Source: Acinetobacter amyesii (GTDB lineage Bacteria > Pseudomonadota > Gammaproteobacteria > Pseudomonadales > Moraxellaceae). Taken from it: a DNA stretch of 64,000 nt. The stretch spans positions 124,001 through 188,000 of the forward strand of contig NZ_MVKX01000005.1 in assembly GCF_002018365.1 (NCBI RefSeq), read 5' to 3'. This document shows positions 1 to 64,000 of this stretch, one piece after another. The first letter of the stretch is position 1. Every line of letters begins with the position of its first letter. The position numbers were made by a program, and so were the translations under genes. The notes beneath the pieces were generated by a model. That model saw nothing but the letters and a program-made list of their open reading frames with translations. It was not told where the DNA came from and made no database searches.

Positions 1-83
1 TACAAAGCTAGCAATCATACCTTGCTTTACTTACATAAAAAAACAAATTTATTTGATATTTCACATTTTATCTATCTTAAAAA

Positions 84-1988
84 TTAATAGAAAAATACAT
101 AACTCAATTTCAATTTATTCCAATCTTGATCATCTTGTTGCTGATATTCATAGCCTAGTCTTAAAGCATTTTGTTGGTTGACGATATATTGTAATTCAGC
201 ATCGAGTTTCAGATTCCATTGATGTGCATCTTCCCAATACGGAAGCTCTGCCAGAACCAAACTGTTGAATTTTTCTGACCAAATATTTTGGCAACCCAAT
301 GTCGGCCCAAGGCCCACTCGCCATCCCTGATCGAGTGACTTACCGCCCTGCACTTGCATTTGAGACTGCACATAACACAAATGCGTGCGTTCTTGATTGG
401 CCCAGCTATAACCGGATTGCGCTTTTAATTCAGCAACGCCATGTTGTTTCGTTTCGCTAAATTGACCTGCATCTACTGACACTTGCTGCCAGCCAAAATT
501 AAAACCCCAAGTTAGCGGTGTTTTAAATGGCGTGATCGGGTTGTAAGAATTGACCGATAAAAAATCAAAATGATTGAGTTTGAATTGGTCGTCTCGATAT
601 TGGATCGAGCCATCCCAAAACATCAACTGCGTACCAATCCGAAAACCACCTTGTGGATCAATCAAGTCATGATAGGCTTCACGATGACTGAGTTCGATAT
701 ATTTTTCACCTTGAACTTTGCCTACTGTGGCTGAAAAATTTCGCGCATGATGTCCATTGACTGGATCTAGACTTGGCTGTTTAGGTTCAGTCCGTTGTTT
801 TGGTTGTGAAGACTGACTTCGTAAGGCCAAGATTTGACGCAATTTAGGCTGCGTTTCTTCCGCACTCACCTTTCGACCAATCAGCAATAAATACAGATGG
901 TCATACGCCATTTCCAATATTTTCGCTTGCTCTGCTTCATTAAACTGAGCGAGTGCTGTCGACATGTTCGCAGGTTTAATTTCAGCGAGCTTATGTGCTT
1001 CACGTGCTAAACGATATCCATGTTGCTGCGCTTGTGACAAAAGCTGCGTTTCTAATGCAGGACGATACACCGCTGCTTGAATCAGTTGTTCATCATTGAT
1101 CGCTTTAATCGTTTCAACGGGAATAGAAGCAACTTTAAACTTCTGGGTTAAATTCAGTGTCGGGCGAACCAAATCCATTAAGCCCAATAATCGATAGGCA
1201 CAGTTATCGCTAGCGAAATAATAGGGAAAACTGACATTTTGCATTTCCCAAATATGTTTAACCAAATAACTGGTTTCTTGCTCGGTCAGTGCTAGCTCAT
1301 ATTCCCACAAATCACGACTTTCAAAATCGCCATATTCTTTCACCTTCCGGTAGTACGGCATCAAGGAATATTCGCCAGGATACTGCCCTGTTAAGCCTTT
1401 CCATGCATAAGACCAGTTATCTTCACCTGCAACTGTCGCTGCATAGTTAATGGCATAGGACACCAAATTTAGTTCTTTCTGATCTTTCGGATCGAGACGC
1501 AACAAGGTATGTCCAAACATAGAACTTGGATTACCCATAAAGTCTGTGGCGTAGATTAACGTGGCTTTATAAGGCTTAATTTTCCCAAACCATTCATCAA
1601 ACTCAGGACAACTCACCACAGGTAACTGCTCTGAACGGATGGATAATTCTTGCATCAGCCACTGACTACGCGCAGGGAAACGACAACGAAAGGCTTGATT
1701 AGGTTCGGTGGCTTGAAACAGTGCAGCGACATCTGCCTCTAATTCGGCTTGAGCATTTTGACGGCCATTTTCAGCCAAAAAGTAACCTGCATAGGTAACT
1801 TCACTTTGTCCTTTATGATCTGTATATAAAAGTCGTTGCCAACTGATGTGTTCAGACAGTTTTTTTGATTGTGCAAGTTCAATATATCGTTGTAGCTCTA
1901 CGGTTTTAGAGAGGTTTGGATCTACAACTTGCTGAGCATATAAGATGCTCGGAATCATAAAGGTACAAAATAAAGCAATTGATTTCAT
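84..1988 (-). CDS. DUF4105 (Lnb N-terminal domain-like) outer-membrane protein
   Basis: A Sec signal peptide is visible at residues 1-18 (ending ILYA). A DUF4105/Lnb-N-like domain follows at about 130-300. It contains the segment MFGHTLLRL (His160) and SDNCAYRLL (Cys263), a His/Cys pair suggestive of a papain-like or NlpC-like fold; that catalytic reading is inference. From about residue 420 the sequence alternates polar and aromatic residues and ends in YVFFY, as outer-membrane beta-barrels do. The protein therefore looks like a periplasmic domain joined to a C-terminal barrel. The substrate is unknown. It is transcribed alone, with DUF3015 upstream on the same strand but separated by a terminator. 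Confidence 0.8.
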   Translation of the reverse strand: MKSIALFCTFMIPSILYAQQVVDPNLSKTVELQRYIELAQSKKLSEHISWQRLLYTDHKGQSEVTYAGYFLAENGRQNAQAELEADVAALFQATEPNQAFRCRFPARSQWLMQELSIRSEQLPVVSCPEFDEWFGKIKPYKATLIYATDFMGNPSSMFGHTLLRLDPKDQKELNLVSYAINYAATVAGEDNWSYAWKGLTGQYPGEYSLMPYYRKVKEYGDFESRDLWEYELALTEQETSYLVKHIWEMQNVSFPYYFASDNCAYRLLGLMDLVRPTLNLTQKFKVASIPVETIKAINDEQLIQAAVYRPALETQLLSQAQQHGYRLAREAHKLAEIKPANMSTALAQFNEAEQAKILEMAYDHLYLLLIGRKVSAEETQPKLRQILALRSQSSQPKQRTEPKQPSLDPVNGHHARNFSATVGKVQGEKYIELSHREAYHDLIDPQGGFRIGTQLMFWDGSIQYRDDQFKLNHFDFLSVNSYNPITPFKTPLTWGFNFGWQQVSVDAGQFSETKQHGVAELKAQSGYSWANQERTHLCYVQSQMQVQGGKSLDQGWRVGLGPTLGCQNIWSEKFNSLVLAELPYWEDAHQWNLKLDAELQYIVNQQNALRLGYEYQQQDDQDWNKLKLSYVFFY

Positions 1989-2026
1989 TCAGTTATATTC
2001 AAATCCATTTTTATATATTTTAGATA

Positions 2027-2056
2027 ATAAAAAACCCTGCCGAGAGACAGGGTTTT
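2027..2056 (-). terminator. Rho-independent terminator after the DUF3015 gene
   Basis: The stem AAAACCCTG/CAGGGTTTT with an 8-base loop is followed on the minus strand by a T run. It lies just past the DUF3015 stop codon and separates it from the DUF4105 gene. Confidence 0.85.
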
Positions 2057-2067
2057 GAAAGCATCGA

Positions 2068-2538
2068 TTAAACGTATGCTTTAAGTACTTCATCTTTCGC
2101 CATTACGCTTTGTAATGAAGCAAGTACTTGTAGAGAAGACTGGTTTTCAGCTGAATAGATTTCAGCAAAATTTGCTTTAGACACAGCAAAGAAACGTGCT
2201 TTATCTGTTGATTGGATGTTTAAAAGCTCAGCCAAAACATTCAGGCTCTCACCTTGACCAACTGCCATATCACGAGCAAGTGATTCAGCATTTTCATTGG
2301 TAAATGTTACCGCTTGAGCAGTCACTGTACCTGTACCGCTACAACCTAAAGTACCAAAGGTAATACCAAGTAACTGGTTAGTAAAAATACCGTTGGTAGT
2401 CGCAGCTAAAATTTTAGGAATTTTACCTGATTGACCAGCCCAAACTTGAGAACCAACACCACAACCTACGTCACGGTCAGCAAAAGCAGCTGTAGAACCT
2501 AGTGCAACGACTGCAACTAAAGCTAATTTTTTTAACAT
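2068..2538 (-). CDS. DUF3015 family exported protein
   Basis: This 156-residue protein has a clear signal peptide (MLKKLALVAVVALGSTAAFA) followed by the DUF3015 pattern: two close cysteines near the mature N-terminus and a Gly/Thr-rich core with NGIFTNQLLGITFGTLGCSG. A GGAGAAG ribosome binding site lies 6 bases before the ATG. The family is common in Acinetobacter and other gammaproteobacteria, where it is exported and of unknown function. It is monocistronic, between a palindrome upstream and a strong terminator downstream. Confidence 0.85.
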   Translation of the reverse strand: MLKKLALVAVVALGSTAAFADRDVGCGVGSQVWAGQSGKIPKILAATTNGIFTNQLLGITFGTLGCSGTGTVTAQAVTFTNENAESLARDMAVGQGESLNVLAELLNIQSTDKARFFAVSKANFAEIYSAENQSSLQVLASLQSVMAKDEVLKAYV

Positions 2539-2587
2539 AGCACTTCTCCAGGGAATTTTATTCCATTGTTTTTAATTATTAAAACAT

Positions 2588-2605
2588 GTGTAATTTTGAT
2601 TACAC
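2588..2605. promoter_or_regulatory. Inverted repeat upstream of the DUF3015 gene
   Basis: GTGTAAT-TTTG-ATTACAC lies 50-67 bp upstream of the DUF3015 start. The position suits an operator at the promoter. No regulator is identified. Confidence 0.4.
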
Positions 2606-2685
2606 ACCTGTAGATTAACTTGATCTTTCAGATAAGGCAAAACATTTTCATCTAAAACTTTTGGCTAAAAATAATACGTTCTTTT

Positions 2686-3489
2686 TCACAATTTTTTGAG
2701 CAACCAAGTACCATTTTCATCACGTTTTCCAAGAATTTTGAGTACTAAAACTAGACTGAGTAATAGCAACAAATACCAAGAACCAAGTTTCCCCCAACCG
2801 ACCATATGCCATGCATCGACCTGACTTGGATATAACCAAATTTGATAAAAGGTACTGATATTTTCTGCGATCCAAATCAAAAATGCCAAAATCAACAGTA
2901 TTGGTAACATGGGCAACTGAATCACATGATTTTGTAATTGAAAACTCAGCTTGGTTTTCCAAAAGATCACCACACTCCAAGCAAACAAAAACAGACGGAT
3001 ATCTGGCACAAAAAATTTGGTCATAAAATTCAGATATGACAAAACAGCTAAGCACAGCATATTGCCAAAACGCGGTAAGTAACTGAATGATACCTGATAT
3101 AAACGTAACGAACGCGCAAAGAAACTCCCTACTGCCGAATACATAAAACCTGCAAATAATGGCACGGTCAGCAGTTTGAAAACCGCAGGCTGAGGATATT
3201 GCCATGAGGCAATATGTGGATGGGTCAAAAATATTTCCATCCCCATAGCCAGCAGATGAAACAGTGCTATGACTTTTGCTTCCGCCCAAGACTCGAGTTT
3301 TAAGTAGAGTAAACTCACTTGAATGATCAGTGCATAAAACAATAAATAGTCATAACGGAAAAAGCCAAAATATTCCTGACTTCCCATTGCTGCAGTTAAT
3401 GCAAAAGCGATCAGCAGTAATATCCCAAATAAGGCAGCCGAAGCTGCCTTATAAGAGAACTCAAAACATGATTTTATAATCTTGACCAC
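2686..3489 (-). CDS. DUF817 (YoaT-like) integral membrane protein
   Basis: A 267-residue, strongly hydrophobic protein with about seven to eight membrane segments. The motifs FFRYDYLLFYALIIQ, HPHIASWQYP and FAGFMYSAVGSF match the DUF817/YoaT family, whose function is unknown. The start codon is GTG, with AGGA seven bases upstream. The gene begins 31 bp after the hemE stop on the same strand, so it is probably the second gene of a hemE transcript. Confidence 0.8.
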   Translation of the reverse strand: MVKIIKSCFEFSYKAASAALFGILLLIAFALTAAMGSQEYFGFFRYDYLLFYALIIQVSLLYLKLESWAEAKVIALFHLLAMGMEIFLTHPHIASWQYPQPAVFKLLTVPLFAGFMYSAVGSFFARSLRLYQVSFSYLPRFGNMLCLAVLSYLNFMTKFFVPDIRLFLFAWSVVIFWKTKLSFQLQNHVIQLPMLPILLILAFLIWIAENISTFYQIWLYPSQVDAWHMVGWGKLGSWYLLLLLSLVLVLKILGKRDENGTWLLKKL

Positions 3490-3520
3490 GGTTGAATCCT
3501 AAACCTATTTCCCTGAAGCC

Positions 3521-4591
3521 TTATAAATATTTGGCACTATATTCGTGTACCGTATCAATAAAGGCTTTCGGATTGGCTGGATCTACCCACTGAGTAATAC
3601 CATGACCCAAGTTCGCCACATAACCGGTTTTTTCACCGTTGGTATATGCATCATCTAACATTGCACGCGTCGCTTTCGCGATTGCTTCAGGCGAACCATA
3701 CAATGTTGCTGGGTCTAAGTTGCCTTGCAATGCTGCACGGCCTGCAACTGTTTGACGCGCCACATTTAATGGCGTAGTCCAATCTAAACCAAAGGCATCT
3801 GCACCCGTTGCAATCATTGGCTCTAACCATTGACCACCACCTTTGGTAAACAAAATCACAGGAACTTTGCGTCCATCTTTTTCACGCTGTAAACCTGCCA
3901 CGATTTTTTGCATGTAGTTTAGTGAAAATTCAATGTATTCACGGTGTGCTAATGCCCCACCCCAACTATCAAAGATTTGTACAGCTTGGGCACCTGCATC
4001 AATCTGCGCATTGAGATATTCAGTCACTGCCACAGCCAAACGGTCTAATAAAGCATGCAGCACTTCAGGTTGTGCATACATCATTTGTTTCGTAAAACGG
4101 AAATCTTTGCTTGAACCGCCTTCCACCATATAGGTTGCCAATGTCCAAGGACTGCCTGAGAAACCAATCAATGGGACTTGTCCGCCCAATGCTGAACGAA
4201 TCGTAGTCACAGCATTCATGACATAATCTAAGTCAGATTTGGCATTAAACTTAGGTAAATTCAGTACATCTTGTTCGGTACGTACAGTTTTATGAAACTT
4301 CGGACCTTCACCTGCTTCAAAATACAGTCCCAAACCCAACGCATCAGGTACAGTCAAAATGTCTGAAAATAAAATGGCTGCGTCTAAGTCATAACGACGC
4401 AAAGGTTGTAAAGTAACTTCACAAGCAAATTCTGTATTTTTACAAAGGGATAGGAAATCACCCGCTTTTGCCCGTGTTTCACGATACTCTGGTAAATAAC
4501 GGCCAGCCTGACGCATCATCCAAACCGGAGTTGCATCTACCGGTTCACGTAATAAGGCACGCAAGAAACGATCATTTTTTAAGGTCGTCAT
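3521..4591 (-). CDS. hemE: Uroporphyrinogen decarboxylase
   Basis: HemE converts uroporphyrinogen III to coproporphyrinogen III by four decarboxylations, in cytoplasmic haem synthesis. The family hallmarks are visible: the N-terminal [16 protein letters not shown] signature, the [12 protein letters not shown] segment with its catalytic Asp, and [13 protein letters not shown]. At 356 residues it is the usual length. It is transcribed divergently from the L,D-transpeptidase gene and probably cotranscribed with the DUF817 gene downstream. Confidence 0.97.
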
Positions 4592-4796
4592 TCACTTTCC
4601 CAACTTAATTCGATATTGGCATCATCATATCAAAAAGGTTGTAAATATAATAACTTCTCAAGCATTTAAAAACCGATCATGTTGAGTGCCAAAAATGATA
4701 TTTACACAAAACAACTACTGCATCTCCACTTTTTTTCTGTAATACTTAGCCAGTTTTTAATACACAGTAAATGAATAATTCTTAAGGTTGAATTAC

Positions 4797-6017
4797 ATGT
4801 TCGTTCGCACCATGCTCGCACTGAGCCTAAGTTGCATATTTGCTGGTACAGCTATTGCCGCATCTACTGCTGAACAACCATTAACGCCAAAAAAAGTGAC
4901 TAATGTTGCAGTTCAGGATCCCATTGATCCGTTAGCGACTGAAGCTTCATCTGCAACTAGCCAGATTAGCGCTCAAGAACAAGAAGATCTGAACCAAGCA
5001 TCGCAAACTTTAGACAGCCTGCAACAATCAGAAGATGTTAAAGCCGACATCGGTGCTGCACCTGCTACAGCGACTGCTACAACTCCAACATCAACTTCGC
5101 CTGCTGCCAAAGTTGCTTGGGGTTTAAATGACCTAAATAATGCACAGTGGTATGACAACATTGGTAAAGGTCAGTTCCCTGTTTATGCGCGTGCGCATGT
5201 CATGCTCAATAATGCACATGCTTCACCAGGTGCAATTGATGGTACCAGTGGTAAAAATACCTTAAAGGCGATCGCTTCATTCCAACAAATGAATAGCTTG
5301 AAACCTACAGGGACTTTAACTAAAGAAACTTGGGATGCGCTGATTGCGAAACAAGGTTCTAAACCTGCATTTATTGAATACACGTTGACTGATGCAGACT
5401 TGAAAGGTCCTTATGCAGCATCGATTCCACACGACTATGCACTACAAGCAAAAATGAAAGGCTTGTACTACACACGTGTGACTGAAATGTTGGGTGAAAA
5501 ATTCCATATGGACGAAGACTTTTTGAAAAAGTTGAATCCAAAAGCAACATTTAAAAAAGCTGGTGAAAAAATCTTAGTTGCGAATATTCGTAACGAAGTT
5601 CCTGAAGATATTCACTTAATCGTTGCACATAAAGGCGCGAAACAACTTTACTTGTTTAATAGCCGCAACCAAATGATCGGTTCATTCCCTGCAACAATTG
5701 GTAGTTCAGATACTCCATCACCTACAGGTACATACAAAGTTACAGGTGTTGCACCAAACCCATGGTACAGCTACTCACCGTCTAACTTTGTTCAAGGCAA
5801 CAACAAAAAACCACTTTCATTACCACCTGGTCCAAATGGCCCTGTTGGTAACATCTGGATTGGCTTGAGCAAAAAATCATTCGGTATTCACGGTACACCG
5901 AACCCATCTGCTATCTCTAAAACTGCGTCACACGGTTGTATTCGTTTGACCAACTGGGATGCAAATGACTTAGGTAAGAAAGTGAAATCTGGTGTGACTG
6001 TTAAATTCTTAGAATAA
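4797..6017 (+). CDS. L,D-transpeptidase with peptidoglycan-binding and LysM-like regions
   Basis: The predicted periplasmic enzyme forms 3-3 cross-links or lipoprotein links in peptidoglycan. A signal peptide (cleaved near AIAAS) is followed by an Ala/Thr/Ser-rich linker and a PG_binding_1 domain (about residues 130-185, with AIDGTSGKNTLKAIASFQ). A LysM-like stretch comes next, then a C-terminal YkuD domain whose active site reads FGIHGTPNP...SHGCIRLTN, with the catalytic Cys. The ATG at 4797 is preferred over the TTG at 4788 because AAGG lies exactly nine bases before it. It is monocistronic with its own terminator. Which of the Acinetobacter Ldt enzymes this is cannot be decided here. Confidence 0.92.
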   Translation: MFVRTMLALSLSCIFAGTAIAASTAEQPLTPKKVTNVAVQDPIDPLATEASSATSQISAQEQEDLNQASQTLDSLQQSEDVKADIGAAPATATATTPTSTSPAAKVAWGLNDLNNAQWYDNIGKGQFPVYARAHVMLNNAHASPGAIDGTSGKNTLKAIASFQQMNSLKPTGTLTKETWDALIAKQGSKPAFIEYTLTDADLKGPYAASIPHDYALQAKMKGLYYTRVTEMLGEKFHMDEDFLKKLNPKATFKKAGEKILVANIRNEVPEDIHLIVAHKGAKQLYLFNSRNQMIGSFPATIGSSDTPSPTGTYKVTGVAPNPWYSYSPSNFVQGNNKKPLSLPPGPNGPVGNIWIGLSKKSFGIHGTPNPSAISKTASHGCIRLTNWDANDLGKKVKSGVTVKFLE

Positions 6018-6031
6018 TTTTAGTCATATTT

Positions 6032-6060
6032 AAAAAAGCCTGCTTGATGCAGGCTTTTTT
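6032..6060 (+). terminator. Terminator of the L,D-transpeptidase gene
   Basis: AAAAAAGCCTGC/GCAGGCTTTTTT stem with loop TTGAT, 15 bp past the stop. Confidence 0.95.
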
Positions 6061-6208
6061 ATAGCTTTGGATCCATGCATAACAAAAGACTCTATCCTGA
6101 ATGATCGTTGCAAAAATAGGATGAATTGTCGCTAAAAAACTATATATCCCAATTTAGTTCAATCTTAAAATAGGTACATGTTCAATAATTAAGATAAGGA
6201 TAAATGCC

Positions 6209-6904
6209 ATGAATGCTTTTTTACATCCAAGTGAAAACCGCGGTCACGTAAAAATGGGCTGGCTTGAGTCTAAACACAGCTTCTCTTTTGGTAACTGGTA
6301 TGACCCGAAATACATGGGCGTTAGTGCGCTTCGTGTAATTAATGATGACTTAATTGCAGCACATGAAGGTTTTGGTCAACACCCACATGACAACATGGAA
6401 ATTTTGACCTGTGTGTTAAAAGGTACCATTACGCATAAAGACAGCATGGGCAACCATGGTGGCATTTCTGCGGGTGAATGGCAGCTGATGAGCGCAGGTA
6501 CAGGTGTGCGCCATAGCGAAATGAACCAAGGTGATGAAGATGTGCATTTACTACAAATTTGGATCGTTCCAAATGAACGTGATGCTGAACCGACCTATCA
6601 ACAAATTAAATGTGATCCACGCGATCAACCCAATCAATGGCATTTAATTGTCGGTCCAAATGACAAAGCAGCTATGCATATTCGTCAGCAAGCGGAAGTT
6701 AAATCTGCATTTATGACGAAAGGTCAATCTTTAGACATCCATGCAACACAGCATATCAACTATATTCATGTTATTTCAGGTTCAGTGCAAATTGCTGAAC
6801 ATAAAGTTGAAGCTGGTGGTGCAATTGCCTTCTTAGAAGATAGCCAAATTGAAGCGCTTGAAGATGCTCAAGTGATTTGGTTTGATTTACCCGAAGTTAA
6901 ATAA
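6209..6904 (+). CDS. Pirin family bicupin protein
   Basis: A 231-residue bicupin of the YhhW/pirin type. Some family members have quercetin 2,3-dioxygenase activity. The pirin N-terminal cupin is plain: SFSFGNWYDPKYMGVSALRV, then HPHDNMEILTCVLKG with the metal-binding His and Glu residues, and GTGVRHSEMN. The second cupin (HVISGSVQIAEHKVEAGGAIAF) lacks the metal set, as is usual. The physiological substrate is unknown. AAGGATAAATGCC precedes the ATG. The gene stands alone and converges on the next gene. Confidence 0.9.
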   Translation: MNAFLHPSENRGHVKMGWLESKHSFSFGNWYDPKYMGVSALRVINDDLIAAHEGFGQHPHDNMEILTCVLKGTITHKDSMGNHGGISAGEWQLMSAGTGVRHSEMNQGDEDVHLLQIWIVPNERDAEPTYQQIKCDPRDQPNQWHLIVGPNDKAAMHIRQQAEVKSAFMTKGQSLDIHATQHINYIHVISGSVQIAEHKVEAGGAIAFLEDSQIEALEDAQVIWFDLPEVK

Positions 6905-6906
6905 TT

Positions 6907-6935
6907 AAAAGCCCTCAAATGTGAGGGCTTTTTTT
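6907..6935. terminator. Bidirectional terminator between convergent genes
   Basis: AAAAGCCCTC/GAGGGCTTTT hairpin with T runs on both sides. It serves the pirin gene and touches the stop codon of the opposing membrane-protein gene. Confidence 0.9.
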
Positions 6936-7614
6936 ATGCCGCTTGGCTCAGGCGTTCACTGCGTTTATACAACCACATCAACACCAAAGTTGGAATGATA
7001 AATCCTGCAGCCACCATGATGCCATGTAGGATTGAGGCATAAGGTTCAGCAAGCATGGCCACATGTTTCATTGGAGATGTCCACGGTGACATTTGCAGCG
7101 CCAATAAGCCGATGAAACAGAGCTGCCAAGTAATGTTTTCACCTCTTTGAGCATGCTTTTTATAGGCATAAGCCAATAATATGGCAGCAAATCCAATTTC
7201 AAAGACCCAAGACCAAATGCCCCATTTCCCCCATAAGCCAAAACCTAAATATTGCTGTGCGTAAGGATACAAGGCCATATCTGCATTATGCATAGGGATA
7301 TCTGCTATAAAATGCAGAAAACATGACAAGGCTGCAATGGTCGCAATATGCTTATCTTTAAACCAAAAAAATGCACCCCAAACAATCGACCAAATCACCG
7401 CCATCACCAGTGAGTGATCCCAATCAATAAACGTTAAATCAAAATATAAATATGGCAATGCTTGTAGATTCGGCGTCACTTTTTCGATGCCGATAGCAAC
7501 CAATGTCCCATTGATCAGATCTAAAAAGCCAGCGCCTAAAATAATAGGCACTAATGGAACTTCTTTGTATTTGGCTTTTAGAGCCATCCCTACTGCAAAA
7601 TGTCCAAAATACAT
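6934..7614 (-). CDS. Integral membrane protein, TetR-controlled (YdjM-like hydrolase fold possible)
   Basis: A 226-residue protein with about six membrane segments. Conserved-looking polar motifs sit at membrane edges: YFGHFAVGMALK, GAGFLDLINGT, IDWDHSLVMA and HFIADIPMHNAD. They resemble the His/Asp pattern of membrane-bound YdjM-like putative metal-dependent hydrolases; this is a weak analogy. The start at 7614 is chosen because GGAGG lies six bases before it; an in-frame ATG at 7647 has no such site and falls inside the operator. It follows the tetR gene on the same strand, with a TetR-type operator in the gap. Confidence 0.75.
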   Translation of the reverse strand: MYFGHFAVGMALKAKYKEVPLVPIILGAGFLDLINGTLVAIGIEKVTPNLQALPYLYFDLTFIDWDHSLVMAVIWSIVWGAFFWFKDKHIATIAALSCFLHFIADIPMHNADMALYPYAQQYLGFGLWGKWGIWSWVFEIGFAAILLAYAYKKHAQRGENITWQLCFIGLLALQMSPWTSPMKHVAMLAEPYASILHGIMVAAGFIIPTLVLMWLYKRSERLSQAA

Positions 7615-7631
7615 CTTCAACCTCCATTTAA

Positions 7632-7647
7632 CTGAACAATCGTTCAA
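7632..7647. promoter_or_regulatory. TetR-type operator upstream of the membrane-protein gene
   Basis: CTGAACAATCGTTCAA, an imperfect palindrome that matches 13 of 16 positions of the site upstream of tetR itself (8320-8335). Confidence 0.65.
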
Positions 7648-7688
7648 TTAAAAGTTAAAAAAATTTAAATTTGGCTAAGCCTTAAGGT

Positions 7689-8294
7689 TTAAGGCCGCCA
7701 TAACATTAAGGTCTGTTGAATCAATTGCTGACGTTCATCCAATTTTGAAATATCACAGCCAATATGTAGGTCCAATAAATAAGTCAGTCCATATTGGATA
7801 TTCACTGCCATAAATTGCTGTGCGGCAATGTTGAAATCCATATCGCGAATTTCATGTTGTAAAGCACGCTGCTGTAATAATGCTGTCAGCCATTGCTGAC
7901 GTGACTGAAACAATTGACTAATGACATGAATTTCGCTGAGTTGCATGTTTTCACTTTCACGCAAAATCACCTTGAGCAGTGCTTTATTATTTGAGAAAAG
8001 CTGCACACATAATTCGCACAACGTATGCAGAACTTTCTCGAGCGGTGAATGCTCTAAGTCTTGGTTAAATTGATTTAACTGTGTCAGCGCTTGTTGCACA
8101 CCTTGAGTCAGTAACACATTCAAGATTTGCTGTTTGCCTTGTGGAAAGTGGTGATACAAAATGCCGTCAGATAAACCGACTTTACGTGCCAATGCCCGAA
8201 TAGAGGTTTTGCTATAGCCCTGCTCTGAAAAGAGTAGCAAGGCATTATCGAGGAGTTTTTGACGAGTTTCTAAAGCTTGATCGGCACGGGACAT
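7689..8294 (-). CDS. TetR/AcrR family transcriptional regulator
   Basis: A 201-residue TetR-type repressor. The N-terminal helix-turn-helix reads LLFSEQGYSKTSIRALARKVGLSDGILYHHFPQGKQQIL (about residues 17-55), and the C-terminal ligand domain is helical and divergent. A 16-bp palindrome lies 26 bp upstream of its start, and a close copy lies upstream of the next gene. Autoregulation and control of that membrane protein are therefore likely. The ligand is unknown. Confidence 0.92.
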   Translation of the reverse strand: MSRADQALETRQKLLDNALLLFSEQGYSKTSIRALARKVGLSDGILYHHFPQGKQQILNVLLTQGVQQALTQLNQFNQDLEHSPLEKVLHTLCELCVQLFSNNKALLKVILRESENMQLSEIHVISQLFQSRQQWLTALLQQRALQHEIRDMDFNIAAQQFMAVNIQYGLTYLLDLHIGCDISKLDERQQLIQQTLMLWRP

Positions 8295-8319
8295 AGTTTG
8301 ACTGCGACTACTAAATTAA

Positions 8320-8335
8320 CTGAACAAATGTTCAG
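8320..8335. promoter_or_regulatory. TetR-type operator upstream of tetR
   Basis: CTGAACAAATGTTCAG is a near-perfect palindrome just upstream of the regulator gene, typical of TetR autorepression. Confidence 0.7.
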
Positions 8336-8470
8336 TAAAATATTAAACCGATCTTTTCATTTTCGCAAATCTTAAATTAGATTCACCATAGTTTGCATGT
8401 GTCTTCAATTAACGAAGAAAAAAAATAGAAGAAATAAAAGTATCTGTATGCATCTCTAAATCGTTCCAAT

Positions 8471-8513
8471 AAAAAAACCTCTATCAAAGCCATTTTGCTT
8501 TAACAGAGGTTTT
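8471..8513 (-). terminator. Terminator of the porin gene
   Basis: On the minus strand AAAACCTCT pairs with AGAGGTTTT and an inner stem GTTAAAGC/GCTTTGAT extends it. A run of seven T follows. It lies just after the porin stop. Confidence 0.85.
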
Positions 8514-8530
8514 CGCTTGTTGGATTTTGA

Positions 8531-9745
8531 TTAGAAACTAAAGCCAATATTTAAATTGACACGGTACATCCATTTATCACTATTTTCAGAAGTTGCAGAC
8601 GTAAAGCCTGTGCCATTGGTCGCCCCACCGATAATATTGGCATTTTTGCCCCAGGTATAATCTGCCCAGACCATAAATGGTGTAGCGATAAACATCGCAC
8701 CTGTCGTGTTCATTTGCGAAGCTGCCCAATCACTGCGTTCTTTGTCTAAATAACTATAATCATTATAAAAACGAATGGCTTTTAATTTCCCCATATTTTG
8801 CACAGGTAAGGTATAGGCAATATTTAAACTTGAAACCGTCCCTTCAGAGGCAATGAAATACGCAGGTGTTAAGCCATTCGCACCCATTAATGTCATATCA
8901 TCATTTACACCTTCTGGGTTTTCAGCATCATATTGATAATGAATCACGGAGGACTGTACATTCCAGCGCTGATAATTGCTGTTGCTATGCAAACCAGCCG
9001 CATAGTAACTACCATCTTTTTGCGTGGTTTTATTGTGTAATTGCGCAGCCGCACCTGAAAGTCCAATTTCATGTTTACCCACTTGATCGTTGCCAAATTT
9101 GCGCACAATACGAGTATTCAACTGATTCTGTTTTTCATTTTGATAAGCGGCTTGAAATGGCAAGTGATTTTCAGAAAGATCATCATAAGTTGCCGACTCC
9201 GGTGAATAACGCAAATTGGTTTCTAGCATGCGTGGGTAGTAACCGACTTTGATATCCCACTCTGGATTATTGTAATTCCAGTTCAGGCCCGGCGCAGCGT
9301 TATTGCCATAACCGAGAAAGAACGGAATATGATAGGTCCAGCCATTTTGTGGATAGGGATAGAGCGCAAATGGTTTATACACAAAACCTGCTTCAATACT
9401 GTTGTTTTTATTCAGGTTATACCCGACATAGGCCTTTTCAATGGACATCATTTCCTGATCTTGAATCAAATAACTGGCATTTAAATAAGCATCATCCGAC
9501 TTGCCTTTTAAATCTAAACGGAAAATATCGAAGTCTAATTTTCCAAAACCACGTTTATCACTGGCATCCCATTGTTCATAACGATGATTGAAACGAACTA
9601 CACCCCCAACTTTAAAACTATGCGCCCCGTCTTCACTTTTCCACTCGAGCGGATCATCTTTAGCCTGCGTCGTTGCGAAGCTATTACATAGCAAGAGCAT
9701 CGCAACCGATACAACCTTAGGATTGAGAAAAATATTATTATTCAT
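8531..9745 (-). CDS. Outer-membrane porin of the catabolic regulon
   Basis: A 404-residue predicted beta-barrel with a signal peptide (to about residue 28, TTQAKDD), alternating amphipathic strands, and a C-terminal Phe in MYRVNLNIGFSF, the usual barrel assembly signal. The start of the mature protein (HSFKVGGVVRFNHRYE, then FDIFRLDLKGK) resembles the OprO/OprP-like porin fold; the solute is unknown. It is the last gene of the minus-strand catabolic block, 68 bp after aspA. A 22-bp palindrome, related to those by the IclR gene, sits 20-41 bp upstream of the ATG. It is probably the uptake channel for the catabolic substrate. Confidence 0.85.
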   Translation of the reverse strand: MNNNIFLNPKVVSVAMLLLCNSFATTQAKDDPLEWKSEDGAHSFKVGGVVRFNHRYEQWDASDKRGFGKLDFDIFRLDLKGKSDDAYLNASYLIQDQEMMSIEKAYVGYNLNKNNSIEAGFVYKPFALYPYPQNGWTYHIPFFLGYGNNAAPGLNWNYNNPEWDIKVGYYPRMLETNLRYSPESATYDDLSENHLPFQAAYQNEKQNQLNTRIVRKFGNDQVGKHEIGLSGAAAQLHNKTTQKDGSYYAAGLHSNSNYQRWNVQSSVIHYQYDAENPEGVNDDMTLMGANGLTPAYFIASEGTVSSLNIAYTLPVQNMGKLKAIRFYNDYSYLDKERSDWAASQMNTTGAMFIATPFMVWADYTWGKNANIIGGATNGTGFTSATSENSDKWMYRVNLNIGFSF

Positions 9746-9764
9746 GTTGATTTCCTTATACCTT

Positions 9765-9786
9765 AAAGTTTTATATATAAAACTTT
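9765..9786. promoter_or_regulatory. Perfect 22-bp palindrome upstream of the porin gene, probable IclR operator
   Basis: A perfect palindrome whose core GTTTTATATATAAAAC is shared with sites at 23622-23642 and 23767-23787 near the IclR gene. It covers the porin leader or promoter; its TATATA centre could also serve as a -10 element. Confidence 0.6.
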
Positions 9787-9813
9787 GTTTGTTTTGAATT
9801 TCGGCTAAAAAAA

Positions 9814-11241
9814 TTATGCAATGTCTTGCAAATTTTCACTGACCTTCACTTCGGTAATTAAATTTTCAAAAGAGAAAACTTGCTGTAATTCTTGCTCTGT
9901 CATCAATCCTTGTGACAGTACAACCTCTTGAATGGTTTTATTTTCTGCAATACATTGCTTACCAATCGCATCACAGCGCTCATGTCCTAATATCGGATCA
10001 AGTAAAGTCACGATGCCCACGCTACGCATCACCATGTCATAGGCTTGTTGTTCATTCACCTGAATGCCTGCAAAACATTTTTCATTCAAGGTATGAATGC
10101 CTTCCACCAATAATTGAATCGACTCGTTGAGTGACAATGCAATGACCGGCTCCATGACATTTAACTGAAGTTGCCCCGCCTCTGCTGCCATAGTGATGGT
10201 TAAATCATTGCCCATGACCTTAAACGCGATTTGGTTCACGACTTCTGGAATAACTGGATTGACTTTGGCTGGCATGATCGATGAACCTGCCTGCAGTTCT
10301 GGCAGTCGGATTTCAGCCAAACCTGTACGTGGTCCTGAACTCAATAAACGTAAGTCATTACAGATTTTTGATAGCTTACAAGCCAAGCGTTTCAAGGTAC
10401 TTGAAATAATAATAAATACGCCGCAATCACTGGTCGCTTCGATATAATCTTCCGCGCCTTTAAACGATAAGCCGGTCAATTGGCTGAGGTTTTCGGTAAT
10501 ACGATGTGCGTATCCGACTGGGGAGTTCACACCTGTACCAATCGCTGTTGCGCCCAGATTAATTTCCAAGAGTAATTGACGCATCTGATCGATCAAATGT
10601 AGATCTTCATTTAATAATGTGGCAAAGGCACTGAACTCTTGCCCAACGGTCATCGGCACCGCATCTTGCAATTGGGTACGGCCCATTTTTAAGGCAAATT
10701 TATATTCGTCTGCTTTGAGTCGAATGGTGCTTACTAAGCCTGTCAGTCCCTGTAATAAATCATCCAAGCGTTGATACAAACTGATTCGTAACGCTGTCGG
10801 ATAAACATCATTGGTCGATTGCGATTTATTTACATGATCGTTGGGATGCAACTCACGATAATTGCCTTTGTTCAGTCCCAAGAATTCCAAACCAATATTG
10901 GCAATCACCTCGTTACAGTTCATGTTGACCGAGGTACCTGCTCCTCCCTGATAAACATCAATGGGAAAGGATTCCGCCCATTTTTCAGGATGCTCAATCA
11001 ATTGATCGGCACCATATTCGATAGCTGCAAGTTGCTGTGCGCTAATACGCTGAAAATGAAAGTTGGTTTGAGCTGCCGCTTTTTTAACAAAACCTAAGGC
11101 ACGAATAAAGTGCGGTGACTGTCCAATTTTCACATTGGAGATTTGAAAATTTTCGATGGCTCTGAGGGTATGAATACCATAATACGCATCGACAGGAACT
11201 TCTTTCGCTCCCAATAAATCATGCTCTATCCTTGTTTGCAT
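9814..11241 (-). CDS. aspA: Aspartate ammonia-lyase
   Basis: It converts L-aspartate to fumarate and ammonia. The 475-residue protein has the fumarase/aspartase signatures: STNDVYPTA near residue 142 and the catalytic-loop motif GSSIMPAKVNP at 319-329. TVGQEFSAFA and GAEDYIEATSD also fit AspA. The length is normal. It lies downstream of the ThDP enzyme gene, same strand, across a 120-bp gap with an inverted repeat, so it may be read through or have its own promoter. Its place beside an aspartate dehydrogenase in the same block suggests that aspartate is a product or nitrogen carrier of the pathway. Fumarase was considered, but the overall motifs favour aspartase. Confidence 0.93.
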   Translation of the reverse strand: MQTRIEHDLLGAKEVPVDAYYGIHTLRAIENFQISNVKIGQSPHFIRALGFVKKAAAQTNFHFQRISAQQLAAIEYGADQLIEHPEKWAESFPIDVYQGGAGTSVNMNCNEVIANIGLEFLGLNKGNYRELHPNDHVNKSQSTNDVYPTALRISLYQRLDDLLQGLTGLVSTIRLKADEYKFALKMGRTQLQDAVPMTVGQEFSAFATLLNEDLHLIDQMRQLLLEINLGATAIGTGVNSPVGYAHRITENLSQLTGLSFKGAEDYIEATSDCGVFIIISSTLKRLACKLSKICNDLRLLSSGPRTGLAEIRLPELQAGSSIMPAKVNPVIPEVVNQIAFKVMGNDLTITMAAEAGQLQLNVMEPVIALSLNESIQLLVEGIHTLNEKCFAGIQVNEQQAYDMVMRSVGIVTLLDPILGHERCDAIGKQCIAENKTIQEVVLSQGLMTEQELQQVFSFENLITEVKVSENLQDIA

Positions 11242-11290
11242 TTGCTCGCACCTATATGGCCTGAATTGAGTTTATTCTGATTCAAACTTT

Positions 11291-11319
11291 GTGCAATCCT
11301 CCATTTTGGAAAATTGCAC
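11291..11319. promoter_or_regulatory. Inverted repeat between the ThDP enzyme gene and aspA
   Basis: GTGCAAT and ATTGCAC are separated by 15 bases that hold a smaller TCC...GGA repeat. No T run follows on the minus strand, so it looks more like an operator or mRNA hairpin than a terminator. It lies 50-78 bp upstream of aspA. Confidence 0.4.
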
Positions 11320-11361
11320 CCTTTATGCTTCATACTTGCTTAAAACGCTTTATCTAAATAA

Positions 11362-13002
11362 TTAGTACAATTTCTTCTGCGGTGGACCTGCAAATTTCAA
11401 CGGGCCAATAGCATTCATATCTAGTTCAATCACTGCTGGGCCATTCAGATCAATCGCTTCTTGAATTGCGGTTTTAAATTCGTCTGCACTGCCCACTTTC
11501 CAGCTCTTCACGCCCATCGACTCGCCCAATAAACGGTAGTCTGGAGTGTGCAATTCATTGAAGTACTGACGGCCGCCAAAGTAGTTATTTTGAATACCGC
11601 GCATCACGCCATAACCACCATCGTTCATGATCATCAGCACCATGTCGGTGTTTTCTTGCGCCATGGTGGCAATTTCACCAATACCCAGCATCAAGCCACC
11701 ATCACCCACTAAGCCCACAACTTTTTTGTCTGGGTTAGCAATCGATGAACCAATTGCGTGTGCAAGACCAAGGCCGATTGCACCTGCCAATGAGTGAATG
11801 TTTTTATTAGGGCTTTGTACAGGGAACAAACGGCTGCCCCACGTACTGCCTGACATGGTGATGTCACGAACAAAAATCCCGTCTTCAGGCAATGCAGCGC
11901 GCAAGTGATCGCAAATCAATGCGTATTGATCCATTTGCGTACGCAGCGCATCTACCGCATGTTCACGAGCGGCCTTAATGTCTGCATCATAGCCAGCATC
12001 AATTTTGTTCACGCCATTTAAAGCGCTGAGTACACGTGCAAAAGTATCTTTGGTATCTGCACAGACAAATTGAGAAACCTTATAGTTACGCTGCTGCGCC
12101 ACTGGGTTGGCGTCAATCTGAATAATATTTTCAGGGAACTCTACTGAATAGGTTTTGGTTTCATTACTGCGTAAACGTGAGCCTGCAACAATGAATAAGT
12201 CTGCCTCTTTCATCAGCTTTTCAACGGCTGCTGAGTTATGGAATGCACGTAAACTACGTGGATGATCATCTGCCAGCACCCCGCGAGCATGGGTTGATGA
12301 CACCACAGGAATACCCAAATCTGCAAGCGCTTTCACTTCTGCCACTGCATTTAACGCACCACCACCAATCCAAACCAATGGACGCTTAGCGTTCTTCAAT
12401 GCATCTGCAATCATGGCAATTTCAGTATCTTCCGCTTGCGGCAATTGCATGGCTTTTACAGGGCCAAGATTCACTGGCAAATCAATTTCAGCGGCTTGCA
12501 CATCAATTGGAATTTCTACACTTACTGGACCCATTGGCACAGTCGTCGCAACGCGGATTGCTTCACGAATTACACCAACTGCATTGTCTGGACTAGTAAT
12601 ACGAAAAGCCGCTTTGCTCGATGCTTTTAAGAAGGTTAACTGGTCTTTGGTTTCATGAATAAAGCTGGCATCGCGGTCTAAATATTCACGTTCGACTTGA
12701 CCAGTTAAATGCAGCACTGGACTGCCCGCATTCATTGCTTCAATCAATGAGCCCACAGCATTACCAGCTCCTGCACCCGTACTGGTCAGCGCTACACCTA
12801 AACCTTTAAAGCGTGCATGTGCGTCTGCCATAGTGACAGAACCTGCTTCACCACGCGCTGCAACAAAGCGCATTTTTTCACGGCGGCCTACGGCATCTGC
12901 AATAGGCAAGTTGTGAATAGAAATCACGCCATACATGCTGTCTACATTATGCTGTTCTAATACTCGAGCGATTGCTTCGCCTACATTTACACGTTCAGTC
13001 AT
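11362..13002 (-). CDS. Thiamine-diphosphate-dependent enzyme (acetolactate synthase/decarboxylase family)
   Basis: A 546-residue three-domain ThDP enzyme. The N-terminal Pyr domain carries RGEAGSVTMADAHAR with the activating Glu; a central Rossmann-like domain follows (LVWIGGGAL). The C-terminal PP domain has the cofactor motif GDGGLMLGIGEIATMAQENT...NDGGYGVM. The family includes acetolactate synthases, benzoylformate decarboxylase and other 2-oxo-acid decarboxylases. With an aldehyde dehydrogenase gene 51 bp upstream on the same strand, a 2-oxo-acid decarboxylase yielding an aldehyde is a reasonable guess. The substrate is unknown. No regulatory subunit gene is nearby, which argues against IlvB. 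Confidence 0.85.
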   Translation of the reverse strand: MTERVNVGEAIARVLEQHNVDSMYGVISIHNLPIADAVGRREKMRFVAARGEAGSVTMADAHARFKGLGVALTSTGAGAGNAVGSLIEAMNAGSPVLHLTGQVEREYLDRDASFIHETKDQLTFLKASSKAAFRITSPDNAVGVIREAIRVATTVPMGPVSVEIPIDVQAAEIDLPVNLGPVKAMQLPQAEDTEIAMIADALKNAKRPLVWIGGGALNAVAEVKALADLGIPVVSSTHARGVLADDHPRSLRAFHNSAAVEKLMKEADLFIVAGSRLRSNETKTYSVEFPENIIQIDANPVAQQRNYKVSQFVCADTKDTFARVLSALNGVNKIDAGYDADIKAAREHAVDALRTQMDQYALICDHLRAALPEDGIFVRDITMSGSTWGSRLFPVQSPNKNIHSLAGAIGLGLAHAIGSSIANPDKKVVGLVGDGGLMLGIGEIATMAQENTDMVLMIMNDGGYGVMRGIQNNYFGGRQYFNELHTPDYRLLGESMGVKSWKVGSADEFKTAIQEAIDLNGPAVIELDMNAIGPLKFAGPPQKKLY

Positions 13003-13053
13003 TGTACTTTCCTTAAATTCTTGAATTTTTGATTACTAATTTTTTTGAGTCTG

Positions 13054-14520
13054 CTAGTCCGACCATGGATTGGCTTGCTCGTTTAAACCCAGATAAATAC
13101 TTTTTTGCTGCATATACGACAAGATACCGAGACGGCCTTTTTCACGGCCAATTCCACTGTCTTTAAAGCCGCCAAATGGTGCGCTGATGGAGAATTTTTT
13201 ATAGGTGTTAATCCACACCGTACCGACTTCCAGTAAACGGGCAATTTTCCATGCTTTACGGTAGCTTTCTGTCCAAATGCCTGCGGCTAAACCAAAACAG
13301 CTATCGTTGGCTTGTTCAAATAAGTCTTTTTCATTGTCGTATGGCATAACGACCAATACAGGGCCAAAAATTTCTTCTTGGCAGGTTTGCGCGCTGTTGC
13401 TCAAACCCGTAATAATCGTAGGCTTATAGAAGCTACCCTTGGCAAATTCACCTTCTGTAATTGCTTCACCGCCTGTAACTACCGTACCGCCTTCAGCTTT
13501 GGCTAATTCCACATAACGGTGCACAGACTCCAAATGCTTTTGGTTAATGAGTGAACCCATATGCACATTGGGCTGTTCAGGATGCCCTACACGTAAACCT
13601 TCAGTGATTTCCACCAAACGCTTTAAAAATTCGTCATAAATGGAAGCGTGAATAAATAGACGCGAACCTGCAATACACGCCTGACCTGCCGAACTGAAAA
13701 TACCGTAAGCAATGCCTTTGGCTGCTATTTCAATATCTGCATCTGGCAATACAATCGTTGGCGATTTCCCACCTAACTCTAAAGACGTGGTAATCAACTT
13801 TTCTGCGGCAATATGTGCCAAGTGACGGCCAGTCGATGTACCGCCGGTAAAGGAAATTTTTCGAACTAAAGGATGTTGAGCAATAGCATCACCAATCACT
13901 GAACCGCGTCCAACCAGCACACTTAAAATCCCTTTTGGTAAGCCTGCTTCTTCAAAGATTTTAGCCAACTCCAAAGCAATTAATGATGTCGCTTCGGCTG
14001 GTTTTAAAATCACCGCGTTACCTGCGGCAATGGCTGGTGCCAATTTTTGCACTTCACTGGCAATTGGCGAATTCCAAGGGGTAATCGCTGCTACCACACC
14101 CACAGGTTCATGCACGCTCATGGTCAAAAAGTCAGATGCACGCTGCGTGGTCAATTCTTCATTAAACGTTTCGCAGGCTGCGGCATTAAAGCGTGCCGTT
14201 GCTGCTGCACTCATGACCAAGGCACGTGTTTCCGCTAAAGGCTTGCCGTTGTCACGGGTTTGCAATTTAGATAATTCATCTGCTCGGGCCTCAATAATAT
14301 CAGCGACGCGGTACAAAATTTTTGCGCGCTCATGCGGCAAAGAATTACGCCACTCTGGCTTACGCCATGCTTGATCGGCCTTTGTAATCGCTTCTTCAAC
14401 ATCTTCTAATGTTGCGGTAGATATTTCCGCATTGACTGAATTGTCTGCTGGAAAAACACTTTGAATCACGTTGCCGCGGCCTAAACGCCATTCACCTGCA
14501 ATATAAATTTCTTTAACCAT
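13054..14520 (-). CDS. NAD(P)-dependent aldehyde dehydrogenase
   Basis: A 488-residue ALDH superfamily enzyme that oxidises an aldehyde to its acid. Visible motifs are VAAITPWNSPI, KPAEATSLIALELAKI, the glycine-rich FTGGTSTGR, the catalytic Glu in LELGGKSP, and the nucleophile Cys in GQACIAGSRLF. EEIFGPVLVVMPYD lies near the end. The ATG at 14520 is chosen: homologues start near KEIYIAGEW, and the longer reading from 14556 would overlap the aspartate dehydrogenase gene. It lies 19 bp after that gene and 51 bp before the ThDP enzyme. It may take the aldehyde made by the ThDP enzyme; this is inference. Confidence 0.92.
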   Translation of the reverse strand: MVKEIYIAGEWRLGRGNVIQSVFPADNSVNAEISTATLEDVEEAITKADQAWRKPEWRNSLPHERAKILYRVADIIEARADELSKLQTRDNGKPLAETRALVMSAAATARFNAAACETFNEELTTQRASDFLTMSVHEPVGVVAAITPWNSPIASEVQKLAPAIAAGNAVILKPAEATSLIALELAKIFEEAGLPKGILSVLVGRGSVIGDAIAQHPLVRKISFTGGTSTGRHLAHIAAEKLITTSLELGGKSPTIVLPDADIEIAAKGIAYGIFSSAGQACIAGSRLFIHASIYDEFLKRLVEITEGLRVGHPEQPNVHMGSLINQKHLESVHRYVELAKAEGGTVVTGGEAITEGEFAKGSFYKPTIITGLSNSAQTCQEEIFGPVLVVMPYDNEKDLFEQANDSCFGLAAGIWTESYRKAWKIARLLEVGTVWINTYKKFSISAPFGGFKDSGIGREKGRLGILSYMQQKSIYLGLNEQANPWSD

Positions 14521-14539
14521 GGCACTCACCAAATTCCTT

Positions 14540-15331
14540 TTAAATCTGAATCGCATCTACGCTGTTGCGGCATGCACGGATCACGCTCAATGCTGCCAAT
14601 GTTGATGTTTTGGGATTGCTCTCCAAAGGCACACCAATCATTTCAATACTCATTTGACCAAACCGCCCTTGGGCAATAATGGTATGTTTGTTTTGGTTAA
14701 TATGTGGATCGACCGTTAGCTCAACCATGGTTTCATCCATGCCGATACCCGCCAATGCAATGGTGGCAGCCACGTTGGCATTGGCTGGAAAATGCAATGC
14801 CGCTTCACGCGCAGTACCGGTATAAAAAATGGTGGCTTCAGTCACTTGATCTAAATCAATGAGTTTTTCTGCATAACTGCCACGCCAGCTGTTTGGACTT
14901 TTGCAACCTTTATAAGTGACCTTTTCCAAGCCACCTTCTTTGGCCGCTGAAATGCCGTCAATCCCTGCAATCGCACCTGCCAGTAAATGAATGTGTGCGC
15001 CCGAATGTTCAGCGGTATTTTGTAACTCTTCAAAGAAAGCGCTGTCAGCCAATGTCCCTACAGAGATCAAGCCAATATTCCAGCCTTTTTCCAGCACTTT
15101 TGCCGCGTGTTCTTTCACCGCAGCTTGACCCGCTACTTCAATCACATAGTCGGGCGTGCCATCACAGTCGTCGATATCGGAAATGACTTGCACATCTGCG
15201 GCAAGCGCGTCCTGTACACTGGCAATACTGCGTTCTGGTACCACTACCCATTTCAATTCAAGGTCTTTGGGCAAATGGCTGCGAACCTCATTGGCCATTG
15301 CGCCAAAACCAATCATCATCAGCTGTTTCAT
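14540..15331 (-). CDS. L-aspartate dehydrogenase family protein
   Basis: A 263-residue NAD(P)-dependent amino-acid dehydrogenase of the NadX/AspDH family. The N-terminal Rossmann fold starts MIGFGAMANE. The C-terminal domain has the family marks LLAGAIAGIDGISAA, the FPANANVAATIALAG segment at 181-195, and DPHINQNKHTI with a conserved His at 210. The known reaction is L-aspartate to iminoaspartate/oxaloacetate plus ammonia. Since nadB is present at 59 kb, a role in NAD synthesis is unlikely, and a catabolic or aminating role is inferred. To my recollection, the biochemically studied Pseudomonas aeruginosa enzyme also sits beside ALDH and decarboxylase genes. Confidence 0.88.
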   Translation of the reverse strand: MKQLMMIGFGAMANEVRSHLPKDLELKWVVVPERSIASVQDALAADVQVISDIDDCDGTPDYVIEVAGQAAVKEHAAKVLEKGWNIGLISVGTLADSAFFEELQNTAEHSGAHIHLLAGAIAGIDGISAAKEGGLEKVTYKGCKSPNSWRGSYAEKLIDLDQVTEATIFYTGTAREAALHFPANANVAATIALAGIGMDETMVELTVDPHINQNKHTIIAQGRFGQMSIEMIGVPLESNPKTSTLAALSVIRACRNSVDAIQI

Positions 15332-15340
15332 ATGACCACC

Positions 15341-16135
15341 TTATAAATGCTTGTTAAAGCCGCCAGAAACATCGATTGCGGAACCTGTGGTATACGACGC
15401 CATTGGCGATGCCAAGAACACCAAAGCACGCGCGGGCTCTTCAGGTTTACCTAACCGCTCCATTGGAATACCGCGTTTTTTTGCAATATTGCCAATCCAT
15501 TCTTCCCACGTTTGCTTCTGATCAGAACGGTCAGCAAAGCGGCGTTTCCACTGTGCAGATTCCACCATGCCCAATAAAATAGAGTTCACGCGGATGTTGT
15601 ACTGAGAGAATTCATGCGCCAATGAATGGGTTAAATTCAGCAAAGCTGCACGTGCAGAAGAAGTTGCAATCATGTGCGGTTCAGGCTGCAACGCCAGCAA
15701 AGAATTAACATTGGTAATCGATGCACACTCTGACTGCTGCAATGCCGGCAAAAATGCGCGGATAGGATGCAGCACACTGAAATATTTCAATTCAACTTCT
15801 TTAAGCCAATCTTCATCCGCAGTATTTTCAAAGTTCGAAACCCGACCTTGGCCTGCGTTATTAATTAGAATGTCCACACCGCCAAATTCGTTTTGCACCT
15901 GATCTGCAAATTTTTTGACATCGTTTTTATCTAAAACATTGCAAGTTGAAGTTAAAACTTTGGCATTTGGATAGCGCGATAAAATCAGTGCTTTAGAATC
16001 ATTTAAACGCTGTTCATCACGGCCGCACCATGCCACAAGCGCGCCTTCCGCTACTAAAAGCTCTACCGTTGCCAGTCCAATGCCAGACGAGCCGCCGGTG
16101 ACTACTGTTTTTTTTCCTTCTAATTGGAAGCTCAT
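15341..16135 (-). CDS. SDR family protein with a degenerate active site
   Basis: A 264-residue short-chain dehydrogenase fold: GGSSGIGLATVE for cofactor binding (about 14-25), INNAGQG at 91-97, and a C-terminal SGG end. The expected catalytic YxxxK is absent. Counting 13 residues from Ser145 puts Thr158 where Tyr is expected and Arg162 where Lys is expected (TSSAR). It may use a different chemistry, or bind without oxidoreduction. Its stop lies 9 bp before the aspartate dehydrogenase start, so the two are tightly coupled. It differs from the typical SDR at 21138-21902. Confidence 0.85.
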   Translation of the reverse strand: MSFQLEGKKTVVTGGSSGIGLATVELLVAEGALVAWCGRDEQRLNDSKALILSRYPNAKVLTSTCNVLDKNDVKKFADQVQNEFGGVDILINNAGQGRVSNFENTADEDWLKEVELKYFSVLHPIRAFLPALQQSECASITNVNSLLALQPEPHMIATSSARAALLNLTHSLAHEFSQYNIRVNSILLGMVESAQWKRRFADRSDQKQTWEEWIGNIAKKRGIPMERLGKPEEPARALVFLASPMASYTTGSAIDVSGGFNKHL

Positions 16136-16156
16136 TTCCCTATCTCACATCAGTGC

Positions 16157-16993
16157 TTAATTAAGCGACAATAAAATTTGGTTGAATTGCTCTGCTTGGT
16201 CCAAATAACTTAAGTGGCCCGCAGCGGCAATGTCGTAACACGGCTTCAGCTGAAACTGATCCGCCAATGCTTGAATATCCTGAGGAGGCGTTATGCCATC
16301 CGCCATGCCTTTAATCACATGGACATTGTGCTGTTCTGGGTTTAAATAGCTCTGAATCGCGTCATAGGCCAACAGGTACGATGCATCTGTAAAGCCTTCT
16401 AATTGAATGTTTTGCATGACTACATCAATTAACGCTAGTGCTTCAGCCGAAGCATTTGCCACCAAATACGGGCCGCGCGACTGTGCCATGCCTGATGCGC
16501 CTAAGGTCTGCAGCATTTTCGGACGTTTTTCAAATACATCCTGCTGCCTTTGTGCATCACTACCTTTATAACCCTGCGCTGCATTGGCAAGGACCACGGC
16601 ATCTACCATGTCTGGATAGCGTGCATTAAAGGCTGCTGCCTGCATTGCACCTAAAGAATGACCAACCAAAATCATTTTGTTTTGATTCTGAGCTGATCCT
16701 AAGTTCAGGCCTAATGCAGACAGCATGCCTTTTAAACGCTGTGCATAATTATCTGCATTCGGCTGTTCTTCGGCTAAAGGATCAGACTGGCCATAACCCG
16801 GTGCATCCCATGCAATCACATGAAAATGATGACTCAAATCTTGCAACTGCTTGACCCATGAACCTGAACCCGAACTAATGCCATGTAGCAAGACCAGAAC
16901 TTTGCCTGTGCCTGCTTCACGGTAAGATTGCTGTACACCGTCAAACTGAACGGTTTTTAATTCAAACTGTGCCAATTGCTCAACTAAAGTCAT
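16157..16993 (-). CDS. Alpha/beta-fold hydrolase
   Basis: A 278-residue alpha/beta hydrolase. The oxyanion motif LVLLHGISSGSGSW is at about 33-46, the nucleophile elbow GHSLGAM at 111-117 (Ser113), an acid candidate Asp in MADGITPP, and the catalytic His in AGHLSYLDQ. In ring-cleavage pathways such enzymes cut the C-C bond of the meta-cleavage product; the assignment here rests on context only. It could instead be an esterase or an enol-lactone hydrolase. Same operon, 21 bp from the SDR gene and 17 bp from the cupin gene. Confidence 0.88.
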   Translation of the reverse strand: MTLVEQLAQFELKTVQFDGVQQSYREAGTGKVLVLLHGISSGSGSWVKQLQDLSHHFHVIAWDAPGYGQSDPLAEEQPNADNYAQRLKGMLSALGLNLGSAQNQNKMILVGHSLGAMQAAAFNARYPDMVDAVVLANAAQGYKGSDAQRQQDVFEKRPKMLQTLGASGMAQSRGPYLVANASAEALALIDVVMQNIQLEGFTDASYLLAYDAIQSYLNPEQHNVHVIKGMADGITPPQDIQALADQFQLKPCYDIAAAGHLSYLDQAEQFNQILLSLN

Positions 16994-17010
16994 CTCTTTT
17001 CCTCCTCAAA

Positions 17011-17532
17011 TTAACGCTTGATTTGAGACAAAGGATGTTCAGGCGGATAGTTCGGAATCGTCGGCTTGCCTGTACCGAGCATTACGCACATTAGGGCATC
17101 TTCATTTCCTGGGTTAAACAAACCTCGGTAAATCCCCGGTGGAATTGAAATCAAGTCACGTTCTTTTAAGCGAGTTGAAAACTTCTGACCTTCATGTTCA
17201 ATAAACAGATCAATTTCACCACGCAGCATAAAGAACACTTCTTCAACATCGTGATGGATATGCAGCGGGCCTTCGCATTGCGGTGGCAAGACCATAGTTG
17301 AAAAGGTAAAGTTTTCTGCAGGCACCGTATTTACATCATTTGCTACGCCTGTTGCACCTGTCCCCATATAACGCATTTGCGCACGGCGGTATTTCGGGTC
17401 GTAATCCGCTTGGAATTTGAGTGCATCATAATCGTATTGACGCGTTTCAAAGCGAGCGATGCGTCCGCCAATCCAGTCTTCTAATGTTTGACCTTCAGGC
17501 TGTTTCCAAGATTCAAATTGCTGTACAGACAT
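17011..17532 (-). CDS. Cupin domain protein of the catabolic operon
   Basis: A 173-residue single-cupin protein. The cupin metal motif is visible: GPLHIHHDVEEVFFMLRGEIDLFIE (about 90-114), then ISIPPGIYRGLFNPG. The N-terminal 70 residues (WIGGRIARFETRQYDYDALKFQAD) are not recognised. Cupins in such clusters can be dioxygenases, isomerases or metal-dependent decarboxylases, so the role is open. It follows a 166-bp gap after the MFS gene that holds two hairpins and may contain an internal promoter. Confidence 0.85.
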   Translation of the reverse strand: MSVQQFESWKQPEGQTLEDWIGGRIARFETRQYDYDALKFQADYDPKYRRAQMRYMGTGATGVANDVNTVPAENFTFSTMVLPPQCEGPLHIHHDVEEVFFMLRGEIDLFIEHEGQKFSTRLKERDLISIPPGIYRGLFNPGNEDALMCVMLGTGKPTIPNYPPEHPLSQIKR

Positions 17533-17550
17533 GATTCTCTCCTTATTTCA

Positions 17551-17637
17551 GCTCACTGCCATTTCATAAAAGTGGAGCTGGATCTGATCTAAATTGTTCT
17601 TACCGTCAGCACCAATTGCTTTAAGCGTCTTGACGGT
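17551..17637 (-). other. Two hairpins in the MFS-cupin gap
   Basis: ACCGTCA/TGACGGT (17602-17608 with 17631-17637) and AGCTCCACT/AGTGAGCT (17551-17574, one bulge) lie between the MFS stop and the cupin ribosome binding site. Neither has a T run. They could set differential expression within the operon by mRNA processing or stability. Confidence 0.35.
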
Positions 17638-17698
17638 CATGTGTATCGGTTAAATAAAAGTTTGGGTTCACGACTTGGCTTTAACTTTGGCTCAAGCC

Positions 17699-18922
17699 TT
17701 AATAACGTTTCAGCAATGGCGCGAGGAAGAAGGAACCGATCACGGCGACTGCTGCCAAGAAGGTAATGCCAATATTGAAACTGCCGGTTTGCATCACAAT
17801 TGCACCAATCACCACAGGCGCTGCTGCACTGGCAAAATTACCTAGACCATTGAAAATACCGCCTGCTGTTGCACCAACATCTGCTGAGGTAATGCGTGCC
17901 AACAGTGCAAACACTGCCGCTACACCAAAGCCCCAAGCCATTGCACTTAAAGACATGGCTAAAATCACCAGCATTGGATCTTTCGCAATGACCATCACAT
18001 ACATGAAGATCCCTGCAATCAATAAACCACCACTAACCTGAATCGCACGTTTGCCTAGCTTGTCTGAAAGGAATGCACCAGCCACTTCACCAATCAGCAT
18101 GGCAATAAATGGCAAGCTTGAATAAATACCAAACTCTTTTAAGTTGAAGCCTTTATCTTGAATCAGATAAGACGGCACCCAACTGTTTAGACCCCATAAA
18201 TAGGTCATCAAAGCGATATTGAAAATGCACAGCAGCCAGAACGAACCATTGCCCAGCAAGGTTTTGGTATTGCTCAAATGCGTCTTGAAATTCACGCGTT
18301 TGCCAACACCTTCCAAATCCACAGTGCGTTTCAACTGTAAGTTACGCAGGCCATACACAATCAGCATCAATACGATGAAGGTCATTGCCCCCATGACAAA
18401 GAAGGTGGTGTGCCAGTCGTAGTGCGCCAAAACAAATGCAGTAATCGGGAAGCCGAGGAATGCGCCAATGGGAGTTCCGAGCAGGAACATGGTCGAAGCA
18501 CGCGCTTGCTGACGGTCGGTATAGGTTTGTTTCACAATGGTATAAGCCAAAGCAAACAACGGACCTTCAGCCAAACCGAGCAGTACGCGCAGCGTCATCA
18601 TCGTGGAATAATCTGTGGTAAAACCCATCAAAAACATCAATAGGCCCCAAGACGCCACACTCCAAAACAGCATTTTTTTAGGGCAGAAAATATCGCCTAA
18701 AAAGCTCAGGAACATTGACGAAAAACCGTAAGCCAGCAAAAAGCTCGTCATCAGCCAGCCTAGTTTTGCCTTGTCCTGTGCAATGCCCATCGCATTTTGG
18801 AAGGTTGCATCTGAAAACAAGACAGCAATACTGATTTTGTCAAAGAAAGCCAGTACCACGCAGATCATTAAAATGATCGCTGGGGTCCAATGCTTTAATC
18901 CTGTTTTTGCATCATTATCCAT
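17699..18922 (-). CDS. MFS transporter, probable aromatic-acid or anion symporter
   Basis: A 407-residue permease with 12 predicted membrane segments. The MFS loop 2-3 signature appears as GDIFCPKKMLFWSVASWG, and the repeat in the second half as SDKLGKRAIQVSGG. The N-terminal style (FFDKISIAVLFSD, GLAEGPLFALAY) resembles the anion:cation symporter group, which carries carboxylates. It lies inside the catabolic operon, 41 bp after the ferredoxin reductase gene, and probably imports the substrate across the inner membrane. The specificity is unknown. Confidence 0.9.
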   Translation of the reverse strand: MDNDAKTGLKHWTPAIILMICVVLAFFDKISIAVLFSDATFQNAMGIAQDKAKLGWLMTSFLLAYGFSSMFLSFLGDIFCPKKMLFWSVASWGLLMFLMGFTTDYSTMMTLRVLLGLAEGPLFALAYTIVKQTYTDRQQARASTMFLLGTPIGAFLGFPITAFVLAHYDWHTTFFVMGAMTFIVLMLIVYGLRNLQLKRTVDLEGVGKRVNFKTHLSNTKTLLGNGSFWLLCIFNIALMTYLWGLNSWVPSYLIQDKGFNLKEFGIYSSLPFIAMLIGEVAGAFLSDKLGKRAIQVSGGLLIAGIFMYVMVIAKDPMLVILAMSLSAMAWGFGVAAVFALLARITSADVGATAGGIFNGLGNFASAAAPVVIGAIVMQTGSFNIGITFLAAVAVIGSFFLAPLLKRY

Positions 18923-18963
18923 GGGTAAATCCTTTCATTCATGGGCTAATATTTTTTAAACGC

Positions 18964-20172
18964 TTACTTCAATTTCATTAAATTAAAGTCTGGATCTTGC
19001 AATTCAGCTGGATCCAATTCGCGCTGGCTGGCCATCCATCGTTTTGCCAGTTTGATTAATTTTGAATCATTTACTGCGATCATATTCAGCAGCCGTTGAT
19101 TTGCATCCAAATAGAAAAAGCTGATTTGCGTTTCTGTAGTTTTACGGATCACCACCTGATGAGTTTTTTCAGGCTGATATGTCCCTAAAATCTGAATGTT
19201 ACATTGATACTGATCTGACCATAACCAAGGTATATCCTGATAAGCCGTCATCTCACCCAACATTGATTTTGCTGCAGAAATAGCCTGATTTTGCGCATTC
19301 GCCCAAGACTGAATGCAGTAACCGAGTGATGGATGAATCGCAACATCACCTGCAGCATAGATGTCTACATCTGAGGTTTGTCCATATTCATTTACCACGA
19401 TGCCGTCTTTCACATCGAGCTCTGCCAGTGCAGCCAGTTCTTTTGCAATTTCTGCACCTGCACCGACCACCACACAATCAAACTGTTTTAATTTAATGTC
19501 TGCATCAAACACGTCAACATGATGATCTGCTGTTTCGATCAGATGCAATTTGGTCGCATTTAAATGAATCGCTGTACCATTGCTTTCATGCAAGTGCTTG
19601 AGAAAATCAGAAACTTCTGGGCTGACACTGCGTGCGCAAAGGCGTGAACCGTATTCAAAAATTTCAACCTGCTTGCCCTGCTTACGCGCAGTTGCAGCAA
19701 TTTCAAGACCAATCCAGCCACCGCCAATCACGGCAATATGTTCTGCAGATTTAAATTTTTCTGTCAGCTTTTGGCAGTCTTGAATATCACGCATGGTGTA
19801 AACATTCTGCATGCTCGACCAAGCTGAAACAGGAATACGCGCTCGGCTGCCCGTCGCAATTAGCAATTTGTCATAAGGCAAAACTTTGCCGCTTTCCAAA
19901 TGAACGGTTTTATCCGCTTTATCCAGTTTGACCGCATGATCTGGCTTATGCCAAGTCACTGAAAAATCATTCACCTGCTCATGAGAAAACAGATTCAAGC
20001 TTTCTACTTCTGCTTCTTGTGACAGCACTTGCTTTGACAGTGGCGGACGTTCATAGAACACCTGCTCTTCATTTGAAATCACGTGAATTTCACCGTCAAA
20101 GCCTTGTCCACGTAAAGTATGGACTGCCCATCCTGCGGCTTGGCCTGCACCGACAATCACTATTCTGTTCAT
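18964..20172 (-). CDS. FAD-dependent ferredoxin reductase of the Rieske oxygenase system
   Basis: A 402-residue BphA4/rhodocoxin-reductase-type flavoprotein. An FAD Rossmann motif IVGAGQAAGWA is at 5-15, YERPPLSK follows near residue 45, and the NAD(H) motif VIGGGWIGLEIAA is in the middle. YAAGDVA marks the second FAD contact, and the C-terminal domain is of the reductase type (IPWLWSDQY). It should pass electrons from NADH to the Rieske ferredoxin at 23303-23608. Together with the oxygenase alpha subunit they make a complete three-component oxygenase. Confidence 0.92.
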   Translation of the reverse strand: MNRIVIVGAGQAAGWAVHTLRGQGFDGEIHVISNEEQVFYERPPLSKQVLSQEAEVESLNLFSHEQVNDFSVTWHKPDHAVKLDKADKTVHLESGKVLPYDKLLIATGSRARIPVSAWSSMQNVYTMRDIQDCQKLTEKFKSAEHIAVIGGGWIGLEIAATARKQGKQVEIFEYGSRLCARSVSPEVSDFLKHLHESNGTAIHLNATKLHLIETADHHVDVFDADIKLKQFDCVVVGAGAEIAKELAALAELDVKDGIVVNEYGQTSDVDIYAAGDVAIHPSLGYCIQSWANAQNQAISAAKSMLGEMTAYQDIPWLWSDQYQCNIQILGTYQPEKTHQVVIRKTTETQISFFYLDANQRLLNMIAVNDSKLIKLAKRWMASQRELDPAELQDPDFNLMKLK

Positions 20173-20197
20173 GCTGATCTCCTTATAACCATTTACC

Positions 20198-21127
20198 TTA
20201 GGCAGGCTTTACTTGACGGCGGGTTTCATGATCCAAACCACCTTCAATTGCCCATTCGGTAAATAATTCCAAGCTATGTTCTTCTTCACGCGGCTGCCAT
20301 TCTTCTGTCAAATAATCATCATTGGTGTAGTACTCAAACGCACCGCCCAATGGAGAATTCACATACCAAAAATATGCAGATGAAATCGGGTGGCGACCTG
20401 GGCCAATAAAGGTTGACCAGTCTTGACGGTTCATGCTTAAACCGCCGCCAATGACTTCATGAATATCACGGACCACAAAGGCCACATGGTTCAAGCCCGC
20501 TGGCTTATTCGGCACGGACAATAAGAACAAATCATGATGGAAACCTTCGCCACGGCAGCGCAAGAATGCACCGCGCTTACGGTAAGCATCCGATAAATGG
20601 AAGCCAACTTTTTCAATGTAAAACGCTTGTGTCGTTTCCAAATCTGGTGTGAAAAACACCACATGACCAATAGCTACCGGTTCTGCTTTTTCATACACAG
20701 GACTAGCTGCATTCACACGTTGTATATTGCCAAATTGGTTAATGCCTTCTGTTTTTGCTTCTGGCAATGCATGCGTTATGCTTTTTTCAAACACAATGGT
20801 CATACCATTTGGGTCACGGCACTGCACATGCGATGCTGAACTTGCAAAACCCGGCTCATTAGCTAAATTTGCTTTTAAAGTTTCAAAATCTTGATCATTT
20901 TCAACACCCCATGTTACTTCACGCAGTGTTGAACCGGCTTCAATCGCTGGCGGTAAACGTGCATCAGAGGTATCAAACAGATAGAGTTTGCTGCCATTTT
21001 GCGTTTGATATAAATCTGTACCATCAATATCTGTTGCCACAGACTTTAAGCCAAAATCAGCTAAAAATGTCTTTGCCTCTTGGCGGTTTTCGACACCAAA
21101 TTTAAGGACTTCAATTCCTGTAATCAT
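20198..21127 (-). CDS. Two-domain VOC protein, probable extradiol ring-cleavage dioxygenase
   Basis: A 309-residue type-I extradiol-like protein with two VOC modules. The C-terminal module has the expected metal ligands: His in IGHVVFFTPD, His in GLNHVAFVVRD and Glu in GGAFEYYTND. The SSAYFWYVNSP segment fits the active-site wall. The N-terminal module lacks the ligands, as in catechol 2,3-dioxygenases. The ATG at 21127 with AAGGAG upstream is chosen over an in-frame start at 21160 that would run into the SDR gene. It should open a catechol-like ring next to the diol; the substrate is unknown. Confidence 0.88.
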   Translation of the reverse strand: MITGIEVLKFGVENRQEAKTFLADFGLKSVATDIDGTDLYQTQNGSKLYLFDTSDARLPPAIEAGSTLREVTWGVENDQDFETLKANLANEPGFASSASHVQCRDPNGMTIVFEKSITHALPEAKTEGINQFGNIQRVNAASPVYEKAEPVAIGHVVFFTPDLETTQAFYIEKVGFHLSDAYRKRGAFLRCRGEGFHHDLFLLSVPNKPAGLNHVAFVVRDIHEVIGGGLSMNRQDWSTFIGPGRHPISSAYFWYVNSPLGGAFEYYTNDDYLTEEWQPREEEHSLELFTEWAIEGGLDHETRRQVKPA

Positions 21128-21137
21128 GTCTTGCTCC

Positions 21138-21902
21138 TTAATTAAATACGAAACCGCCATTCACAGGAATATTCTGTCCGGTCACAAAAGACGATAAATC
21201 TGAAAGCAGATAAATCGCTGTGCCGTTCACATCCTGCGGAAGCTGTTGACGCTGTATGGCCCTTCCATTCACATACAAATCGTGGCGCGATTGCGGGACA
21301 TATTCTGTGGCTTCGACCAGTGTTAAACCTGGGCTGATGGTATTCACACAGATATTGTCTGGGCCTAACTCACTTGCCATTGAACGGGTCATCGAAATAA
21401 TGGCGCCTTTACTTGCAACATAAGCCATCAGCTTTGGGGCGCCCCACAGCGCTGTGTCTGAAGCAATATTGATAATTTTGCCCTGATCTGACGCTTTTAA
21501 ATGCGGTACGCAAGCTTGAGAAACCAACCATGTACCTTTGACATTGACCGTCATCACACGGTCCCAAAGCGCTTCGTCATAGCTCATCATGTCGACACCG
21601 CCCACCCCTGTCGCTAAGGCAGCACAGTTGATTAGACCATCCAATCCACCTAAAACACCCACGGCAATTTGTACGGCATTTTGAATCGAATTTTTATCGC
21701 TCAAATCAATCATGACAGATGAGACTTTTAAGCCATTTTTCGCCAAGCTTTGCGCTTCATCATGCACTTGATCGGCCAAGATATCAGCCATCACCACTGC
21801 CGCGCCTGCTTCAGCAGCCGCTTGGGCAAAATCAAGTCCTAAGCCGCGCGCAGCACCTGTCACCAAGATGCGCTTGCCGGCTAAAATCTGCACATTAGCC
21901 AT
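21138..21902 (-). CDS. SDR family dehydrogenase, possible cis-diol dehydrogenase
   Basis: A 254-residue classical SDR. GAARGLGLDFA is the cofactor loop, NCAALATG replaces the usual NNAG, and the catalytic set is intact (Ser148, Tyr161, Lys165 in YVASK). The last residues form GGFVFN. Placed between the Rieske oxygenase and the extradiol dioxygenase, it could re-aromatise a cis-dihydrodiol to a catechol; the position supports this, but the sequence alone does not. Its start overlaps the oxygenase stop by 8 bp, which points to translational coupling. Confidence 0.88.
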   Translation of the reverse strand: MANVQILAGKRILVTGAARGLGLDFAQAAAEAGAAVVMADILADQVHDEAQSLAKNGLKVSSVMIDLSDKNSIQNAVQIAVGVLGGLDGLINCAALATGVGGVDMMSYDEALWDRVMTVNVKGTWLVSQACVPHLKASDQGKIINIASDTALWGAPKLMAYVASKGAIISMTRSMASELGPDNICVNTISPGLTLVEATEYVPQSRHDLYVNGRAIQRQQLPQDVNGTAIYLLSDLSSFVTGQNIPVNGGFVFN

Positions 21903-22959
21903 TTGACGCTTCCTTCATTTCAATGCGGTTTTCATCTTTCACTTCACGCAGCGCTAAGATTTTTTTGATTTGCTTTTCCGCTTCTTTTTTCATGAGGCGG
22001 CGTAAGCGAGATAAGCCTACATCGTGCTGATAAAGGAATTCGTGTTGACGTGCATTGGGCGCCATGTTTTCTAAAATAATGCGGTCTTGTTCCAGTACAT
22101 CCCAGTGCAATTGCTCAAGATGGTTACGGTACAAGAAACGCCAAACATTACGCTGCCAGCCTGACACTTTACGGCAGCGCCAGAAGAATACGCGCGTGTT
22201 GTCGGCATCAATCGGAGTTGCAAAACCGACAATCCAAAACTCACCACCAGGACCAAAAGACTTACGGTAAGGAATCGATAAACGTAGCCATGCCGCACCG
22301 GTTTGACCATATTCAACCCAGTCAAAGTTCACACCAGTTTGGCCTTCTTTTTCAAAGACGAAACCATCTTGGGTTGCGCGGTGCTTCATTTCAGCTGTAC
22401 GTTCACCTTCCGCCATAGAGTGCGAAGTGCAATGCAGGTATGTGCCGTGCATCGGGTCCATCACGTTATCAATGGCATATTGATGATTCACTTTCCAATC
22501 TGCCATACATAGGAATGAGCTCCACTCATCACTTGACAGCTGATCGGGTAAGTTAAGTTCTGCAGGCGCTTCATTAGCATCAAGACCAAACCAAATAAAG
22601 ATCGCATCATTCATTTCTTTGACTTGATATGATTTTACGCAGTCGCTCCCTTTGAGCGGGCAATCATGTACTGCTGGCACATCTTCCACCACGCCGTCAT
22701 GACGCACTTCTACACCGTGATACCAGCAAGCAACGCGGTTACCCAAATTCCAGCCTAGCGATAAACGTGCGCCGCGGTGCGGACAGCGGTCTTCTAGTGC
22801 ATGTACAGCGCCTTGCTCATCGCGCCATACCACAATATTTTCGCCTAAACGGGTAATCCCAACAGGATTTGAACCTACTTCCCAGCTTGCCAAGACTGGA
22901 TACCATTGATCACGCAGACCAAGATCCAAATATTGTTCTAAATTAATTTCTGCAGTCAT
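21895..22959 (-). CDS. Rieske non-haem iron oxygenase, alpha subunit
   Basis: A 354-residue ring-hydroxylating or demethylating oxygenase. The Rieske [2Fe-2S] ligands are Cys59 and His61 (RCPHRGARLS) and Cys78 and His81 (CWYHGV). The mononuclear iron motif is DNVMDPMHGTYLHCTSH with His171 and His176. No beta subunit is encoded nearby, so it probably forms an alpha-only oligomer like the phthalate/vanillate oxygenase group. Dedicated ferredoxin and reductase genes are in the same operon. Whether it dihydroxylates a ring, mono-oxygenates or demethylates is open. Confidence 0.93.
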   Translation of the reverse strand: MTAEINLEQYLDLGLRDQWYPVLASWEVGSNPVGITRLGENIVVWRDEQGAVHALEDRCPHRGARLSLGWNLGNRVACWYHGVEVRHDGVVEDVPAVHDCPLKGSDCVKSYQVKEMNDAIFIWFGLDANEAPAELNLPDQLSSDEWSSFLCMADWKVNHQYAIDNVMDPMHGTYLHCTSHSMAEGERTAEMKHRATQDGFVFEKEGQTGVNFDWVEYGQTGAAWLRLSIPYRKSFGPGGEFWIVGFATPIDADNTRVFFWRCRKVSGWQRNVWRFLYRNHLEQLHWDVLEQDRIILENMAPNARQHEFLYQHDVGLSRLRRLMKKEAEKQIKKILALREVKDENRIEMKEASNG

Positions 22960-22974
22960 GATGAAATCCTTTTC

Positions 22975-23274
22975 TTAATAGCCTAGACGCTGCATCTCTT
23001 TCGAGAAGCTCTCAGTCGTCCAAACCTCTCCTGCCACTGTTCTAAACCCTTGCTGATTCAGTGCATCGGTTAATGCATCCAGTTCTGTCACATCGTTATT
23101 GAAGGCTTGAATTAAATGCTGCACAAAATCCAATTCATATTGGCTCGGCGCGCGGCTGCGGTTTTGCCAAACCAAATGTTCAACCTGACCCGGAACTTGA
23201 ATATTGTTAATGCCTGCGTCAGTCGAAGGCGTTGCGTTAATCCATTTAGCTAGCTTTTCGTTAAATGCTTTCAT
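22975..23274 (-). CDS. Small recombinase-like HTH-domain protein
   Basis: A 99-residue protein beginning MKAFNEKLAKWINATPSTDA. The C-terminal half (DALTDALNQQGFRTVAGEVWTTESFSKEMQRLG) looks like the recombinase-type helix-turn-helix seen in small proteins beside Rieske oxygenases; the N-terminal half includes VEHLVWQNRSRAPSQYELDF. The ATG at 23274 with AAGGAAA upstream is chosen; an upstream in-frame ATG at 23430 would overlap the ferredoxin gene. It sits between the ferredoxin and oxygenase genes, so it may assist or regulate the oxygenase rather than recombine DNA. Function unknown. Confidence 0.75.
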   Translation of the reverse strand: MKAFNEKLAKWINATPSTDAGINNIQVPGQVEHLVWQNRSRAPSQYELDFVQHLIQAFNNDVTELDALTDALNQQGFRTVAGEVWTTESFSKEMQRLGY

Positions 23275-23302
23275 GTGAATATTTCCTTTTCTTCCTTCAG
23301 CC

Positions 23303-23608
23303 TTAGAGTTGAATTTGAACTTCACCGTTTTCAACCCGTACTGGGTAAGTACATAAATCTCTGCAACCTGGGCCACTTTCCAAAGCCCCTGTTTCCAAGT
23401 TGAAAATCGCTTCATGCAGCGGGCACTCAACTGTCAGTCCTTCAATGAAGCCTTCAGTGAGTAAAGCAAATGCATGCGGACAGACGTTTTCAACCGCGAA
23501 ATAATTTTCTTCGATAAGAAAGACACCGATCTTTTTGTCTTCGACTTCAACCGCTTTTGGCTCTTCATCAGCGACTTCATTCACTTTGCAAACAGATATC
23601 CAGTTCAT
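23303..23608 (-). CDS. Rieske-type [2Fe-2S] ferredoxin
   Basis: A 101-residue electron carrier (106 if started at 23623). The Rieske ligands are Cys-X-His in VCPHAF and Cys-X2-His in ECPLHEAIF, 17 residues apart, as in NahAb/BphA3-type ferredoxins. The ATG at 23608 is preferred because GGAAG lies eight bases before it; the ATG at 23623 has no site and overlaps a probable operator. It is the first gene of the catabolic operon and supplies electrons to the oxygenase from the reductase at 18964-20172. Confidence 0.9.
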   Translation of the reverse strand: MNWISVCKVNEVADEEPKAVEVEDKKIGVFLIEENYFAVENVCPHAFALLTEGFIEGLTVECPLHEAIFNLETGALESGPGCRDLCTYPVRVENGEVQIQL

Positions 23609-23621
23609 ATGCTCATCTTCC

Positions 23622-23642
23622 ATGTTTTATATGCAAAACAAT
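23622..23642. promoter_or_regulatory. IclR-type operator candidate in the leader of the catabolic operon
   Basis: ATGTTTTATATGCAAAACAA is an imperfect palindrome just upstream of the ferredoxin ribosome binding site and downstream of the -10 element. It shares its half-sites with 9765-9786 and 23767-23787. Confidence 0.55.
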
Positions 23643-23667
23643 ATTTAATATTTGAAACATTGAGAAT

Positions 23668-23697
23668 AGGATAATGCGTGAGCAATTTAATTGTCAA
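23668..23697 (-). promoter_or_regulatory. Promoter of the catabolic operon
   Basis: Minus-strand TTGACA (23697-23692) and TATCCT (23673-23668) with an 18-base spacer. The predicted start lies about 20 bases before the operator at 23622-23642. Confidence 0.6.
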
Positions 23698-23745
23698 TTT
23701 TTATAAATTTATATATTTCATCAAGATAGTTAAAAAACACATTTT

Positions 23746-23789
23746 GCAATGTTTTATTTACAAATAAATGTTTTATATATAAACATTGC
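23746..23789. promoter_or_regulatory. Tandem palindromes in the iclR promoter region
   Basis: GCAATGTTT (23746) is mirrored by AAACATTGC (23781). Inside are two palindromes: one centred on TTTATTTACAAATAAA and one at 23767-23787 with the core GTTTTATATATAAAC. It lies about 80 bp upstream of the IclR gene and is the likely autoregulatory site. Confidence 0.55.
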
Positions 23790-23869
23790 GATCTCATTTT
23801 TAGGCCGCTAAAATAGCCCCAATAGGTTATTTATTTTTATATAAACTTAATCAAAGATGAGCTTGGCAA

Positions 23870-24688
23870 ATGAATTCAATTAATAACGATGCCTCTATAG
23901 AGAAAGAAACCGAATCTTCCAATGACGAGCGCTATTTAGTCCCGGGCTTAATTCGTGGCTTAGCCATTTTAAAATTATTCGATCAGCATCATCAGGAAAT
24001 GACCATTTCTGAAATCGCGGAAAAAATTGATGTAAACCGTTCCAGTGCTTTTCGTTTAATTCACACCTTGGAGCACTGCGGCTACCTGCGAAAAATGTCG
24101 CAAAAAACCTATGCACTCAATAGCAATGTGATGGAACTGGGCTTTAACAGCCTTTCTAAATCATCATTAACCGATTTGGCTGCACCGATCATGCGCGAAC
24201 TGCGTGACCGCGTTAAAATTGCGGTGCATTTATCGGTCTTAGAAGGCACAGATATTGTTTTCGTCAGCAATGTTCAGTCCAATGGTCCATTTACTAGTAC
24301 CGTGCATATCGGCACACGCTGGCCTGCCCATGCAACGGTGATTGGTCAATTGATTTTGTCGCAACTGTCAGAAGCTGAAGTCATCAAGCGTTATGAAAAT
24401 ATTCAAGATTGGAAAATATTTTCGGAACGTACACCGCGTAATATTGAGGCATTATTAGAACGACTGCGTGAAGTACGCAATCAACCATTCATGGTGAGCT
24501 GGGGGCATTTCAATACAGATATGGCCGCTTGTGCTGCACCTATATATAGTCAGGCAAGTGGGAAAATGAGTGCTATTCTTTCGGTCAGCTGCCCTTTGAG
24601 TACTTATACAGAAGATCAATTCCGTGGAGAAGTCGCCAATACCGTCATAGAATGTGCCGATAAAATTTCAAAATTCATTTACGTCTAA
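23870..24688 (+). CDS. IclR family transcriptional regulator
   Basis: A 272-residue IclR protein. The winged helix-turn-helix lies at about 25-90 (GLIRGLAILKLFDQHHQEMTISEIAEKIDVNRSSAFRLIHTLEHCGYL), and the effector-binding domain at about 100-270 includes the conserved HIGTRWPAHATVIGQLILS segment. It is divergent from the catabolic operon across 260 bp that hold operator-like palindromes. It is therefore the probable effector-responsive regulator of the operon and, by a shared site, of the porin gene. The effector is presumably the substrate or an intermediate. Confidence 0.95.
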   Translation: MNSINNDASIEKETESSNDERYLVPGLIRGLAILKLFDQHHQEMTISEIAEKIDVNRSSAFRLIHTLEHCGYLRKMSQKTYALNSNVMELGFNSLSKSSLTDLAAPIMRELRDRVKIAVHLSVLEGTDIVFVSNVQSNGPFTSTVHIGTRWPAHATVIGQLILSQLSEAEVIKRYENIQDWKIFSERTPRNIEALLERLREVRNQPFMVSWGHFNTDMAACAAPIYSQASGKMSAILSVSCPLSTYTEDQFRGEVANTVIECADKISKFIYV

Positions 24689-24705
24689 ATGGATGGAATC
24701 ACTTT

Positions 24706-24739
24706 AAACATCTCAAATCACGCATTTTGAGATGTTTTT
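24706..24739 (+). terminator. Terminator of the iclR gene
   Basis: AAACATCTCAAA/TTTTGAGATGTTT hairpin followed by T residues, 18 bp past the stop. Confidence 0.85.
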
Positions 24740-24833
24740 AAATGACGCTCAGTAGCTCAATATTTAGATAAAATTCATCAATCACTGGTGACTTTATATT
24801 GTTGTATTGCTGATGCAATCTATCTAATCGGCC

Positions 24834-25619
24834 TTAAGCTTCCACGCGATAAAAATGATTTTGCATAAAGACGCCAAACATAGAAGCAAATAATTGCCGA
24901 TCTTGTTCAGTTTGAAAAATGCCCCCGAAATAGTCCCGATCCATAGTCAAAATTAAATCGAAGAACGCTTCCAGCTTGGGAACCACTCCTTTTCTTTGGC
25001 AATATGCAAAATATACGCTGACATCTTCAAATAAAATCCACCATTCCTGTGGACTTCCAATCTGAATGCCACCTAATGAATGCTCTAGATCAAACATCGC
25101 ATTAAGCAGATATTGAAAATTTTGCTGTGAACTTTGAAATTGAAAACGAGGATAATCTGTTGTTAGATTTAATTCGATCAGATGTAAATGGACGCTCCGA
25201 GCACGCTCTAATCTACGTTTAACTTTTAAATATTGTTGATAACGACGTCGATCTTTTACTGTGACCGAAGTTAAGCGAGACAAATCCATATTGTCGTGTA
25301 AATCACTGAGTTTCACTTCACACGCAATTGCATTTTTAGCGGTACGCTGCGCAGCTTGAAATCGGTTCTCACCGGCTGTTTTAGTCAGTGCCAGTATCGC
25401 GTCAATAATATGCGCTTGAAAACCCATAGCACGAAGCTCATCCGTCGTTGTCGCAGTATCTTCTAAAATGTCATGTAGTACAGCGACGATTTTAGCGTCG
25501 GGATGTTGCACATTTTTCATCACACGAAGTGGATGTTGAATATAGGCTTGTCCCGCTTTATCGACTTGTCCGAAATGGCGTTCTGTCGCCAAAGAAATCG
25601 CGTTTTCTAAAGTTGAAAT
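24834..25619 (-). CDS. HD-domain phosphohydrolase-like protein, probable ATT start
   Basis: A 261-residue protein of the HD superfamily resembling the (p)ppGpp hydrolase module. It reads LENAISLATERHFGQVDKAGQAYIQHPLRVM, then AVLHDILEDTATT (the HD pair) and KLSDLHDNMDLSRL. There is no synthetase domain, so it may be a small stand-alone hydrolase; the substrate is unknown. No ATG, GTG or TTG fits the family N-terminus. The only strong ribosome binding site (AAGGGGAG, 25634-25627) lies seven bases before an ATT at 25619, exactly where homologues have Met-Ser-Thr-Leu-Glu. A TTG at 25592 is an alternative without a binding site. Confidence 0.8.
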   Translation of the reverse strand: MSTLENAISLATERHFGQVDKAGQAYIQHPLRVMKNVQHPDAKIVAVLHDILEDTATTTDELRAMGFQAHIIDAILALTKTAGENRFQAAQRTAKNAIACEVKLSDLHDNMDLSRLTSVTVKDRRRYQQYLKVKRRLERARSVHLHLIELNLTTDYPRFQFQSSQQNFQYLLNAMFDLEHSLGGIQIGSPQEWWILFEDVSVYFAYCQRKGVVPKLEAFFDLILTMDRDYFGGIFQTEQDRQLFASMFGVFMQNHFYRVEA

Positions 25620-25777
25620 AAAGAATCTCCCCTTCGTGGTCTTTTTTATTTTTCTCCATCATATTAACCAATGAATACAGATTTTGTAGCTCTAAGCGCT
25701 ACTCGAACGACACAGATTGACTCGTAAAATACATATCTACCGTGACTTATCGTGAGGTAGATCTTTTGCAAATACTT

Positions 25778-26464
25778 CTATGCCATTCGTGCCAACATTT
25801 CCAAAGTAATTTTTTTCACCTCTTCTTTACTTTGCTGAATATGGCTGCGCATCTTCTCTAGTGCCGCTGTCACATCATGTTCGAGGATCAATTGTAAAGT
25901 CTGTTGATGCTCTGCATAAGTGGCTTCTATTCGATAATCTTTAGAAAAATCTAAACGGCGAATAATACGGATTTTTTCACTGACATCCCGATGCACTTTC
26001 ACCATTTCACTATTGCCAATGGCTTCAACCAATTGACAGTGAAATGCTTCATCTTGCATCGATAAAGTTTTTAAATCATGCAAAAACTGTTCAGGCTGAA
26101 TACACCACAGATTCACTAAGTCTTGTAAAGCCTGTTTGAGTTGCTCTGATTCCATTTTGCAGAGCTGCTCAATGGCATAGCATTCCAGCAAAATCCGTAA
26201 ATCATACAGTTCTTCGTAGGCTTTAAAGTTCAGCGGCTTCACTTCCCAACCGCTACGAAAATGCACCCTTACATAACCATCTTGCTGTAAACGATATAAA
26301 GCCTGCCGTACGGGTGTGCGGCTGACTTCATACAATTCGGCAATTTCAGATTCGGTAAAACGTGCACCTGGTTTAAGCTGAAAATCAAAAATATCGTTTT
26401 TTATTTTTTGGAAAACCAGCTCAGACAAGTTGTCTGAGCTTTTCCCAACAATGGCTGAGCTCAT
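25778..26464 (-). CDS. GntR family regulator (FCD/FadR subfamily) of the urea operon
   Basis: A 228-residue regulator. The N-terminal winged helix reads FDFQLKPGARFTESEIAELYEVSRTPVRQALYRLQQDGYVRV, and the C-terminal FCD helical domain includes LYDLRILLECYAIEQL. It is the last gene of the allophanate hydrolase/urea carboxylase transcript, only 2 bp after the urea carboxylase stop. It probably controls that operon in response to substrate or nitrogen state; its operator was not identified. Confidence 0.92.
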   Translation of the reverse strand: MSSAIVGKSSDNLSELVFQKIKNDIFDFQLKPGARFTESEIAELYEVSRTPVRQALYRLQQDGYVRVHFRSGWEVKPLNFKAYEELYDLRILLECYAIEQLCKMESEQLKQALQDLVNLWCIQPEQFLHDLKTLSMQDEAFHCQLVEAIGNSEMVKVHRDVSEKIRIIRRLDFSKDYRIEATYAEHQQTLQLILEHDVTAALEKMRSHIQQSKEEVKKITLEMLARMA

Positions 26465-26466
26465 GT

Positions 26467-29400
26467 TTATTCCATATAAACCAGCGGTTCACCGCTATGT
26501 ACCGTTTGTCCTGCACGGCAGATAATCGCTTTCACTATGCCGTCATCATCGGCATAGACTGGAAGCTCCATTTTCATCGCTTCAATAATGGCTACAGTAT
26601 CGCCTTTCTTCACAGACTGTCCAGCTTCGACAAAAATTTTCCAAATGTTGCCGGTCATCGACGCATTCAAGGCTGCAAATTGGCTATAGTCGGTATCATC
26701 TTGCAGGATTTCCATTTCCGCAGGTGCATCGAACTCATCTTTCCAGCGCTCAACTTCAGTTGTAAATGCCTGTTGCTGCTGTGCTTTAAATTCGGCAATA
26801 CTGTCCTTTTCTGTTTCCAAAAAGGCTTGATAGGCTGCAAAATCAAACTCTGTTTCTTCAATTTTAATTTCAGCTACGCCATTGGCAAAGTCGGCACGGA
26901 ATTGATCAAGTTCTGTTTCTGTCACTTCATAATATTTAATTTGATCAAAGAAGCGTAAGAACCATTGCTGATCGCCAAACTGCTTGTTCTTTTTAAACTT
27001 ATTCCAAATTGGCAAGGTACGGCCAATCAATTGATAACCGCCCGGTGAGTCCATGCCATAGATACACATGTACATACCGCCAATACCCACTGTGCCTTCT
27101 GCGGTAAAAGTACGTGCAGGGTTGTATTTCGAACTGAGCAAACGATGACGTGGATCAATTGGTACAGCACAAGGTGCGGTTAAATACACATCGCCCAAAC
27201 CTAAAATCAGGTAATTGGCATCGAAAATGATGTCTTTGACTTGCTCACGGCTGTCTAAGCCATTAATACGCTGAATGAAATCGACGTTATTTGGCAACCA
27301 TGGCGCTTTGGCACAGACACTTTCTTGATAACGTTCTACAGCACCTAAAGTTGCTGAGTCCTCAAATGCCATCGGCAAGTGAATAATACGAGATGGAATT
27401 TTGATTTGGCTCAAATCTCCCATCTCATTTTCGAGTCCCAATAAGAACTGAATTAAATTCACTTGGCTGAAACGCAATCCATCATATTTAATCTGCAGTG
27501 AACGGACACCGGGTGAAAGCTCTAAAATGCCATCAATATTCGCTTCACGAATGAGTTGCATCAATCGATAAACACGTAAGCGTAATGCTAAGTCGAGAAC
27601 GTTTTCACCATATTCCAGCAAGATGTAACTGTCACCTGCCTGACGGTACACCGCTTTAGGTGCATGTGCATCTGCTTCACGAACCGCCAATATGCCTTCA
27701 GGCTTGCATTCAAAATTGACCAACTCTGACTTTTCAGGTGCTTGAGCAAAGTTTTGGATATCGGCAATTTGCTGAACTTCCAAGGCATTGGCTTGTTCCA
27801 CACTCATTGGATAGAAACTGATCGTGTCATCTGCCTTAAGTTGACCAATCTTCCAAAGTTCTGCTTTGGCAATGGTGACTGGGCAAACAAAGCCACCAAG
27901 GCTTGGGCCATCTTTCGCCAAAATCACGGGGAAATCACCAGTGAAGTTAATTGCACCAATGGCATATTCACAGTCATGTACATTGGATGGATGCAAACCT
28001 GCTTCACCACCATTTTCACGTGCCCAACTTGGTGTCGGTCCAGTTAGGCGAATACCTAAACGGTTTGAGTTAAAGTGCACATTCCATGTTGAAGCAAAAA
28101 ATTCTTCAATATATTCAGGTTTAAAGAAATCTGGTGCACCATGTGGACCATAGAGCACGCCAATTTTCCATTCTTTGCCATAGCTTGGAATACGCTCTGC
28201 AGCTAAAGCTTGTGGTGCTGCTGTTGCAATTTCCAATCCATCTAAAGGCAGACTTGGATTGACCATTTTAATCATGTCACCTGCACGCAGAACTCGCCCT
28301 GCATGACCACCAAAATTACCCAATGCAAAGGTTGAACGGCTGCCTAGATATTCAGGTACATTTAGCCCGTTACGGATTGCAAGATACGTACGGCAACCCG
28401 ATTCAACTTGTCCAAGTAATAATGTCTGCCCTGCTTTGATGCTGATCGGCTGCCAAAAATCGACATTCACACCATCTAGGGTCGCGCTGCATGGCGCACC
28501 TGCTAAGGCTACGATGCTATCGGCATGAAATTTAAGACTTGGTCCTTGTAAGGTAAACTCAAAGCCTGCTGCCGATTTTGGATTACCCACAACTTGATTG
28601 GCCAATTGAAATGCATAATCATCCATCGGGCCTGATGGCGGTACACCAATATCCCAATAGCCCATACGCCCCGGATAGTCTTGAATCGTACTTTGCGTTC
28701 CCGGTTGTAGCACTTCAATCACATTTGGCACGTATTTAAAATCATCCAGTAGACGTGTCCAGATTTGCATATTTTCAAAGCGTGCATCTGATACTACGGT
28801 ATGCGCATAGTCTAAGTTGGTACTAATGCCATTCAGGCGGGTTTCAGCCAAGGCTGTTTTTAGCTTAGCAATCGCACTGTCTCTGTCTGCTGCATGCACA
28901 ATAATTTTGGCAATCATCGGGTCAAAATATTGTGAAATTTCAGTGCCTGTAGATACCCACGTATCCACACGGATGTCTTCAGGGAAATACACATCCGTGA
29001 GTACACCCGGACTTGGCTGGAAGTTTTTCACTGGGTCTTCCGCATAAATTCGCACTTCAATGGCAGCGCCATTGGGCTGAATATTGCTGAGTTTTTCCCA
29101 GTCCAAAGCATCACCTGCTGCCACTTTCAGCATGCATTCAATCAGATCTAAACCCGTCACCATTTCCGTTACAGGGTGTTCAACCTGCAAACGGGTATTC
29201 ACTTCAAGGAAATACACTTCATCACGGGCAGCATCATAGATAAACTCCACCGTACCTGCGCTGCGGTATTTCACCAATTGACCGAGCTCTATAGCAGCAC
29301 GGTGCAATTTTTGACGTGTCGCTTCTGGTAAATGCGGTGCAGGTGTTTCTTCCACCACTTTTTGGTTACGGCGCTGTAAGGAACAATCACGCTCCCCAAA

Positions 29401-30066
29401 GGCAACAACTTGCCCCAAACCATCACCAAAAATTTGTACTTCTACGTGACGGGCTTTATCGACAAAACGTTCGAGAAACACGCCCGCATCTTTAAAGAAC
29501 TGCTCTCCTAGACGCTTTACACTTTCATACGCATCTTTTAATGATTGTTCATCATCACAGCGGGTTAAACCAATCCCGCCACCACCCGCGGTGCTTTTCA
29601 GCATGATGGGATAGCCAATCTCTGCCGCAGATGCGAGTGCTTCATCTAAACTTGCCAATAAACCAGTACCCGGTGTCATGGGTACATTGGCTGCCGCAGC
29701 CAATTCACGTGCACGATGCTTCAAACCAAACTCTAAAATTTGTTCAGCCGTTGGCCCCATAAAGGCGATACCATTTTCCTCACATGCACGGGCAAAGTCG
29801 GCACTTTCAGATAAGAAACCATAACCGGGAAATATTGCTTCAGCGCCAGTTTGTTTGGCTGCTTGAATCAGTTTTTCAATACTCAAATACGTCTCTGCAG
29901 GTTTAACACCTTCAAGTGACACCGCCACATCTGCATCTAAGACATGCTGTGCATAACGGTCTGTCTCTGAATACACGGCAACGGACTGAACACCGAGTTT
30001 CTTTAATGTACGAATCGCACGAACAGCAATTTCACCACGGTTTGCAATTAAAACTGTTTTAAACAT
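26467..30066 (-). CDS. uca: Urea carboxylase (biotin-dependent)
   Basis: A 1199-residue multidomain enzyme that carboxylates urea to allophanate using ATP, bicarbonate and biotin. In order: biotin carboxylase (about 1-445; TVLIANRGEIAVRAIRTL, FPGYGFLSE, HVEVQIFGDG, EVNTRLQVEH); a KipA/PxpC-type domain (about 465-790; TIQDYPGRMGYWDIGVPPSGPMD); a KipI/PxpB-type domain (about 830-1040); and a biotinyl domain at the end with EAMKMELPV, where the Lys carries biotin. The start at 30066 has GGGGAAA upstream; a longer reading would overlap the allophanate hydrolase. The segment GMDSPGGYQLIGR is close to the substrate site, so a guanidine-specific variant cannot be excluded. Confidence 0.93.
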   Translation of the reverse strand: MFKTVLIANRGEIAVRAIRTLKKLGVQSVAVYSETDRYAQHVLDADVAVSLEGVKPAETYLSIEKLIQAAKQTGAEAIFPGYGFLSESADFARACEENGIAFMGPTAEQILEFGLKHRARELAAAANVPMTPGTGLLASLDEALASAAEIGYPIMLKSTAGGGGIGLTRCDDEQSLKDAYESVKRLGEQFFKDAGVFLERFVDKARHVEVQIFGDGLGQVVAFGERDCSLQRRNQKVVEETPAPHLPEATRQKLHRAAIELGQLVKYRSAGTVEFIYDAARDEVYFLEVNTRLQVEHPVTEMVTGLDLIECMLKVAAGDALDWEKLSNIQPNGAAIEVRIYAEDPVKNFQPSPGVLTDVYFPEDIRVDTWVSTGTEISQYFDPMIAKIIVHAADRDSAIAKLKTALAETRLNGISTNLDYAHTVVSDARFENMQIWTRLLDDFKYVPNVIEVLQPGTQSTIQDYPGRMGYWDIGVPPSGPMDDYAFQLANQVVGNPKSAAGFEFTLQGPSLKFHADSIVALAGAPCSATLDGVNVDFWQPISIKAGQTLLLGQVESGCRTYLAIRNGLNVPEYLGSRSTFALGNFGGHAGRVLRAGDMIKMVNPSLPLDGLEIATAAPQALAAERIPSYGKEWKIGVLYGPHGAPDFFKPEYIEEFFASTWNVHFNSNRLGIRLTGPTPSWARENGGEAGLHPSNVHDCEYAIGAINFTGDFPVILAKDGPSLGGFVCPVTIAKAELWKIGQLKADDTISFYPMSVEQANALEVQQIADIQNFAQAPEKSELVNFECKPEGILAVREADAHAPKAVYRQAGDSYILLEYGENVLDLALRLRVYRLMQLIREANIDGILELSPGVRSLQIKYDGLRFSQVNLIQFLLGLENEMGDLSQIKIPSRIIHLPMAFEDSATLGAVERYQESVCAKAPWLPNNVDFIQRINGLDSREQVKDIIFDANYLILGLGDVYLTAPCAVPIDPRHRLLSSKYNPARTFTAEGTVGIGGMYMCIYGMDSPGGYQLIGRTLPIWNKFKKNKQFGDQQWFLRFFDQIKYYEVTETELDQFRADFANGVAEIKIEETEFDFAAYQAFLETEKDSIAEFKAQQQQAFTTEVERWKDEFDAPAEMEILQDDTDYSQFAALNASMTGNIWKIFVEAGQSVKKGDTVAIIEAMKMELPVYADDDGIVKAIICRAGQTVHSGEPLVYME

Positions 30067-30085
30067 GATTATTTCCCCGATTTTT

Positions 30086-31912
30086 TTAATTTGATTTTGC
30101 TGTTGTTGCTTGCAGTGATTGGATATAGGCGCGCCAGCCACCAAATTCACTAATATTTTTTGCACCCTTTAGGCCATAAAGTTCACAAATAAAGCCTTTC
30201 ACCCAACGTCCATCGGCAAGCTCGACATTGCCCATACCAAGAGGTGTTGGAATTTCTGCGACAAATTCACCGAAACGTGCTTTTGGAATATCCCAAAGCT
30301 CGACAATAATTTTTTGACCCGATTCCTGACGTGCTAAACCTGGTTTCGGCGGTACAGTGCCCGGCAGTGCATAGAGGGCATAATCAGCAGAAGTGGTTGT
30401 GGTTTCGACATGCACGGCTTGACGTGTTGTCAGTTGGAAATTGAGTGGCATACCCGTGAGATGTGCGCCTACAACAGCAACTCGAAAATGCTGTGCTGAT
30501 GGTGCAGAAATGACTGCAGTTACTTCAGGCAATGTTTTGCCTACTGCACCGAGTGGTAATTTCAGATGGTTTTGCCATTTTTCTGCAAAATCTGCTAATG
30601 CTGCATCGTGCCAAGCCGGCGCAATGAATGTGATTCCAAAAGGCAGCCCATCGGCACGGAAGCCTGCGGGTACAGCGATGGCACTTAGGTCAGCTAAATT
30701 GGTAAAGTTGGTATAGGTGCCAAAGTGGCTATTATTTTCAATTGGCGCTTCAGCCATTTCGGCCAGTGTATGAATGGTTGGTGAGCTTGGCACCACTAAG
30801 GCATCAAATTGCGCTAAGGTTTGCTGAATGTCTCGAGCCAATTCTTGCTTTAAATATTCGGCGTTATAAGCATCAACCGCAGTGTACTGCTGACCTTTTT
30901 GAATAATGTCTAAAACTGTTGGGTCAAAGTCTTGCACCGATGTTTCTAATAAGTCTGCAACTGCAGCAGTTCGCTCTGCGACCCATGACCCTTGGTAAAG
31001 TTGGCTCGCCAATTGACTAAAAGCACTGAAATCAATTTCAGTCAGTTCTGCGCCTAAGTTTTTTAATTCAGTCAGTGCTTGCTGAAATGCATCCGCCGAT
31101 TGAGCATCGCCAAAAAACTCTAATTGTTTTGGAATGGCTAACTTTAATTGTGCGCTGAACTTTGCAGGCGCTGTAGCAGGATTCACACGTGAATAGCTGT
31201 CGATTACATCAAAACCTTCCATAACACCTGCCACAGCAGTTGCATCAGCAACGGTTAAGGCAAAAATTGAAATGCAATCTAAGCTTTTACACGCAGGCAA
31301 TAAGCCCGTATTTGAAAAGCGGCCTTTGGTTGGCTTTAAACCAACAATATTATTAAAAGCTGCAGGTATACGCCCTGAGCCTGCTGTATCTGTACCGAGT
31401 GCAATCGGGACTAAACCACGCGCCACCACACTGCCTGAACCAGAGCTTGAACCACCGCTTACATAGTCAGGATTAAAAGTATTTGGCACTGCACCAAATG
31501 GGGAACGTGTACCGACCAATCCTGTGGCAAATTGATCTAAATTAGTTTTGCCTACAATAATCGCACCCGCTTGTTTTAAGCGTTGTACCACATAGGCATC
31601 TTCAGTTTTAATTTCAGTAAATAATTTAAATGCAGCCGTTGACGCAAAGCCCGCCACATCAATATTGTCTTTCACTGCAATAGGCACACCAAATAAAGGT
31701 AAGGCAGTCACATTTTCAATTTGTTTTAAAGCTTCAATCTGGGAAGTTAATTGTTCTATCGATGCAATTGAAATCCATGCTGGGTCTACATGATCAAATT
31801 GCTCAACCAAGGCATATAAGTCTTCGAGTTGAATTGTGTTATTCGTGTAGCCCGCTTTCCATTCCGCTAAGGTCCAGCCTAAAGTTTTTATTGGGTTCAT
31901 TGATGTGCTCAT
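30086..31912 (-). CDS. atzF: Allophanate hydrolase
   Basis: A 608-residue enzyme that splits allophanate into CO2 and ammonia, the second step of ATP-dependent urea use. The amidase domain (about 30-440) has the Ser-Ser-Lys triad region: GVPIAVKDNIDVAG, GGSSSGSGSVVARGLVP and LGTDTAGSGRIPAAF. A C-terminal domain (about 490-600; ALPGTVPPKPGL, MGNVELADG) is typical of AtzF/DUR1-like proteins. Starts at 31912 or 31900 are both possible; the ribosome binding sites are weak. First gene of the operon, 19 bp from uca. Confidence 0.92.
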   Translation of the reverse strand: MSTSMNPIKTLGWTLAEWKAGYTNNTIQLEDLYALVEQFDHVDPAWISIASIEQLTSQIEALKQIENVTALPLFGVPIAVKDNIDVAGFASTAAFKLFTEIKTEDAYVVQRLKQAGAIIVGKTNLDQFATGLVGTRSPFGAVPNTFNPDYVSGGSSSGSGSVVARGLVPIALGTDTAGSGRIPAAFNNIVGLKPTKGRFSNTGLLPACKSLDCISIFALTVADATAVAGVMEGFDVIDSYSRVNPATAPAKFSAQLKLAIPKQLEFFGDAQSADAFQQALTELKNLGAELTEIDFSAFSQLASQLYQGSWVAERTAAVADLLETSVQDFDPTVLDIIQKGQQYTAVDAYNAEYLKQELARDIQQTLAQFDALVVPSSPTIHTLAEMAEAPIENNSHFGTYTNFTNLADLSAIAVPAGFRADGLPFGITFIAPAWHDAALADFAEKWQNHLKLPLGAVGKTLPEVTAVISAPSAQHFRVAVVGAHLTGMPLNFQLTTRQAVHVETTTTSADYALYALPGTVPPKPGLARQESGQKIIVELWDIPKARFGEFVAEIPTPLGMGNVELADGRWVKGFICELYGLKGAKNISEFGGWRAYIQSLQATTAKSN

Positions 31913-32370
31913 TCTTGTATCCAAGTTTGAATACTGTGTTGCACACATCATGCCAACTCTAATTATTAATTATTTTTCAATATCTTAATACAAAAACACC
32001 AATCATTGACCTATTCTATATAGGCAGAACAATACAATAAGTGTTCTATTAAGTTTCCCATCTCCACTATTTTGGTGCATGACTTTTATAATCGTGTTTT
32101 CAATAGATTCTTTTCATTTAGCTGCAGATATAAATACAGTGAAATTACTATTGTCACTATTTATAAGCTTTCAATTTAGATGTTTTGTATGACTTTGAAC
32201 TTTGAATAAATAAGCTGACAAACATTTTAAATTTAATGTGTTTGGAAACAGATACATCAATGATGGCGAAAGCAATATTAGTCTTAGAGATTGATAGAAG
32301 TGAATAGAAATAGAGATATAAAAAAAGCAGTTGATTCGCAAAATTTAGTTGAAGAATAAAAACTAAAAAA
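31913..32370. other. 458-bp AT-rich intergenic region upstream of the urea operon
   Basis: No plausible gene is seen. It should hold the minus-strand promoter of the urea operon; a weak candidate is TTATTG with TAGAAT at 32013-32018. T runs next to the tRNA-Arg 3' end may act as its terminator. No guanidine-riboswitch motif was recognised. Confidence 0.4.
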
Positions 32371-32446
32371 TGGTGCGCTCAGCGGGACTCGAACCCACGC
32401 CACAGGCTTCGGAGACCTGTACTCTATCCAGTTGAGCTATGAGCGC
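32371..32446 (-). tRNA. tRNA-Arg (anticodon CCG)
   Basis: The acceptor stem GCGCTCA/TGAGCGC, D arm, anticodon loop CTCCGAA, T arm GTGGGTTCGAGTCCCGC and an encoded CCA end form a complete cloverleaf of 76 bases. The anticodon CCG reads CGG arginine codons. No integrase or repeat lies beside it. Confidence 0.95.
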
Positions 32447-32464
32447 TTATTTTGGATTGCGCAC

Positions 32465-32492
32465 ATCATAACAAAAAAAACTGTAAGGTAAA
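32465..32492 (-). promoter_or_regulatory. Promoter of tRNA-Arg
   Basis: Minus-strand TTTACC (32492-32487) and TATGAT (32470-32465), spacer 16, ending about 19 bases before the tRNA. Confidence 0.55.
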
Positions 32493-32634
32493 GCAACTAT
32501 ATAGATGTTAGGTATTTTTCTGCTTAAGCTTTATACAACGTTCTATTTTTAAAATGCAGAATTCCATACGATTTACTTGGTTTATTTGCCCCGATATCGC
32601 ACAATACTCACACTATTTATAGAGTGAATTATTT

Positions 32635-33570
32635 ATGACTGATGCACTAACGTTAAAGCAGCTGTCAAAAACCTATAAAAATGGGTTTCAGGCGCTTAAA
32701 GGTATTGATTTAACAGTACCCGAAGGTGAATTTTATGCACTTTTAGGTCCCAATGGTGCAGGAAAATCTACCACGATTAGTATTATCAGTTCACTTACCC
32801 GTAAAACTTCAGGTTCTGTTGAAATCTTTGGTCATAATTTAGATACCCATCCCTCACATGCAAAGCAGTGTTTGGGTGTAGTCCCTCAAGAATTTAACTT
32901 TGGTCAATTTGAAAAAACATTTGATATTTTAGTGACTCAAGCTGGCTATTACGGCATTCCCAAAAAGATTGCAGAAAAACGTGCCGAGGAATATTTAGAA
33001 AAACTTGGTCTTTGGGAAAAACGTAGTACCCAAGCACGCATGTTATCGGGCGGTATGAAACGCCGTTTAATGATCGCTCGTGCCATGATGCATGAACCTA
33101 AACTGCTGATTTTAGATGAGCCGACTGCTGGTGTTGATATTGAGCTACGCCGTTCGATGTGGGATTTCCTCACTGAAATGAACGAAAAAGGCACGTCTAT
33201 TATTTTAACGACACACTATTTAGAAGAAGCAGAAATGTTGTGTCGTCGAATCGCAATTATTGACCGTGGTGTGATTAAAGAAGACACCAGCATGAAAGGT
33301 TTCCTCAGTCAGTTGAATGAAGAAACCTTCATTTTCGATTTGGTGGAACCCATTGAACCGATCCATATTGAAATTATTGGTGTTCGTTTCAACTTAGTTG
33401 ACCCCGTCACTTTAGAGGTCACTATGGATAAAGCCCATACCTTAAATGATCTATTCCAACTCATGGAATCTCAAGGTATTCAGGTTCGTAGTATGCGTAA
33501 TAAATCTAACCGACTAGAAGAACTGTTTGTCCGTATGGTCGAAAAAAATCTTGAAGGTGCAGCACAATGA
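32635..33570 (+). CDS. yadG: ABC transporter ATP-binding protein YadG-like
   Basis: A 311-residue ABC-2 type ATPase that matches Escherichia coli YadG along its length as I recall that sequence. Walker A is GPNGAGKSTT, the Q-loop is VPQEFNFG, the signature is LSGGMKRRLMIARAMMHEP, Walker B is LLILDEPTAGVD and the switch His is in TTHYLEEAEMLC. Its substrate is unknown. It overlaps the permease gene by 4 bp (ATGA), so the two are translationally coupled. Confidence 0.92.
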   Translation: MTDALTLKQLSKTYKNGFQALKGIDLTVPEGEFYALLGPNGAGKSTTISIISSLTRKTSGSVEIFGHNLDTHPSHAKQCLGVVPQEFNFGQFEKTFDILVTQAGYYGIPKKIAEKRAEEYLEKLGLWEKRSTQARMLSGGMKRRLMIARAMMHEPKLLILDEPTAGVDIELRRSMWDFLTEMNEKGTSIILTTHYLEEAEMLCRRIAIIDRGVIKEDTSMKGFLSQLNEETFIFDLVEPIEPIHIEIIGVRFNLVDPVTLEVTMDKAHTLNDLFQLMESQGIQVRSMRNKSNRLEELFVRMVEKNLEGAAQ

Positions 33571-34340
33571 ATTTTAACCAACTGTGTATTGCCCTCTACA
33601 CCTTAGTGTATAAAGAAATTCGCCGTTTCATGCGTATTTGGCCGCAAACCCTTCTCCCACCGGCGATCACCATGAGTTTGTACTTTGTGATTTTCGGTAA
33701 TTTAGTCGGTTCACGCATTGGGCAAATGGGTGGTTTTAGCTACATGCAGTTCATCGTACCCGGCTTAATTATGATGGCAGTCATTACCAACAGCTATGCC
33801 AATGTGTCATCGAGTTTCTTTAGTGCAAAATTTCAAAAAAGCATTGAAGAATTAATCATGAGTCCAGTGCCGTTACACATGGTGCTTTGGGGTTATGTGA
33901 TCGGTGGCGTTTGCCGTGGTGTTTTAGTCGGCTTTATTGTCACTGCCATGAGCCTATTTTTTACTGAATTACACCTGACCAATATCTTCGTAACTATATA
34001 TACAGTTCTCATTACTTCTCTGCTGTTTTCTCTTGGCGGATTTATTAATGCTGTTTATGCAAAATCTTTTGACGACATTTCGATTATCCCGACTTTCGTC
34101 CTGACTCCGCTGACTTATTTAGGCGGTGTTTTCTATGCCATCTCATCACTGAGTCCTTTTTGGCAAAATCTCTCTTTAATCAACCCTGTCGTGTATATGG
34201 TCAATGCATTCCGCTACGGTATTTTGGGCCATAGCGATGTGAATGTCGGCATTTCACTGACAGTTATTACTGCATGTTGCGTTGTTCTTTATGGCGTGGC
34301 GTATCATTTACTTTCTCGTGGTTCAGGAATGCGTGAATAA
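33567..34340 (+). CDS. yadH: ABC-2 type transporter permease YadH-like
   Basis: A 257-residue permease with six predicted membrane segments and the ABC-2 pattern (GGFSYMQFIVPGLIMMAVITNSYANVSSSFFSAKFQKSIEELIMSPVP, and LGGVFYAISSLSPFWQ near the end). It is the partner of the preceding ATPase. Its stop overlaps the queF start by one base (TAATG), placing queF in the same transcript. Confidence 0.92.
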   Translation: MNFNQLCIALYTLVYKEIRRFMRIWPQTLLPPAITMSLYFVIFGNLVGSRIGQMGGFSYMQFIVPGLIMMAVITNSYANVSSSFFSAKFQKSIEELIMSPVPLHMVLWGYVIGGVCRGVLVGFIVTAMSLFFTELHLTNIFVTIYTVLITSLLFSLGGFINAVYAKSFDDISIIPTFVLTPLTYLGGVFYAISSLSPFWQNLSLINPVVYMVNAFRYGILGHSDVNVGISLTVITACCVVLYGVAYHLLSRGSGMRE

Positions 34341-35158
34341 TGAGTGTAGAACAATCCCTTTTAGGTAAAGACACCAACTACCCAACAGAATATCAACCCG
34401 ATATTCTGTTTCCGATTGCACGTGCCAATGCACGTGAACAATATGCCCATGTGGAAGGCATCCGCCAAGGTAAAGACTGGTGGCATGTTTTTGAAATTTC
34501 TTGGTTAAATGCTTCAGGTGTGCCTCAAGTTGCTATTGGTCGTTTAACTTTGCCAGCAAGTTCAGACAACCTGATCGAATCCAAATCTTTAAAGCTCTAC
34601 TTTAATAGTATGAACTTTACCAAATTTGATTCTCAGGCAGCGTTTAAAGCAACCGTTGAAAAAGACTTATCTGCAGCAGCCAATGACGCCGTGACTATTG
34701 ATCTTTTTCATGTTGATGATGTTGAAATTTCAAAACCGCAAGGCATCTGTATTGATGACTTAGAACCCACCCAGTTAGAAAATCATCCAAATGCAGCTTT
34801 ACTCTCTTTAGATGAAGATGCAGCGCAAGAAGAAGTTGAAATTCAACTTTATTCACATTTATTAAGAAGTAACTGTCCAGTCACGGGTCAACCTGATTGG
34901 GGAACGGTATTTATAAGGTATAAAGGTACTAAGCCTTGTTATCGTAGTATTCTGGCTTATATTATTTCTTACCGTCAGCATAATGGTTTCCACGAACAAT
35001 GTGTGGAGCAAATGTTTGCCGATATTTGGCAACATTTAAAACCAAGTCAGCTGATGGTATATGCTGCCTATACACGCCGTGGTGGATTGGATATCAACCC
35101 TTGTCGTGTATCGGATTTAACATGGATGCCTCGCCCCATTCGATTGGCGCGACAATAA
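34340..35158 (+). CDS. queF: NADPH-dependent 7-cyano-7-deazaguanine reductase
   Basis: QueF reduces preQ0 to preQ1 in queuosine biosynthesis. The 272-residue length is that of the long, two-domain E. coli-type enzyme. The catalytic cysteine is Cys179 in RSNCPVTGQPDWGT. The start of the protein (PTEYQPDILFPIARANARE) and YFNSMNFTKFDS, with the NADPH-binding segment, are typical. It is coupled to yadGH, and no other queuosine gene is in the window. Confidence 0.97.
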   Translation: MSVEQSLLGKDTNYPTEYQPDILFPIARANAREQYAHVEGIRQGKDWWHVFEISWLNASGVPQVAIGRLTLPASSDNLIESKSLKLYFNSMNFTKFDSQAAFKATVEKDLSAAANDAVTIDLFHVDDVEISKPQGICIDDLEPTQLENHPNAALLSLDEDAAQEEVEIQLYSHLLRSNCPVTGQPDWGTVFIRYKGTKPCYRSILAYIISYRQHNGFHEQCVEQMFADIWQHLKPSQLMVYAAYTRRGGLDINPCRVSDLTWMPRPIRLARQ

Positions 35159-35174
35159 AAAATTGAGGTTAGTG

Positions 35175-35825
35175 ATGCCATTTTTTGGTTTTATTCCTTC
35201 TGAGGAACTTCTAAGCAGTATCCAAACTGGTCACGCGAAAAAAAATTCGAGTGAACCACTTTATCCTTTACGTGATAAAACAGCTTTGCTGATTAATGAA
35301 GAAATCATTGGTGCAACTATATTAGCTCCTGTTCATCTTTTTCCTGCAAGCGACAAGCGCGACACAGCAGAAAAACTGGCTGGCTATGTCAAATCAACAG
35401 TCGCTGTATTGTTAAAGCAGCTACTGGGTAAATCTCCGAATGATGTGGTGAAACAATCCATTGAATTTTCAGAACGAAGTTTATTTCAGGACACAGTCGG
35501 CGCTCATCGTGTAGGTCTGAGCTTAGATGCAGGATTGGTCACTAACCTTAAGAACAGTTATGCCGAAATTAAATCGGGTGTAGATGTCAATAAAGCTGCT
35601 TTTGGTGAACTGTATAAACAGTTTGCTGAAGCTGCAGTACGTCATTTTATGAATGACTTTAATAAAACACTCGATTTAGGCATGATTAAACGTAAAGCAG
35701 CCGATATCGGTTCTTCTGCCGTGATTAAAGCAATTCATATCGCGATTGATAAGATTTTCCCAAATCTAACCAAAGAAGAGCTAGGTGCCCTTGCAGAAGC
35801 ACATGATGCGATGTTTAACAAATAA
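35175..35825 (+). CDS. Hypothetical protein downstream of queF
   Basis: A 216-residue soluble, mostly helical protein not recognised. No signal peptide or membrane segment is seen. The first half has mixed character (PFFGFIPSEELLSSI; LLINEEIIGATILAP), and the second half is rich in Ala and Lys helices (ELYKQFAEAAVRHFMNDFNKTLDLG). The ATG at 35175 is preferred over a TTG at 35163, since TGAGG lies six bases before it. It is probably the last gene of the yadG-yadH-queF transcript, 16 bp after queF, and ends at a strong terminator. Confidence 0.75.
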   Translation: MPFFGFIPSEELLSSIQTGHAKKNSSEPLYPLRDKTALLINEEIIGATILAPVHLFPASDKRDTAEKLAGYVKSTVAVLLKQLLGKSPNDVVKQSIEFSERSLFQDTVGAHRVGLSLDAGLVTNLKNSYAEIKSGVDVNKAAFGELYKQFAEAAVRHFMNDFNKTLDLGMIKRKAADIGSSAVIKAIHIAIDKIFPNLTKEELGALAEAHDAMFNK

Positions 35826-35841
35826 TTCATGCTACAAATCA

Positions 35842-35868
35842 AAACCTAGCTTCGGCTAGGTTTTTTTT
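35842..35868 (+). terminator. Terminator of the yadGH-queF operon
   Basis: AAACCTAGC-TTCG-GCTAGG with a stable tetraloop, followed by eight T. Confidence 0.95.
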
Positions 35869-36602
35869 ATGGTTATACGTATAAAACCGAATCGAGATTC
35901 GATGACTATATATAGTCATGCAAACACAGTTCTAAGATTTGAACCGATTTTATTAAAAGATAGTGCATTTATATGTTTCTTTCTAAAAATCCACAAAGAA
36001 CCTAATTACAGATCATATTTTAATGTTAGTTGTCATTTTGGCTTAAATTTCAATGCATCCATTTCAATATTCAATCTCTTTCTTTTTTAACATTCAGTCT
36101 ATATTTCTACTATATATAGCAACGTTTTCAACAGCATTGAAACGTTGGCGAACAAAAACTATGTAATGAATAAACCACTGCTTGCATATGGGTGTTTTAG
36201 ACCGGTACCTTTTTAATCCTGTCCCTTTATTTTTAGATATAACATTGCAACTTATGTAGCTTCTAAACAGTATTTCGCAACGCGATAAAGTTTATTCGTT
36301 CTGCGTTTTTATGACGCATGAGTTTTAGAGTCATCTTTATTTCAAATGATTTGTGAATATTTGCAAGTTATGTAAATGAATATGTCACTTTTCAATATGT
36401 TAACTGCGAAAAAATCCTTTGCTTTGTCTTTTTTTGTATATCTATTTATGAAAGCATGCACTGTCAGTGGTATCTTAGTTGCTATTGGTAACCTTTACCT
36501 TTAATGAGCTATGAAACCAGAAGGTCATCACAAATTTCAAGATCTTTGCCCCTCGAAATTTTGTTCATACTCATCGCTAAAGCAACTGGAAATTTTTTAT
36601 TT
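35869..36602. other. 734-bp intergenic region with several palindromes
   Basis: No convincing gene. It contains CGAATC-GA-GATTCG (35888-35901), a perfect 18-bp palindrome ATGACTATATATAGTCAT (35902-35919) and a long hairpin with arms CAACGTTTTCAA/TTGAAACGTTG (36120-36147, one T bulge). The first two abut each other directly after the operon terminator. They could mark operators, a small RNA or a degraded element. The 3' part should hold the mltB promoter. Confidence 0.5.
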
Positions 36603-37604
36603 ATGCTAAATCGAAATTTTTATAAAAAACTATCACATATTGCCATTATGGCCGGTTCACTTTCACTGACCAGTTTTTGTCAGGCTAACGACTTCCAATC
36701 TCATCCGGCATATGCAAGCTTTAAACAAAATGCAATGCAAACCTATGGTCTGAGTGAAAATCAAATTGATTGGGCAATGCAAGGTAGTAAAAACCTCCCC
36801 AATATTATTAGCATTATGAATAGACCTGGCGAATCAAAGCCTTGGTACCAATACAAAACCAATTTTTTAGCTGAAAGTACAATTCAACGCGGCGTTCGCT
36901 TCAAAAATCAATATGCTGACACTTTAAATCGTGCAGAACAACAATTTGGTGTGCCTCAATCCGTGATTTTAGGCATTTTGGGTGTTGAAACTGGCTATGG
37001 CAGCAATAAAGGTAATTTTATCACTCGTGATGCTTTGGCGACCCTTGGTTTTGGCTATGAACGCCGTGCACAATATTTCCAAGATGAACTCGCTGCACTG
37101 ATTGCTTGGTCATATAAAGATGGTGTTCCAACCAACTCTGTCGTCGGTTCATATGCAGGTGCTGTGGGTTATCCTCAATTTATGCCAAGTAACATTCCAA
37201 AATTTGGTGTGGACTACGATGGTAATGGTCATGTTGACCTGCGTAATTCGGCTGTCGATGCCATTGGTTCAATTGCAAATTATCTAGCAAATTATGGTTG
37301 GCAGCGTAATCAACCGATTGCTTTTGCTGCTCGCTATAGTGGAAACAACCCAGATGCTATTATTGCAAAGGATTTAAACCAGCCAACGCCATATGGTGTA
37401 CTCAAGGCTCAAGGTGTAACCCCTATGAATCCATTGGTAAAAATCGATGATCTCGATTTGGTCAATGTCATCCAATTGCAAGATAGTTATGGACCAATTT
37501 ATTACATCACTTATCCAAATTTTCAGGTCATTACAACCTATAACAAAAGCCGTATGTATGCGACTGCGCTATGGCTTTTAGGCACTGAAGTTACCAGTCG
37601 ATAA
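36603..37604 (+). CDS. mltB: Lytic murein transglycosylase B
   Basis: A 333-residue MltB/SLT-B family enzyme that cleaves glycan strands of peptidoglycan to 1,6-anhydro products. A signal peptide runs to about residue 27 (SFCQA). The catalytic Glu is in ILGVETGYGSNKG, and AGAVGYPQFMPSNIPKFGVDYDGNGHVDL and DAIGSIANYLANYGW are family signatures. No proper lipobox is present (Phe precedes the Cys), so it is likely soluble in the periplasm. The ATG at 36603 is chosen because the signal peptide starts there; an upstream in-frame ATG (36504) adds a non-homologous extension. Confidence 0.93.
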   Translation: MLNRNFYKKLSHIAIMAGSLSLTSFCQANDFQSHPAYASFKQNAMQTYGLSENQIDWAMQGSKNLPNIISIMNRPGESKPWYQYKTNFLAESTIQRGVRFKNQYADTLNRAEQQFGVPQSVILGILGVETGYGSNKGNFITRDALATLGFGYERRAQYFQDELAALIAWSYKDGVPTNSVVGSYAGAVGYPQFMPSNIPKFGVDYDGNGHVDLRNSAVDAIGSIANYLANYGWQRNQPIAFAARYSGNNPDAIIAKDLNQPTPYGVLKAQGVTPMNPLVKIDDLDLVNVIQLQDSYGPIYYITYPNFQVITTYNKSRMYATALWLLGTEVTSR

Positions 37605-37616
37605 GACTGGTTTTTT
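37593..37616 (+). terminator. Terminator overlapping the mltB stop codon
   Basis: ACCAGTC-GATAA-GACTGGT followed by T residues. The stop codon lies in the loop. Confidence 0.8.
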
Positions 37617-37890
37617 CCTTTAGAGCAAAAAAGTCAACAAATATTTTCATTAAAATGAGCATTTATTCGACATTTTACACACCTTGTTACATTATTGATT
37701 ATTTTTTAACCAACTATTGTTAATTTTTTAGACATTTTCAAAGTATTTTAATTAAACACTAGACAGCCTATCGATGGCATGAATATTATCCATCTCGTTA
37801 AATGTAGTTGCAAAAGTGAAATATCAGACGTGTTTACATGGATATCAGCGACTTAGTTGAACCAGTAAATATGCCATTGGGAGATAAACA

Positions 37891-38505
37891 ATGCAGTCAT
37901 CAATTATTAAATATGCCTTAGCGGTTGCCACGGCAGTTGCGCTAAGTCAGTCACAAGCTGAGATGGTTCAGTCGTCATCATTCAATCATGATAATGACAA
38001 CTCGCGTCTTGCAGCTCGTGTTTTGAATAAAGAAGCTCAAAGCTTCAATTCAAACTTTACGAATTTAAGTAGCCTTTCAATCACTGAGCGTTCTGGCGAT
38101 AAAATTCGTCGTCAAACCATCGCTGCTAAAATCGAAATCCCTGAAGATGAGCCTTCAGTGATTGAAAAGTTAAACACTGTCGCTTCGAATACTGTTCGTA
38201 AGTTCACTCAAACTGGTACTGCTTCTTGGTACGGTCGTCAATTCCACGGTCGTAAAACAGCAAGTGGTGAAACGTTTGACATGAACGCACTTACAGCAGC
38301 ACATCGTAGCCTGCCACTGAATTGCTTTATTCGTGTTACGAATCGCAATAATGGTAAAAGCGTCGTGGTCAAAGTAAATGACCGTGGTCCATTCCATGGT
38401 AACCGTGTTCTCGATTTATCTTATGGCGCTGCTAAGCAATTGGGTATTACCAGTGCGGGTACTGCAAACGTGAGCATTGAACGCGTAGACGGTCCAAATT
38501 CTTAA
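37891..38505 (+). CDS. rlpA: RlpA-like septal ring lytic transglycosylase
   Basis: A 204-residue exported protein with a DPBB (double-psi beta-barrel) domain at about 108-202. The family core reads GTASWYGRQFHGRKTASGETFDMNALTAAHRSLP and then VKVNDRGPFHGNRVLDLSYGAAKQLG. RlpA cleaves naked glycan strands at septa. The SPOR domain found in many homologues is absent, and no lipobox is seen in the signal peptide region (SQSQAEMVQ). GGGAG lies before the ATG, and a terminator follows. Confidence 0.88.
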   Translation: MQSSIIKYALAVATAVALSQSQAEMVQSSSFNHDNDNSRLAARVLNKEAQSFNSNFTNLSSLSITERSGDKIRRQTIAAKIEIPEDEPSVIEKLNTVASNTVRKFTQTGTASWYGRQFHGRKTASGETFDMNALTAAHRSLPLNCFIRVTNRNNGKSVVVKVNDRGPFHGNRVLDLSYGAAKQLGITSAGTANVSIERVDGPNS

Positions 38506-38534
38506 TTCTCCAATGAAGTGACTGCATTTAACAG

Positions 38535-38556
38535 ACCACGCCTAGCGTGGTTTTTT
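38535..38556 (+). terminator. Terminator of rlpA
   Basis: ACCACG-CCTAG-CGTGGT followed by T residues. Confidence 0.85.
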
Positions 38557-38599
38557 ATTTGTAGCCTCTTAGCCTTTCAAATCTTCAGTAAGCCTAATT

Positions 38600-38628
38600 T
38601 TGACCCTTCCCCCATTCTTGTTTATATT
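38600..38628 (+). promoter_or_regulatory. Promoter of the DUF962 gene
   Basis: TTGACC (38600-38605) and TATATT (38623-38628) with a 17-base spacer, 29 bp before the ATG. Confidence 0.7.
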
Positions 38629-38657
38629 GGAGTCCTTCCCCATGATTAAGGACTATC

Positions 38658-39113
38658 ATGAAAACAATCAACGAATGGTTTGATGAATACAGCGAAAGTC
38701 ATCAAAATAAAACCAATAAAATTATTCACTGGATTTGCGTACCCACGATTTATTTTTCAATCGTTGGCATATTGGCACATTTTAGCGCGCTACTTACTGC
38801 TGTCTTACTTGCCTTAGCATTTATCTTTTACGCACGTTTAGACATTGTGCTTGCTGTTGCAATGGCCGCGTTAACGTTAATCATGGCATGGCTAATTTGG
38901 GTGTTACCAGTTGGATATGGCTTTTATATCGCGCTCTTTGTATTCGCATGGATTGGTCAATTTTATGGCCATAAAATTGAAGGTAAAAAGCCCTCTTTTT
39001 TCAAAGACCTCCAATTCCTCCTCATTGGCCCTATTTGGTGTTTAGATACATTTGCAGGCAAAGTACTTGGTAATTGGGAAACACGCCATAAATCGCAAAT
39101 AAAGAGCATTTAG
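38658..39113 (+). CDS. DUF962 / Mpo1-like membrane protein
   Basis: A 151-residue protein of the DUF962 family related to yeast Mpo1, an Fe2+-dependent dioxygenase acting on 2-hydroxy fatty acids. The start MKTINEWFDEYSESHQNKTNKIIHWICVP carries the conserved His residues, and WIGQFYGHKIEGKKPSFFKDLQFLLIGPIW has the second His motif. Four membrane segments are predicted. The bacterial role is not established. It is monocistronic, behind a good promoter. Confidence 0.85.
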   Translation: MKTINEWFDEYSESHQNKTNKIIHWICVPTIYFSIVGILAHFSALLTAVLLALAFIFYARLDIVLAVAMAALTLIMAWLIWVLPVGYGFYIALFVFAWIGQFYGHKIEGKKPSFFKDLQFLLIGPIWCLDTFAGKVLGNWETRHKSQIKSI

Positions 39114-39248
39114 AGCACGATTAATTTCATGGATCTCTTTTTCACTTATTCCACATCGGTTTTCTTCATATTCGATGCTTAAAACCCTATTGTTTATAGG
39201 TGTATTTATCTCTCGTATTTCCAATCATTTTTTCTATTTATACGACCA

Positions 39249-39276
39249 AAAAGCCAGTGTTTAAACACTGGCTTTT
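39249..39276. terminator. Perfect 28-bp palindrome, bidirectional terminator
   Basis: AAAAGCCAGTGTTT mirrored by AAACACTGGCTTTT, between the convergent DUF962 and DUF3465 genes. Confidence 0.75.
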
Positions 39277-39366
39277 ACTCAATATGGTTAATCCAATTTT
39301 ATGTTGATAGCTTCATCTAAATCATGATCATTTAAATGACTAAAGTTAAAAATGACTACGTGATTT

Positions 39367-39876
39367 TTATTGATAGGTTTTACCTTGATGCTTTAACCAA
39401 CCATCTTGATGACGTCCATTCGGATCGTGATGTGTCCAGTGCATCACACCCCCCTTATCTGAATATTCATATTCACCGTAAAATTGAACTGTATCGCCTT
39501 TTTGCAAGTCGTCAATTCGTGGAGCAAGATCGATATTATGTGCGACTAAAAGCGTTTGACCATTATTTAAGGTCAAAATGAACTTTTGATGGCGACTACC
39601 TTCATTATCATCTCGTAGTACCGCTTTGACTTGACCTGCGCCCTCAACCTGAACATTACTGAGTTTATTTTTAAATGCATGCGCAATAATATCTTCAGCA
39701 CTCTGCCCTTTTTGATGAGTATCAGCGGGCTGAACTGATTCTATTTGTGGCTGTGAGTTTTGATCAGCAGTCGTCTGAACTTGTGCAGTTTTTTGTTGTT
39801 GTAAATCAATCCCGAAATAAGCTGCTGCAAGCGCAACAATAATTCCGCCGATGGTTAAGTTTATTTTGTTTGCCAT
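39367..39876 (-). CDS. DUF3465 family exported/anchored protein
   Basis: A 169-residue protein with one N-terminal membrane segment ([19 protein letters not shown]), a Gln/Thr-rich linker, and a C-terminal DUF3465 domain (about 60-165). Its features are [43 protein letters not shown] and [35 protein letters not shown], which point to a nucleic-acid- or ligand-binding OB-like barrel; that is inference. The role is unknown. It is monocistronic. Confidence 0.85.
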
Positions 39877-40002
39877 GAGATAGTTTAAATCTAAATTTTC
39901 AACTCATTATAGTCATTAATATGGATAAAAATAGGATCTGTGAACAAGAATGCACACAATTTAAAGTCAGAATAGTTTTGAAATCAGTAAAGCTACAGCC
40001 AT

Positions 40003-40033
40003 AAAAAAAGCCCTCTAAAACGAGGGCTTTTTT
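40003..40033 (-). terminator. Terminator of the rpsB-tsf operon
   Basis: AAAAAAAGCCCTC/GAGGGCTTTTTT hairpin with T residues on the minus strand, 18 bp after the tsf stop. Confidence 0.95.
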
Positions 40034-40050
40034 CTACAAATAATCAGAGA

Positions 40051-40926
40051 TTATTTTGCAGCAGCTTGAGCAGCAGCAACTTCTTCAGCGAAAGAAAGTT
40101 CAGCTTTTTTCTCAATACCTTCACCAACTTCGAAACGTACGAAGTTAGCAACAGTAGTACCAGTTGCTTTAAGAACTTCTGCAACTTTCTTATCGTTGTC
40201 GATAACGTACATTTGGTTCTCAAGAACAACTTCGTTCAAGTATTTCTGAACTGAACCAGTTACCATTTTTTCAACGATGTTTGCTGGTTTACCAGATTCA
40301 ATTGCTTTCGCTTCAGCAATTTCTTTTTCTTTAGCGATAAGTTCAGCAGAAACGCCAGCTTCGTTTACAGCAACTGGGTTGAATGCAGCGATGTGCATAG
40401 CCAAACCTTTACCAGTTTCAGCATCACCAGCGTATGCAACTACAACACCGATTTTTAAACCGTGTTTGTAAACTGCAAGGTTGTCGCCTTCAACGATTTG
40501 AGCACGACGTACTTGGATGTTTTCACCGATTTTTTGAACAAGCGCGATACGAGCTTCTTCAACAGTAGCACCATCTTCAAGTTTCAATTCAGCAATTTGA
40601 GCAACGTCAGTTACACCAGCAGCAAGCGCAGCAGCAGCAACTTTAGCAGAGAAACCAGCAAAGTTTTCGTCTTTAGCAACGAAGTCAGTTTGACAGTTAA
40701 CTTCTACAAGGATTGCTTTGTTGCCTTCTTGAGCGATAGTGATCGCGCCGTCAGCAGCAATGTTACCCGCTTTTTTAGCAGCTTTAGCTTGACCAGATTT
40801 ACGAAGGTTGTCGATCGCTAATTCGATGTCACCGCCCGCTTCTGTTAATGCTTTTTTACATTCCATCATTGCAAGACCAGTACGATCGCGCAATTCTTTA
40901 ACCATGCTTGCTGTAACTGCAGTCAT
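40051..40926 (-). CDS. tsf: Translation elongation factor Ts
   Basis: EF-Ts exchanges GDP for GTP on EF-Tu. The 291-residue protein has the N-terminal UBA-like module ([38 protein letters not shown]) and the core [10 protein letters not shown] and [12 protein letters not shown] motifs. The length is normal. It follows rpsB by 141 bp on the same strand, with a hairpin in the gap, and ends at a terminator. Confidence 0.98.
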
Positions 40927-40973
40927 GTTAATCTCCTAAATACGGTAGAAAATGAATTCTTTTTAGAACAGAA

Positions 40974-41000
40974 ACGGCCCAGAGCTGTCTCGTGGGCCGT
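40974..41000 (-). other. Hairpin between rpsB and tsf
   Basis: ACGGCCCA/TGGGCCGT, 8-bp stem with an 11-base loop. On the minus strand it has no clear T run. An attenuator or processing site between rpsB and tsf is plausible. Confidence 0.4.
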
Positions 41001-41067
41001 CTGCATACATGACGCTTACTTTGCCACCATCACGTGTCGCAAAAATGACAAGCTTACGTCAAACGCA

Positions 41068-41814
41068 TTAAGCCTCAGAAGCAGGAGCTTCTTCGCCTTT
41101 AGCTTGTGCATTTGCTTGTGATTGAGCATATTCTTTACCAGCAAGAATCGCATCAGCCATAGCAGAAGCGTAAAGAGTAACTGCACGGATCGCATCGTCG
41201 TTACCAGGGATAACGTAGTCTACGTTGTCTGGGTTAGAGTTTGTATCAACGATACCGATAACAGGAATACCAAGGTTTTTAGCTTCTTTAATTGCAATTG
41301 CTTCGTGATCAACATCGATTACGAATAATGCGTCAGGTAAACCACCCATGTTTTTAACGCCGCCAAGAGCGCGTTCAAGTTTTTCCATCTCACGAGTACG
41401 TTCTAAAGCTTCACGTTTAGTAAGTTTAGCGAAAGTACCGTCAGTAGATTGAGTTTGAAGGTCTTTTAGACGGTTGATTGACTGGCGAAGAGTTTTCCAG
41501 TTAGTCAACATACCACCCAACCAGCGGTGATCAACATATGGTTGACCTGCACGTTGAGCTTGTTCACGGATGATTGCAGAAGCTGCACGTTTTGTACCAA
41601 CGAACAAAACTTTGTTCTTTTTGCTAGCCAAGTTGTTAGCAAAGTTCAAAGCATCATTTAACGCAGGAACAGTGTGCTCAAGGTTGATGATGTGAATTTT
41701 GTTGCGCGCGCCGAAGATGTATTCGCGCATTTTTGGATTCCAAAAACGTGTTTGGTGACCGAAGTGTGCGCCTGCTTGAAGAAGGTCGCGCATGCTTACG
41801 TTGTAATCTGCCAT
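41068..41814 (-). CDS. rpsB: 30S ribosomal protein S2
   Basis: A 248-residue S2 with [40 protein letters not shown] and [20 protein letters not shown] and [14 protein letters not shown]. The start at 41814 is used because the family begins [10 protein letters not shown]; the upstream in-frame ATG at 41865 adds an unrelated tail. It leads the rpsB-tsf operon and is divergent from map. Confidence 0.98.
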
Positions 41815-41960
41815 TTTCTTTACCTTAAAGTTTGGGTTAGGCCTCCATATACCCGCATTCTCCACCTAAAAAGGCACCCAGAGAAATGTGTCGATATATG
41901 TGCGGATTTTATTGCCCCATCGCACAAAGCTCGTGAAAGATATTCACGAAAAAGCATTTG
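41815..41960 (-). promoter_or_regulatory. rpsB leader region, possible S2 autoregulation site
   Basis: The leader can form GTGCGGA-type pairing (TGTGCGG at 41899 with CGCACA at 41931 region) and a TCGTGAA/TTCACGA hairpin (41931-41948) near its 5' end. S2 leaders in gammaproteobacteria bind S2 and repress translation; I see structure but cannot confirm the conserved motif. Confidence 0.3.
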
Positions 41961-42021
41961 ATAAAATGGGCGGCTATTTATACCATAGTCACATACAAAT
42001 TTCCAAAAGTTTTTAGAGATC

Positions 42022-42849
42022 ATGAACAGTACTTACGAAGCTCCACGTCGATTAATTAAAACGCCTGACGAAATTGAAAAAATGCGCGTCGCGGGTCGAC
42101 TGGCGGCAGAAGTTTTGGATATGATCAAACCGCATATTGTTCCAGGTGTGACTACCCTAGAACTTGATACGATTTGTCATGACTATATTGTCAATAAACA
42201 AGAAGCTATTCCTGCTTGTTTAGGTTATGGTGCTGCGCCGGGTCGTCCAGCGTTCCAGCACGTGATCTGTACTTCAGTGAACCATGTGGTGTGTCACGGT
42301 ATTCCATCTGAAAGCAAAAAGTTAAAAAAAGGTGACATCTTAAACATCGATGTCACTGTGATTAAAGATGGTTACCACGGTGATACCAACATGATGTATA
42401 TCGTAGGCGGTGAAACCACTATTTTAGCGAACCGTTTATGTAAAGTTGCTCAAGAAGCCATGTACCGTGGTATGGCGGTAGTAAAACCGGGCGCAACCAT
42501 GGGCGATATCGGTAATGCCATTCAACAATATGTTGAGTCAGAGCGTTTTGGCGTTGTACGTGAATATTGTGGTCATGGTATTGGTACTGTTTTCCACGAC
42601 GAACCACAAGTTTTACACTACGGTCAACCCAATACAGGCATGATCTTAGAAGAAGGCATGACCTTTACCATCGAACCAATGGTGAACGGTGGCGACTGGA
42701 AAACCAAACTTCTTGGCGACAAATGGACTGTCGTTACTAAAGATCATAGCTTGTCTGCACAGTACGAACACACGCTACTTGTAACAAAAAATGGTGTAGA
42801 AGTGCTAACTGCTCGCCCTGAAGAAGATCTATCGCGTTTTGTTCAATAA
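42022..42849 (+). CDS. map: Methionine aminopeptidase, type I
   Basis: A 275-residue metallopeptidase removing the initiator Met. The metal ligands are visible in LNIDVTVIKDGYHGDTNMMYIVGG (two Asp), YCGHGIGTVFHDEPQVLHYG (His), FTIEPMVNGG (Glu) and QYEHTLLVTKNGVEVLT (Glu in the last segment). The N-terminal TPDEIEKMRVAGRLAAEVLDMI is typical. It is divergent from rpsB, as in many gammaproteobacteria, and monocistronic. Confidence 0.97.
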   Translation: MNSTYEAPRRLIKTPDEIEKMRVAGRLAAEVLDMIKPHIVPGVTTLELDTICHDYIVNKQEAIPACLGYGAAPGRPAFQHVICTSVNHVVCHGIPSESKKLKKGDILNIDVTVIKDGYHGDTNMMYIVGGETTILANRLCKVAQEAMYRGMAVVKPGATMGDIGNAIQQYVESERFGVVREYCGHGIGTVFHDEPQVLHYGQPNTGMILEEGMTFTIEPMVNGGDWKTKLLGDKWTVVTKDHSLSAQYEHTLLVTKNGVEVLTARPEEDLSRFVQ

Positions 42850-42883
42850 GCAAAGTATTTGAAGCACAAAATTTTATTAAAAA

Positions 42884-42909
42884 TGGTCACACATGTTGTG
42901 GCCTTTTTT
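42884..42909 (+). terminator. Terminator of map
   Basis: GGTCACA-CATGT-TGTGGCC followed by six T. Confidence 0.75.
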
Positions 42910-43119
42910 ATGCCCTATTTTTGTCCGTGACTTTAAGAATTTGCCATAAAATTTGATTAAAAATTTAAGTAACTCAATGTAAATTTTCTCAATTATAGGG
43001 TTAGGATGGAATATCACACTTTTTTGCACATTGTTGATTTTGCCACTCCCCATTACTGTGCATTTAAGCTAAGATAGTGTGCTTTTTATTTTTTAATCCC
43101 TATAAGAAGGAATACTGCC

Positions 43120-44346
43120 GTGGACGTACGTCTGTCTGATCGTGTAAATAGCATCAAACCGTCCCCTACACTTGCTGTTACTAACAAAGCTGCTGAATTG
43201 AAAGCTGCTGGTAAAAACGTAATTGGTTTAGGCGCAGGTGAACCGGATTTCGATACCCCACAACACATCAAAGATGCTGCAATTGCTGCTATCAACAATG
43301 GCTTCACTAAATATACAGCTGTTGACGGTACTCCAGGTCTTAAAAAAGCAATTATTGCTAAATTAAAACGCGACAATAACCTTGATTACGCTGCAAACCA
43401 AATCTTGGTTTCTTGTGGTGGTAAACAATCTTTCTTTAACTTGGTACTTGCTTTGTTAAACAAAGGTGACGAAGTAATTATCCCTGCTCCTTACTGGGTA
43501 AGCTACCCAGACATGGTGATCATTGCTGAAGGTACTCCTGTAATCGTGAAATGTGGTGAAGACCAACGTTTCAAAATTACGCCTGCTCAATTAGAAGCTG
43601 CAATCACTGACAAAACTCGTTTAGTGGTTCTAAACAGCCCTTCTAACCCAACAGGTATGATCTACACTAAAGAAGAATTACTTGCTTTAGCTGACGTTCT
43701 ACGTAAATACCCAGAAGTTTTAGTTGCTTCTGATGATATGTACGAACCAATCCGTTGGGACGACGAATTCTACAACATCGCAACAGTTGCACCAGACCTT
43801 TACGATCGCGTAATCGTTCTTAACGGTGTATCTAAAGCTTATGCAATGACTGGCTGGCGTATTGGCTACGCAGCGGGCCCTGCTAAACTTATTGGTGCGA
43901 TGAAAAAAATCCAATCTCAATCAACTTCAAACCCAACTTCTATTTCACAAGTTGCTGCTGAAGCTGCATTGAATGGTCCTCAAGACGTTCTTGAGCCAAT
44001 GATTGAAGCCTTCAAACGCCGTCACGACCTAGTTGTGAAAGGTTTGAACGACATCAACGGTATTACTTGCCTTCCTGCTGATGGTGCATTCTATGCATAC
44101 GCAAACATCCGTCCATTGATTCGTGCAAAAGGTTTAAAATCTTGCACAGAATTCTCTGCATGGTTATTGGAAGAAACTGGTGTTGCCGTAGTTCCTGGTG
44201 ATGCGTTCGGTCTAGGTGGTTACATGCGTATTTCTTATGCAACTGCAGACGAAGTTCTTGTAGATGCGCTTGCACGTATCAAGAAAGCTGCTGATTCAAT
44301 CGAAGGCGTAGACGCTGCGATTGCTTCAATTGCTGCTGAAAAATAA
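43120..44346 (+). CDS. Pyridoxal-phosphate aspartate/aromatic aminotransferase
   Basis: A 408-residue class-I aminotransferase of the aspartate aminotransferase type-Ib group. The PLP Lys is in NGVSKAYAMTGWRIGYAAGP, the N-terminal substrate segment is GLGAGEPDFDTPQHIK, and NSPSNPTG and SDDMYEPIRWD are also visible. The start is GTG, with AAGAAGG nine bases upstream. It is the likely main aspartate transaminase, monocistronic. Confidence 0.93.
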   Translation: MDVRLSDRVNSIKPSPTLAVTNKAAELKAAGKNVIGLGAGEPDFDTPQHIKDAAIAAINNGFTKYTAVDGTPGLKKAIIAKLKRDNNLDYAANQILVSCGGKQSFFNLVLALLNKGDEVIIPAPYWVSYPDMVIIAEGTPVIVKCGEDQRFKITPAQLEAAITDKTRLVVLNSPSNPTGMIYTKEELLALADVLRKYPEVLVASDDMYEPIRWDDEFYNIATVAPDLYDRVIVLNGVSKAYAMTGWRIGYAAGPAKLIGAMKKIQSQSTSNPTSISQVAAEAALNGPQDVLEPMIEAFKRRHDLVVKGLNDINGITCLPADGAFYAYANIRPLIRAKGLKSCTEFSAWLLEETGVAVVPGDAFGLGGYMRISYATADEVLVDALARIKKAADSIEGVDAAIASIAAEK

Positions 44347-44366
44347 TTTGATCTAAAGATCAAATC

Positions 44367-44396
44367 AAAAAACCCGCGATATTCGCGGGTTTTTTT
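44367..44396. terminator. Bidirectional terminator between the aminotransferase and MATE genes
   Basis: AAAAAACCCGCG-ATAT-TCGCGGGTTTTTTT. It serves the aminotransferase gene and the opposing MATE gene, whose stop it touches. Confidence 0.95.
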
Positions 44397-45741
44397 ATAT
44401 CTGAGCCATTTTAAAGTATTTGCTATGTTTCCATTTAAGGCAGATAAAGCAAATAACTGCTGCCAGCGTATAGGCAACACATAGCATGATCCAAAAACCT
44501 TGAATATTGAATGCATCGTACGTGCGCCCCAACCATGTCACTGGATGGAATGCCAAATACCAGCCGCCACCAAGCCCGAAAACTAAAATCATGCTGCTAT
44601 AAACCAGCATCGGAAATACAATAACTTTCCAACATCTCAACATATTGACCGAAACTACTAACATCGCATCAAAGACATGCATCCAACACAATAAAAACAC
44701 CAATGCGAAAACCACGTTGAGTACATCTTTGTCATTACTAAACAAGGGCAACATATAGGGATGAAATACTGCCACAACGATTGAGGCGGTTAAGGCGACA
44801 GCGAACGCCACCTTCATCGCTATACCGGTTAAATGCCACGCCTCCTGAACACGCCCCTCTCCGATTTTAGTCGATACCAAAATACTAAAGGTTGCGCCAA
44901 GTGACAGCGGCAACATAAACAATAAGCCGCAAAAACCCATAGCGATTTGATGCGCATTTACAATGACATTACCCAGTGGCAATGCCAGTAACGCAATTGC
45001 GCTTATGGTAAATACATCAATAAAAACAACCACTGCAGTTGGTAAACCAATGCTTAAAATATTGCATAAAATTTTTAAATTAAAGAACTCACCCAACCAG
45101 TGAATACTCAATTTCTTTTCTAAGAAAAAGAAATAATAGAGAACCAGTAACAGCCATTGCGCAAGAAGATGCGCTAGAAAAGCCCCTTTCACACCATAAG
45201 CAGGAATATTAAAAACCGAAATTCCAAATATAAAGCCATATGCCAAAGTTACTTTTATTATTAAATACAGCGTGTTTGCATAAAACACTCGCTTTGCCTG
45301 CCCACAGGTTTGCGTGTAAATAAAAAGAATTCGTAATAAAAAATGCCCAGGAATGGTTAAAGCCATCAAAACCAAACACGGTTGAATTAATGCTCTTATT
45401 TCTTCATCAGCTCTTAAGACATTGAGCAATGGTTCTGCATGAGTAAAAAGCCAAGCCGCACCACCTGAAAGACAGAGCACAATGATGATACTTTGCTTAA
45501 TAATCAGCTGTAATTCCAGATACGCCTTGCGGCCATTTGCTTCCGCCAGTTCCTGCATCATGCCTTGCAAAACACCCATACCCGAGACAAAAACTAAACT
45601 GTAGATACCCACACAAACGGCCATTGCAGTGACATGTTGTGCTGAAAAATGAGATAAAAAAATCGTATCGAATAAACCACCAAGCATTAAAATGGTATTA
45701 CTCAAAAAAATGGGCATCCACAAATTTAAAAACGTTTTCAT
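44395..45741 (-). CDS. MATE family efflux transporter
   Basis: A 448-residue membrane protein with 12 predicted segments and the two-fold repeat of MATE transporters. The N-terminal half starts LWMPIFLSNTILMLGGLFDTIFLSHFSAQHVTAMAV; the second half has GLPTAVVVFIDVFTISAIALLALPLG and NAHQIAMGFCGLLFMLPLSLGATFSILVSTKIGEGR. Homologues export cationic drugs with Na+ or H+; the substrate is not readable. Monocistronic. Confidence 0.9.
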   Translation of the reverse strand: MKTFLNLWMPIFLSNTILMLGGLFDTIFLSHFSAQHVTAMAVCVGIYSLVFVSGMGVLQGMMQELAEANGRKAYLELQLIIKQSIIIVLCLSGGAAWLFTHAEPLLNVLRADEEIRALIQPCLVLMALTIPGHFLLRILFIYTQTCGQAKRVFYANTLYLIIKVTLAYGFIFGISVFNIPAYGVKGAFLAHLLAQWLLLVLYYFFFLEKKLSIHWLGEFFNLKILCNILSIGLPTAVVVFIDVFTISAIALLALPLGNVIVNAHQIAMGFCGLLFMLPLSLGATFSILVSTKIGEGRVQEAWHLTGIAMKVAFAVALTASIVVAVFHPYMLPLFSNDKDVLNVVFALVFLLCWMHVFDAMLVVSVNMLRCWKVIVFPMLVYSSMILVFGLGGGWYLAFHPVTWLGRTYDAFNIQGFWIMLCVAYTLAAVICFICLKWKHSKYFKMAQI

Positions 45742-46071
45742 GACTTTTCACTGTATTTTTTATTCTAAATATAAGTCTCACTTCGACTTATAATCAGCTG
45801 ATATCTTTTATGTTTTACCCATCATCTGTGAAAAACTAAGTATATACAATAGATTTATTACTTATTTTTTTAGATGCATTTCGCGTTATTTTTCACATCA
45901 TGCTACTTCCCTTTATCCCCTCTACTCACTGCTATTCTTTATACAACCCACGTAAATGCCAAAGCAAGATTACTCAATGAAAGCTTCAAATAATCAACTT
46001 GACAATAATTTCAACAATTAGCTATGTTAAGCTCAGATTCCTTTTTAGAACTCATAAAATAGGCCAAAATA
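45742..46071. other. Divergent 330-bp promoter region between MATE and thioesterase genes
   Basis: AT-rich, no gene seen. It contains the plus-strand promoter at 45999-46028. No other structure was found. Confidence 0.5.
45999..46028 (+). promoter_or_regulatory. Promoter of the PaaI-type thioesterase gene
   Basis: TTGACA (45999-46004) and TATGTT (46023-46028) with an 18-base spacer, 43 bp before the ATG. Confidence 0.6.
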
Positions 46072-46506
46072 ATGAATCCAAAAGAAATGACCGGACTGCA
46101 ACTTCTACAAGCCATGTGTGCAGGGAAAATTCCACCAGCAAGTATTAGCGAAACTATTCCAATGCAGCCTTATGAAGTATCTGAGGGCAGTATTAGCTTT
46201 AAGGCTAAAGCAGATGCACGACACTTAAATCCGCTAGGCGGTGTGCATGGTGGCTTTGCTGCTACGGTGCTCGACTCGGTGACAGGTTGTGCCATTCACA
46301 CCTTATTAGAGGCAGGTGTAGGTTATGGCACCATCGACTTAAATATAAAAATGTGTCGCCCAATTCCAAAGGATGTTGAACTTACAGCGATTGGAACAGT
46401 CATTAATATCAGTAAAAATTTAGGGATTTCTGAAGGGAAAATTATCGATGACAATGGCAAACTTTATGCACATGCAACTGCAACCTGCATGATTATACGT
46501 CCTTAA
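46072..46506 (+). CDS. PaaI-family hotdog thioesterase
   Basis: A 144-residue hotdog-fold acyl-CoA thioesterase. The active-site segment HLNPLGGVHGGFAATVLDSVTGCAIHTLL holds the HGG-type loop and Asp. The rest (DLNIKMCRPIPKDVELTAIGTVINISKNLGISEGKIIDDNGKLYAHATATCMI) is standard. The acyl substrate is unknown. A second PaaI-like gene lies at 62751-63185. Monocistronic. Confidence 0.88.
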   Translation: MNPKEMTGLQLLQAMCAGKIPPASISETIPMQPYEVSEGSISFKAKADARHLNPLGGVHGGFAATVLDSVTGCAIHTLLEAGVGYGTIDLNIKMCRPIPKDVELTAIGTVINISKNLGISEGKIIDDNGKLYAHATATCMIIRP

Positions 46507-46519
46507 TATTTTTATTTTT

Positions 46520-46543
46520 CTGCTCGCAATTCAATGCGAGCAG
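46520..46543. other. Strong hairpin without a T run
   Basis: CTGCTCGCA-ATTCAA-TGCGAGCAG, 9-bp perfect stem between convergent genes. Neither strand carries a T run after it, so it is a weak terminator at best. Confidence 0.45.
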
Positions 46544-46557
46544 ATGATGATTCAAAC

Positions 46558-47016
46558 TTATATTGCTGAATGTAAGGCGCGAATTAATTGGCCTTCGCTA
46601 AGATCAATGCGATTACTGCCCTTTTGAAAGCAGTAATATTTTAAAGCACTATCTAACTCAACACGAAGTTCCCGTTGTTCTGAAATAGACCATACTTTAG
46701 AACGATTTGAGCCTGATAATGCATTACCTGCCAATTGGTATAAATACAAGTCTTGCTTGCGTTGCAAAGGCACACGACGACCATCATCTTGATGTTCAAA
46801 ACGTAAATGACATGGCGCGTTGATCAACCATTTTTCACTAAACCACAGTTGTAATAAATCACCCAATGCCAAGTCACGTTGACCCAAAGGCCAAACGTCA
46901 ACGTATGCACCTTCGACAGGTGTTTGATATTGCTCTTGGTTACTGATAATGGAAAGATAGTTTTCTTGGTAAAAAGAAAAATTTGAAAAAATCTGAGAAA
47001 TAGTCAGCGTATTCAT
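46558..47016 (-). CDS. Hypothetical protein (Acinetobacter type)
   Basis: A 152-residue soluble protein beginning MNTLTISQIFSNFSFYQ, with no recognised domain. Mixed alpha/beta composition; short motif PLGQRDLALGDLLQLWFSEKWL. The start at 47016 is chosen because AGGAGA lies seven bases before it; an in-frame start at 47082 falls inside the palindrome. That perfect 20-bp palindrome lies 57-76 bp upstream and suggests tight regulation. The function is unknown. Confidence 0.7.
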   Translation of the reverse strand: MNTLTISQIFSNFSFYQENYLSIISNQEQYQTPVEGAYVDVWPLGQRDLALGDLLQLWFSEKWLINAPCHLRFEHQDDGRRVPLQRKQDLYLYQLAGNALSGSNRSKVWSISEQRELRVELDSALKYYCFQKGSNRIDLSEGQLIRALHSAI

Positions 47017-47072
47017 TCGCTTTCTCCTGTTTAGCCATTTTAGTGCTGGCAAGTTGGGTTTAAATCCACACT

Positions 47073-47092
47073 GTTTAAACATATGTTTAAAC
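47073..47092. promoter_or_regulatory. Perfect 20-bp palindrome upstream of the hypothetical gene
   Basis: GTTTAAACATATGTTTAAAC, identical on both strands, at a promoter-like position. A dimeric regulator site is likely; no regulator gene is beside it. Confidence 0.6.
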
Positions 47093-47228
47093 GCTCTGTT
47101 GTTGCATTCAGACTATCAATTGAATTTTTTCTTTGCAAGCCTAAGATTCATTTTTTCTAAAAAATCCTTCTTTTTGTTCAAATAAAAAACATCTATCACG
47201 CATTTCTCCTCATATTGGTATTTTTAGC

Positions 47229-47256
47229 TTGACCCTCCCCAAAATCTGCTTATAAT
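47229..47256 (+). promoter_or_regulatory. Promoter of tRNA-Asn
   Basis: TTGACC (47229-47234) and TATAAT (47251-47256) with a 16-base spacer, 11 bp before the tRNA. Confidence 0.85.
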
Positions 47257-47267
47257 CGCATTCAGAT

Positions 47268-47343
47268 TCTCCAATAGCTCAGTCGGTAGAGCGACGGACT
47301 GTTAATCCGCAGGTCCCTGGTTCGAGCCCAGGTTGGAGAGCCA
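47268..47343 (+). tRNA. tRNA-Asn (anticodon GTT)
   Basis: The acceptor stem TCTCCAA/TTGGAGA, D arm AGCTCAGTCGGTAGAGC, anticodon loop CTGTTAA and T arm CCTGGTTCGAGCCCAGG form a complete cloverleaf, with encoded CCA, 76 bases. Confidence 0.97.
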
Positions 47344-47349
47344 AATTCT

Positions 47350-47378
47350 AAAGCCCATTTATTTAAATGGGCTTTTTT
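47350..47378 (+). terminator. Terminator of tRNA-Asn
   Basis: AAAGCCCATTT-ATTTA-AATGGGCTTTTTT hairpin seven bases past the tRNA. Confidence 0.9.
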
Positions 47379-47431
47379 AATGCCTATGATTTACATATAA
47401 TCTATAAGTCATTGTCATTAAAATAAAAAAA

Positions 47432-48505
47432 ATGTTCATTCAAGTTGATGCTGAATCAAATAAAACTGCCTTAAAACACTATCTCACTGCATTCATTTTT
47501 CTTTTAATTATTATCAGCCCATTTGCAATTTATTTGGTGAGCTGCACACCCGAAAGTGAAATTGAGCAACATTTCAAAATACCACCCAATTTATATAATA
47601 GTGAATCTAACACCCTTCTTGACAGCAACCTACAATGGTTGATTCCACCTCAGCAGATTCAAAATCACAATACTATTCCCGAAATATCTGAATCTGTATT
47701 GAACGAGATGACAGAAGGACAATATTGGTCGAGCACACCCATTACACTGCAAAACCAATCTGATCAACTGTATATCCATATTGATTTTGCAGGTCAGCAA
47801 CAAACACGAAAAGATCTAGAAATTTCGGTACTGCCGTTATGTATTGTTCACGAAAAAGAAACACCATGTATGAAAGCTGGGTTAAATGCAAGTGGACAAC
47901 TTTTTAACATCTCAACTCAAAAAAATACGCAATATCACACATTGGAGACCAATAAGTCATGGATCTTTTATGGCCATGAATTCCAAGAGAACTATATTAT
48001 TCCACCACAAGCCACTCTCAAATTTTTAGTTAAAGCCAACATCCCTGAACACTTAACCCTTCAATGGCTTAGGCTAAGCATCAGTACTAGCCCTATTGTT
48101 GAGAAACAGCAAAATTTTATGCTCATGACGCAAAACAGTATGAAAATAAAATATGCACTTGCTCTATTGCCACTCTTCATACTTTCTTTGATGCATATCT
48201 TTCAAGGGTTTGAAAGCCTTCGTAATTTATCTATCGGCGCGCTTTCAGCACTTTTATTTGCAATCAACACCATCATTTGGGATATCCATTATATGGTGAT
48301 TGGTTGCCTGATTTTATGTTTTGCAAGTGTCTTTTATTGTTTTGAGAGCCGATATTATCGATTGCTTTATTTAACGGGTTATTTACTGATTGCAGGCTAT
48401 TCGCAGCAATATTATGGTGGTTTTAATAAACACTTTTTCACTCAAACCAGTTTAATTTTATTGATAGGTTTATTGATGTTTTATCTTGAACCTAAAGATA
48501 GCTAA
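47432..48505 (+). CDS. Hypothetical membrane protein with periplasmic domain
   Basis: A 357-residue protein not recognised. One N-terminal membrane segment (AFIFLLIIISPFAIYLVSC) is followed by a periplasmic region of about 200 residues with four cysteines, then three to five membrane segments at the end (ALLPLFILSLMHIF, LSALLFAINTIIW, GCLILCFASVFYCF, TSLILLIGLLMFYL). The layout is like a sensor input module without an output domain. No clear ribosome binding site precedes the ATG. A terminator follows. Confidence 0.65.
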   Translation: MFIQVDAESNKTALKHYLTAFIFLLIIISPFAIYLVSCTPESEIEQHFKIPPNLYNSESNTLLDSNLQWLIPPQQIQNHNTIPEISESVLNEMTEGQYWSSTPITLQNQSDQLYIHIDFAGQQQTRKDLEISVLPLCIVHEKETPCMKAGLNASGQLFNISTQKNTQYHTLETNKSWIFYGHEFQENYIIPPQATLKFLVKANIPEHLTLQWLRLSISTSPIVEKQQNFMLMTQNSMKIKYALALLPLFILSLMHIFQGFESLRNLSIGALSALLFAINTIIWDIHYMVIGCLILCFASVFYCFESRYYRLLYLTGYLLIAGYSQQYYGGFNKHFFTQTSLILLIGLLMFYLEPKDS

Positions 48506-48516
48506 ATCATTTTCAT

Positions 48517-48546
48517 AAAAAAGCTCCGCAAATCGCAGAGCTTTTT
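48517..48546. terminator. Bidirectional terminator between convergent genes
   Basis: AAAAAAGCTC/GAGCTTTTT stem with an inner CGC/GCG pairing and T runs on both strands. Confidence 0.85.
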
Positions 48547-48560
48547 CTCTTTTAATCACC

Positions 48561-49385
48561 TTAGATCACATTAAAACTCAAGGTATATTTATATCGTTTT
48601 AATGCATCACCTTTCATTTCAATAGGCTGTTGATAATCCATTTTCAGTAAATACTGACCACGATCTGATAGGTTAAAATTCAAGTGCCCATCTTGATCAG
48701 TTTTAAGCGTTTTATAAACTTTTCCTTCACGGCTGTAATCCGTTGTTTGCTGCAAAATTTCAATCTGCAAACCCGCAACCGCTTTTTTCTGATCTAGCAC
48801 TTTCAGTTGTACTGGCTCATTTTGCATAATGGCATTCGGATGAGTTTTAAATTGCACATCAAAGCCATCATGCAAATGATTCACCACTTGTGTAGACGTT
48901 ACACGGCGCGATACAAAAGTTTCAATGATTTCCAGCGTTTGAATACTTTTGATTTGCGACTTTTTAGTCAACTCAGCTGTATAAATGACATTTGCATTCG
49001 CTGTTTTTTGAGGATCACGCACACCATTGATTAACGTTTTCCACTGCTTTTGATCGTAAGCAAAACGCACTGTACTTCCCTGCTTTTCACCGCGAATACG
49101 ATACGTGCCATCCTGCTTATTTTCTAAACTATAGCTGCTGACCGTTTGCGTTTTTGCCCAATCGACATCTGTTAAATGTAGCTTATCACCTGATGGTGTA
49201 TGTACATGGAATTTAAAGTTTTTAATGGCTATTTCTGAAACAAACGGATTGTCATAAAAACCAGAAAGAATGGCACTGTGATTATTAAATGTTTGATAGT
49301 TTAGAGGCGCAACATAAGGATAATGCGCTTGAGCCTGACCAACCGCACACAAAGCGAAACAGAGTAAAGTGAATTGTAATTTCAT
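48561..49385 (-). CDS. DUF4198 domain exported protein
   Basis: A 274-residue protein with a signal peptide (cleaved near GQAQA-HYPYV). The DUF4198 pattern is visible: the mature end begins His-Tyr-Pro-Tyr, and a beta-rich body with an Ig-like C-terminal repeat (PVQLKVLDQKKAVAGLQIEILQ, then KTLKTDQDGHLNFNLSDRGQYLLKMDYQQP) follows. Family members are often linked to metal (Ni/Co) uptake. No transporter is adjacent, so the role is open. Confidence 0.82.
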   Translation of the reverse strand: MKLQFTLLCFALCAVGQAQAHYPYVAPLNYQTFNNHSAILSGFYDNPFVSEIAIKNFKFHVHTPSGDKLHLTDVDWAKTQTVSSYSLENKQDGTYRIRGEKQGSTVRFAYDQKQWKTLINGVRDPQKTANANVIYTAELTKKSQIKSIQTLEIIETFVSRRVTSTQVVNHLHDGFDVQFKTHPNAIMQNEPVQLKVLDQKKAVAGLQIEILQQTTDYSREGKVYKTLKTDQDGHLNFNLSDRGQYLLKMDYQQPIEMKGDALKRYKYTLSFNVI

Positions 49386-49490
49386 ATTAAATAAGTGAGC
49401 TTAAATTGTTTGATTCAAAGAGATCGTTTCATTTTAGATTCACCCAAAACAATTGTAAATAATTCTTATTATCATTTATTTTGAGTGCAT

Positions 49491-49514
49491 AAAAAATCCC
49501 CCATTCTGGAGGAT
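49491..49514 (-). terminator. Terminator of the lepA-miaE operon
   Basis: On the minus strand ATCCTCC-AGAAT-GGGGGAT (one G-T pair) followed by TTTTTT, just after the miaE stop. Confidence 0.75.
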
Positions 49515-49521
49515 ACTTTTA

Positions 49522-50175
49522 TCAAGCTGCTTTGACTGGCACACCACTATGAAAGCGGAATAACTCATCTGGGCTGCTAATCAGATTTTTTTCAACTTCA
49601 CGAATATGCTCAATACGCATCTGAATATCTTCTTTCGGGTTCTTCAGCTTATTGGTCGTCGCCACATCCATGGCCAAAGCTAAATAGTCCTCATAATGGC
49701 GTGATTCAGACTTTAGCAAATAGCGGTAGTAACGCCCCAACTCTTCATCCACATGTGGTGCAAGCGCATAGAAACGCTCGCATGACCGTGCTTCAACGAA
49801 TGCGCCGATCACTAAGATATCAATTAACGCTTCTGGCTCATAAGTCCGCACTTCTTTGCGTAGACCACCAGCATACCGTCCGGCACTGATTGCAGTCCAT
49901 TCCTGACCACGTTTTGCCATCAGTTCCAGCACTTGCTCATAGTGCAGCATTTCTTCACGTACTAGCTGCGCCAGCTTGATTTGTAAATCCGAGAAAAAAC
50001 TATAACGAAACATCAAATTCATTGCTGTACTTGCCGCTTTCTTTTCACAATTGGCATGATCCTGCATCAGGATATCCAAATTATTTAAAGCTTCATCCAA
50101 CCATGCTTTTGGTGTTTCACACCCCAAGAAGCCAATGACTGGCTTCATTAGGGCATCATAATCAATATTTGACAT
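49522..50175 (-). CDS. miaE: tRNA-(ms2io6A)37 hydroxylase
   Basis: MiaE hydroxylates the isopentenyl group of ms2i6A37 in tRNA. The 217-residue protein has a ferritin-like diiron site: REEMLHYEQVLELM, SCERFYALA and LKSESRHYEDYLALA supply the Glu and His ligands. The length fits. Last gene of the long operon, 17 bp after pdxJ. Confidence 0.93.
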   Translation of the reverse strand: MSNIDYDALMKPVIGFLGCETPKAWLDEALNNLDILMQDHANCEKKAASTAMNLMFRYSFFSDLQIKLAQLVREEMLHYEQVLELMAKRGQEWTAISAGRYAGGLRKEVRTYEPEALIDILVIGAFVEARSCERFYALAPHVDEELGRYYRYLLKSESRHYEDYLALAMDVATTNKLKNPKEDIQMRIEHIREVEKNLISSPDELFRFHSGVPVKAA

Positions 50176-50192
50176 ATACTTTACTTAAATAA

Positions 50193-50918
50193 TTAACGTG
50201 CGGCTTTAATCGCAGCTTTCATTTGTTTCACAGACTGTGTCAATCCAATAAATACAGCATCAGCAATAATCGAGTGACCAATATTCAATTCATGAATTTG
50301 CGCAATGCGAGCAATTGGAGTGACATTGTCAATATTTAAGCCATGACCAGCATTCACAATCAAACCTTTAGATGCCGCATATTCAGCACCTTGAATGATA
50401 CGCTCCAGCTCTGCTTTCTGCGCTTCAGGTGTTTCAGCATCTGCATATGCACCTGTATGCAACTCAATCGTTGGCGCGCCACAGGCAATCGCCGCATCAA
50501 TTTGAGCAAAGTCAGCATCAATAAATAATGAAACTTCGCAACCAATCGCTGCGAGTGCTTGAGTCGCATTTTTTACATCTTCAAAATGCCCAACAACATC
50601 TAGACCGCCTTCAGTCGTGACTTCTTCACGCTTTTCAGGAACAAAGCATACATGATGCGGCTGAATCTCTTTGGCAAATTCAACCATTTCATCGGTCACT
50701 GCCATTTCAAGATTCATATGGGTTTTTAATACAGAACGCATACGACGCACATCATCATCTTTAATATGGCGACGATCTTCACGTAAATGTAGCGTAATCC
50801 CTTCCGCCCCCGCTTGCTCACAAATAATTGCGGCATTCACAGGATCTGGATAAGTTGTCCCACGTGCATTTCGTAGTGTTGCCACATGGTCAATATTTAC
50901 ACCAAGCAAAGCTGCCAT
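50193..50918 (-). CDS. pdxJ: Pyridoxine 5'-phosphate synthase
   Basis: PdxJ makes pyridoxine 5'-phosphate from 1-deoxyxylulose 5-phosphate and 3-amino-2-oxopropyl phosphate. The 241-residue TIM barrel has [36 protein letters not shown], and GHGLNIDN and [13 protein letters not shown] phosphate loops. It follows recO by 9 bp, the usual arrangement in gammaproteobacteria. Confidence 0.97.
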
Positions 50919-50927
50919 AATTCTTTC

Positions 50928-51641
50928 CTAATGACGTTGAGTTTGAGAATTCTGTATCCACAATTGACGACTTTTTAATGGACGATCGCCAAGCAAGGAA
51001 GTAATCATTTGTCGGTACAACTTAGACAGTAATTGTAACTGTTCAGAATTAAATTCCCCACCTTTTTCATAATCACACATACTTAAAATATGTTGACCTG
51101 ACAATGTTGCCCGTGAGGCTTTAATGACAGGTTGAAAACCTTCATTTAAATGAAATTGATAATTTTCATAAAGCTGAATTTGCTGTTGATTTGCATCAGT
51201 TGAATAATCCAGCGCATAACCCAATTCTTCAAGCAGTTCATGCTCAAACTGTCTAAGGATTTGTCGCAAAAACAGGTCAGGATTATCCTGCGCAGACATG
51301 CATTGGAGTTGTTCTAAGGTATGCGCATATTGAGCAAATGTCTCTGGCATCTCGACCTCTAAGGGACATAGCCTCAATAAGACTTCATTCAAATAAAACC
51401 CTGAAAAAAAAGCATCCCCAAAAAAGAAAATGGGTTGATTTACAATTTCAAGTTTACTGAAATTTTTAAGTTCAGACTTGCCGGATGCTTGCAAGCAAAT
51501 CGGTTGATACTGAGGCGGAGGTGTTTGTCTGAGAATACCGTCAACTCGGCCATGCTCCTGCGTAAACAAGTGCACGATATGACTTTTTTCACGATATTTA
51601 CGATGGTGAATTAAATAACCATGCAGTATCTCATTACGCAT
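50928..51641 (-). CDS. recO: DNA repair protein RecO
   Basis: A 237-residue RecF-pathway mediator that loads RecA with RecR. The N-terminal OB fold reads LHGYLIHHRKYREKSHIVHLFTQEHGRVDGI, and the C-terminal part is helical (LLRLCPLEVEMPETFAQYAHTLEQL). The C-terminal zinc motif of other RecO is absent, as is usual in proteobacterial forms. It is between the small lipoprotein and pdxJ. Confidence 0.95.
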   Translation of the reverse strand: MRNEILHGYLIHHRKYREKSHIVHLFTQEHGRVDGILRQTPPPQYQPICLQASGKSELKNFSKLEIVNQPIFFFGDAFFSGFYLNEVLLRLCPLEVEMPETFAQYAHTLEQLQCMSAQDNPDLFLRQILRQFEHELLEELGYALDYSTDANQQQIQLYENYQFHLNEGFQPVIKASRATLSGQHILSMCDYEKGGEFNSEQLQLLSKLYRQMITSLLGDRPLKSRQLWIQNSQTQRH

Positions 51642-51652
51642 GATTTAAGATA

Positions 51653-51850
51653 TTAATCCTTGTCTTTCTTTTTCTTTTCGTCTTCTTCTTCATCATCCCC
51701 ATCTGGAATGACTGCACCTACAACTGCAGCGGTTCCTTTGACCACGCCTTTTGTGGTTTTATAAGCCACTTTGACAGGAACAGTAACGATTTTATGAATA
51801 CACCCTTGTAGAAACAAAACACATGCCACTACAGCTAATACTTTCATCAT
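51653..51850 (-). CDS. Small lipoprotein (NF038104-type)
   Basis: A 65-residue lipoprotein precursor with a type-II signal peptide and lipobox LQGC. A short mature part (KVAYKTTKGVVKGTAAVVGAVIP) ends in an acidic/lysine-rich tail. It resembles the small Acinetobacter lipoprotein family NF038104; function unknown. It lies in the operon between era and recO, with 33-bp and 11-bp gaps. Confidence 0.82.
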   Translation of the reverse strand: MMKVLAVVACVLFLQGCIHKIVTVPVKVAYKTTKGVVKGTAAVVGAVIPDGDDEEEDEKKKKDKD

Positions 51851-51883
51851 TACTCTTCCCTCAAAGTTTTAAATGTCTAGCAA

Positions 51884-52912
51884 TTAAATATCGCTATAAC
51901 CCAAGCTTTTCAATGCACGCTCATCATCAGACCAACCACCTTTGACTTTCACCCAAAGTGTCAGCATGATTTTTTGCTCGAACATTTTTTCCATATCCAC
52001 ACGTGCATCCATACCGATTTTCTTCAGTTTGGCACCTTTCTCACCAATCACAATGGCTTTTTGGCCAGAGCGATCGACAAAAATCGTCGCATCAATATAG
52101 GTACACGCCGCTTTAGGACGGCCTGTTTTTGGATTTACCGTTGCTTCTTCTGTTTTAAACGATTCAATTTGAACGGTTAAATCATAAGGTAGCTCTTCAC
52201 CCAATTGACGCATGATTTTTTCACGGATAATTTCAGATGCAAGGAATCGCTCTGAACGATCGGTCAATTGCTCAAGTGAATACAGTGGTGGTTGGAATGG
52301 TAGATATTTCTCAATCGTACTGCGCAAATGATCCAAATTTGCACCGCGTAATGCTGATACAGGAACAATTTCTGCAAAATTCATCAATTTTGCACGCTCT
52401 TGTATCAAGGGTAATGCGTGGTTTTTGTTTTCTAGCGTATCAATTTTATTGATCACAAGAATAACTGGCATATCGGCATTTTTTAGCTTTTCTAACACTA
52501 AATCATCATTCTGCGTCCATTTGTCTGCATCAATCACAAACAAAACCAAGTTCACATCACGAAGTGCAGAATGCGCCGCACGGTTCATCATTTTATTGAT
52601 GGCACGAACTTCTTTTTTGTGCATCCCTGGCGTATCCACGAATACTGCCTGAGACTTTTCACGTGAGTCAATACCTACAATTTTATGACGAGTCGTTTGT
52701 GGTTTACGAGACGTAATTGAAAGTTTTTGACCCAAAATATGGTTCATTAACGTTGATTTACCCACGTTTGGACGACCAACAATCGCCACAAAACCACTTT
52801 TAAAATCGGCCGGAATTTCAGTTCCTTGTGCACTAAAAAACTGACTAATTAAATCGTTACTGTCGCCTTGCGACTCGTGATCAGCATCTACGTGATCGGA
52901 ATGAGTAGTCAT
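51884..52912 (-). CDS. era: GTPase Era
   Basis: Era binds 16S rRNA and helps 30S maturation. The 342-residue protein has GRPNVGKSTLMN (G1), VDTPGMH (G3), VINKIDTL (G4) and a C-terminal KH domain (GEKGAKLKKIGMDARVDMEKMFEQKIMLTLWVKVKGGW). It is about 40 residues longer than E. coli Era, because of an acidic N-terminal extension (TTHSDHVDADHESQGDSNDL). The start overlaps the rnc stop by one base (TAATG), so translation is coupled. Confidence 0.97.
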   Translation of the reverse strand: MTTHSDHVDADHESQGDSNDLISQFFSAQGTEIPADFKSGFVAIVGRPNVGKSTLMNHILGQKLSITSRKPQTTRHKIVGIDSREKSQAVFVDTPGMHKKEVRAINKMMNRAAHSALRDVNLVLFVIDADKWTQNDDLVLEKLKNADMPVILVINKIDTLENKNHALPLIQERAKLMNFAEIVPVSALRGANLDHLRSTIEKYLPFQPPLYSLEQLTDRSERFLASEIIREKIMRQLGEELPYDLTVQIESFKTEEATVNPKTGRPKAACTYIDATIFVDRSGQKAIVIGEKGAKLKKIGMDARVDMEKMFEQKIMLTLWVKVKGGWSDDERALKSLGYSDI

Positions 52913-53610
52913 TAAGACTTTTTCTCCAAAATTTCTAAGATTTCTGCCGCTACAGCTTGTTCAGCAAAGCGACGGCTTGAACCTTCACCGTATTTAACAG
53001 AGAGCCCTTCAACCGTACATTCAACTTTAAAATGTTGGTTCGGAGCATCCCCCTGAATATCTACAACCTCGTAAACCGGGAGAGGTTTTTTACGTGCTTG
53101 TAAATACTCTTGTAAACGTGATTTAGGGTCTTTCAGTTGATCGGTCGGTTCAATATGATCTAAATATGGCACATACCATTTAAGAACAATCGGTTCCAGA
53201 ATTTTTAAATCCTGACAATCGACATAGATTGCACCAATGATCGATTCAACGGTATCCGCAAGTATAGACTCGCGATGATGACCGCCAGATTTCAACTCAC
53301 CTGTACTCAAGATTAATTCTTGACTGAGTTTTAAGTCATTGGCAATTTTACCTAATGCTTCCTGACGAACCAGTGTCGCACGCATACGCGTTAGACGCCC
53401 TTCATTTTCATGCGGGTAGGCATGGTATAGATAATTGGCAATTATCATACCCAATAATGAATCGCCCAGATATTCTAGGCGTTCATAATTGTATTTATGG
53501 CTCACCGATCGGTGGGTCAAGGCCAGTTGTAACAATTCAGGTTGTTTAAACTGATAACCGATACGACTTGCTAAACGAGCTTCATTTAGCTTGGACTGAG
53601 CTTTGATCAA
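52912..53610 (-). CDS. rnc: Ribonuclease III
   Basis: RNase III cleaves double-stranded RNA, including the rRNA precursor. The 232-residue protein has the signature YERLEYLGDSLLGMII (catalytic Glu/Asp), ADTVESIIGAIYVD, and a C-terminal dsRNA-binding domain (PKSRLQEYLQARKKPLPVYEVV). The start is a TTG at 53610 (coding MIKAQSK), overlapping the DUF4845 gene by 29 bp; no ATG lies before the conserved core. Confidence 0.96.
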   Translation of the reverse strand: MIKAQSKLNEARLASRIGYQFKQPELLQLALTHRSVSHKYNYERLEYLGDSLLGMIIANYLYHAYPHENEGRLTRMRATLVRQEALGKIANDLKLSQELILSTGELKSGGHHRESILADTVESIIGAIYVDCQDLKILEPIVLKWYVPYLDHIEPTDQLKDPKSRLQEYLQARKKPLPVYEVVDIQGDAPNQHFKVECTVEGLSVKYGEGSSRRFAEQAVAAEILEILEKKS

Positions 53611-53950
53611 AACTTTTCTCGAACTTTAACACAATATCAATATTCAATAAGAAAGGTTTTCTTATTTCATAATTTTTTTCCACTCGTAAACCATTATCAT
53701 TGTTTACTTGTGCAATATCTGAAAATTTAATATCAATCATATTCATATTAAATCGTTTATCCATTTCCTTTACAAATCCAGCCGGACTAATATTCTTAGG
53801 AGCACTAACAAGTTGCTCACGGATCTGACTATTAATCATCCGATCCTCAAAATATGGCCCCCATACTGCAATTGCAACCTTCGCCATAAATGCAAAACCA
53901 ACTACAGCTAACATTATAGCTAAATAAGACGTTCCCCGTTGATGTCTCAT
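53582..53950 (-). CDS. DUF4845 domain membrane protein
   Basis: A 122-residue protein with one N-terminal membrane segment (YLAIMLAVVGFAFMAKVAIAVWGPYFEDRMI), typical of DUF4845, which regularly sits between lepB and rnc. The periplasmic or cytoplasmic tail (NISPAGFVKEMDKRFNMNMIDIKFSDIAQV) is the family core. Function is unknown. Its end overlaps rnc by 29 bp. Confidence 0.9.
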   Translation of the reverse strand: MRHQRGTSYLAIMLAVVGFAFMAKVAIAVWGPYFEDRMINSQIREQLVSAPKNISPAGFVKEMDKRFNMNMIDIKFSDIAQVNNDNGLRVEKNYEIRKPFLLNIDIVLKFEKSFDQSSVQAK

Positions 53951-53972
53951 TTTATATTCCTATTTTTATAGA

Positions 53973-54800
53973 CTAATCAATACTGCCATTACGACTAAAT
54001 GAAGGCAGTTTTAAACCAGGTTCCTTATGCATCCACTTGTAAAAAGCACGTCCAGTGAGGTTTTCTTCAGGCACAAAGCCCCAAAAACGACTGTCCGCAC
54101 TTTGATCGCGATTATCCCCCATCGCGAAATAGTGACCTTCAGGAACCTTAACTTCCCAATATAAACCATTTTCTGTTGAATATTTACCATTTTCAACATA
54201 GTTGATAAATGGCGCTTGGCGCGCAACATTGACGCCGTCAAGCTCACGCATGGTAAACGTATGCTTACCCATGGTTTCTTTATGATAAATCGATGTAGGT
54301 GTATCGAGTTGATCTTTTTCACGGCTAAATTCAACTGGAACTTTTGTCACTTTCTGACCATTCACACTCAGTTGACCATGATCATAAATAATATGATCCC
54401 CTGGTAAACCGACCACACGTTTAATATAGCTAATGGTTGGTTGCGGTGGATAACGAAATACAATGACATCTCCACGCTCAGGTTCACCAACATCAATAAT
54501 TTTTTTATTAATAATAGGTAATCGTACGCCATACTGATATTTATTCACCACAATAAAATCACCTGTCTCTAAAGTTGGAACCATAGAGTCTGATGGAATA
54601 TTAAATGGCTCATATAAGAATGAACGCATCACCAAAACTATCGCTAGAATCGGCCAGAAGTCATAAGCCCACGCGATAACGACGTTTTCATTCCCCTTAC
54701 CTTTGGTCTGCCGTTGTTTCCAGACAAACTTATCCAACAGCCAAATTAGGAAAAAAATGACTGTGGCAGGAACAAGGATCAAATTAAAGTCAAAATCCAT
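53973..54800 (-). CDS. lepB: Signal peptidase I
   Basis: LepB removes Sec and Tat signal peptides at the inner membrane. The 275-residue protein has an N-terminal membrane segment (FNLILVPATVIFFLIWLLDKF), the catalytic Ser in NIPSDSMVPTLETGDFIVV, and the catalytic Lys in YIKRVVGLPGDHI. The box FAMGDNRDQSADSRFWGFVPEENL is also present. It follows lepA by 21 bp, the usual order. Confidence 0.97.
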   Translation of the reverse strand: MDFDFNLILVPATVIFFLIWLLDKFVWKQRQTKGKGNENVVIAWAYDFWPILAIVLVMRSFLYEPFNIPSDSMVPTLETGDFIVVNKYQYGVRLPIINKKIIDVGEPERGDVIVFRYPPQPTISYIKRVVGLPGDHIIYDHGQLSVNGQKVTKVPVEFSREKDQLDTPTSIYHKETMGKHTFTMRELDGVNVARQAPFINYVENGKYSTENGLYWEVKVPEGHYFAMGDNRDQSADSRFWGFVPEENLTGRAFYKWMHKEPGLKLPSFSRNGSID

Positions 54801-54821
54801 GAGCTCATAAACCTCTATTTA

Positions 54822-56639
54822 TTATCTTTCTACTTTCAATACCGCAAGGAACGCTTCTTGTGGGATTTCAACACTGCCCACTTGCTTCATACGTTTCTTA
54901 CCTTCTTTTTGTTTCGCAAGAAGTTTCTTCTTACGTGACACGTCACCACCATAACATTTTGCCAATACGTTTTTACGCATCGCTTTTACAGTTGAACGTG
55001 CAATGATTTGCGCACCAATTGCTGCTTGAATAGCCACATCAAACATTTGACGTGGAATCAAGTCTTTCATTTTCTCAACTAGAGCAATACCACGGTGACG
55101 AGCATCTTGGCGGTGACAAATCATGGCCAAGGCATCAACCTTCTCACCATTAATTAGCACATCAACCTTAACCAAAGATGAACTCTCAAAACGGACAAAG
55201 CTATAGTCAAGCGATGCAAAGCCACGTGAACATGATTTCAACTTATCAAAGAAATCCATTACCACTTCTGCCATTGGAATTTCAAACGTAATAGCGACTT
55301 GGTTTGCCATGAACTTCATATTTTTTTGAACGCCACGACGTTCAACACATAAAGTCATCACATTACCCAAGTATTCTTGCGGTACCAAGATGTGACATTC
55401 AGCAATTGGCTCACGTAAGTCTTCAACTGTTGAACCATCTGGCATTTTAGAAGGACTGTCGATATAAATGGTTTGACCATTTTTCATTACCGCTTCATAA
55501 ATTACGGTCGGTGCAGAAGAAATCAGGTCAAGATCATACTCACGCTCTAAACGCTCTTGTACGATTTCCATGTGCAGCATACCCAAGAAGCCGCAACGGA
55601 AACCAAAACCGAGTGCATCTGAACTTTCAGGTTCAAAGAATAATGCTGAGTCATTAATTTGCAGTTTGTGCAGCGCTTCACGGAATGGTTCAAATTCACT
55701 TGAATCGATTGGGAACAAACCTGCATAAACCTGTGGTTTAACTTTTTTGAAGCCTGGTAAGGTTGCTACTTCTGGTGTGGTTGCTAAGGTAATCGTATCA
55801 CCCACTGGAGCACCAAAAATATCTTTAATACCCGCGATCACAAAACCAACTTCACCCGCTTCGAGCATGTCCGTTTCTGTGTGTTTCGGATTAAAAATAC
55901 CCACTGACGTAATGATGTGCGTTTGACCTGTTGATTTCATCAACATTTTATCGCCTTTACGCACACGGCCTTCTTTAATACGAACCAAAGAAACCACGCC
56001 TAAATAGTTATCGAACCAAGAGTCGATAATCAAGGCTTGTAAAGGCGCACTACGATCACCTTGTGGTGCAGGAATAACATTCACCAGGGTTTCAAGCACA
56101 CCTTCAATGCCTAGACCTGTTTTCGCTGAACACGTTGGCGCTTCAGTCGCTTCAATACCAATAATGTCTTCAATTTCTTGAATAACACGTTCTGGCTCTG
56201 CTTGCGGCAAATCGATTTTGTTTAAAACCGGTAGAACTTCTAGACCTTGTTCAATTGCGGTATAACAGTTTGCTACAGATTGCGCTTCTACCCCTTGTGC
56301 AGCATCAACAACCAAAAGTGCGCCTTCACACGCAGCCAAAGAGCGTGAAACTTCATAAGAAAAGTCAACGTGTCCCGGTGTGTCAATGAAGTTGAGTTGG
56401 TATTCTTCACCATTAGGATGAGTGTAATACAAAGTCACTGACGCAGCTTTAATCGTAATACCACGCTCACGTTCCAATTCCATAGAATCTAGAACCTGCG
56501 CTTGCATTTCACGATCTTGCAAACCACCACAAGTTTGAATAAATCGGTCGGCAAGAGTCGACTTACCATGGTCGATATGCGCAATGATCGAGAAGTTACG
56601 AATGTTTTTTATATCAACAGATTTTTTAGCTTGCGCCAT
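54822..56639 (-). CDS. lepA: Elongation factor 4 (LepA)
   Basis: A 605-residue ribosome-associated GTPase that can back-translocate stalled ribosomes. G motifs: [32 protein letters not shown] and [15 protein letters not shown]. The C-terminal LepA-specific domain reads [23 protein letters not shown] and [32 protein letters not shown]. It is the first gene of the lepA-to-miaE operon. Confidence 0.98.
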
Positions 56640-56834
56640 GGGCTACCTTGGAAAAATAAAAGCGCTATACATGCAATTCTTTATGCATAGCAAAAGCCGA
56701 ATAGAAATTGCCGAGGATTATAGCAGATGGATTTTTCAAAGTATCGAAAATAATGCATTGCTTTTATGCAAGTCATTCATCCCACATGTAGAACTTGGCT
56801 GGTCTTGGTTTGAAATATTACTTTGAAATCAAAC

Positions 56835-57284
56835 TCAGAGATCATAAGCACTAAAATCAAGCGGATTTAGGCTATCCGCAATAGGTTGATACGCTTGGGT
56901 AAAGGTTGGCGACATTCGTTTTGGACGACCTGTAGCAATTTCAATGCATGCCCACTGCGTATTGCCTGTAAATAATATCGCTTTGTCTTTAGGGCGATAA
57001 AATACATACTGACGAAATGAATACAACGCATTGATATCATTGAGCCACGTTCGCAGAATAATCTCCTCACCTTCGACTGCTGCTTTGCGATATTGCACAT
57101 GATGCTCTACAGCAACCATGGCATGCTTCAATTCAATATATTCTTTTAAGCCTAAACCCAAGGCTTCAATATGTGCTGTCGCGACATCTTGCATCCAACT
57201 GACGTACACCACGTTATTTACATGATTTAATGTGTCGATATGTTCAGCTTGAACTGTAATTTTTAAATCAAAGATATCGCTCAT
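56835..57284 (-). CDS. Acyl-CoA thioesterase (4-hydroxybenzoyl-CoA thioesterase family)
   Basis: A 149-residue hotdog thioesterase. The active-site motif is HIDTLNHVNNVVYVSWMQDVATAHIEALG, with Asp in HIDxxNHVNN. The closing strand NTQWACIEIATGRPKRMS is typical of YbgC/FcbC-like enzymes. The ATG at 57284 follows AGGA; a TTG at 57296 is the longer option. The acyl substrate is unknown. It is upstream of lepA on the same strand but separated by the 195-bp lepA promoter region. Confidence 0.88.
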   Translation of the reverse strand: MSDIFDLKITVQAEHIDTLNHVNNVVYVSWMQDVATAHIEALGLGLKEYIELKHAMVAVEHHVQYRKAAVEGEEIILRTWLNDINALYSFRQYVFYRPKDKAILFTGNTQWACIEIATGRPKRMSPTFTQAYQPIADSLNPLDFSAYDL

Positions 57285-57362
57285 AGCGTCCTGCAAATTT
57301 TAAAATATGCTCCACAGTCTACTCATTTTTATCTAAGGGTAAATTGCAAAAACACTAAAGTT

Positions 57363-57390
57363 AAAAAAACCACTCGCTTGGAGTGGTTTT
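57363..57390 (-). terminator. Terminator of the DegP-like protease gene
   Basis: On the minus strand AAAACCACTC-CAAGC-GAGTGGTTTTTTT. Confidence 0.9.
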
Positions 57391-57404
57391 CATTCAGTAA
57401 TTCA

Positions 57405-58796
57405 TTATTGAATGCGCATGCCTACAATCGCACTTTGCCCCTGACGAATCAAAGAAACACGTGCAATGCTGCCATTTTTCAACTCTGAAATAACTTTCAC
57501 AAAATCTTCAGCATTATTCACAGCTTTATTATTAACTTGAGTCACCACATCCCCCGGCTGAATTCTCGCTTGTGAAGCAATACCACCAGCTCGCACATCT
57601 TGAATCAAGACACCGCCTTTTAGGCTGAGTTGTTTTAGTTCATCTGCGTTTAGGTTACGAATTGACACCCCAATCACCGGGCCTTTTTTCACAGGGGTCG
57701 TTTCAGCTTTTGCAGGCGTATCATCTGGTGCAGTGATTAAGGTTGCTGAAATATTTTGGCGTTTATCATCGCGGAGCACTTCAAGCTGAATGCTTTGATT
57801 TGGACCTGTACGGTTAAGATAATTCAGCAGTTCGCCAGTACGTGAAATCGGTGTGCCATTAAATTTCAAAATAACATCACCCACTTTAAAGCCAGCTTTT
57901 GCTGCAGGTGAATTCGGTGCAACTTGAGTAATCAATGAGCCTTCTGGTTTTGAAAGATTATACGACTCAGCTAGATTACGGTCGATATCTTGCAGCATGA
58001 CGCCTAAATAAGCACGTGTCACCTTGCCGTTTTTCTTTAATTGGTCTGCAACATCCATCGCCACATCAATAGGAATCGAGAACGATAAACCCATATAGCC
58101 GCCCGTACCACTAAAGATACGAGAGTTCACCCCGACCACTTCCCCTGACTGGTTAAACAAAGGACCACCTGAGTTTCCGGGGTTCAACGCCACATCAGTT
58201 TGAATAAATGGAACTGAGGTTTCTCCCATCATATTGCGCATTTTCGCACTAACAATCCCTGCCGAAGCTGAATAGTCAAAACCAAATGGCGAACCAATGG
58301 CCAACACTGGCTCACCGACACGTAAACGGTCAACATTGCCTGTGCGTAGCTCTGGAAAATTTGAACCTTTCACCTTTAACAAAGCTACGTCAGTCCGCTC
58401 ATCACTCCCCACGACTGTGGCATCAATTTCACGGCGGTCATTTAGTACAATGGTGACTTTCGATGCATCTTCCACCACATGATGGTTAGTTAATAGATAA
58501 CCATCCTTACTAATAAAGAATGCGCTTCCATAACCGGTCTTTTCTTGCGGCATTTTTTGCTGCGGAATAACGACCTGATTACCAAAAAAGCGTCGTAATA
58601 TTTCTGGGACTTGCTGCTGTAAAAGCTCTTCTTGACTGAGCTTTTTCACCACATTCACACTCACAACAGCTGGGCTGACCTGCTCAACCAAATTGGAAAA
58701 ATCAACAGGACCTGCTGCCTGAGTTTGTACGCTTGCAACCGTAAACACAGCTGCATAAAGTCCCTTTTGTAAATACGATTTATTCATTGTTAGCAT
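57405..58796 (-). CDS. Do-like periplasmic serine endopeptidase (DegP/MucD type)
   Basis: A 463-residue HtrA protease/chaperone. A signal peptide ends near VQTQAAG. The catalytic triad is His in LLTNHHVVEDA, Asp in DERTDVALLKV and Ser in DVALNPGNSGGPLFN. Two PDZ domains follow (GVMLQDIDRNLAES... and GPVIGVSIRNLNADELKQLSLKGGVLIQDV...). It degrades or refolds misfolded periplasmic proteins and in Pseudomonas-type MucD is part of envelope stress control. The start at 58796 (ATG) is the likeliest; 58787 is possible. Confidence 0.93.
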   Translation of the reverse strand: MLTMNKSYLQKGLYAAVFTVASVQTQAAGPVDFSNLVEQVSPAVVSVNVVKKLSQEELLQQQVPEILRRFFGNQVVIPQQKMPQEKTGYGSAFFISKDGYLLTNHHVVEDASKVTIVLNDRREIDATVVGSDERTDVALLKVKGSNFPELRTGNVDRLRVGEPVLAIGSPFGFDYSASAGIVSAKMRNMMGETSVPFIQTDVALNPGNSGGPLFNQSGEVVGVNSRIFSGTGGYMGLSFSIPIDVAMDVADQLKKNGKVTRAYLGVMLQDIDRNLAESYNLSKPEGSLITQVAPNSPAAKAGFKVGDVILKFNGTPISRTGELLNYLNRTGPNQSIQLEVLRDDKRQNISATLITAPDDTPAKAETTPVKKGPVIGVSIRNLNADELKQLSLKGGVLIQDVRAGGIASQARIQPGDVVTQVNNKAVNNAEDFVKVISELKNGSIARVSLIRQGQSAIVGMRIQ

Positions 58797-59015
58797 TCAC
58801 TCAATTGTGCTTATCATTTGAAATACGTTAGTTTTTATCACAATGCAAGTCTAGGCTTCGTAATAAAATGTTTGATGAATATTTAGGATAAATAATCTTA
58901 AACATTCCTTAAATATTACAGATCTATGAATATTTTTCATTATTTAGTTAATTTATAGTCATTGCGTTTTTAGGCAAAAACAGTTGTGATGATCGGACAT
59001 TTTTAAAATTAGCTG

Positions 59016-60662
59016 ATGGACATGTCTAATTTAAACACGACACATCAATTTGATGTGATTATTGTGGGAAGTGGCGGTGCGGGTTTAAGTTTAGCCCTCT
59101 CGTTACCAGATCATTTTAATATTGCTGTTTTAGCTAAATCGACGCTGACGGATGCCAGTACATATTTTGCCCAAGGCGGTGTAGCAGCTGTCCTCGATAA
59201 AACAGATTCCATTGAACAACATATTGATGACACCATGATCGCAGGTGCGCATTTATGTGAAATGGCGGCGGTAAAACAAACTGTTGAAGGTGGTAAGCCC
59301 TCTGTTGATTTTCTACTGAATCAAGGTGTGCAATTTACTTTAGACGAACAAGAACAGCTACATCTGACCCGAGAAGGTGGTCACTCTCAACGCCGTATTA
59401 TCCATGCAGCGGATGCAACTGGACGTGCAATTTCCACAACATTGGTAGAACGCGCCCAAGAAAAATCAAATATTCAGATCTTTGAAAACTATATCGCGAT
59501 AGATCTAATTACCGCACAAAAGTTAAATCCTGAAGCTGAAAACCGTGCTCTCGGCCTTTATGCTTTGGATGAAAAAAACGAAAAAGTACATACCTTTTTA
59601 GCACCTTTCACTGCCCTTGCCTGTGGCGGTGCAATGAAAGCTTATTTATATACATCAAATCCTGACATTGCGACGGGTGATGGTATTGCCATGGCGTATC
59701 GTGCAGGCTGCCGTGTTGCCAATATGGAGTTTAACCAATTCCATCCAACTTGCTTATACCACCCTCAAGCTCGCTCCTTCTTAATTACCGAAGCAATGCG
59801 TGGCGAAGGTGCCTATTTACGTCTCCCTGACGGTGAACGCTTTATGCTGCGCTTTGATGAACGTGCAGAATTAGCACCACGCGATATCGTAGCGCGCGCT
59901 ATTGATTATGAAATCAAACGTCTGGGAATCCGTCATGTTTGGCTTGATATCACCCATAAACCTGCAGAATTTGTCAAAGAACATTTTCCAACATTGTATG
60001 CACGCTTAATGGAACTCGGCATTGATATCACCAAAGAAATGATTCCGGTGGTTCCGGCAGCACACTACACCTGTGGTGGCGTTGTGGTTGATGAAAACAG
60101 TCAGACCGATATTCCAGGCCTATATGCCATTGGAGAAACTTCCTATACCGGCCTACACGGTGCAAACCGTATGGCGAGTAATTCCTTACTGGAATGTTTT
60201 GTCTATGGCATGAGTGCATCAGCACATATCACAGCACAGCATCAAGGGACTTATCAGGCGCCTCATGTCCCAGAATGGGATGACTCGCAAGTGACCAATC
60301 CTGATGAAGACGTGGTGATTTTGCAGAATTGGGATGAACTTCGCCAAACCATGTGGAACTACGTGGGTATTGTCAGAACAACCAAGCGGCTTCAACGTGC
60401 GCTCCATCGTATTGAAATGCTCAATCGTGAAATTACCGAGTATTACCAAGATTACCAAGTCAGTAAAAATCTGATTGAACTACGTAACTTAGTACTAGTT
60501 TCAGAAATGATTGTGCGCTGTGCAATGGAACGTAAAGAATCTCGTGGACTGCATTTCACTTTGGACTATCCTGAACAAGCAGACGAACTACGTAAAACGG
60601 TGTTAAGTCCACCCGATTTCACGGTTGATTGCCCTGTAGTCAATACTGAATTAGTTTCTTAA
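59016..60662 (+). CDS. nadB: L-aspartate oxidase
   Basis: NadB oxidises L-aspartate to iminoaspartate with FAD, the first step of NAD synthesis. The 548-residue protein has [17 protein letters not shown] (FAD), [35 protein letters not shown] and [45 protein letters not shown]. Its presence makes a NAD-biosynthesis role for the aspartate dehydrogenase in the catabolic block unnecessary. Divergent from the protease gene. The start is ATG at 59016 or 59022. Confidence 0.97.
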
Positions 60663-60674
60663 AACTTTTAAATC

Positions 60675-60707
60675 AAAAAAAGCCGCACATGAAGTCGGCT
60701 TTTTTTG
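60675..60707. terminator. Bidirectional terminator between nadB and the deacetylase-like gene
   Basis: AAAAAAAGCCG/CGGCTTTTTTT hairpin between the two convergent stops. Confidence 0.9.
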
Positions 60708-60713
60708 ATCTTA

Positions 60714-61580
60714 CTATCCATAAATATGTAGTGCAGCTTTGAAAGTTTCTAAGTGCAGATTTACAAGATCATTCATATTTTGATAGCCCCCAGCCAATAC
60801 AAACATCAGCGGAATATCTGCACGTTTAGCCAATTTAAAGACCATTTCTTCGCGTTTCTGTATCAAAGCGGTACTAAACCATGATGAGCCAAATGGGTCA
60901 GCTTGATGACAATCCATTCCTGCTTGATAAATGATTAAATCTGCACCCCATGCTTTGGCATGCTGTATTCCCTCATGTATAGCCAAGGTATATTGTGCAA
61001 AATTTCCACGATCTTTATGCACATGCCGAGTTAAAGAACGTTCATAAGTAGGACAACCAAAACGTAGCCCATAAATACTAAAGTTAAAAAGGTTCTCTAA
61101 GCGTCTAGTAAACTCAGCTGTACCATTCCCCCCATGTTGATCGCAATCGAGTACAAAGATTTTTTTATTCGGATTCTGCTGTGCCACAAAAGCCAAACCA
61201 TTGAAGGTGCAAAATGATCCACCATATTCATACACTGCATGGTGAAAACCTTGTGCAACATTCGCTGCGATACCTTTTTGCAAAGCCAAATCTGCAGCCA
61301 TCAACTGCCCTGCATTGATTCTCAGCACGGCATCTCGAAGCTGAGTATTCCAAGGCTTAAAACCTGAAAAGGTCGCAAGCTTAGCGGGCTGCCCTGTCAT
61401 AAAAGCATCCACATAAACAGGATCATGTACTTGGCTTAAAATTTCAGCGTCGATACACTCAGGCTCATGTATTCTGATGTTCTGCCATTGTTCTAAAGCT
61501 GTTCCAACCGCCAATAATTTTTCCATACTATTGGTATGGGTATGCGCAAAATATTTTGGCGAAAAGCATACATCTAACAT
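60714..61580 (-). CDS. Histone deacetylase family (AcuC/AphA-like) protein
   Basis: A 288-residue zinc amidohydrolase of the deacetylase superfamily. The zinc/catalytic region includes GFHHAVYEYGGSFCTFNGLAFVA, FVLDCDQHGGNGTAEF (Asp and His ligands) and YQAGMDCHQADPFG. In bacteria such enzymes deacetylate acetyl-CoA synthetase, polyamines or other substrates. A longer start at a TTG (61595) overlaps the upstream gene stop as TTGA; the ATG at 61580 fits the family N-terminus. The upstream gene is adjacent, so the two are probably cotranscribed. Confidence 0.85.
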   Translation of the reverse strand: MLDVCFSPKYFAHTHTNSMEKLLAVGTALEQWQNIRIHEPECIDAEILSQVHDPVYVDAFMTGQPAKLATFSGFKPWNTQLRDAVLRINAGQLMAADLALQKGIAANVAQGFHHAVYEYGGSFCTFNGLAFVAQQNPNKKIFVLDCDQHGGNGTAEFTRRLENLFNFSIYGLRFGCPTYERSLTRHVHKDRGNFAQYTLAIHEGIQHAKAWGADLIIYQAGMDCHQADPFGSSWFSTALIQKREEMVFKLAKRADIPLMFVLAGGYQNMNDLVNLHLETFKAALHIYG

Positions 61581-61591
61581 GATGGAAACAC

Positions 61592-62560
61592 TCAAAGTTG
61601 CGCTTTTGCCACATCAATTAATTGCTGAAGCTCAGTCGTACCTGGGCTATACAGACCATTATCCACTTGCTGCTGAAAATGTGTACTGAAGGCACGCTTT
61701 CGATTTTGAGGCGACACTGACAAAGTGGTTAAACGTAAAAACCACCACCCAGAAATGGCCTGATAAGGAATCACAAAACCTTTAAACTCACGATTTTCCC
61801 GTTTTTCAACTAATTGTTCTGCATCATAATCGACGGAAAAAAGTGAACCGGCAGGAATACGAACACCATTCATGAGTACAGGTTTCAAGCTGATACAAGA
61901 ATGGTTATCCCCCATATTTAACTTTTCCATAAATAAAGGCTGACCGCATTCATCTACAAAAATATTAATTTCACCGCTACGAAATACACGTCGATGTGCA
62001 ATTTTTAAAAAGAAATTTTCAGCCATTGGACAAGAGCCAACCTTTGGCTTATTAGCCAGTGCTTGCACTTCAACGATTTGGTTTTCAGTTGACGATTTTG
62101 GCAAAATCAGATCTTCAATCAAGTTACAAATAAGCTTACTTTCTTCCAAATTTGCATGTTGCTGAATTTGACGCAAACTTTTTTGAAGTTGTAATTCTTT
62201 CTGTAAAACGTCGTAAAAGTCTGTAGATTGTTTCAATTGCTGAATATTTTGATTTAAATTTTGGTTTAAATCTAGATGACGCCAACCTGACAAATCTAAA
62301 TGATAAGCACGACTATGATCTAAAATTTTGCGTAAACCATGCGTGTCATATTGTTCAAAAAGTTTGAGATCTTGAAATTCATGTGATGCACGCGGCACAT
62401 TAATATATTCAGCTAACACACGTGTGGCTTGAGTATATCCACAGCCACGTCGTTCGGTTTGATGTGAGTAATGCTCATTCAGCATTTCTGTCAATTTTTC
62501 TGACAATGGATATGCATGTTCATGAAAGAGCCGAACAACTTCATGCGTAGTAGCAATCAT
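61592..62560 (-). CDS. Hypothetical protein upstream of the deacetylase-like gene
   Basis: A 322-residue soluble protein not recognised. It has helical Gln/Leu-rich stretches in the middle (NQNLNQNIQQLKQSTDFYDVLQKELQLQKSLRQIQQ). A beta-rich part follows with two cysteines (VGSCPMAENFFLKIAHRRVFRSGEINIFVDECGQPLFMEKLNMGD), then VIPYQAISGWWFLRLTTLS. The ATG at 62560 is chosen; an in-frame ATG at 62620 adds a tail with no binding site. It ends at the start of the deacetylase gene. Confidence 0.7.
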   Translation of the reverse strand: MIATTHEVVRLFHEHAYPLSEKLTEMLNEHYSHQTERRGCGYTQATRVLAEYINVPRASHEFQDLKLFEQYDTHGLRKILDHSRAYHLDLSGWRHLDLNQNLNQNIQQLKQSTDFYDVLQKELQLQKSLRQIQQHANLEESKLICNLIEDLILPKSSTENQIVEVQALANKPKVGSCPMAENFFLKIAHRRVFRSGEINIFVDECGQPLFMEKLNMGDNHSCISLKPVLMNGVRIPAGSLFSVDYDAEQLVEKRENREFKGFVIPYQAISGWWFLRLTTLSVSPQNRKRAFSTHFQQQVDNGLYSPGTTELQQLIDVAKAQL

Positions 62561-62750
62561 ATATTTAACCAAGCAAATCTGTGGTTCAATTATAGATTTA
62601 AAACCGTATTTGCAACTCAACTGATTTCAACTAAGTTTTTGAAATTATGTAAATAAAAATACACTAAGTTGCAATTTCGCCAACCAATACACAATTTAAT
62701 CAGACCGAGTGCGACAATTTAATCCAATGCATCAACTGCATATTTTCAGT

Positions 62751-63185
62751 TCAATGTCGCTTTGGTGGAATCGAATAACTCCCAGTTATATGTGCAACAG
62801 GCTCATCCACACCTGCTGAATACACCAACACTTCACCATAAATTATACTTTTGCCCACTTTCAGCAATCGACACTCGCCTATTAAGTCTTTATTGGCTTC
62901 TGGTTTTCTTAAAAAATTAATATTCATATTGGTCGTGACCGCAAGTCCCACGATCCCAATCTCCCCCAATATAGCCACATATAGCGCAAAATCAGCCAAA
63001 GTCATCATGGTTGGGCCAGAAATCGTATTACCCGGTCTTAGATCTTGTTCTGTGACATGCCAAATTAAGGTCGCGGTTTGCTGTCCAACTTCTTTAATCG
63101 TGCAATTTTTTAAACTTGGGGCAAATTCACATTGTAAAAAATCAATAATCGCCTGCTTTCGATGCGGCATAAAAAAATCATCCAT
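62751..63185 (-). CDS. PaaI-like hotdog thioesterase
   Basis: A 144-residue hotdog protein. The core reads RPGNTISGPTMMTLADFALYVAILGEIGIVGLAVTTNMNINFLRKPEANKDLIGECRLLKVGKS, with Asp in TLADFA as the likely catalytic or general-base residue. It is similar in layout to 46072-46506 but lacks the HGG loop (it has SGP). The acyl substrate is unknown. Same strand as the neighbours but separated by gaps. Confidence 0.85.
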   Translation of the reverse strand: MDDFFMPHRKQAIIDFLQCEFAPSLKNCTIKEVGQQTATLIWHVTEQDLRPGNTISGPTMMTLADFALYVAILGEIGIVGLAVTTNMNINFLRKPEANKDLIGECRLLKVGKSIIYGEVLVYSAGVDEPVAHITGSYSIPPKRH

Positions 63186-63239
63186 AACTTATGCTATGAA
63201 TGATTTTTAAATCAAATACCTAAAGATTACTATGGCATT

Positions 63240-63845
63240 TTAGATCTGTTGCAAATGCAATAATGCCTGTTGAAAAACCTGTTCAGGTGTTTGCGTCGCA
63301 TCGAGGCGCTTCATGCGTGCAGGCTCATTTTCATGAATTTCAGCAAAACCTGAACGCACTTTCTCAAAGAACGTTGCTTTCTCTTGCTCAAATCGATCCA
63401 AAGCGCCACGTTCACGCGCACGTAACATCCCCGTTTCAATCGGTGCATCTAACCAAAAGGTAATATCTGGCATACGCGCCACAAAACCGTCATTTAAAAC
63501 TTTCAGTTTTTCTCGATCCAAACCACGACCTGCACACTGATATGCAAAACTCGAATCTGTAAAACGGTCACATAGAACAATTTTATCTGCAGCTAACGCC
63601 GGCAGAATCACGGCTTCTAAATGCTGCGCACGTGCCGCATACATCAGCAATAACTCAGTGTCATTACTCATGGTTTCTTCATGGTTCACCGAAAGTAACA
63701 ATGAGCGAATTTGCTCTGCCATAGGTGTGCCACCCGGCTCACGGGTTAACACCACATCTTTTGCTAAGTGTTGGAAATGCTCATGTAGTTTACGAATTAA
63801 CGTGGTTTTACCCACACCTTCCGTGCCTTCAAAACTAATAAACAT
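63240..63845 (-). CDS. tmk: Thymidylate kinase
   Basis: It phosphorylates dTMP to dTDP. The 201-residue protein has the P-loop FEGTEGVGKTTLIRKL, the DR(Y/F) motif in CDRFTDSSFAYQCAGRGLD, the LID-type RERGALDRFE and the acidic end. The ATG at 63845 is chosen because GAGGAG lies five bases before it; a GTG at 63851 is in that site. It follows mltG, whose stop overlaps its binding site. Confidence 0.96.
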   Translation of the reverse strand: MFISFEGTEGVGKTTLIRKLHEHFQHLAKDVVLTREPGGTPMAEQIRSLLLSVNHEETMSNDTELLLMYAARAQHLEAVILPALAADKIVLCDRFTDSSFAYQCAGRGLDREKLKVLNDGFVARMPDITFWLDAPIETGMLRARERGALDRFEQEKATFFEKVRSGFAEIHENEPARMKRLDATQTPEQVFQQALLHLQQI

Positions 63846-63854
63846 GCTCACTCC

Positions 63855-64000
63855 TCAATTTTTCGCACGAATTACCGATAAATACTCTTGTACCGCTCGG
63901 TTATGGTCTGACAAATTACTGCTAAATTTATGACCACCGTTACCTGTAGCCACGAAATAGATGTTATTTGACGCATCTGGATGCATCGCGGCTTCAATAG
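63855..64000 (-). CDS. mltG: Endolytic transglycosylase MltG, C-terminal end (partial)
   Basis: The last 48 codons of a gene that continues beyond the window. The translation AAMHPDASNNIYFVATGNGG, followed by HKFSSNLSDHNRAVQEYL, matches the C-terminal end of MltG (YceG-like). The conserved tail of that family has NxxYLYFVAxGxGGHxFxxxLxxHNxAV. The neighbour tmk directly downstream is the usual arrangement. Confidence 0.85.
   Translation of the reverse strand, partial: IEAAMHPDASNNIYFVATGNGGHKFSSNLSDHNRAVQEYLSVIRAKN

Follow-up and report, generated by a model that had tools for sequence, protein, structure and literature searches.

A palindrome conserved before a catabolic block, its porin gene and an iclR gene points to a probable IclR regulon in Acinetobacter

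A palindrome that lies before a catabolic gene block, before the porin gene ending this block, and before the adjacent gene for an IclR-family regulator in Acinetobacter amyesii is probably a regulator binding site, and its retention before both the block and the porin gene in relatives suggests that the two are probably switched together. This reading, which draws on sequence comparison, describes a regulon of a well-supported but ordinary kind. The initial annotation had proposed a single IclR regulon encompassing the block and the porin, and the recurrence of the sites in 39 loci, along with their co-occurrence with iclR, argues in favor of this proposal.

Three leaders with a common palindrome

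In the window (the whole 64-kb stretch of A. amyesii DNA that was analyzed), the putative porin operator P (9765–9786) is a perfect 22-bp palindrome, AAAGTTTTATATATAAAACTTT, with a 16-bp core at 9768–9783, located about 20 bp ahead of the porin start codon; reading the letters bore out the earlier description of this palindrome, one of five even palindromes with arms of at least 9 bp in the window. P is adjoined by an extra half-site, GTTT (9787–9790), which stands in register with P's left arm at a distance of 19 bp and is kept in the alignment of P from 39 loci, where this half-site, and no full second palindrome, was found. P was also considered as a terminator and set aside on reading, given its position close to the start codon and the lack of a T-run after the palindrome on the coding strand. 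The gene itself (8531–9745, minus strand; 404 aa) was named an outer-membrane porin from its place and look, as well as in the initial annotation, and comparison with Pfam (also at an E-value of 5), NCBIfam and PDB sequences gave no match, so that it was assigned to no known porin family. Although first described as distant, the porin gene is not remote, for this same leftward block ends with it.

This catabolic block (9814–23608, minus strand), characterized by family searches and syntenic in relatives, encodes a ferredoxin, an HTH_62 protein, a Rieske oxygenase, an SDR, an extradiol-type dioxygenase, a ferredoxin reductase (labeled from its look, without a family call) and an MFS transporter, as well as a cupin, an alpha/beta hydrolase, another SDR, an aspartate dehydrogenase, an aldehyde dehydrogenase, a ThDP enzyme and a lyase. 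The ferredoxin leader contains O1 site A, GTTTTATATGCAAAAC (23624–23639), followed by a weaker palindrome, site B (23643–23658), 19 bp inward. The predicted promoter of the catabolic operon (23668–23697, minus strand) consists of a –35 element TTGACA (23692–23697), an 18-bp spacer and a –10 element TATCCT (23668–23673).

On the other side of the intergenic region, O2 site A, GTTTTATATATAAACA (23770–23785), lies 146 bp from O1 site A and is likewise accompanied by a weaker palindrome 19 bp inward (site B, 23751–23766), so that the operators near iclR are tandem palindromes with the same 19-bp spacing at both O1 and O2. The palindromes reported initially at 23622–23642 and 23767–23787 hold up as matches to the P core, with 2 mismatches each, but their symmetry is imperfect (6 of 8 pairs in both). 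O2 abuts a predicted iclR promoter (23786–23814, plus strand; TTGCGA at 23786–23791, a 17-bp spacer, and TAAAAT at 23809–23814), a prediction that is inconsistent in many other loci. The regulator (23870–24688, plus strand; 272 aa) belongs to the IclR family, with HTH_IclR and IclR_C both scoring above the Pfam cut-offs (61.6 bits against 22 and 159.9 bits against 24, respectively). Among NCBIfam models, the PcaR/PcaU/PobR family (TIGR02431) comes nearest, but the score of 160.4 bits falls below its cut-off of 284.75 and places the regulator outside that family.

Conservation of the sites across the genus

We compared 39 loci, the window and 38 relatives, comprising 777,737 bases in all. The porin orthologue ends the block in all 39, and a P site with at most 3 mismatches is present in 37 of the porin leaders (at most 4 mismatches in all 39), against 0.6% of resampled porin leaders at the 3-mismatch threshold. 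The center of P deviates from the consensus in many loci: 27 of the 39 keep the symmetry of pair 7/10, and 15 that of pair 8/9. O1 site A is found with at most 3 mismatches in every locus (the pick in L049 is probably site B rather than site A), and O2 site A with at most 4, again in all 39. When O2 was picked over a range of 95–185 bp from O1, 31 of the 39 loci had the two operators facing each other across 146 bp, and the picks fell outside 144–148 bp in four (L044, L049, L050, L066). The promoter arrangement is also shared, O1 site B starting 8–9 bp past the predicted –10 element in 35 of 39 loci. Of 97 near-matches to the motif in these loci, 90 are located at the ferredoxin, iclR or porin leader, a classification for which O2 picks were forced to 140–152 bp from O1 and some loci were mispicked.

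This iclR is present in 61 of 175 genomes of the genus. Exact copies of the 16-mer were found in 47 of these 61 and in none of the 114 genomes lacking iclR, counts that ignore relatedness; in 19 of the 47, exact copies lie only outside the cluster. Beyond the genus, a sample of 293 genomes of the order, searched at 1e-60, returned a single match, the window's own genome. Variants of the arrangement were found as well: in a rearranged locus (L078 of genome G002), the ferredoxin gene is separated by a tandem site from a divergent porin gene whose product is 44% identical to the window porin, and, of 6 loci examined, 4 have a site of this kind in the leader of a FAD monooxygenase gene that follows iclR.

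A proposed mechanism and its relation to known systems

In the scheme proposed here, the IclR protein would act as a dimer of dimers and bind tandem pairs of palindromes, GTTTTATATATAAAAC with a weaker partner at 19 bp, both in the leader of the catabolic block (O1) and in that of iclR (O2); it would also occupy P, the palindrome with an extra half-site before the porin gene. Without inducer, IclR at O1, just past the operon promoter, and at P, just before the porin start, would block transcription, while IclR at O2 would limit its own synthesis; O1 and O2 might be occupied jointly. An aromatic substrate or intermediate, acting as inducer, would then release IclR, turning on the uptake channel and the enzymes together. 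What the sequences themselves show is the sites with their spacing and conservation, the synteny, and the co-occurrence with iclR. We consider the scheme, taken as a whole, probably correct. As to the substrate, expression data are all that papers on the A. baumannii locus tags provide.

Several features of this scheme are known from other IclR-family regulators. KdgR, itself a member of the IclR family, is described in PMC5559549 as one repressor over catabolic genes and the substrate-specific porin KdgM2 in Yersinia and plant pathogens; it likewise links catabolic genes with a porin, a link that is predicted here from the conserved site, but KdgR acts on pectin derivatives and has a different operator sequence and a different porin family. 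PheR of Sphingobium, according to PMC13273656, represses a ring-hydroxylation operon and has wider effects on outer-membrane functions, resembling the regulator proposed here, but its minimal motif is GCAACG and its envelope effects are known from transcriptomics. As for the operators, PMC8222616 describes tandem palindrome pairs for IclR-family tetramers, and the survey of 94 orthologous groups by Suvorova and Gelfand gives centers 18–22 nt apart, a range that includes the 19 bp at O1 and O2, whereas P has only the extra half-site. PcaU and PobR of Acinetobacter baylyi, which belong to the family of the nearest NCBIfam model, have operators composed of a palindrome and an additional half-site according to PMC8222616, as P does, but their operator, TTTGTTCGATWATCGMACAMA, has CG pairs where T/A is found here. 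Of the group-1 consensus NGTYCRAW4TYGRACN in PMC8222616, 12 of 16 core positions fit by eye, which leaves the site outside that group: the half-site GTTTTA lacks the consensus C, the C/G pair being T/A, and the second group-1 form, GTTYCRYW3RYGRAAC, is one base longer than the site here.

The same sites could instead serve IclR as an activator or dual regulator in the manner of PcaU, with the porin expressed mainly by read-through and P being a minor internal site. PcaU is said, by the title of a paper, to be an activator, and the sub-threshold hit to the PcaR/PcaU/PobR model and the contact between O2 and the predicted –35 in the window fit this possibility, as does the lux expression seen on plain LB from the orthologous leader of A. 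baumannii (PMC4328036), which is unexpected under strict repression. However, the location of O1, immediately past the predicted –10, is typical of repressors and suggests repression. With regard to read-through, a gap of 150–360 bp precedes the porin gene in relatives without the lyase gene, leaving room for a promoter of its own, and no consistent porin promoter was identified. We consider this alternative rather unlikely.

Copies of the palindrome beyond the locus

Nearly the same palindrome recurs before biofilm-type genes in 16 related genomes that have close bap- and pgaA-like genes and probably represent the A. baumannii-calcoaceticus group. It is located 259–261 bp before the bap-like gene in 15 of 16 genomes (all exact), 88 bp before the csuA/B-like gene in 6 of 6 (4 exact), and 290–294 bp before the pgaA-like gene in 16 of 16 with at most 2 mismatches (4 exact); the flanks vary around the bap and csu sites. 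Conceivably, in these genomes IclR also controls a Bap-type adhesin, a Csu-type pilus and PNAG export, an extension that we regard as doubtful. Such copies also raise the possibility that another protein shares the motif, perhaps a surface-gene regulator, with iclR being a mere neighbor; the near-identical palindromes before an OprD-type porin gene or a Rieske oxygenase gene elsewhere (L165, L176) would suit this reading as well. Because iclR is present in all 16 genomes, co-occurrence cannot decide which protein binds at the biofilm-gene sites, and a literature search for a published BfmR motif yielded no usable passage. Nevertheless, the biofilm-gene sites lack the 19-bp partner palindrome, the operators near iclR show the 19-bp tandem spacing typical of the IclR family and include one in the leader of iclR itself, and genomes without iclR have no exact copy; a different binder at the main sites therefore appears improbable.

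That the likeness of the sites is a product of chance in AT-rich leaders is scarcely credible and was rejected given the window shuffles and the conservation across loci, despite the AT-rich motif and an own-genome count near that of the reversed control. The window has exactly 3 places with at most 2 mismatches to the 16-bp core, against a mean of 0.05 and a maximum of 1 among 100 shuffles, none of which reached 3. Site A identity is 0.87–0.95, compared with 0.62–0.63 for the DNA between O1 and O2 (32 loci, subject to the same forced O2 picks). A search of the window's own genome, 3.42 Mb in length, gave a single exact copy of the 16-mer; 11 places match with at most 2 mismatches, 3 of them in the cluster, versus 7 for the reversed pattern, so that over the whole genome the motif exceeds background by only a small margin. 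The initial annotation had raised random occurrence through the genome as a concern; the distribution in the 39 loci, concentrated at the three predicted places, is not random, whereas the genome taken alone discriminates weakly. What distinguishes the motif is its placement in three leaders and its conservation, not its genome-wide count.

The proposed regulon provides predicted operators for an uncharacterized regulator present in about a third of the genus genomes, and would place an outer-membrane protein that has no other classification in a ring-degradation pathway, making the porin substrate testable. The mirrored operator pair at a fixed distance makes looping simple to test. The palindrome before the bap-, csu- and pga-like genes offers a concrete test for a possible shared regulator of biofilm genes and, if IclR does control them, surface attachment would be tied to the sensing of an aromatic nutrient.

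The catabolic block and its palindromes

Leftward from iclR, on the minus strand, runs a block of genes for a Rieske ferredoxin, a small HTH_62 protein, a Rieske oxygenase, an SDR, an extradiol-type dioxygenase, a ferredoxin reductase (named by look), an MFS transporter, a cupin, an alpha/beta hydrolase, a second SDR, an aspartate dehydrogenase, an aldehyde dehydrogenase, a ThDP enzyme, an aspartase/fumarase-type lyase and a porin. Together, these genes look like a pathway for hydroxylating and cleaving an aromatic ring. The porin returned no match in family-profile or solved-sequence searches. The HTH_62 gene (22975–23256), encoding a recombinase-like domain, lies between the ferredoxin and oxygenase genes in nearly all relatives. 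For the IclR protein, 11 loci were found, and the 7 close named relatives, all from Acinetobacter records, are 68–83% identical to it.

The initial annotation had proposed that a shared palindrome joins the porin gene to iclR and the catabolic operon in a single IclR regulon. The predicted porin operator, P (9765–9786), is indeed perfectly symmetric over all 22 bp. Near iclR, the claimed match held for the 16-bp core of P (9768–9783) but not for its symmetry: the stronger palindromes (site A) of the predicted operators before the ferredoxin operon (O1, 23624–23639) and before iclR (O2, 23770–23785) each differ from the core at two positions and are symmetric in 6 of 8 pairs. These three places account for all window matches to the core at ≤2 mismatches (shuffle mean, 0.05). 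Four other perfect palindromes, of 18–28 bp, occur in the window (35902–35919, 38957–38980, 39249–39276 and 47073–47092).

Conservation and fine structure of the predicted operators

This iclR gene was detected in 61 of 175 genus genomes (E 1e-40 or better). Long stretches were taken from 40 of the 60 genomes other than our own; leaving out one at a contig end (L047) and one rearranged (L078) gave 38 relatives and, with the window, 39 loci, in all of which the porin ends the block. Just three loci (the window, L044 and L068) have the lyase gene in front of the porin gene. L056 (genome G039) has no recognizable genes between cupin and iclR, with O1 and O2 still there, 144 bp apart.

All 39 loci carry the three sites: O1 at ≤3 mismatches (exact in 21; in L049 the partner site was probably picked instead), O2 at ≤4 (four picks, in L044, L049, L050 and L066, not 144–148 bp from O1), and P at ≤4, or ≤3 in 37, against a background of 5% and 0.6%, respectively, in resampled porin leaders. 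Among 97 matches at ≤2 mismatches in 777,737 bases, 90 fall at one of the three predicted operators; of the rest, 6 lie downstream of iclR and 1 within the L073 porin gene, although these are not independent events because the loci are related. Motif frequency thus favors the proposal across the 39 loci but not in the window's own genome (3.42 Mb, 14 contigs), where the core occurs at ≤2 mismatches in 11 places, 3 of them in this cluster, versus 7 for the reversed control pattern, so that the motif as such is not rare. The exact 16-mer was present in 47 of the 175 genomes, that is, in 47 of 61 with iclR and none of 114 without (Fisher 2e-30, which ignores kinship), the reversed control in 1 of 175; by eye, 28 of the 47 carry a copy inside the cluster and the other 19 only outside it. 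At ≤1 mismatch, a hand tally gave 166 matches in the 61 iclR genomes versus 43 in the 114 others.

At O1 and O2, site A is accompanied by a weaker palindrome (site B) 19 bp inward; at P, an additional half-site, GTTT, stands in that register. The distance between the A sites is 146 bp in 31 of 39 loci and 144–148 bp in 35, and the DNA between O1 and O2 has a mean identity of 62–63% (32 loci). In L044, an O2 candidate lies 127 bp from O1, as if one 19-bp O1 unit had been lost, and O1 site A follows the end of the -10 by 9 bp rather than 27–28 bp. Within P, the bases at pair 7/10 are T-A (14 loci), C-G (13), C-A (11) or T-C (1), and the center pair is symmetric in just 15 of 39; symmetry is therefore kept in the arms and only partly in the center. 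Immediately upstream of P, 24 aligned loci (including L052–L063) share an AT-rich inverted repeat, a poor fit in L045 and L076, with several pairs kept through changes on both sides and no T-run after it.

The predicted operon promoter is TTGACA-N18-TATNCT (TTTACA in L056), and 35 of the 39 loci have O1 site B starting 8–9 bp past the -10, a position that would suit a repressor; for L044, L048, L049 and L057 the scan chose another place or spacing. In the window and five others of the 39 loci, the best predicted -35 of iclR begins 16–17 nt past the point where O2 site A starts; elsewhere its placement is inconsistent.

Sites in other gene arrangements

In G002 (L078), the block lies on the other strand with iclR after the ThDP gene, and two sites 19 bp apart precede the ferredoxin gene, in the gap that separates it from a divergent gene for a porin with 44% identity to that of the window. 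A flavoprotein gene, an FAD monooxygenase by profile in L073, follows iclR in five of six loci inspected (L051, L072, L073, L074 and L076); four of the five leaders have a site at ≤2 mismatches, and L073 and L076 have two, 19 bp apart. Elsewhere in genomes G134 (L165) and G029 (L176), the palindrome has a Rieske oxygenase gene (judged by look in L176) on one side and an OprD-type porin gene, possibly a second porin target, on the other.

The surprising part of these results, a tentative lead, is palindromes before biofilm-type genes. The set comprised 16 genomes, all with iclR and presumably of the A. baumannii-calcoaceticus group (L111–L126, bap-like; L141–L146, csuA/B-like; L181–L196, pgaA), the products matching BapA_N, spore coat U domain and PgaA profiles. 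Nearly the same palindrome stands 259–261 bp before the Bap-like adhesin gene (15 of 16 exact; degenerate in G060), 88 bp before the CsuA/B-like pilin gene (of the system we take to be Csu) in all six genomes with a close homologue (four exact, two with one mismatch), and 290–294 bp before pgaA in 16 of 16 (4 exact, 11 with one mismatch, 1 with two), where three genomes have a second copy 31 bp upstream at ≤1 mismatch. The site stays unchanged in n-1 or more of the aligned bap and csu sequences; several other stretches do as well, which makes this footprint no more than suggestive. Reading of the bap, csu and pga sites found no 19-bp partner, and in the remoter homologues examined, at 14 bap, 14 csu and 13 pga loci, a site at ≤2 mismatches occurred in L138 alone. 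These palindromes may be read by IclR or by another factor.

Precedents and the putative regulon

A text search of the literature found no paper on the 16-mer. Across 94 groups of the IclR family, tandem operator spacings of 18–22 nt have been reported (PMC8222616). Another member of this family, PheR, represses a ring-hydroxylation operon (PMC13273656), and repression of the porin KdgM2 by KdgR is the nearest precedent (PMC5559549). For A. baumannii, with A1S tags equated to window genes by annotation and gene order rather than sequence comparison, a 329-bp A1S_0944–A1S_0945 intergenic fragment drives lux on LB (PMC4328036), A1S_0954 and A1S_0956–0958 are up with mucin (PMC5757984), and A1S_0945, 0946 and 0956 appear on a biofilm-only list with very low values (PMC3758355).

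Judged by sequence, the proposal of one IclR regulon over the catabolic operon, iclR and porin is borne out, and the regulon appears real and of a kind already known. What would be new are the regulator, its predicted motif and the putative assignment of the porin.
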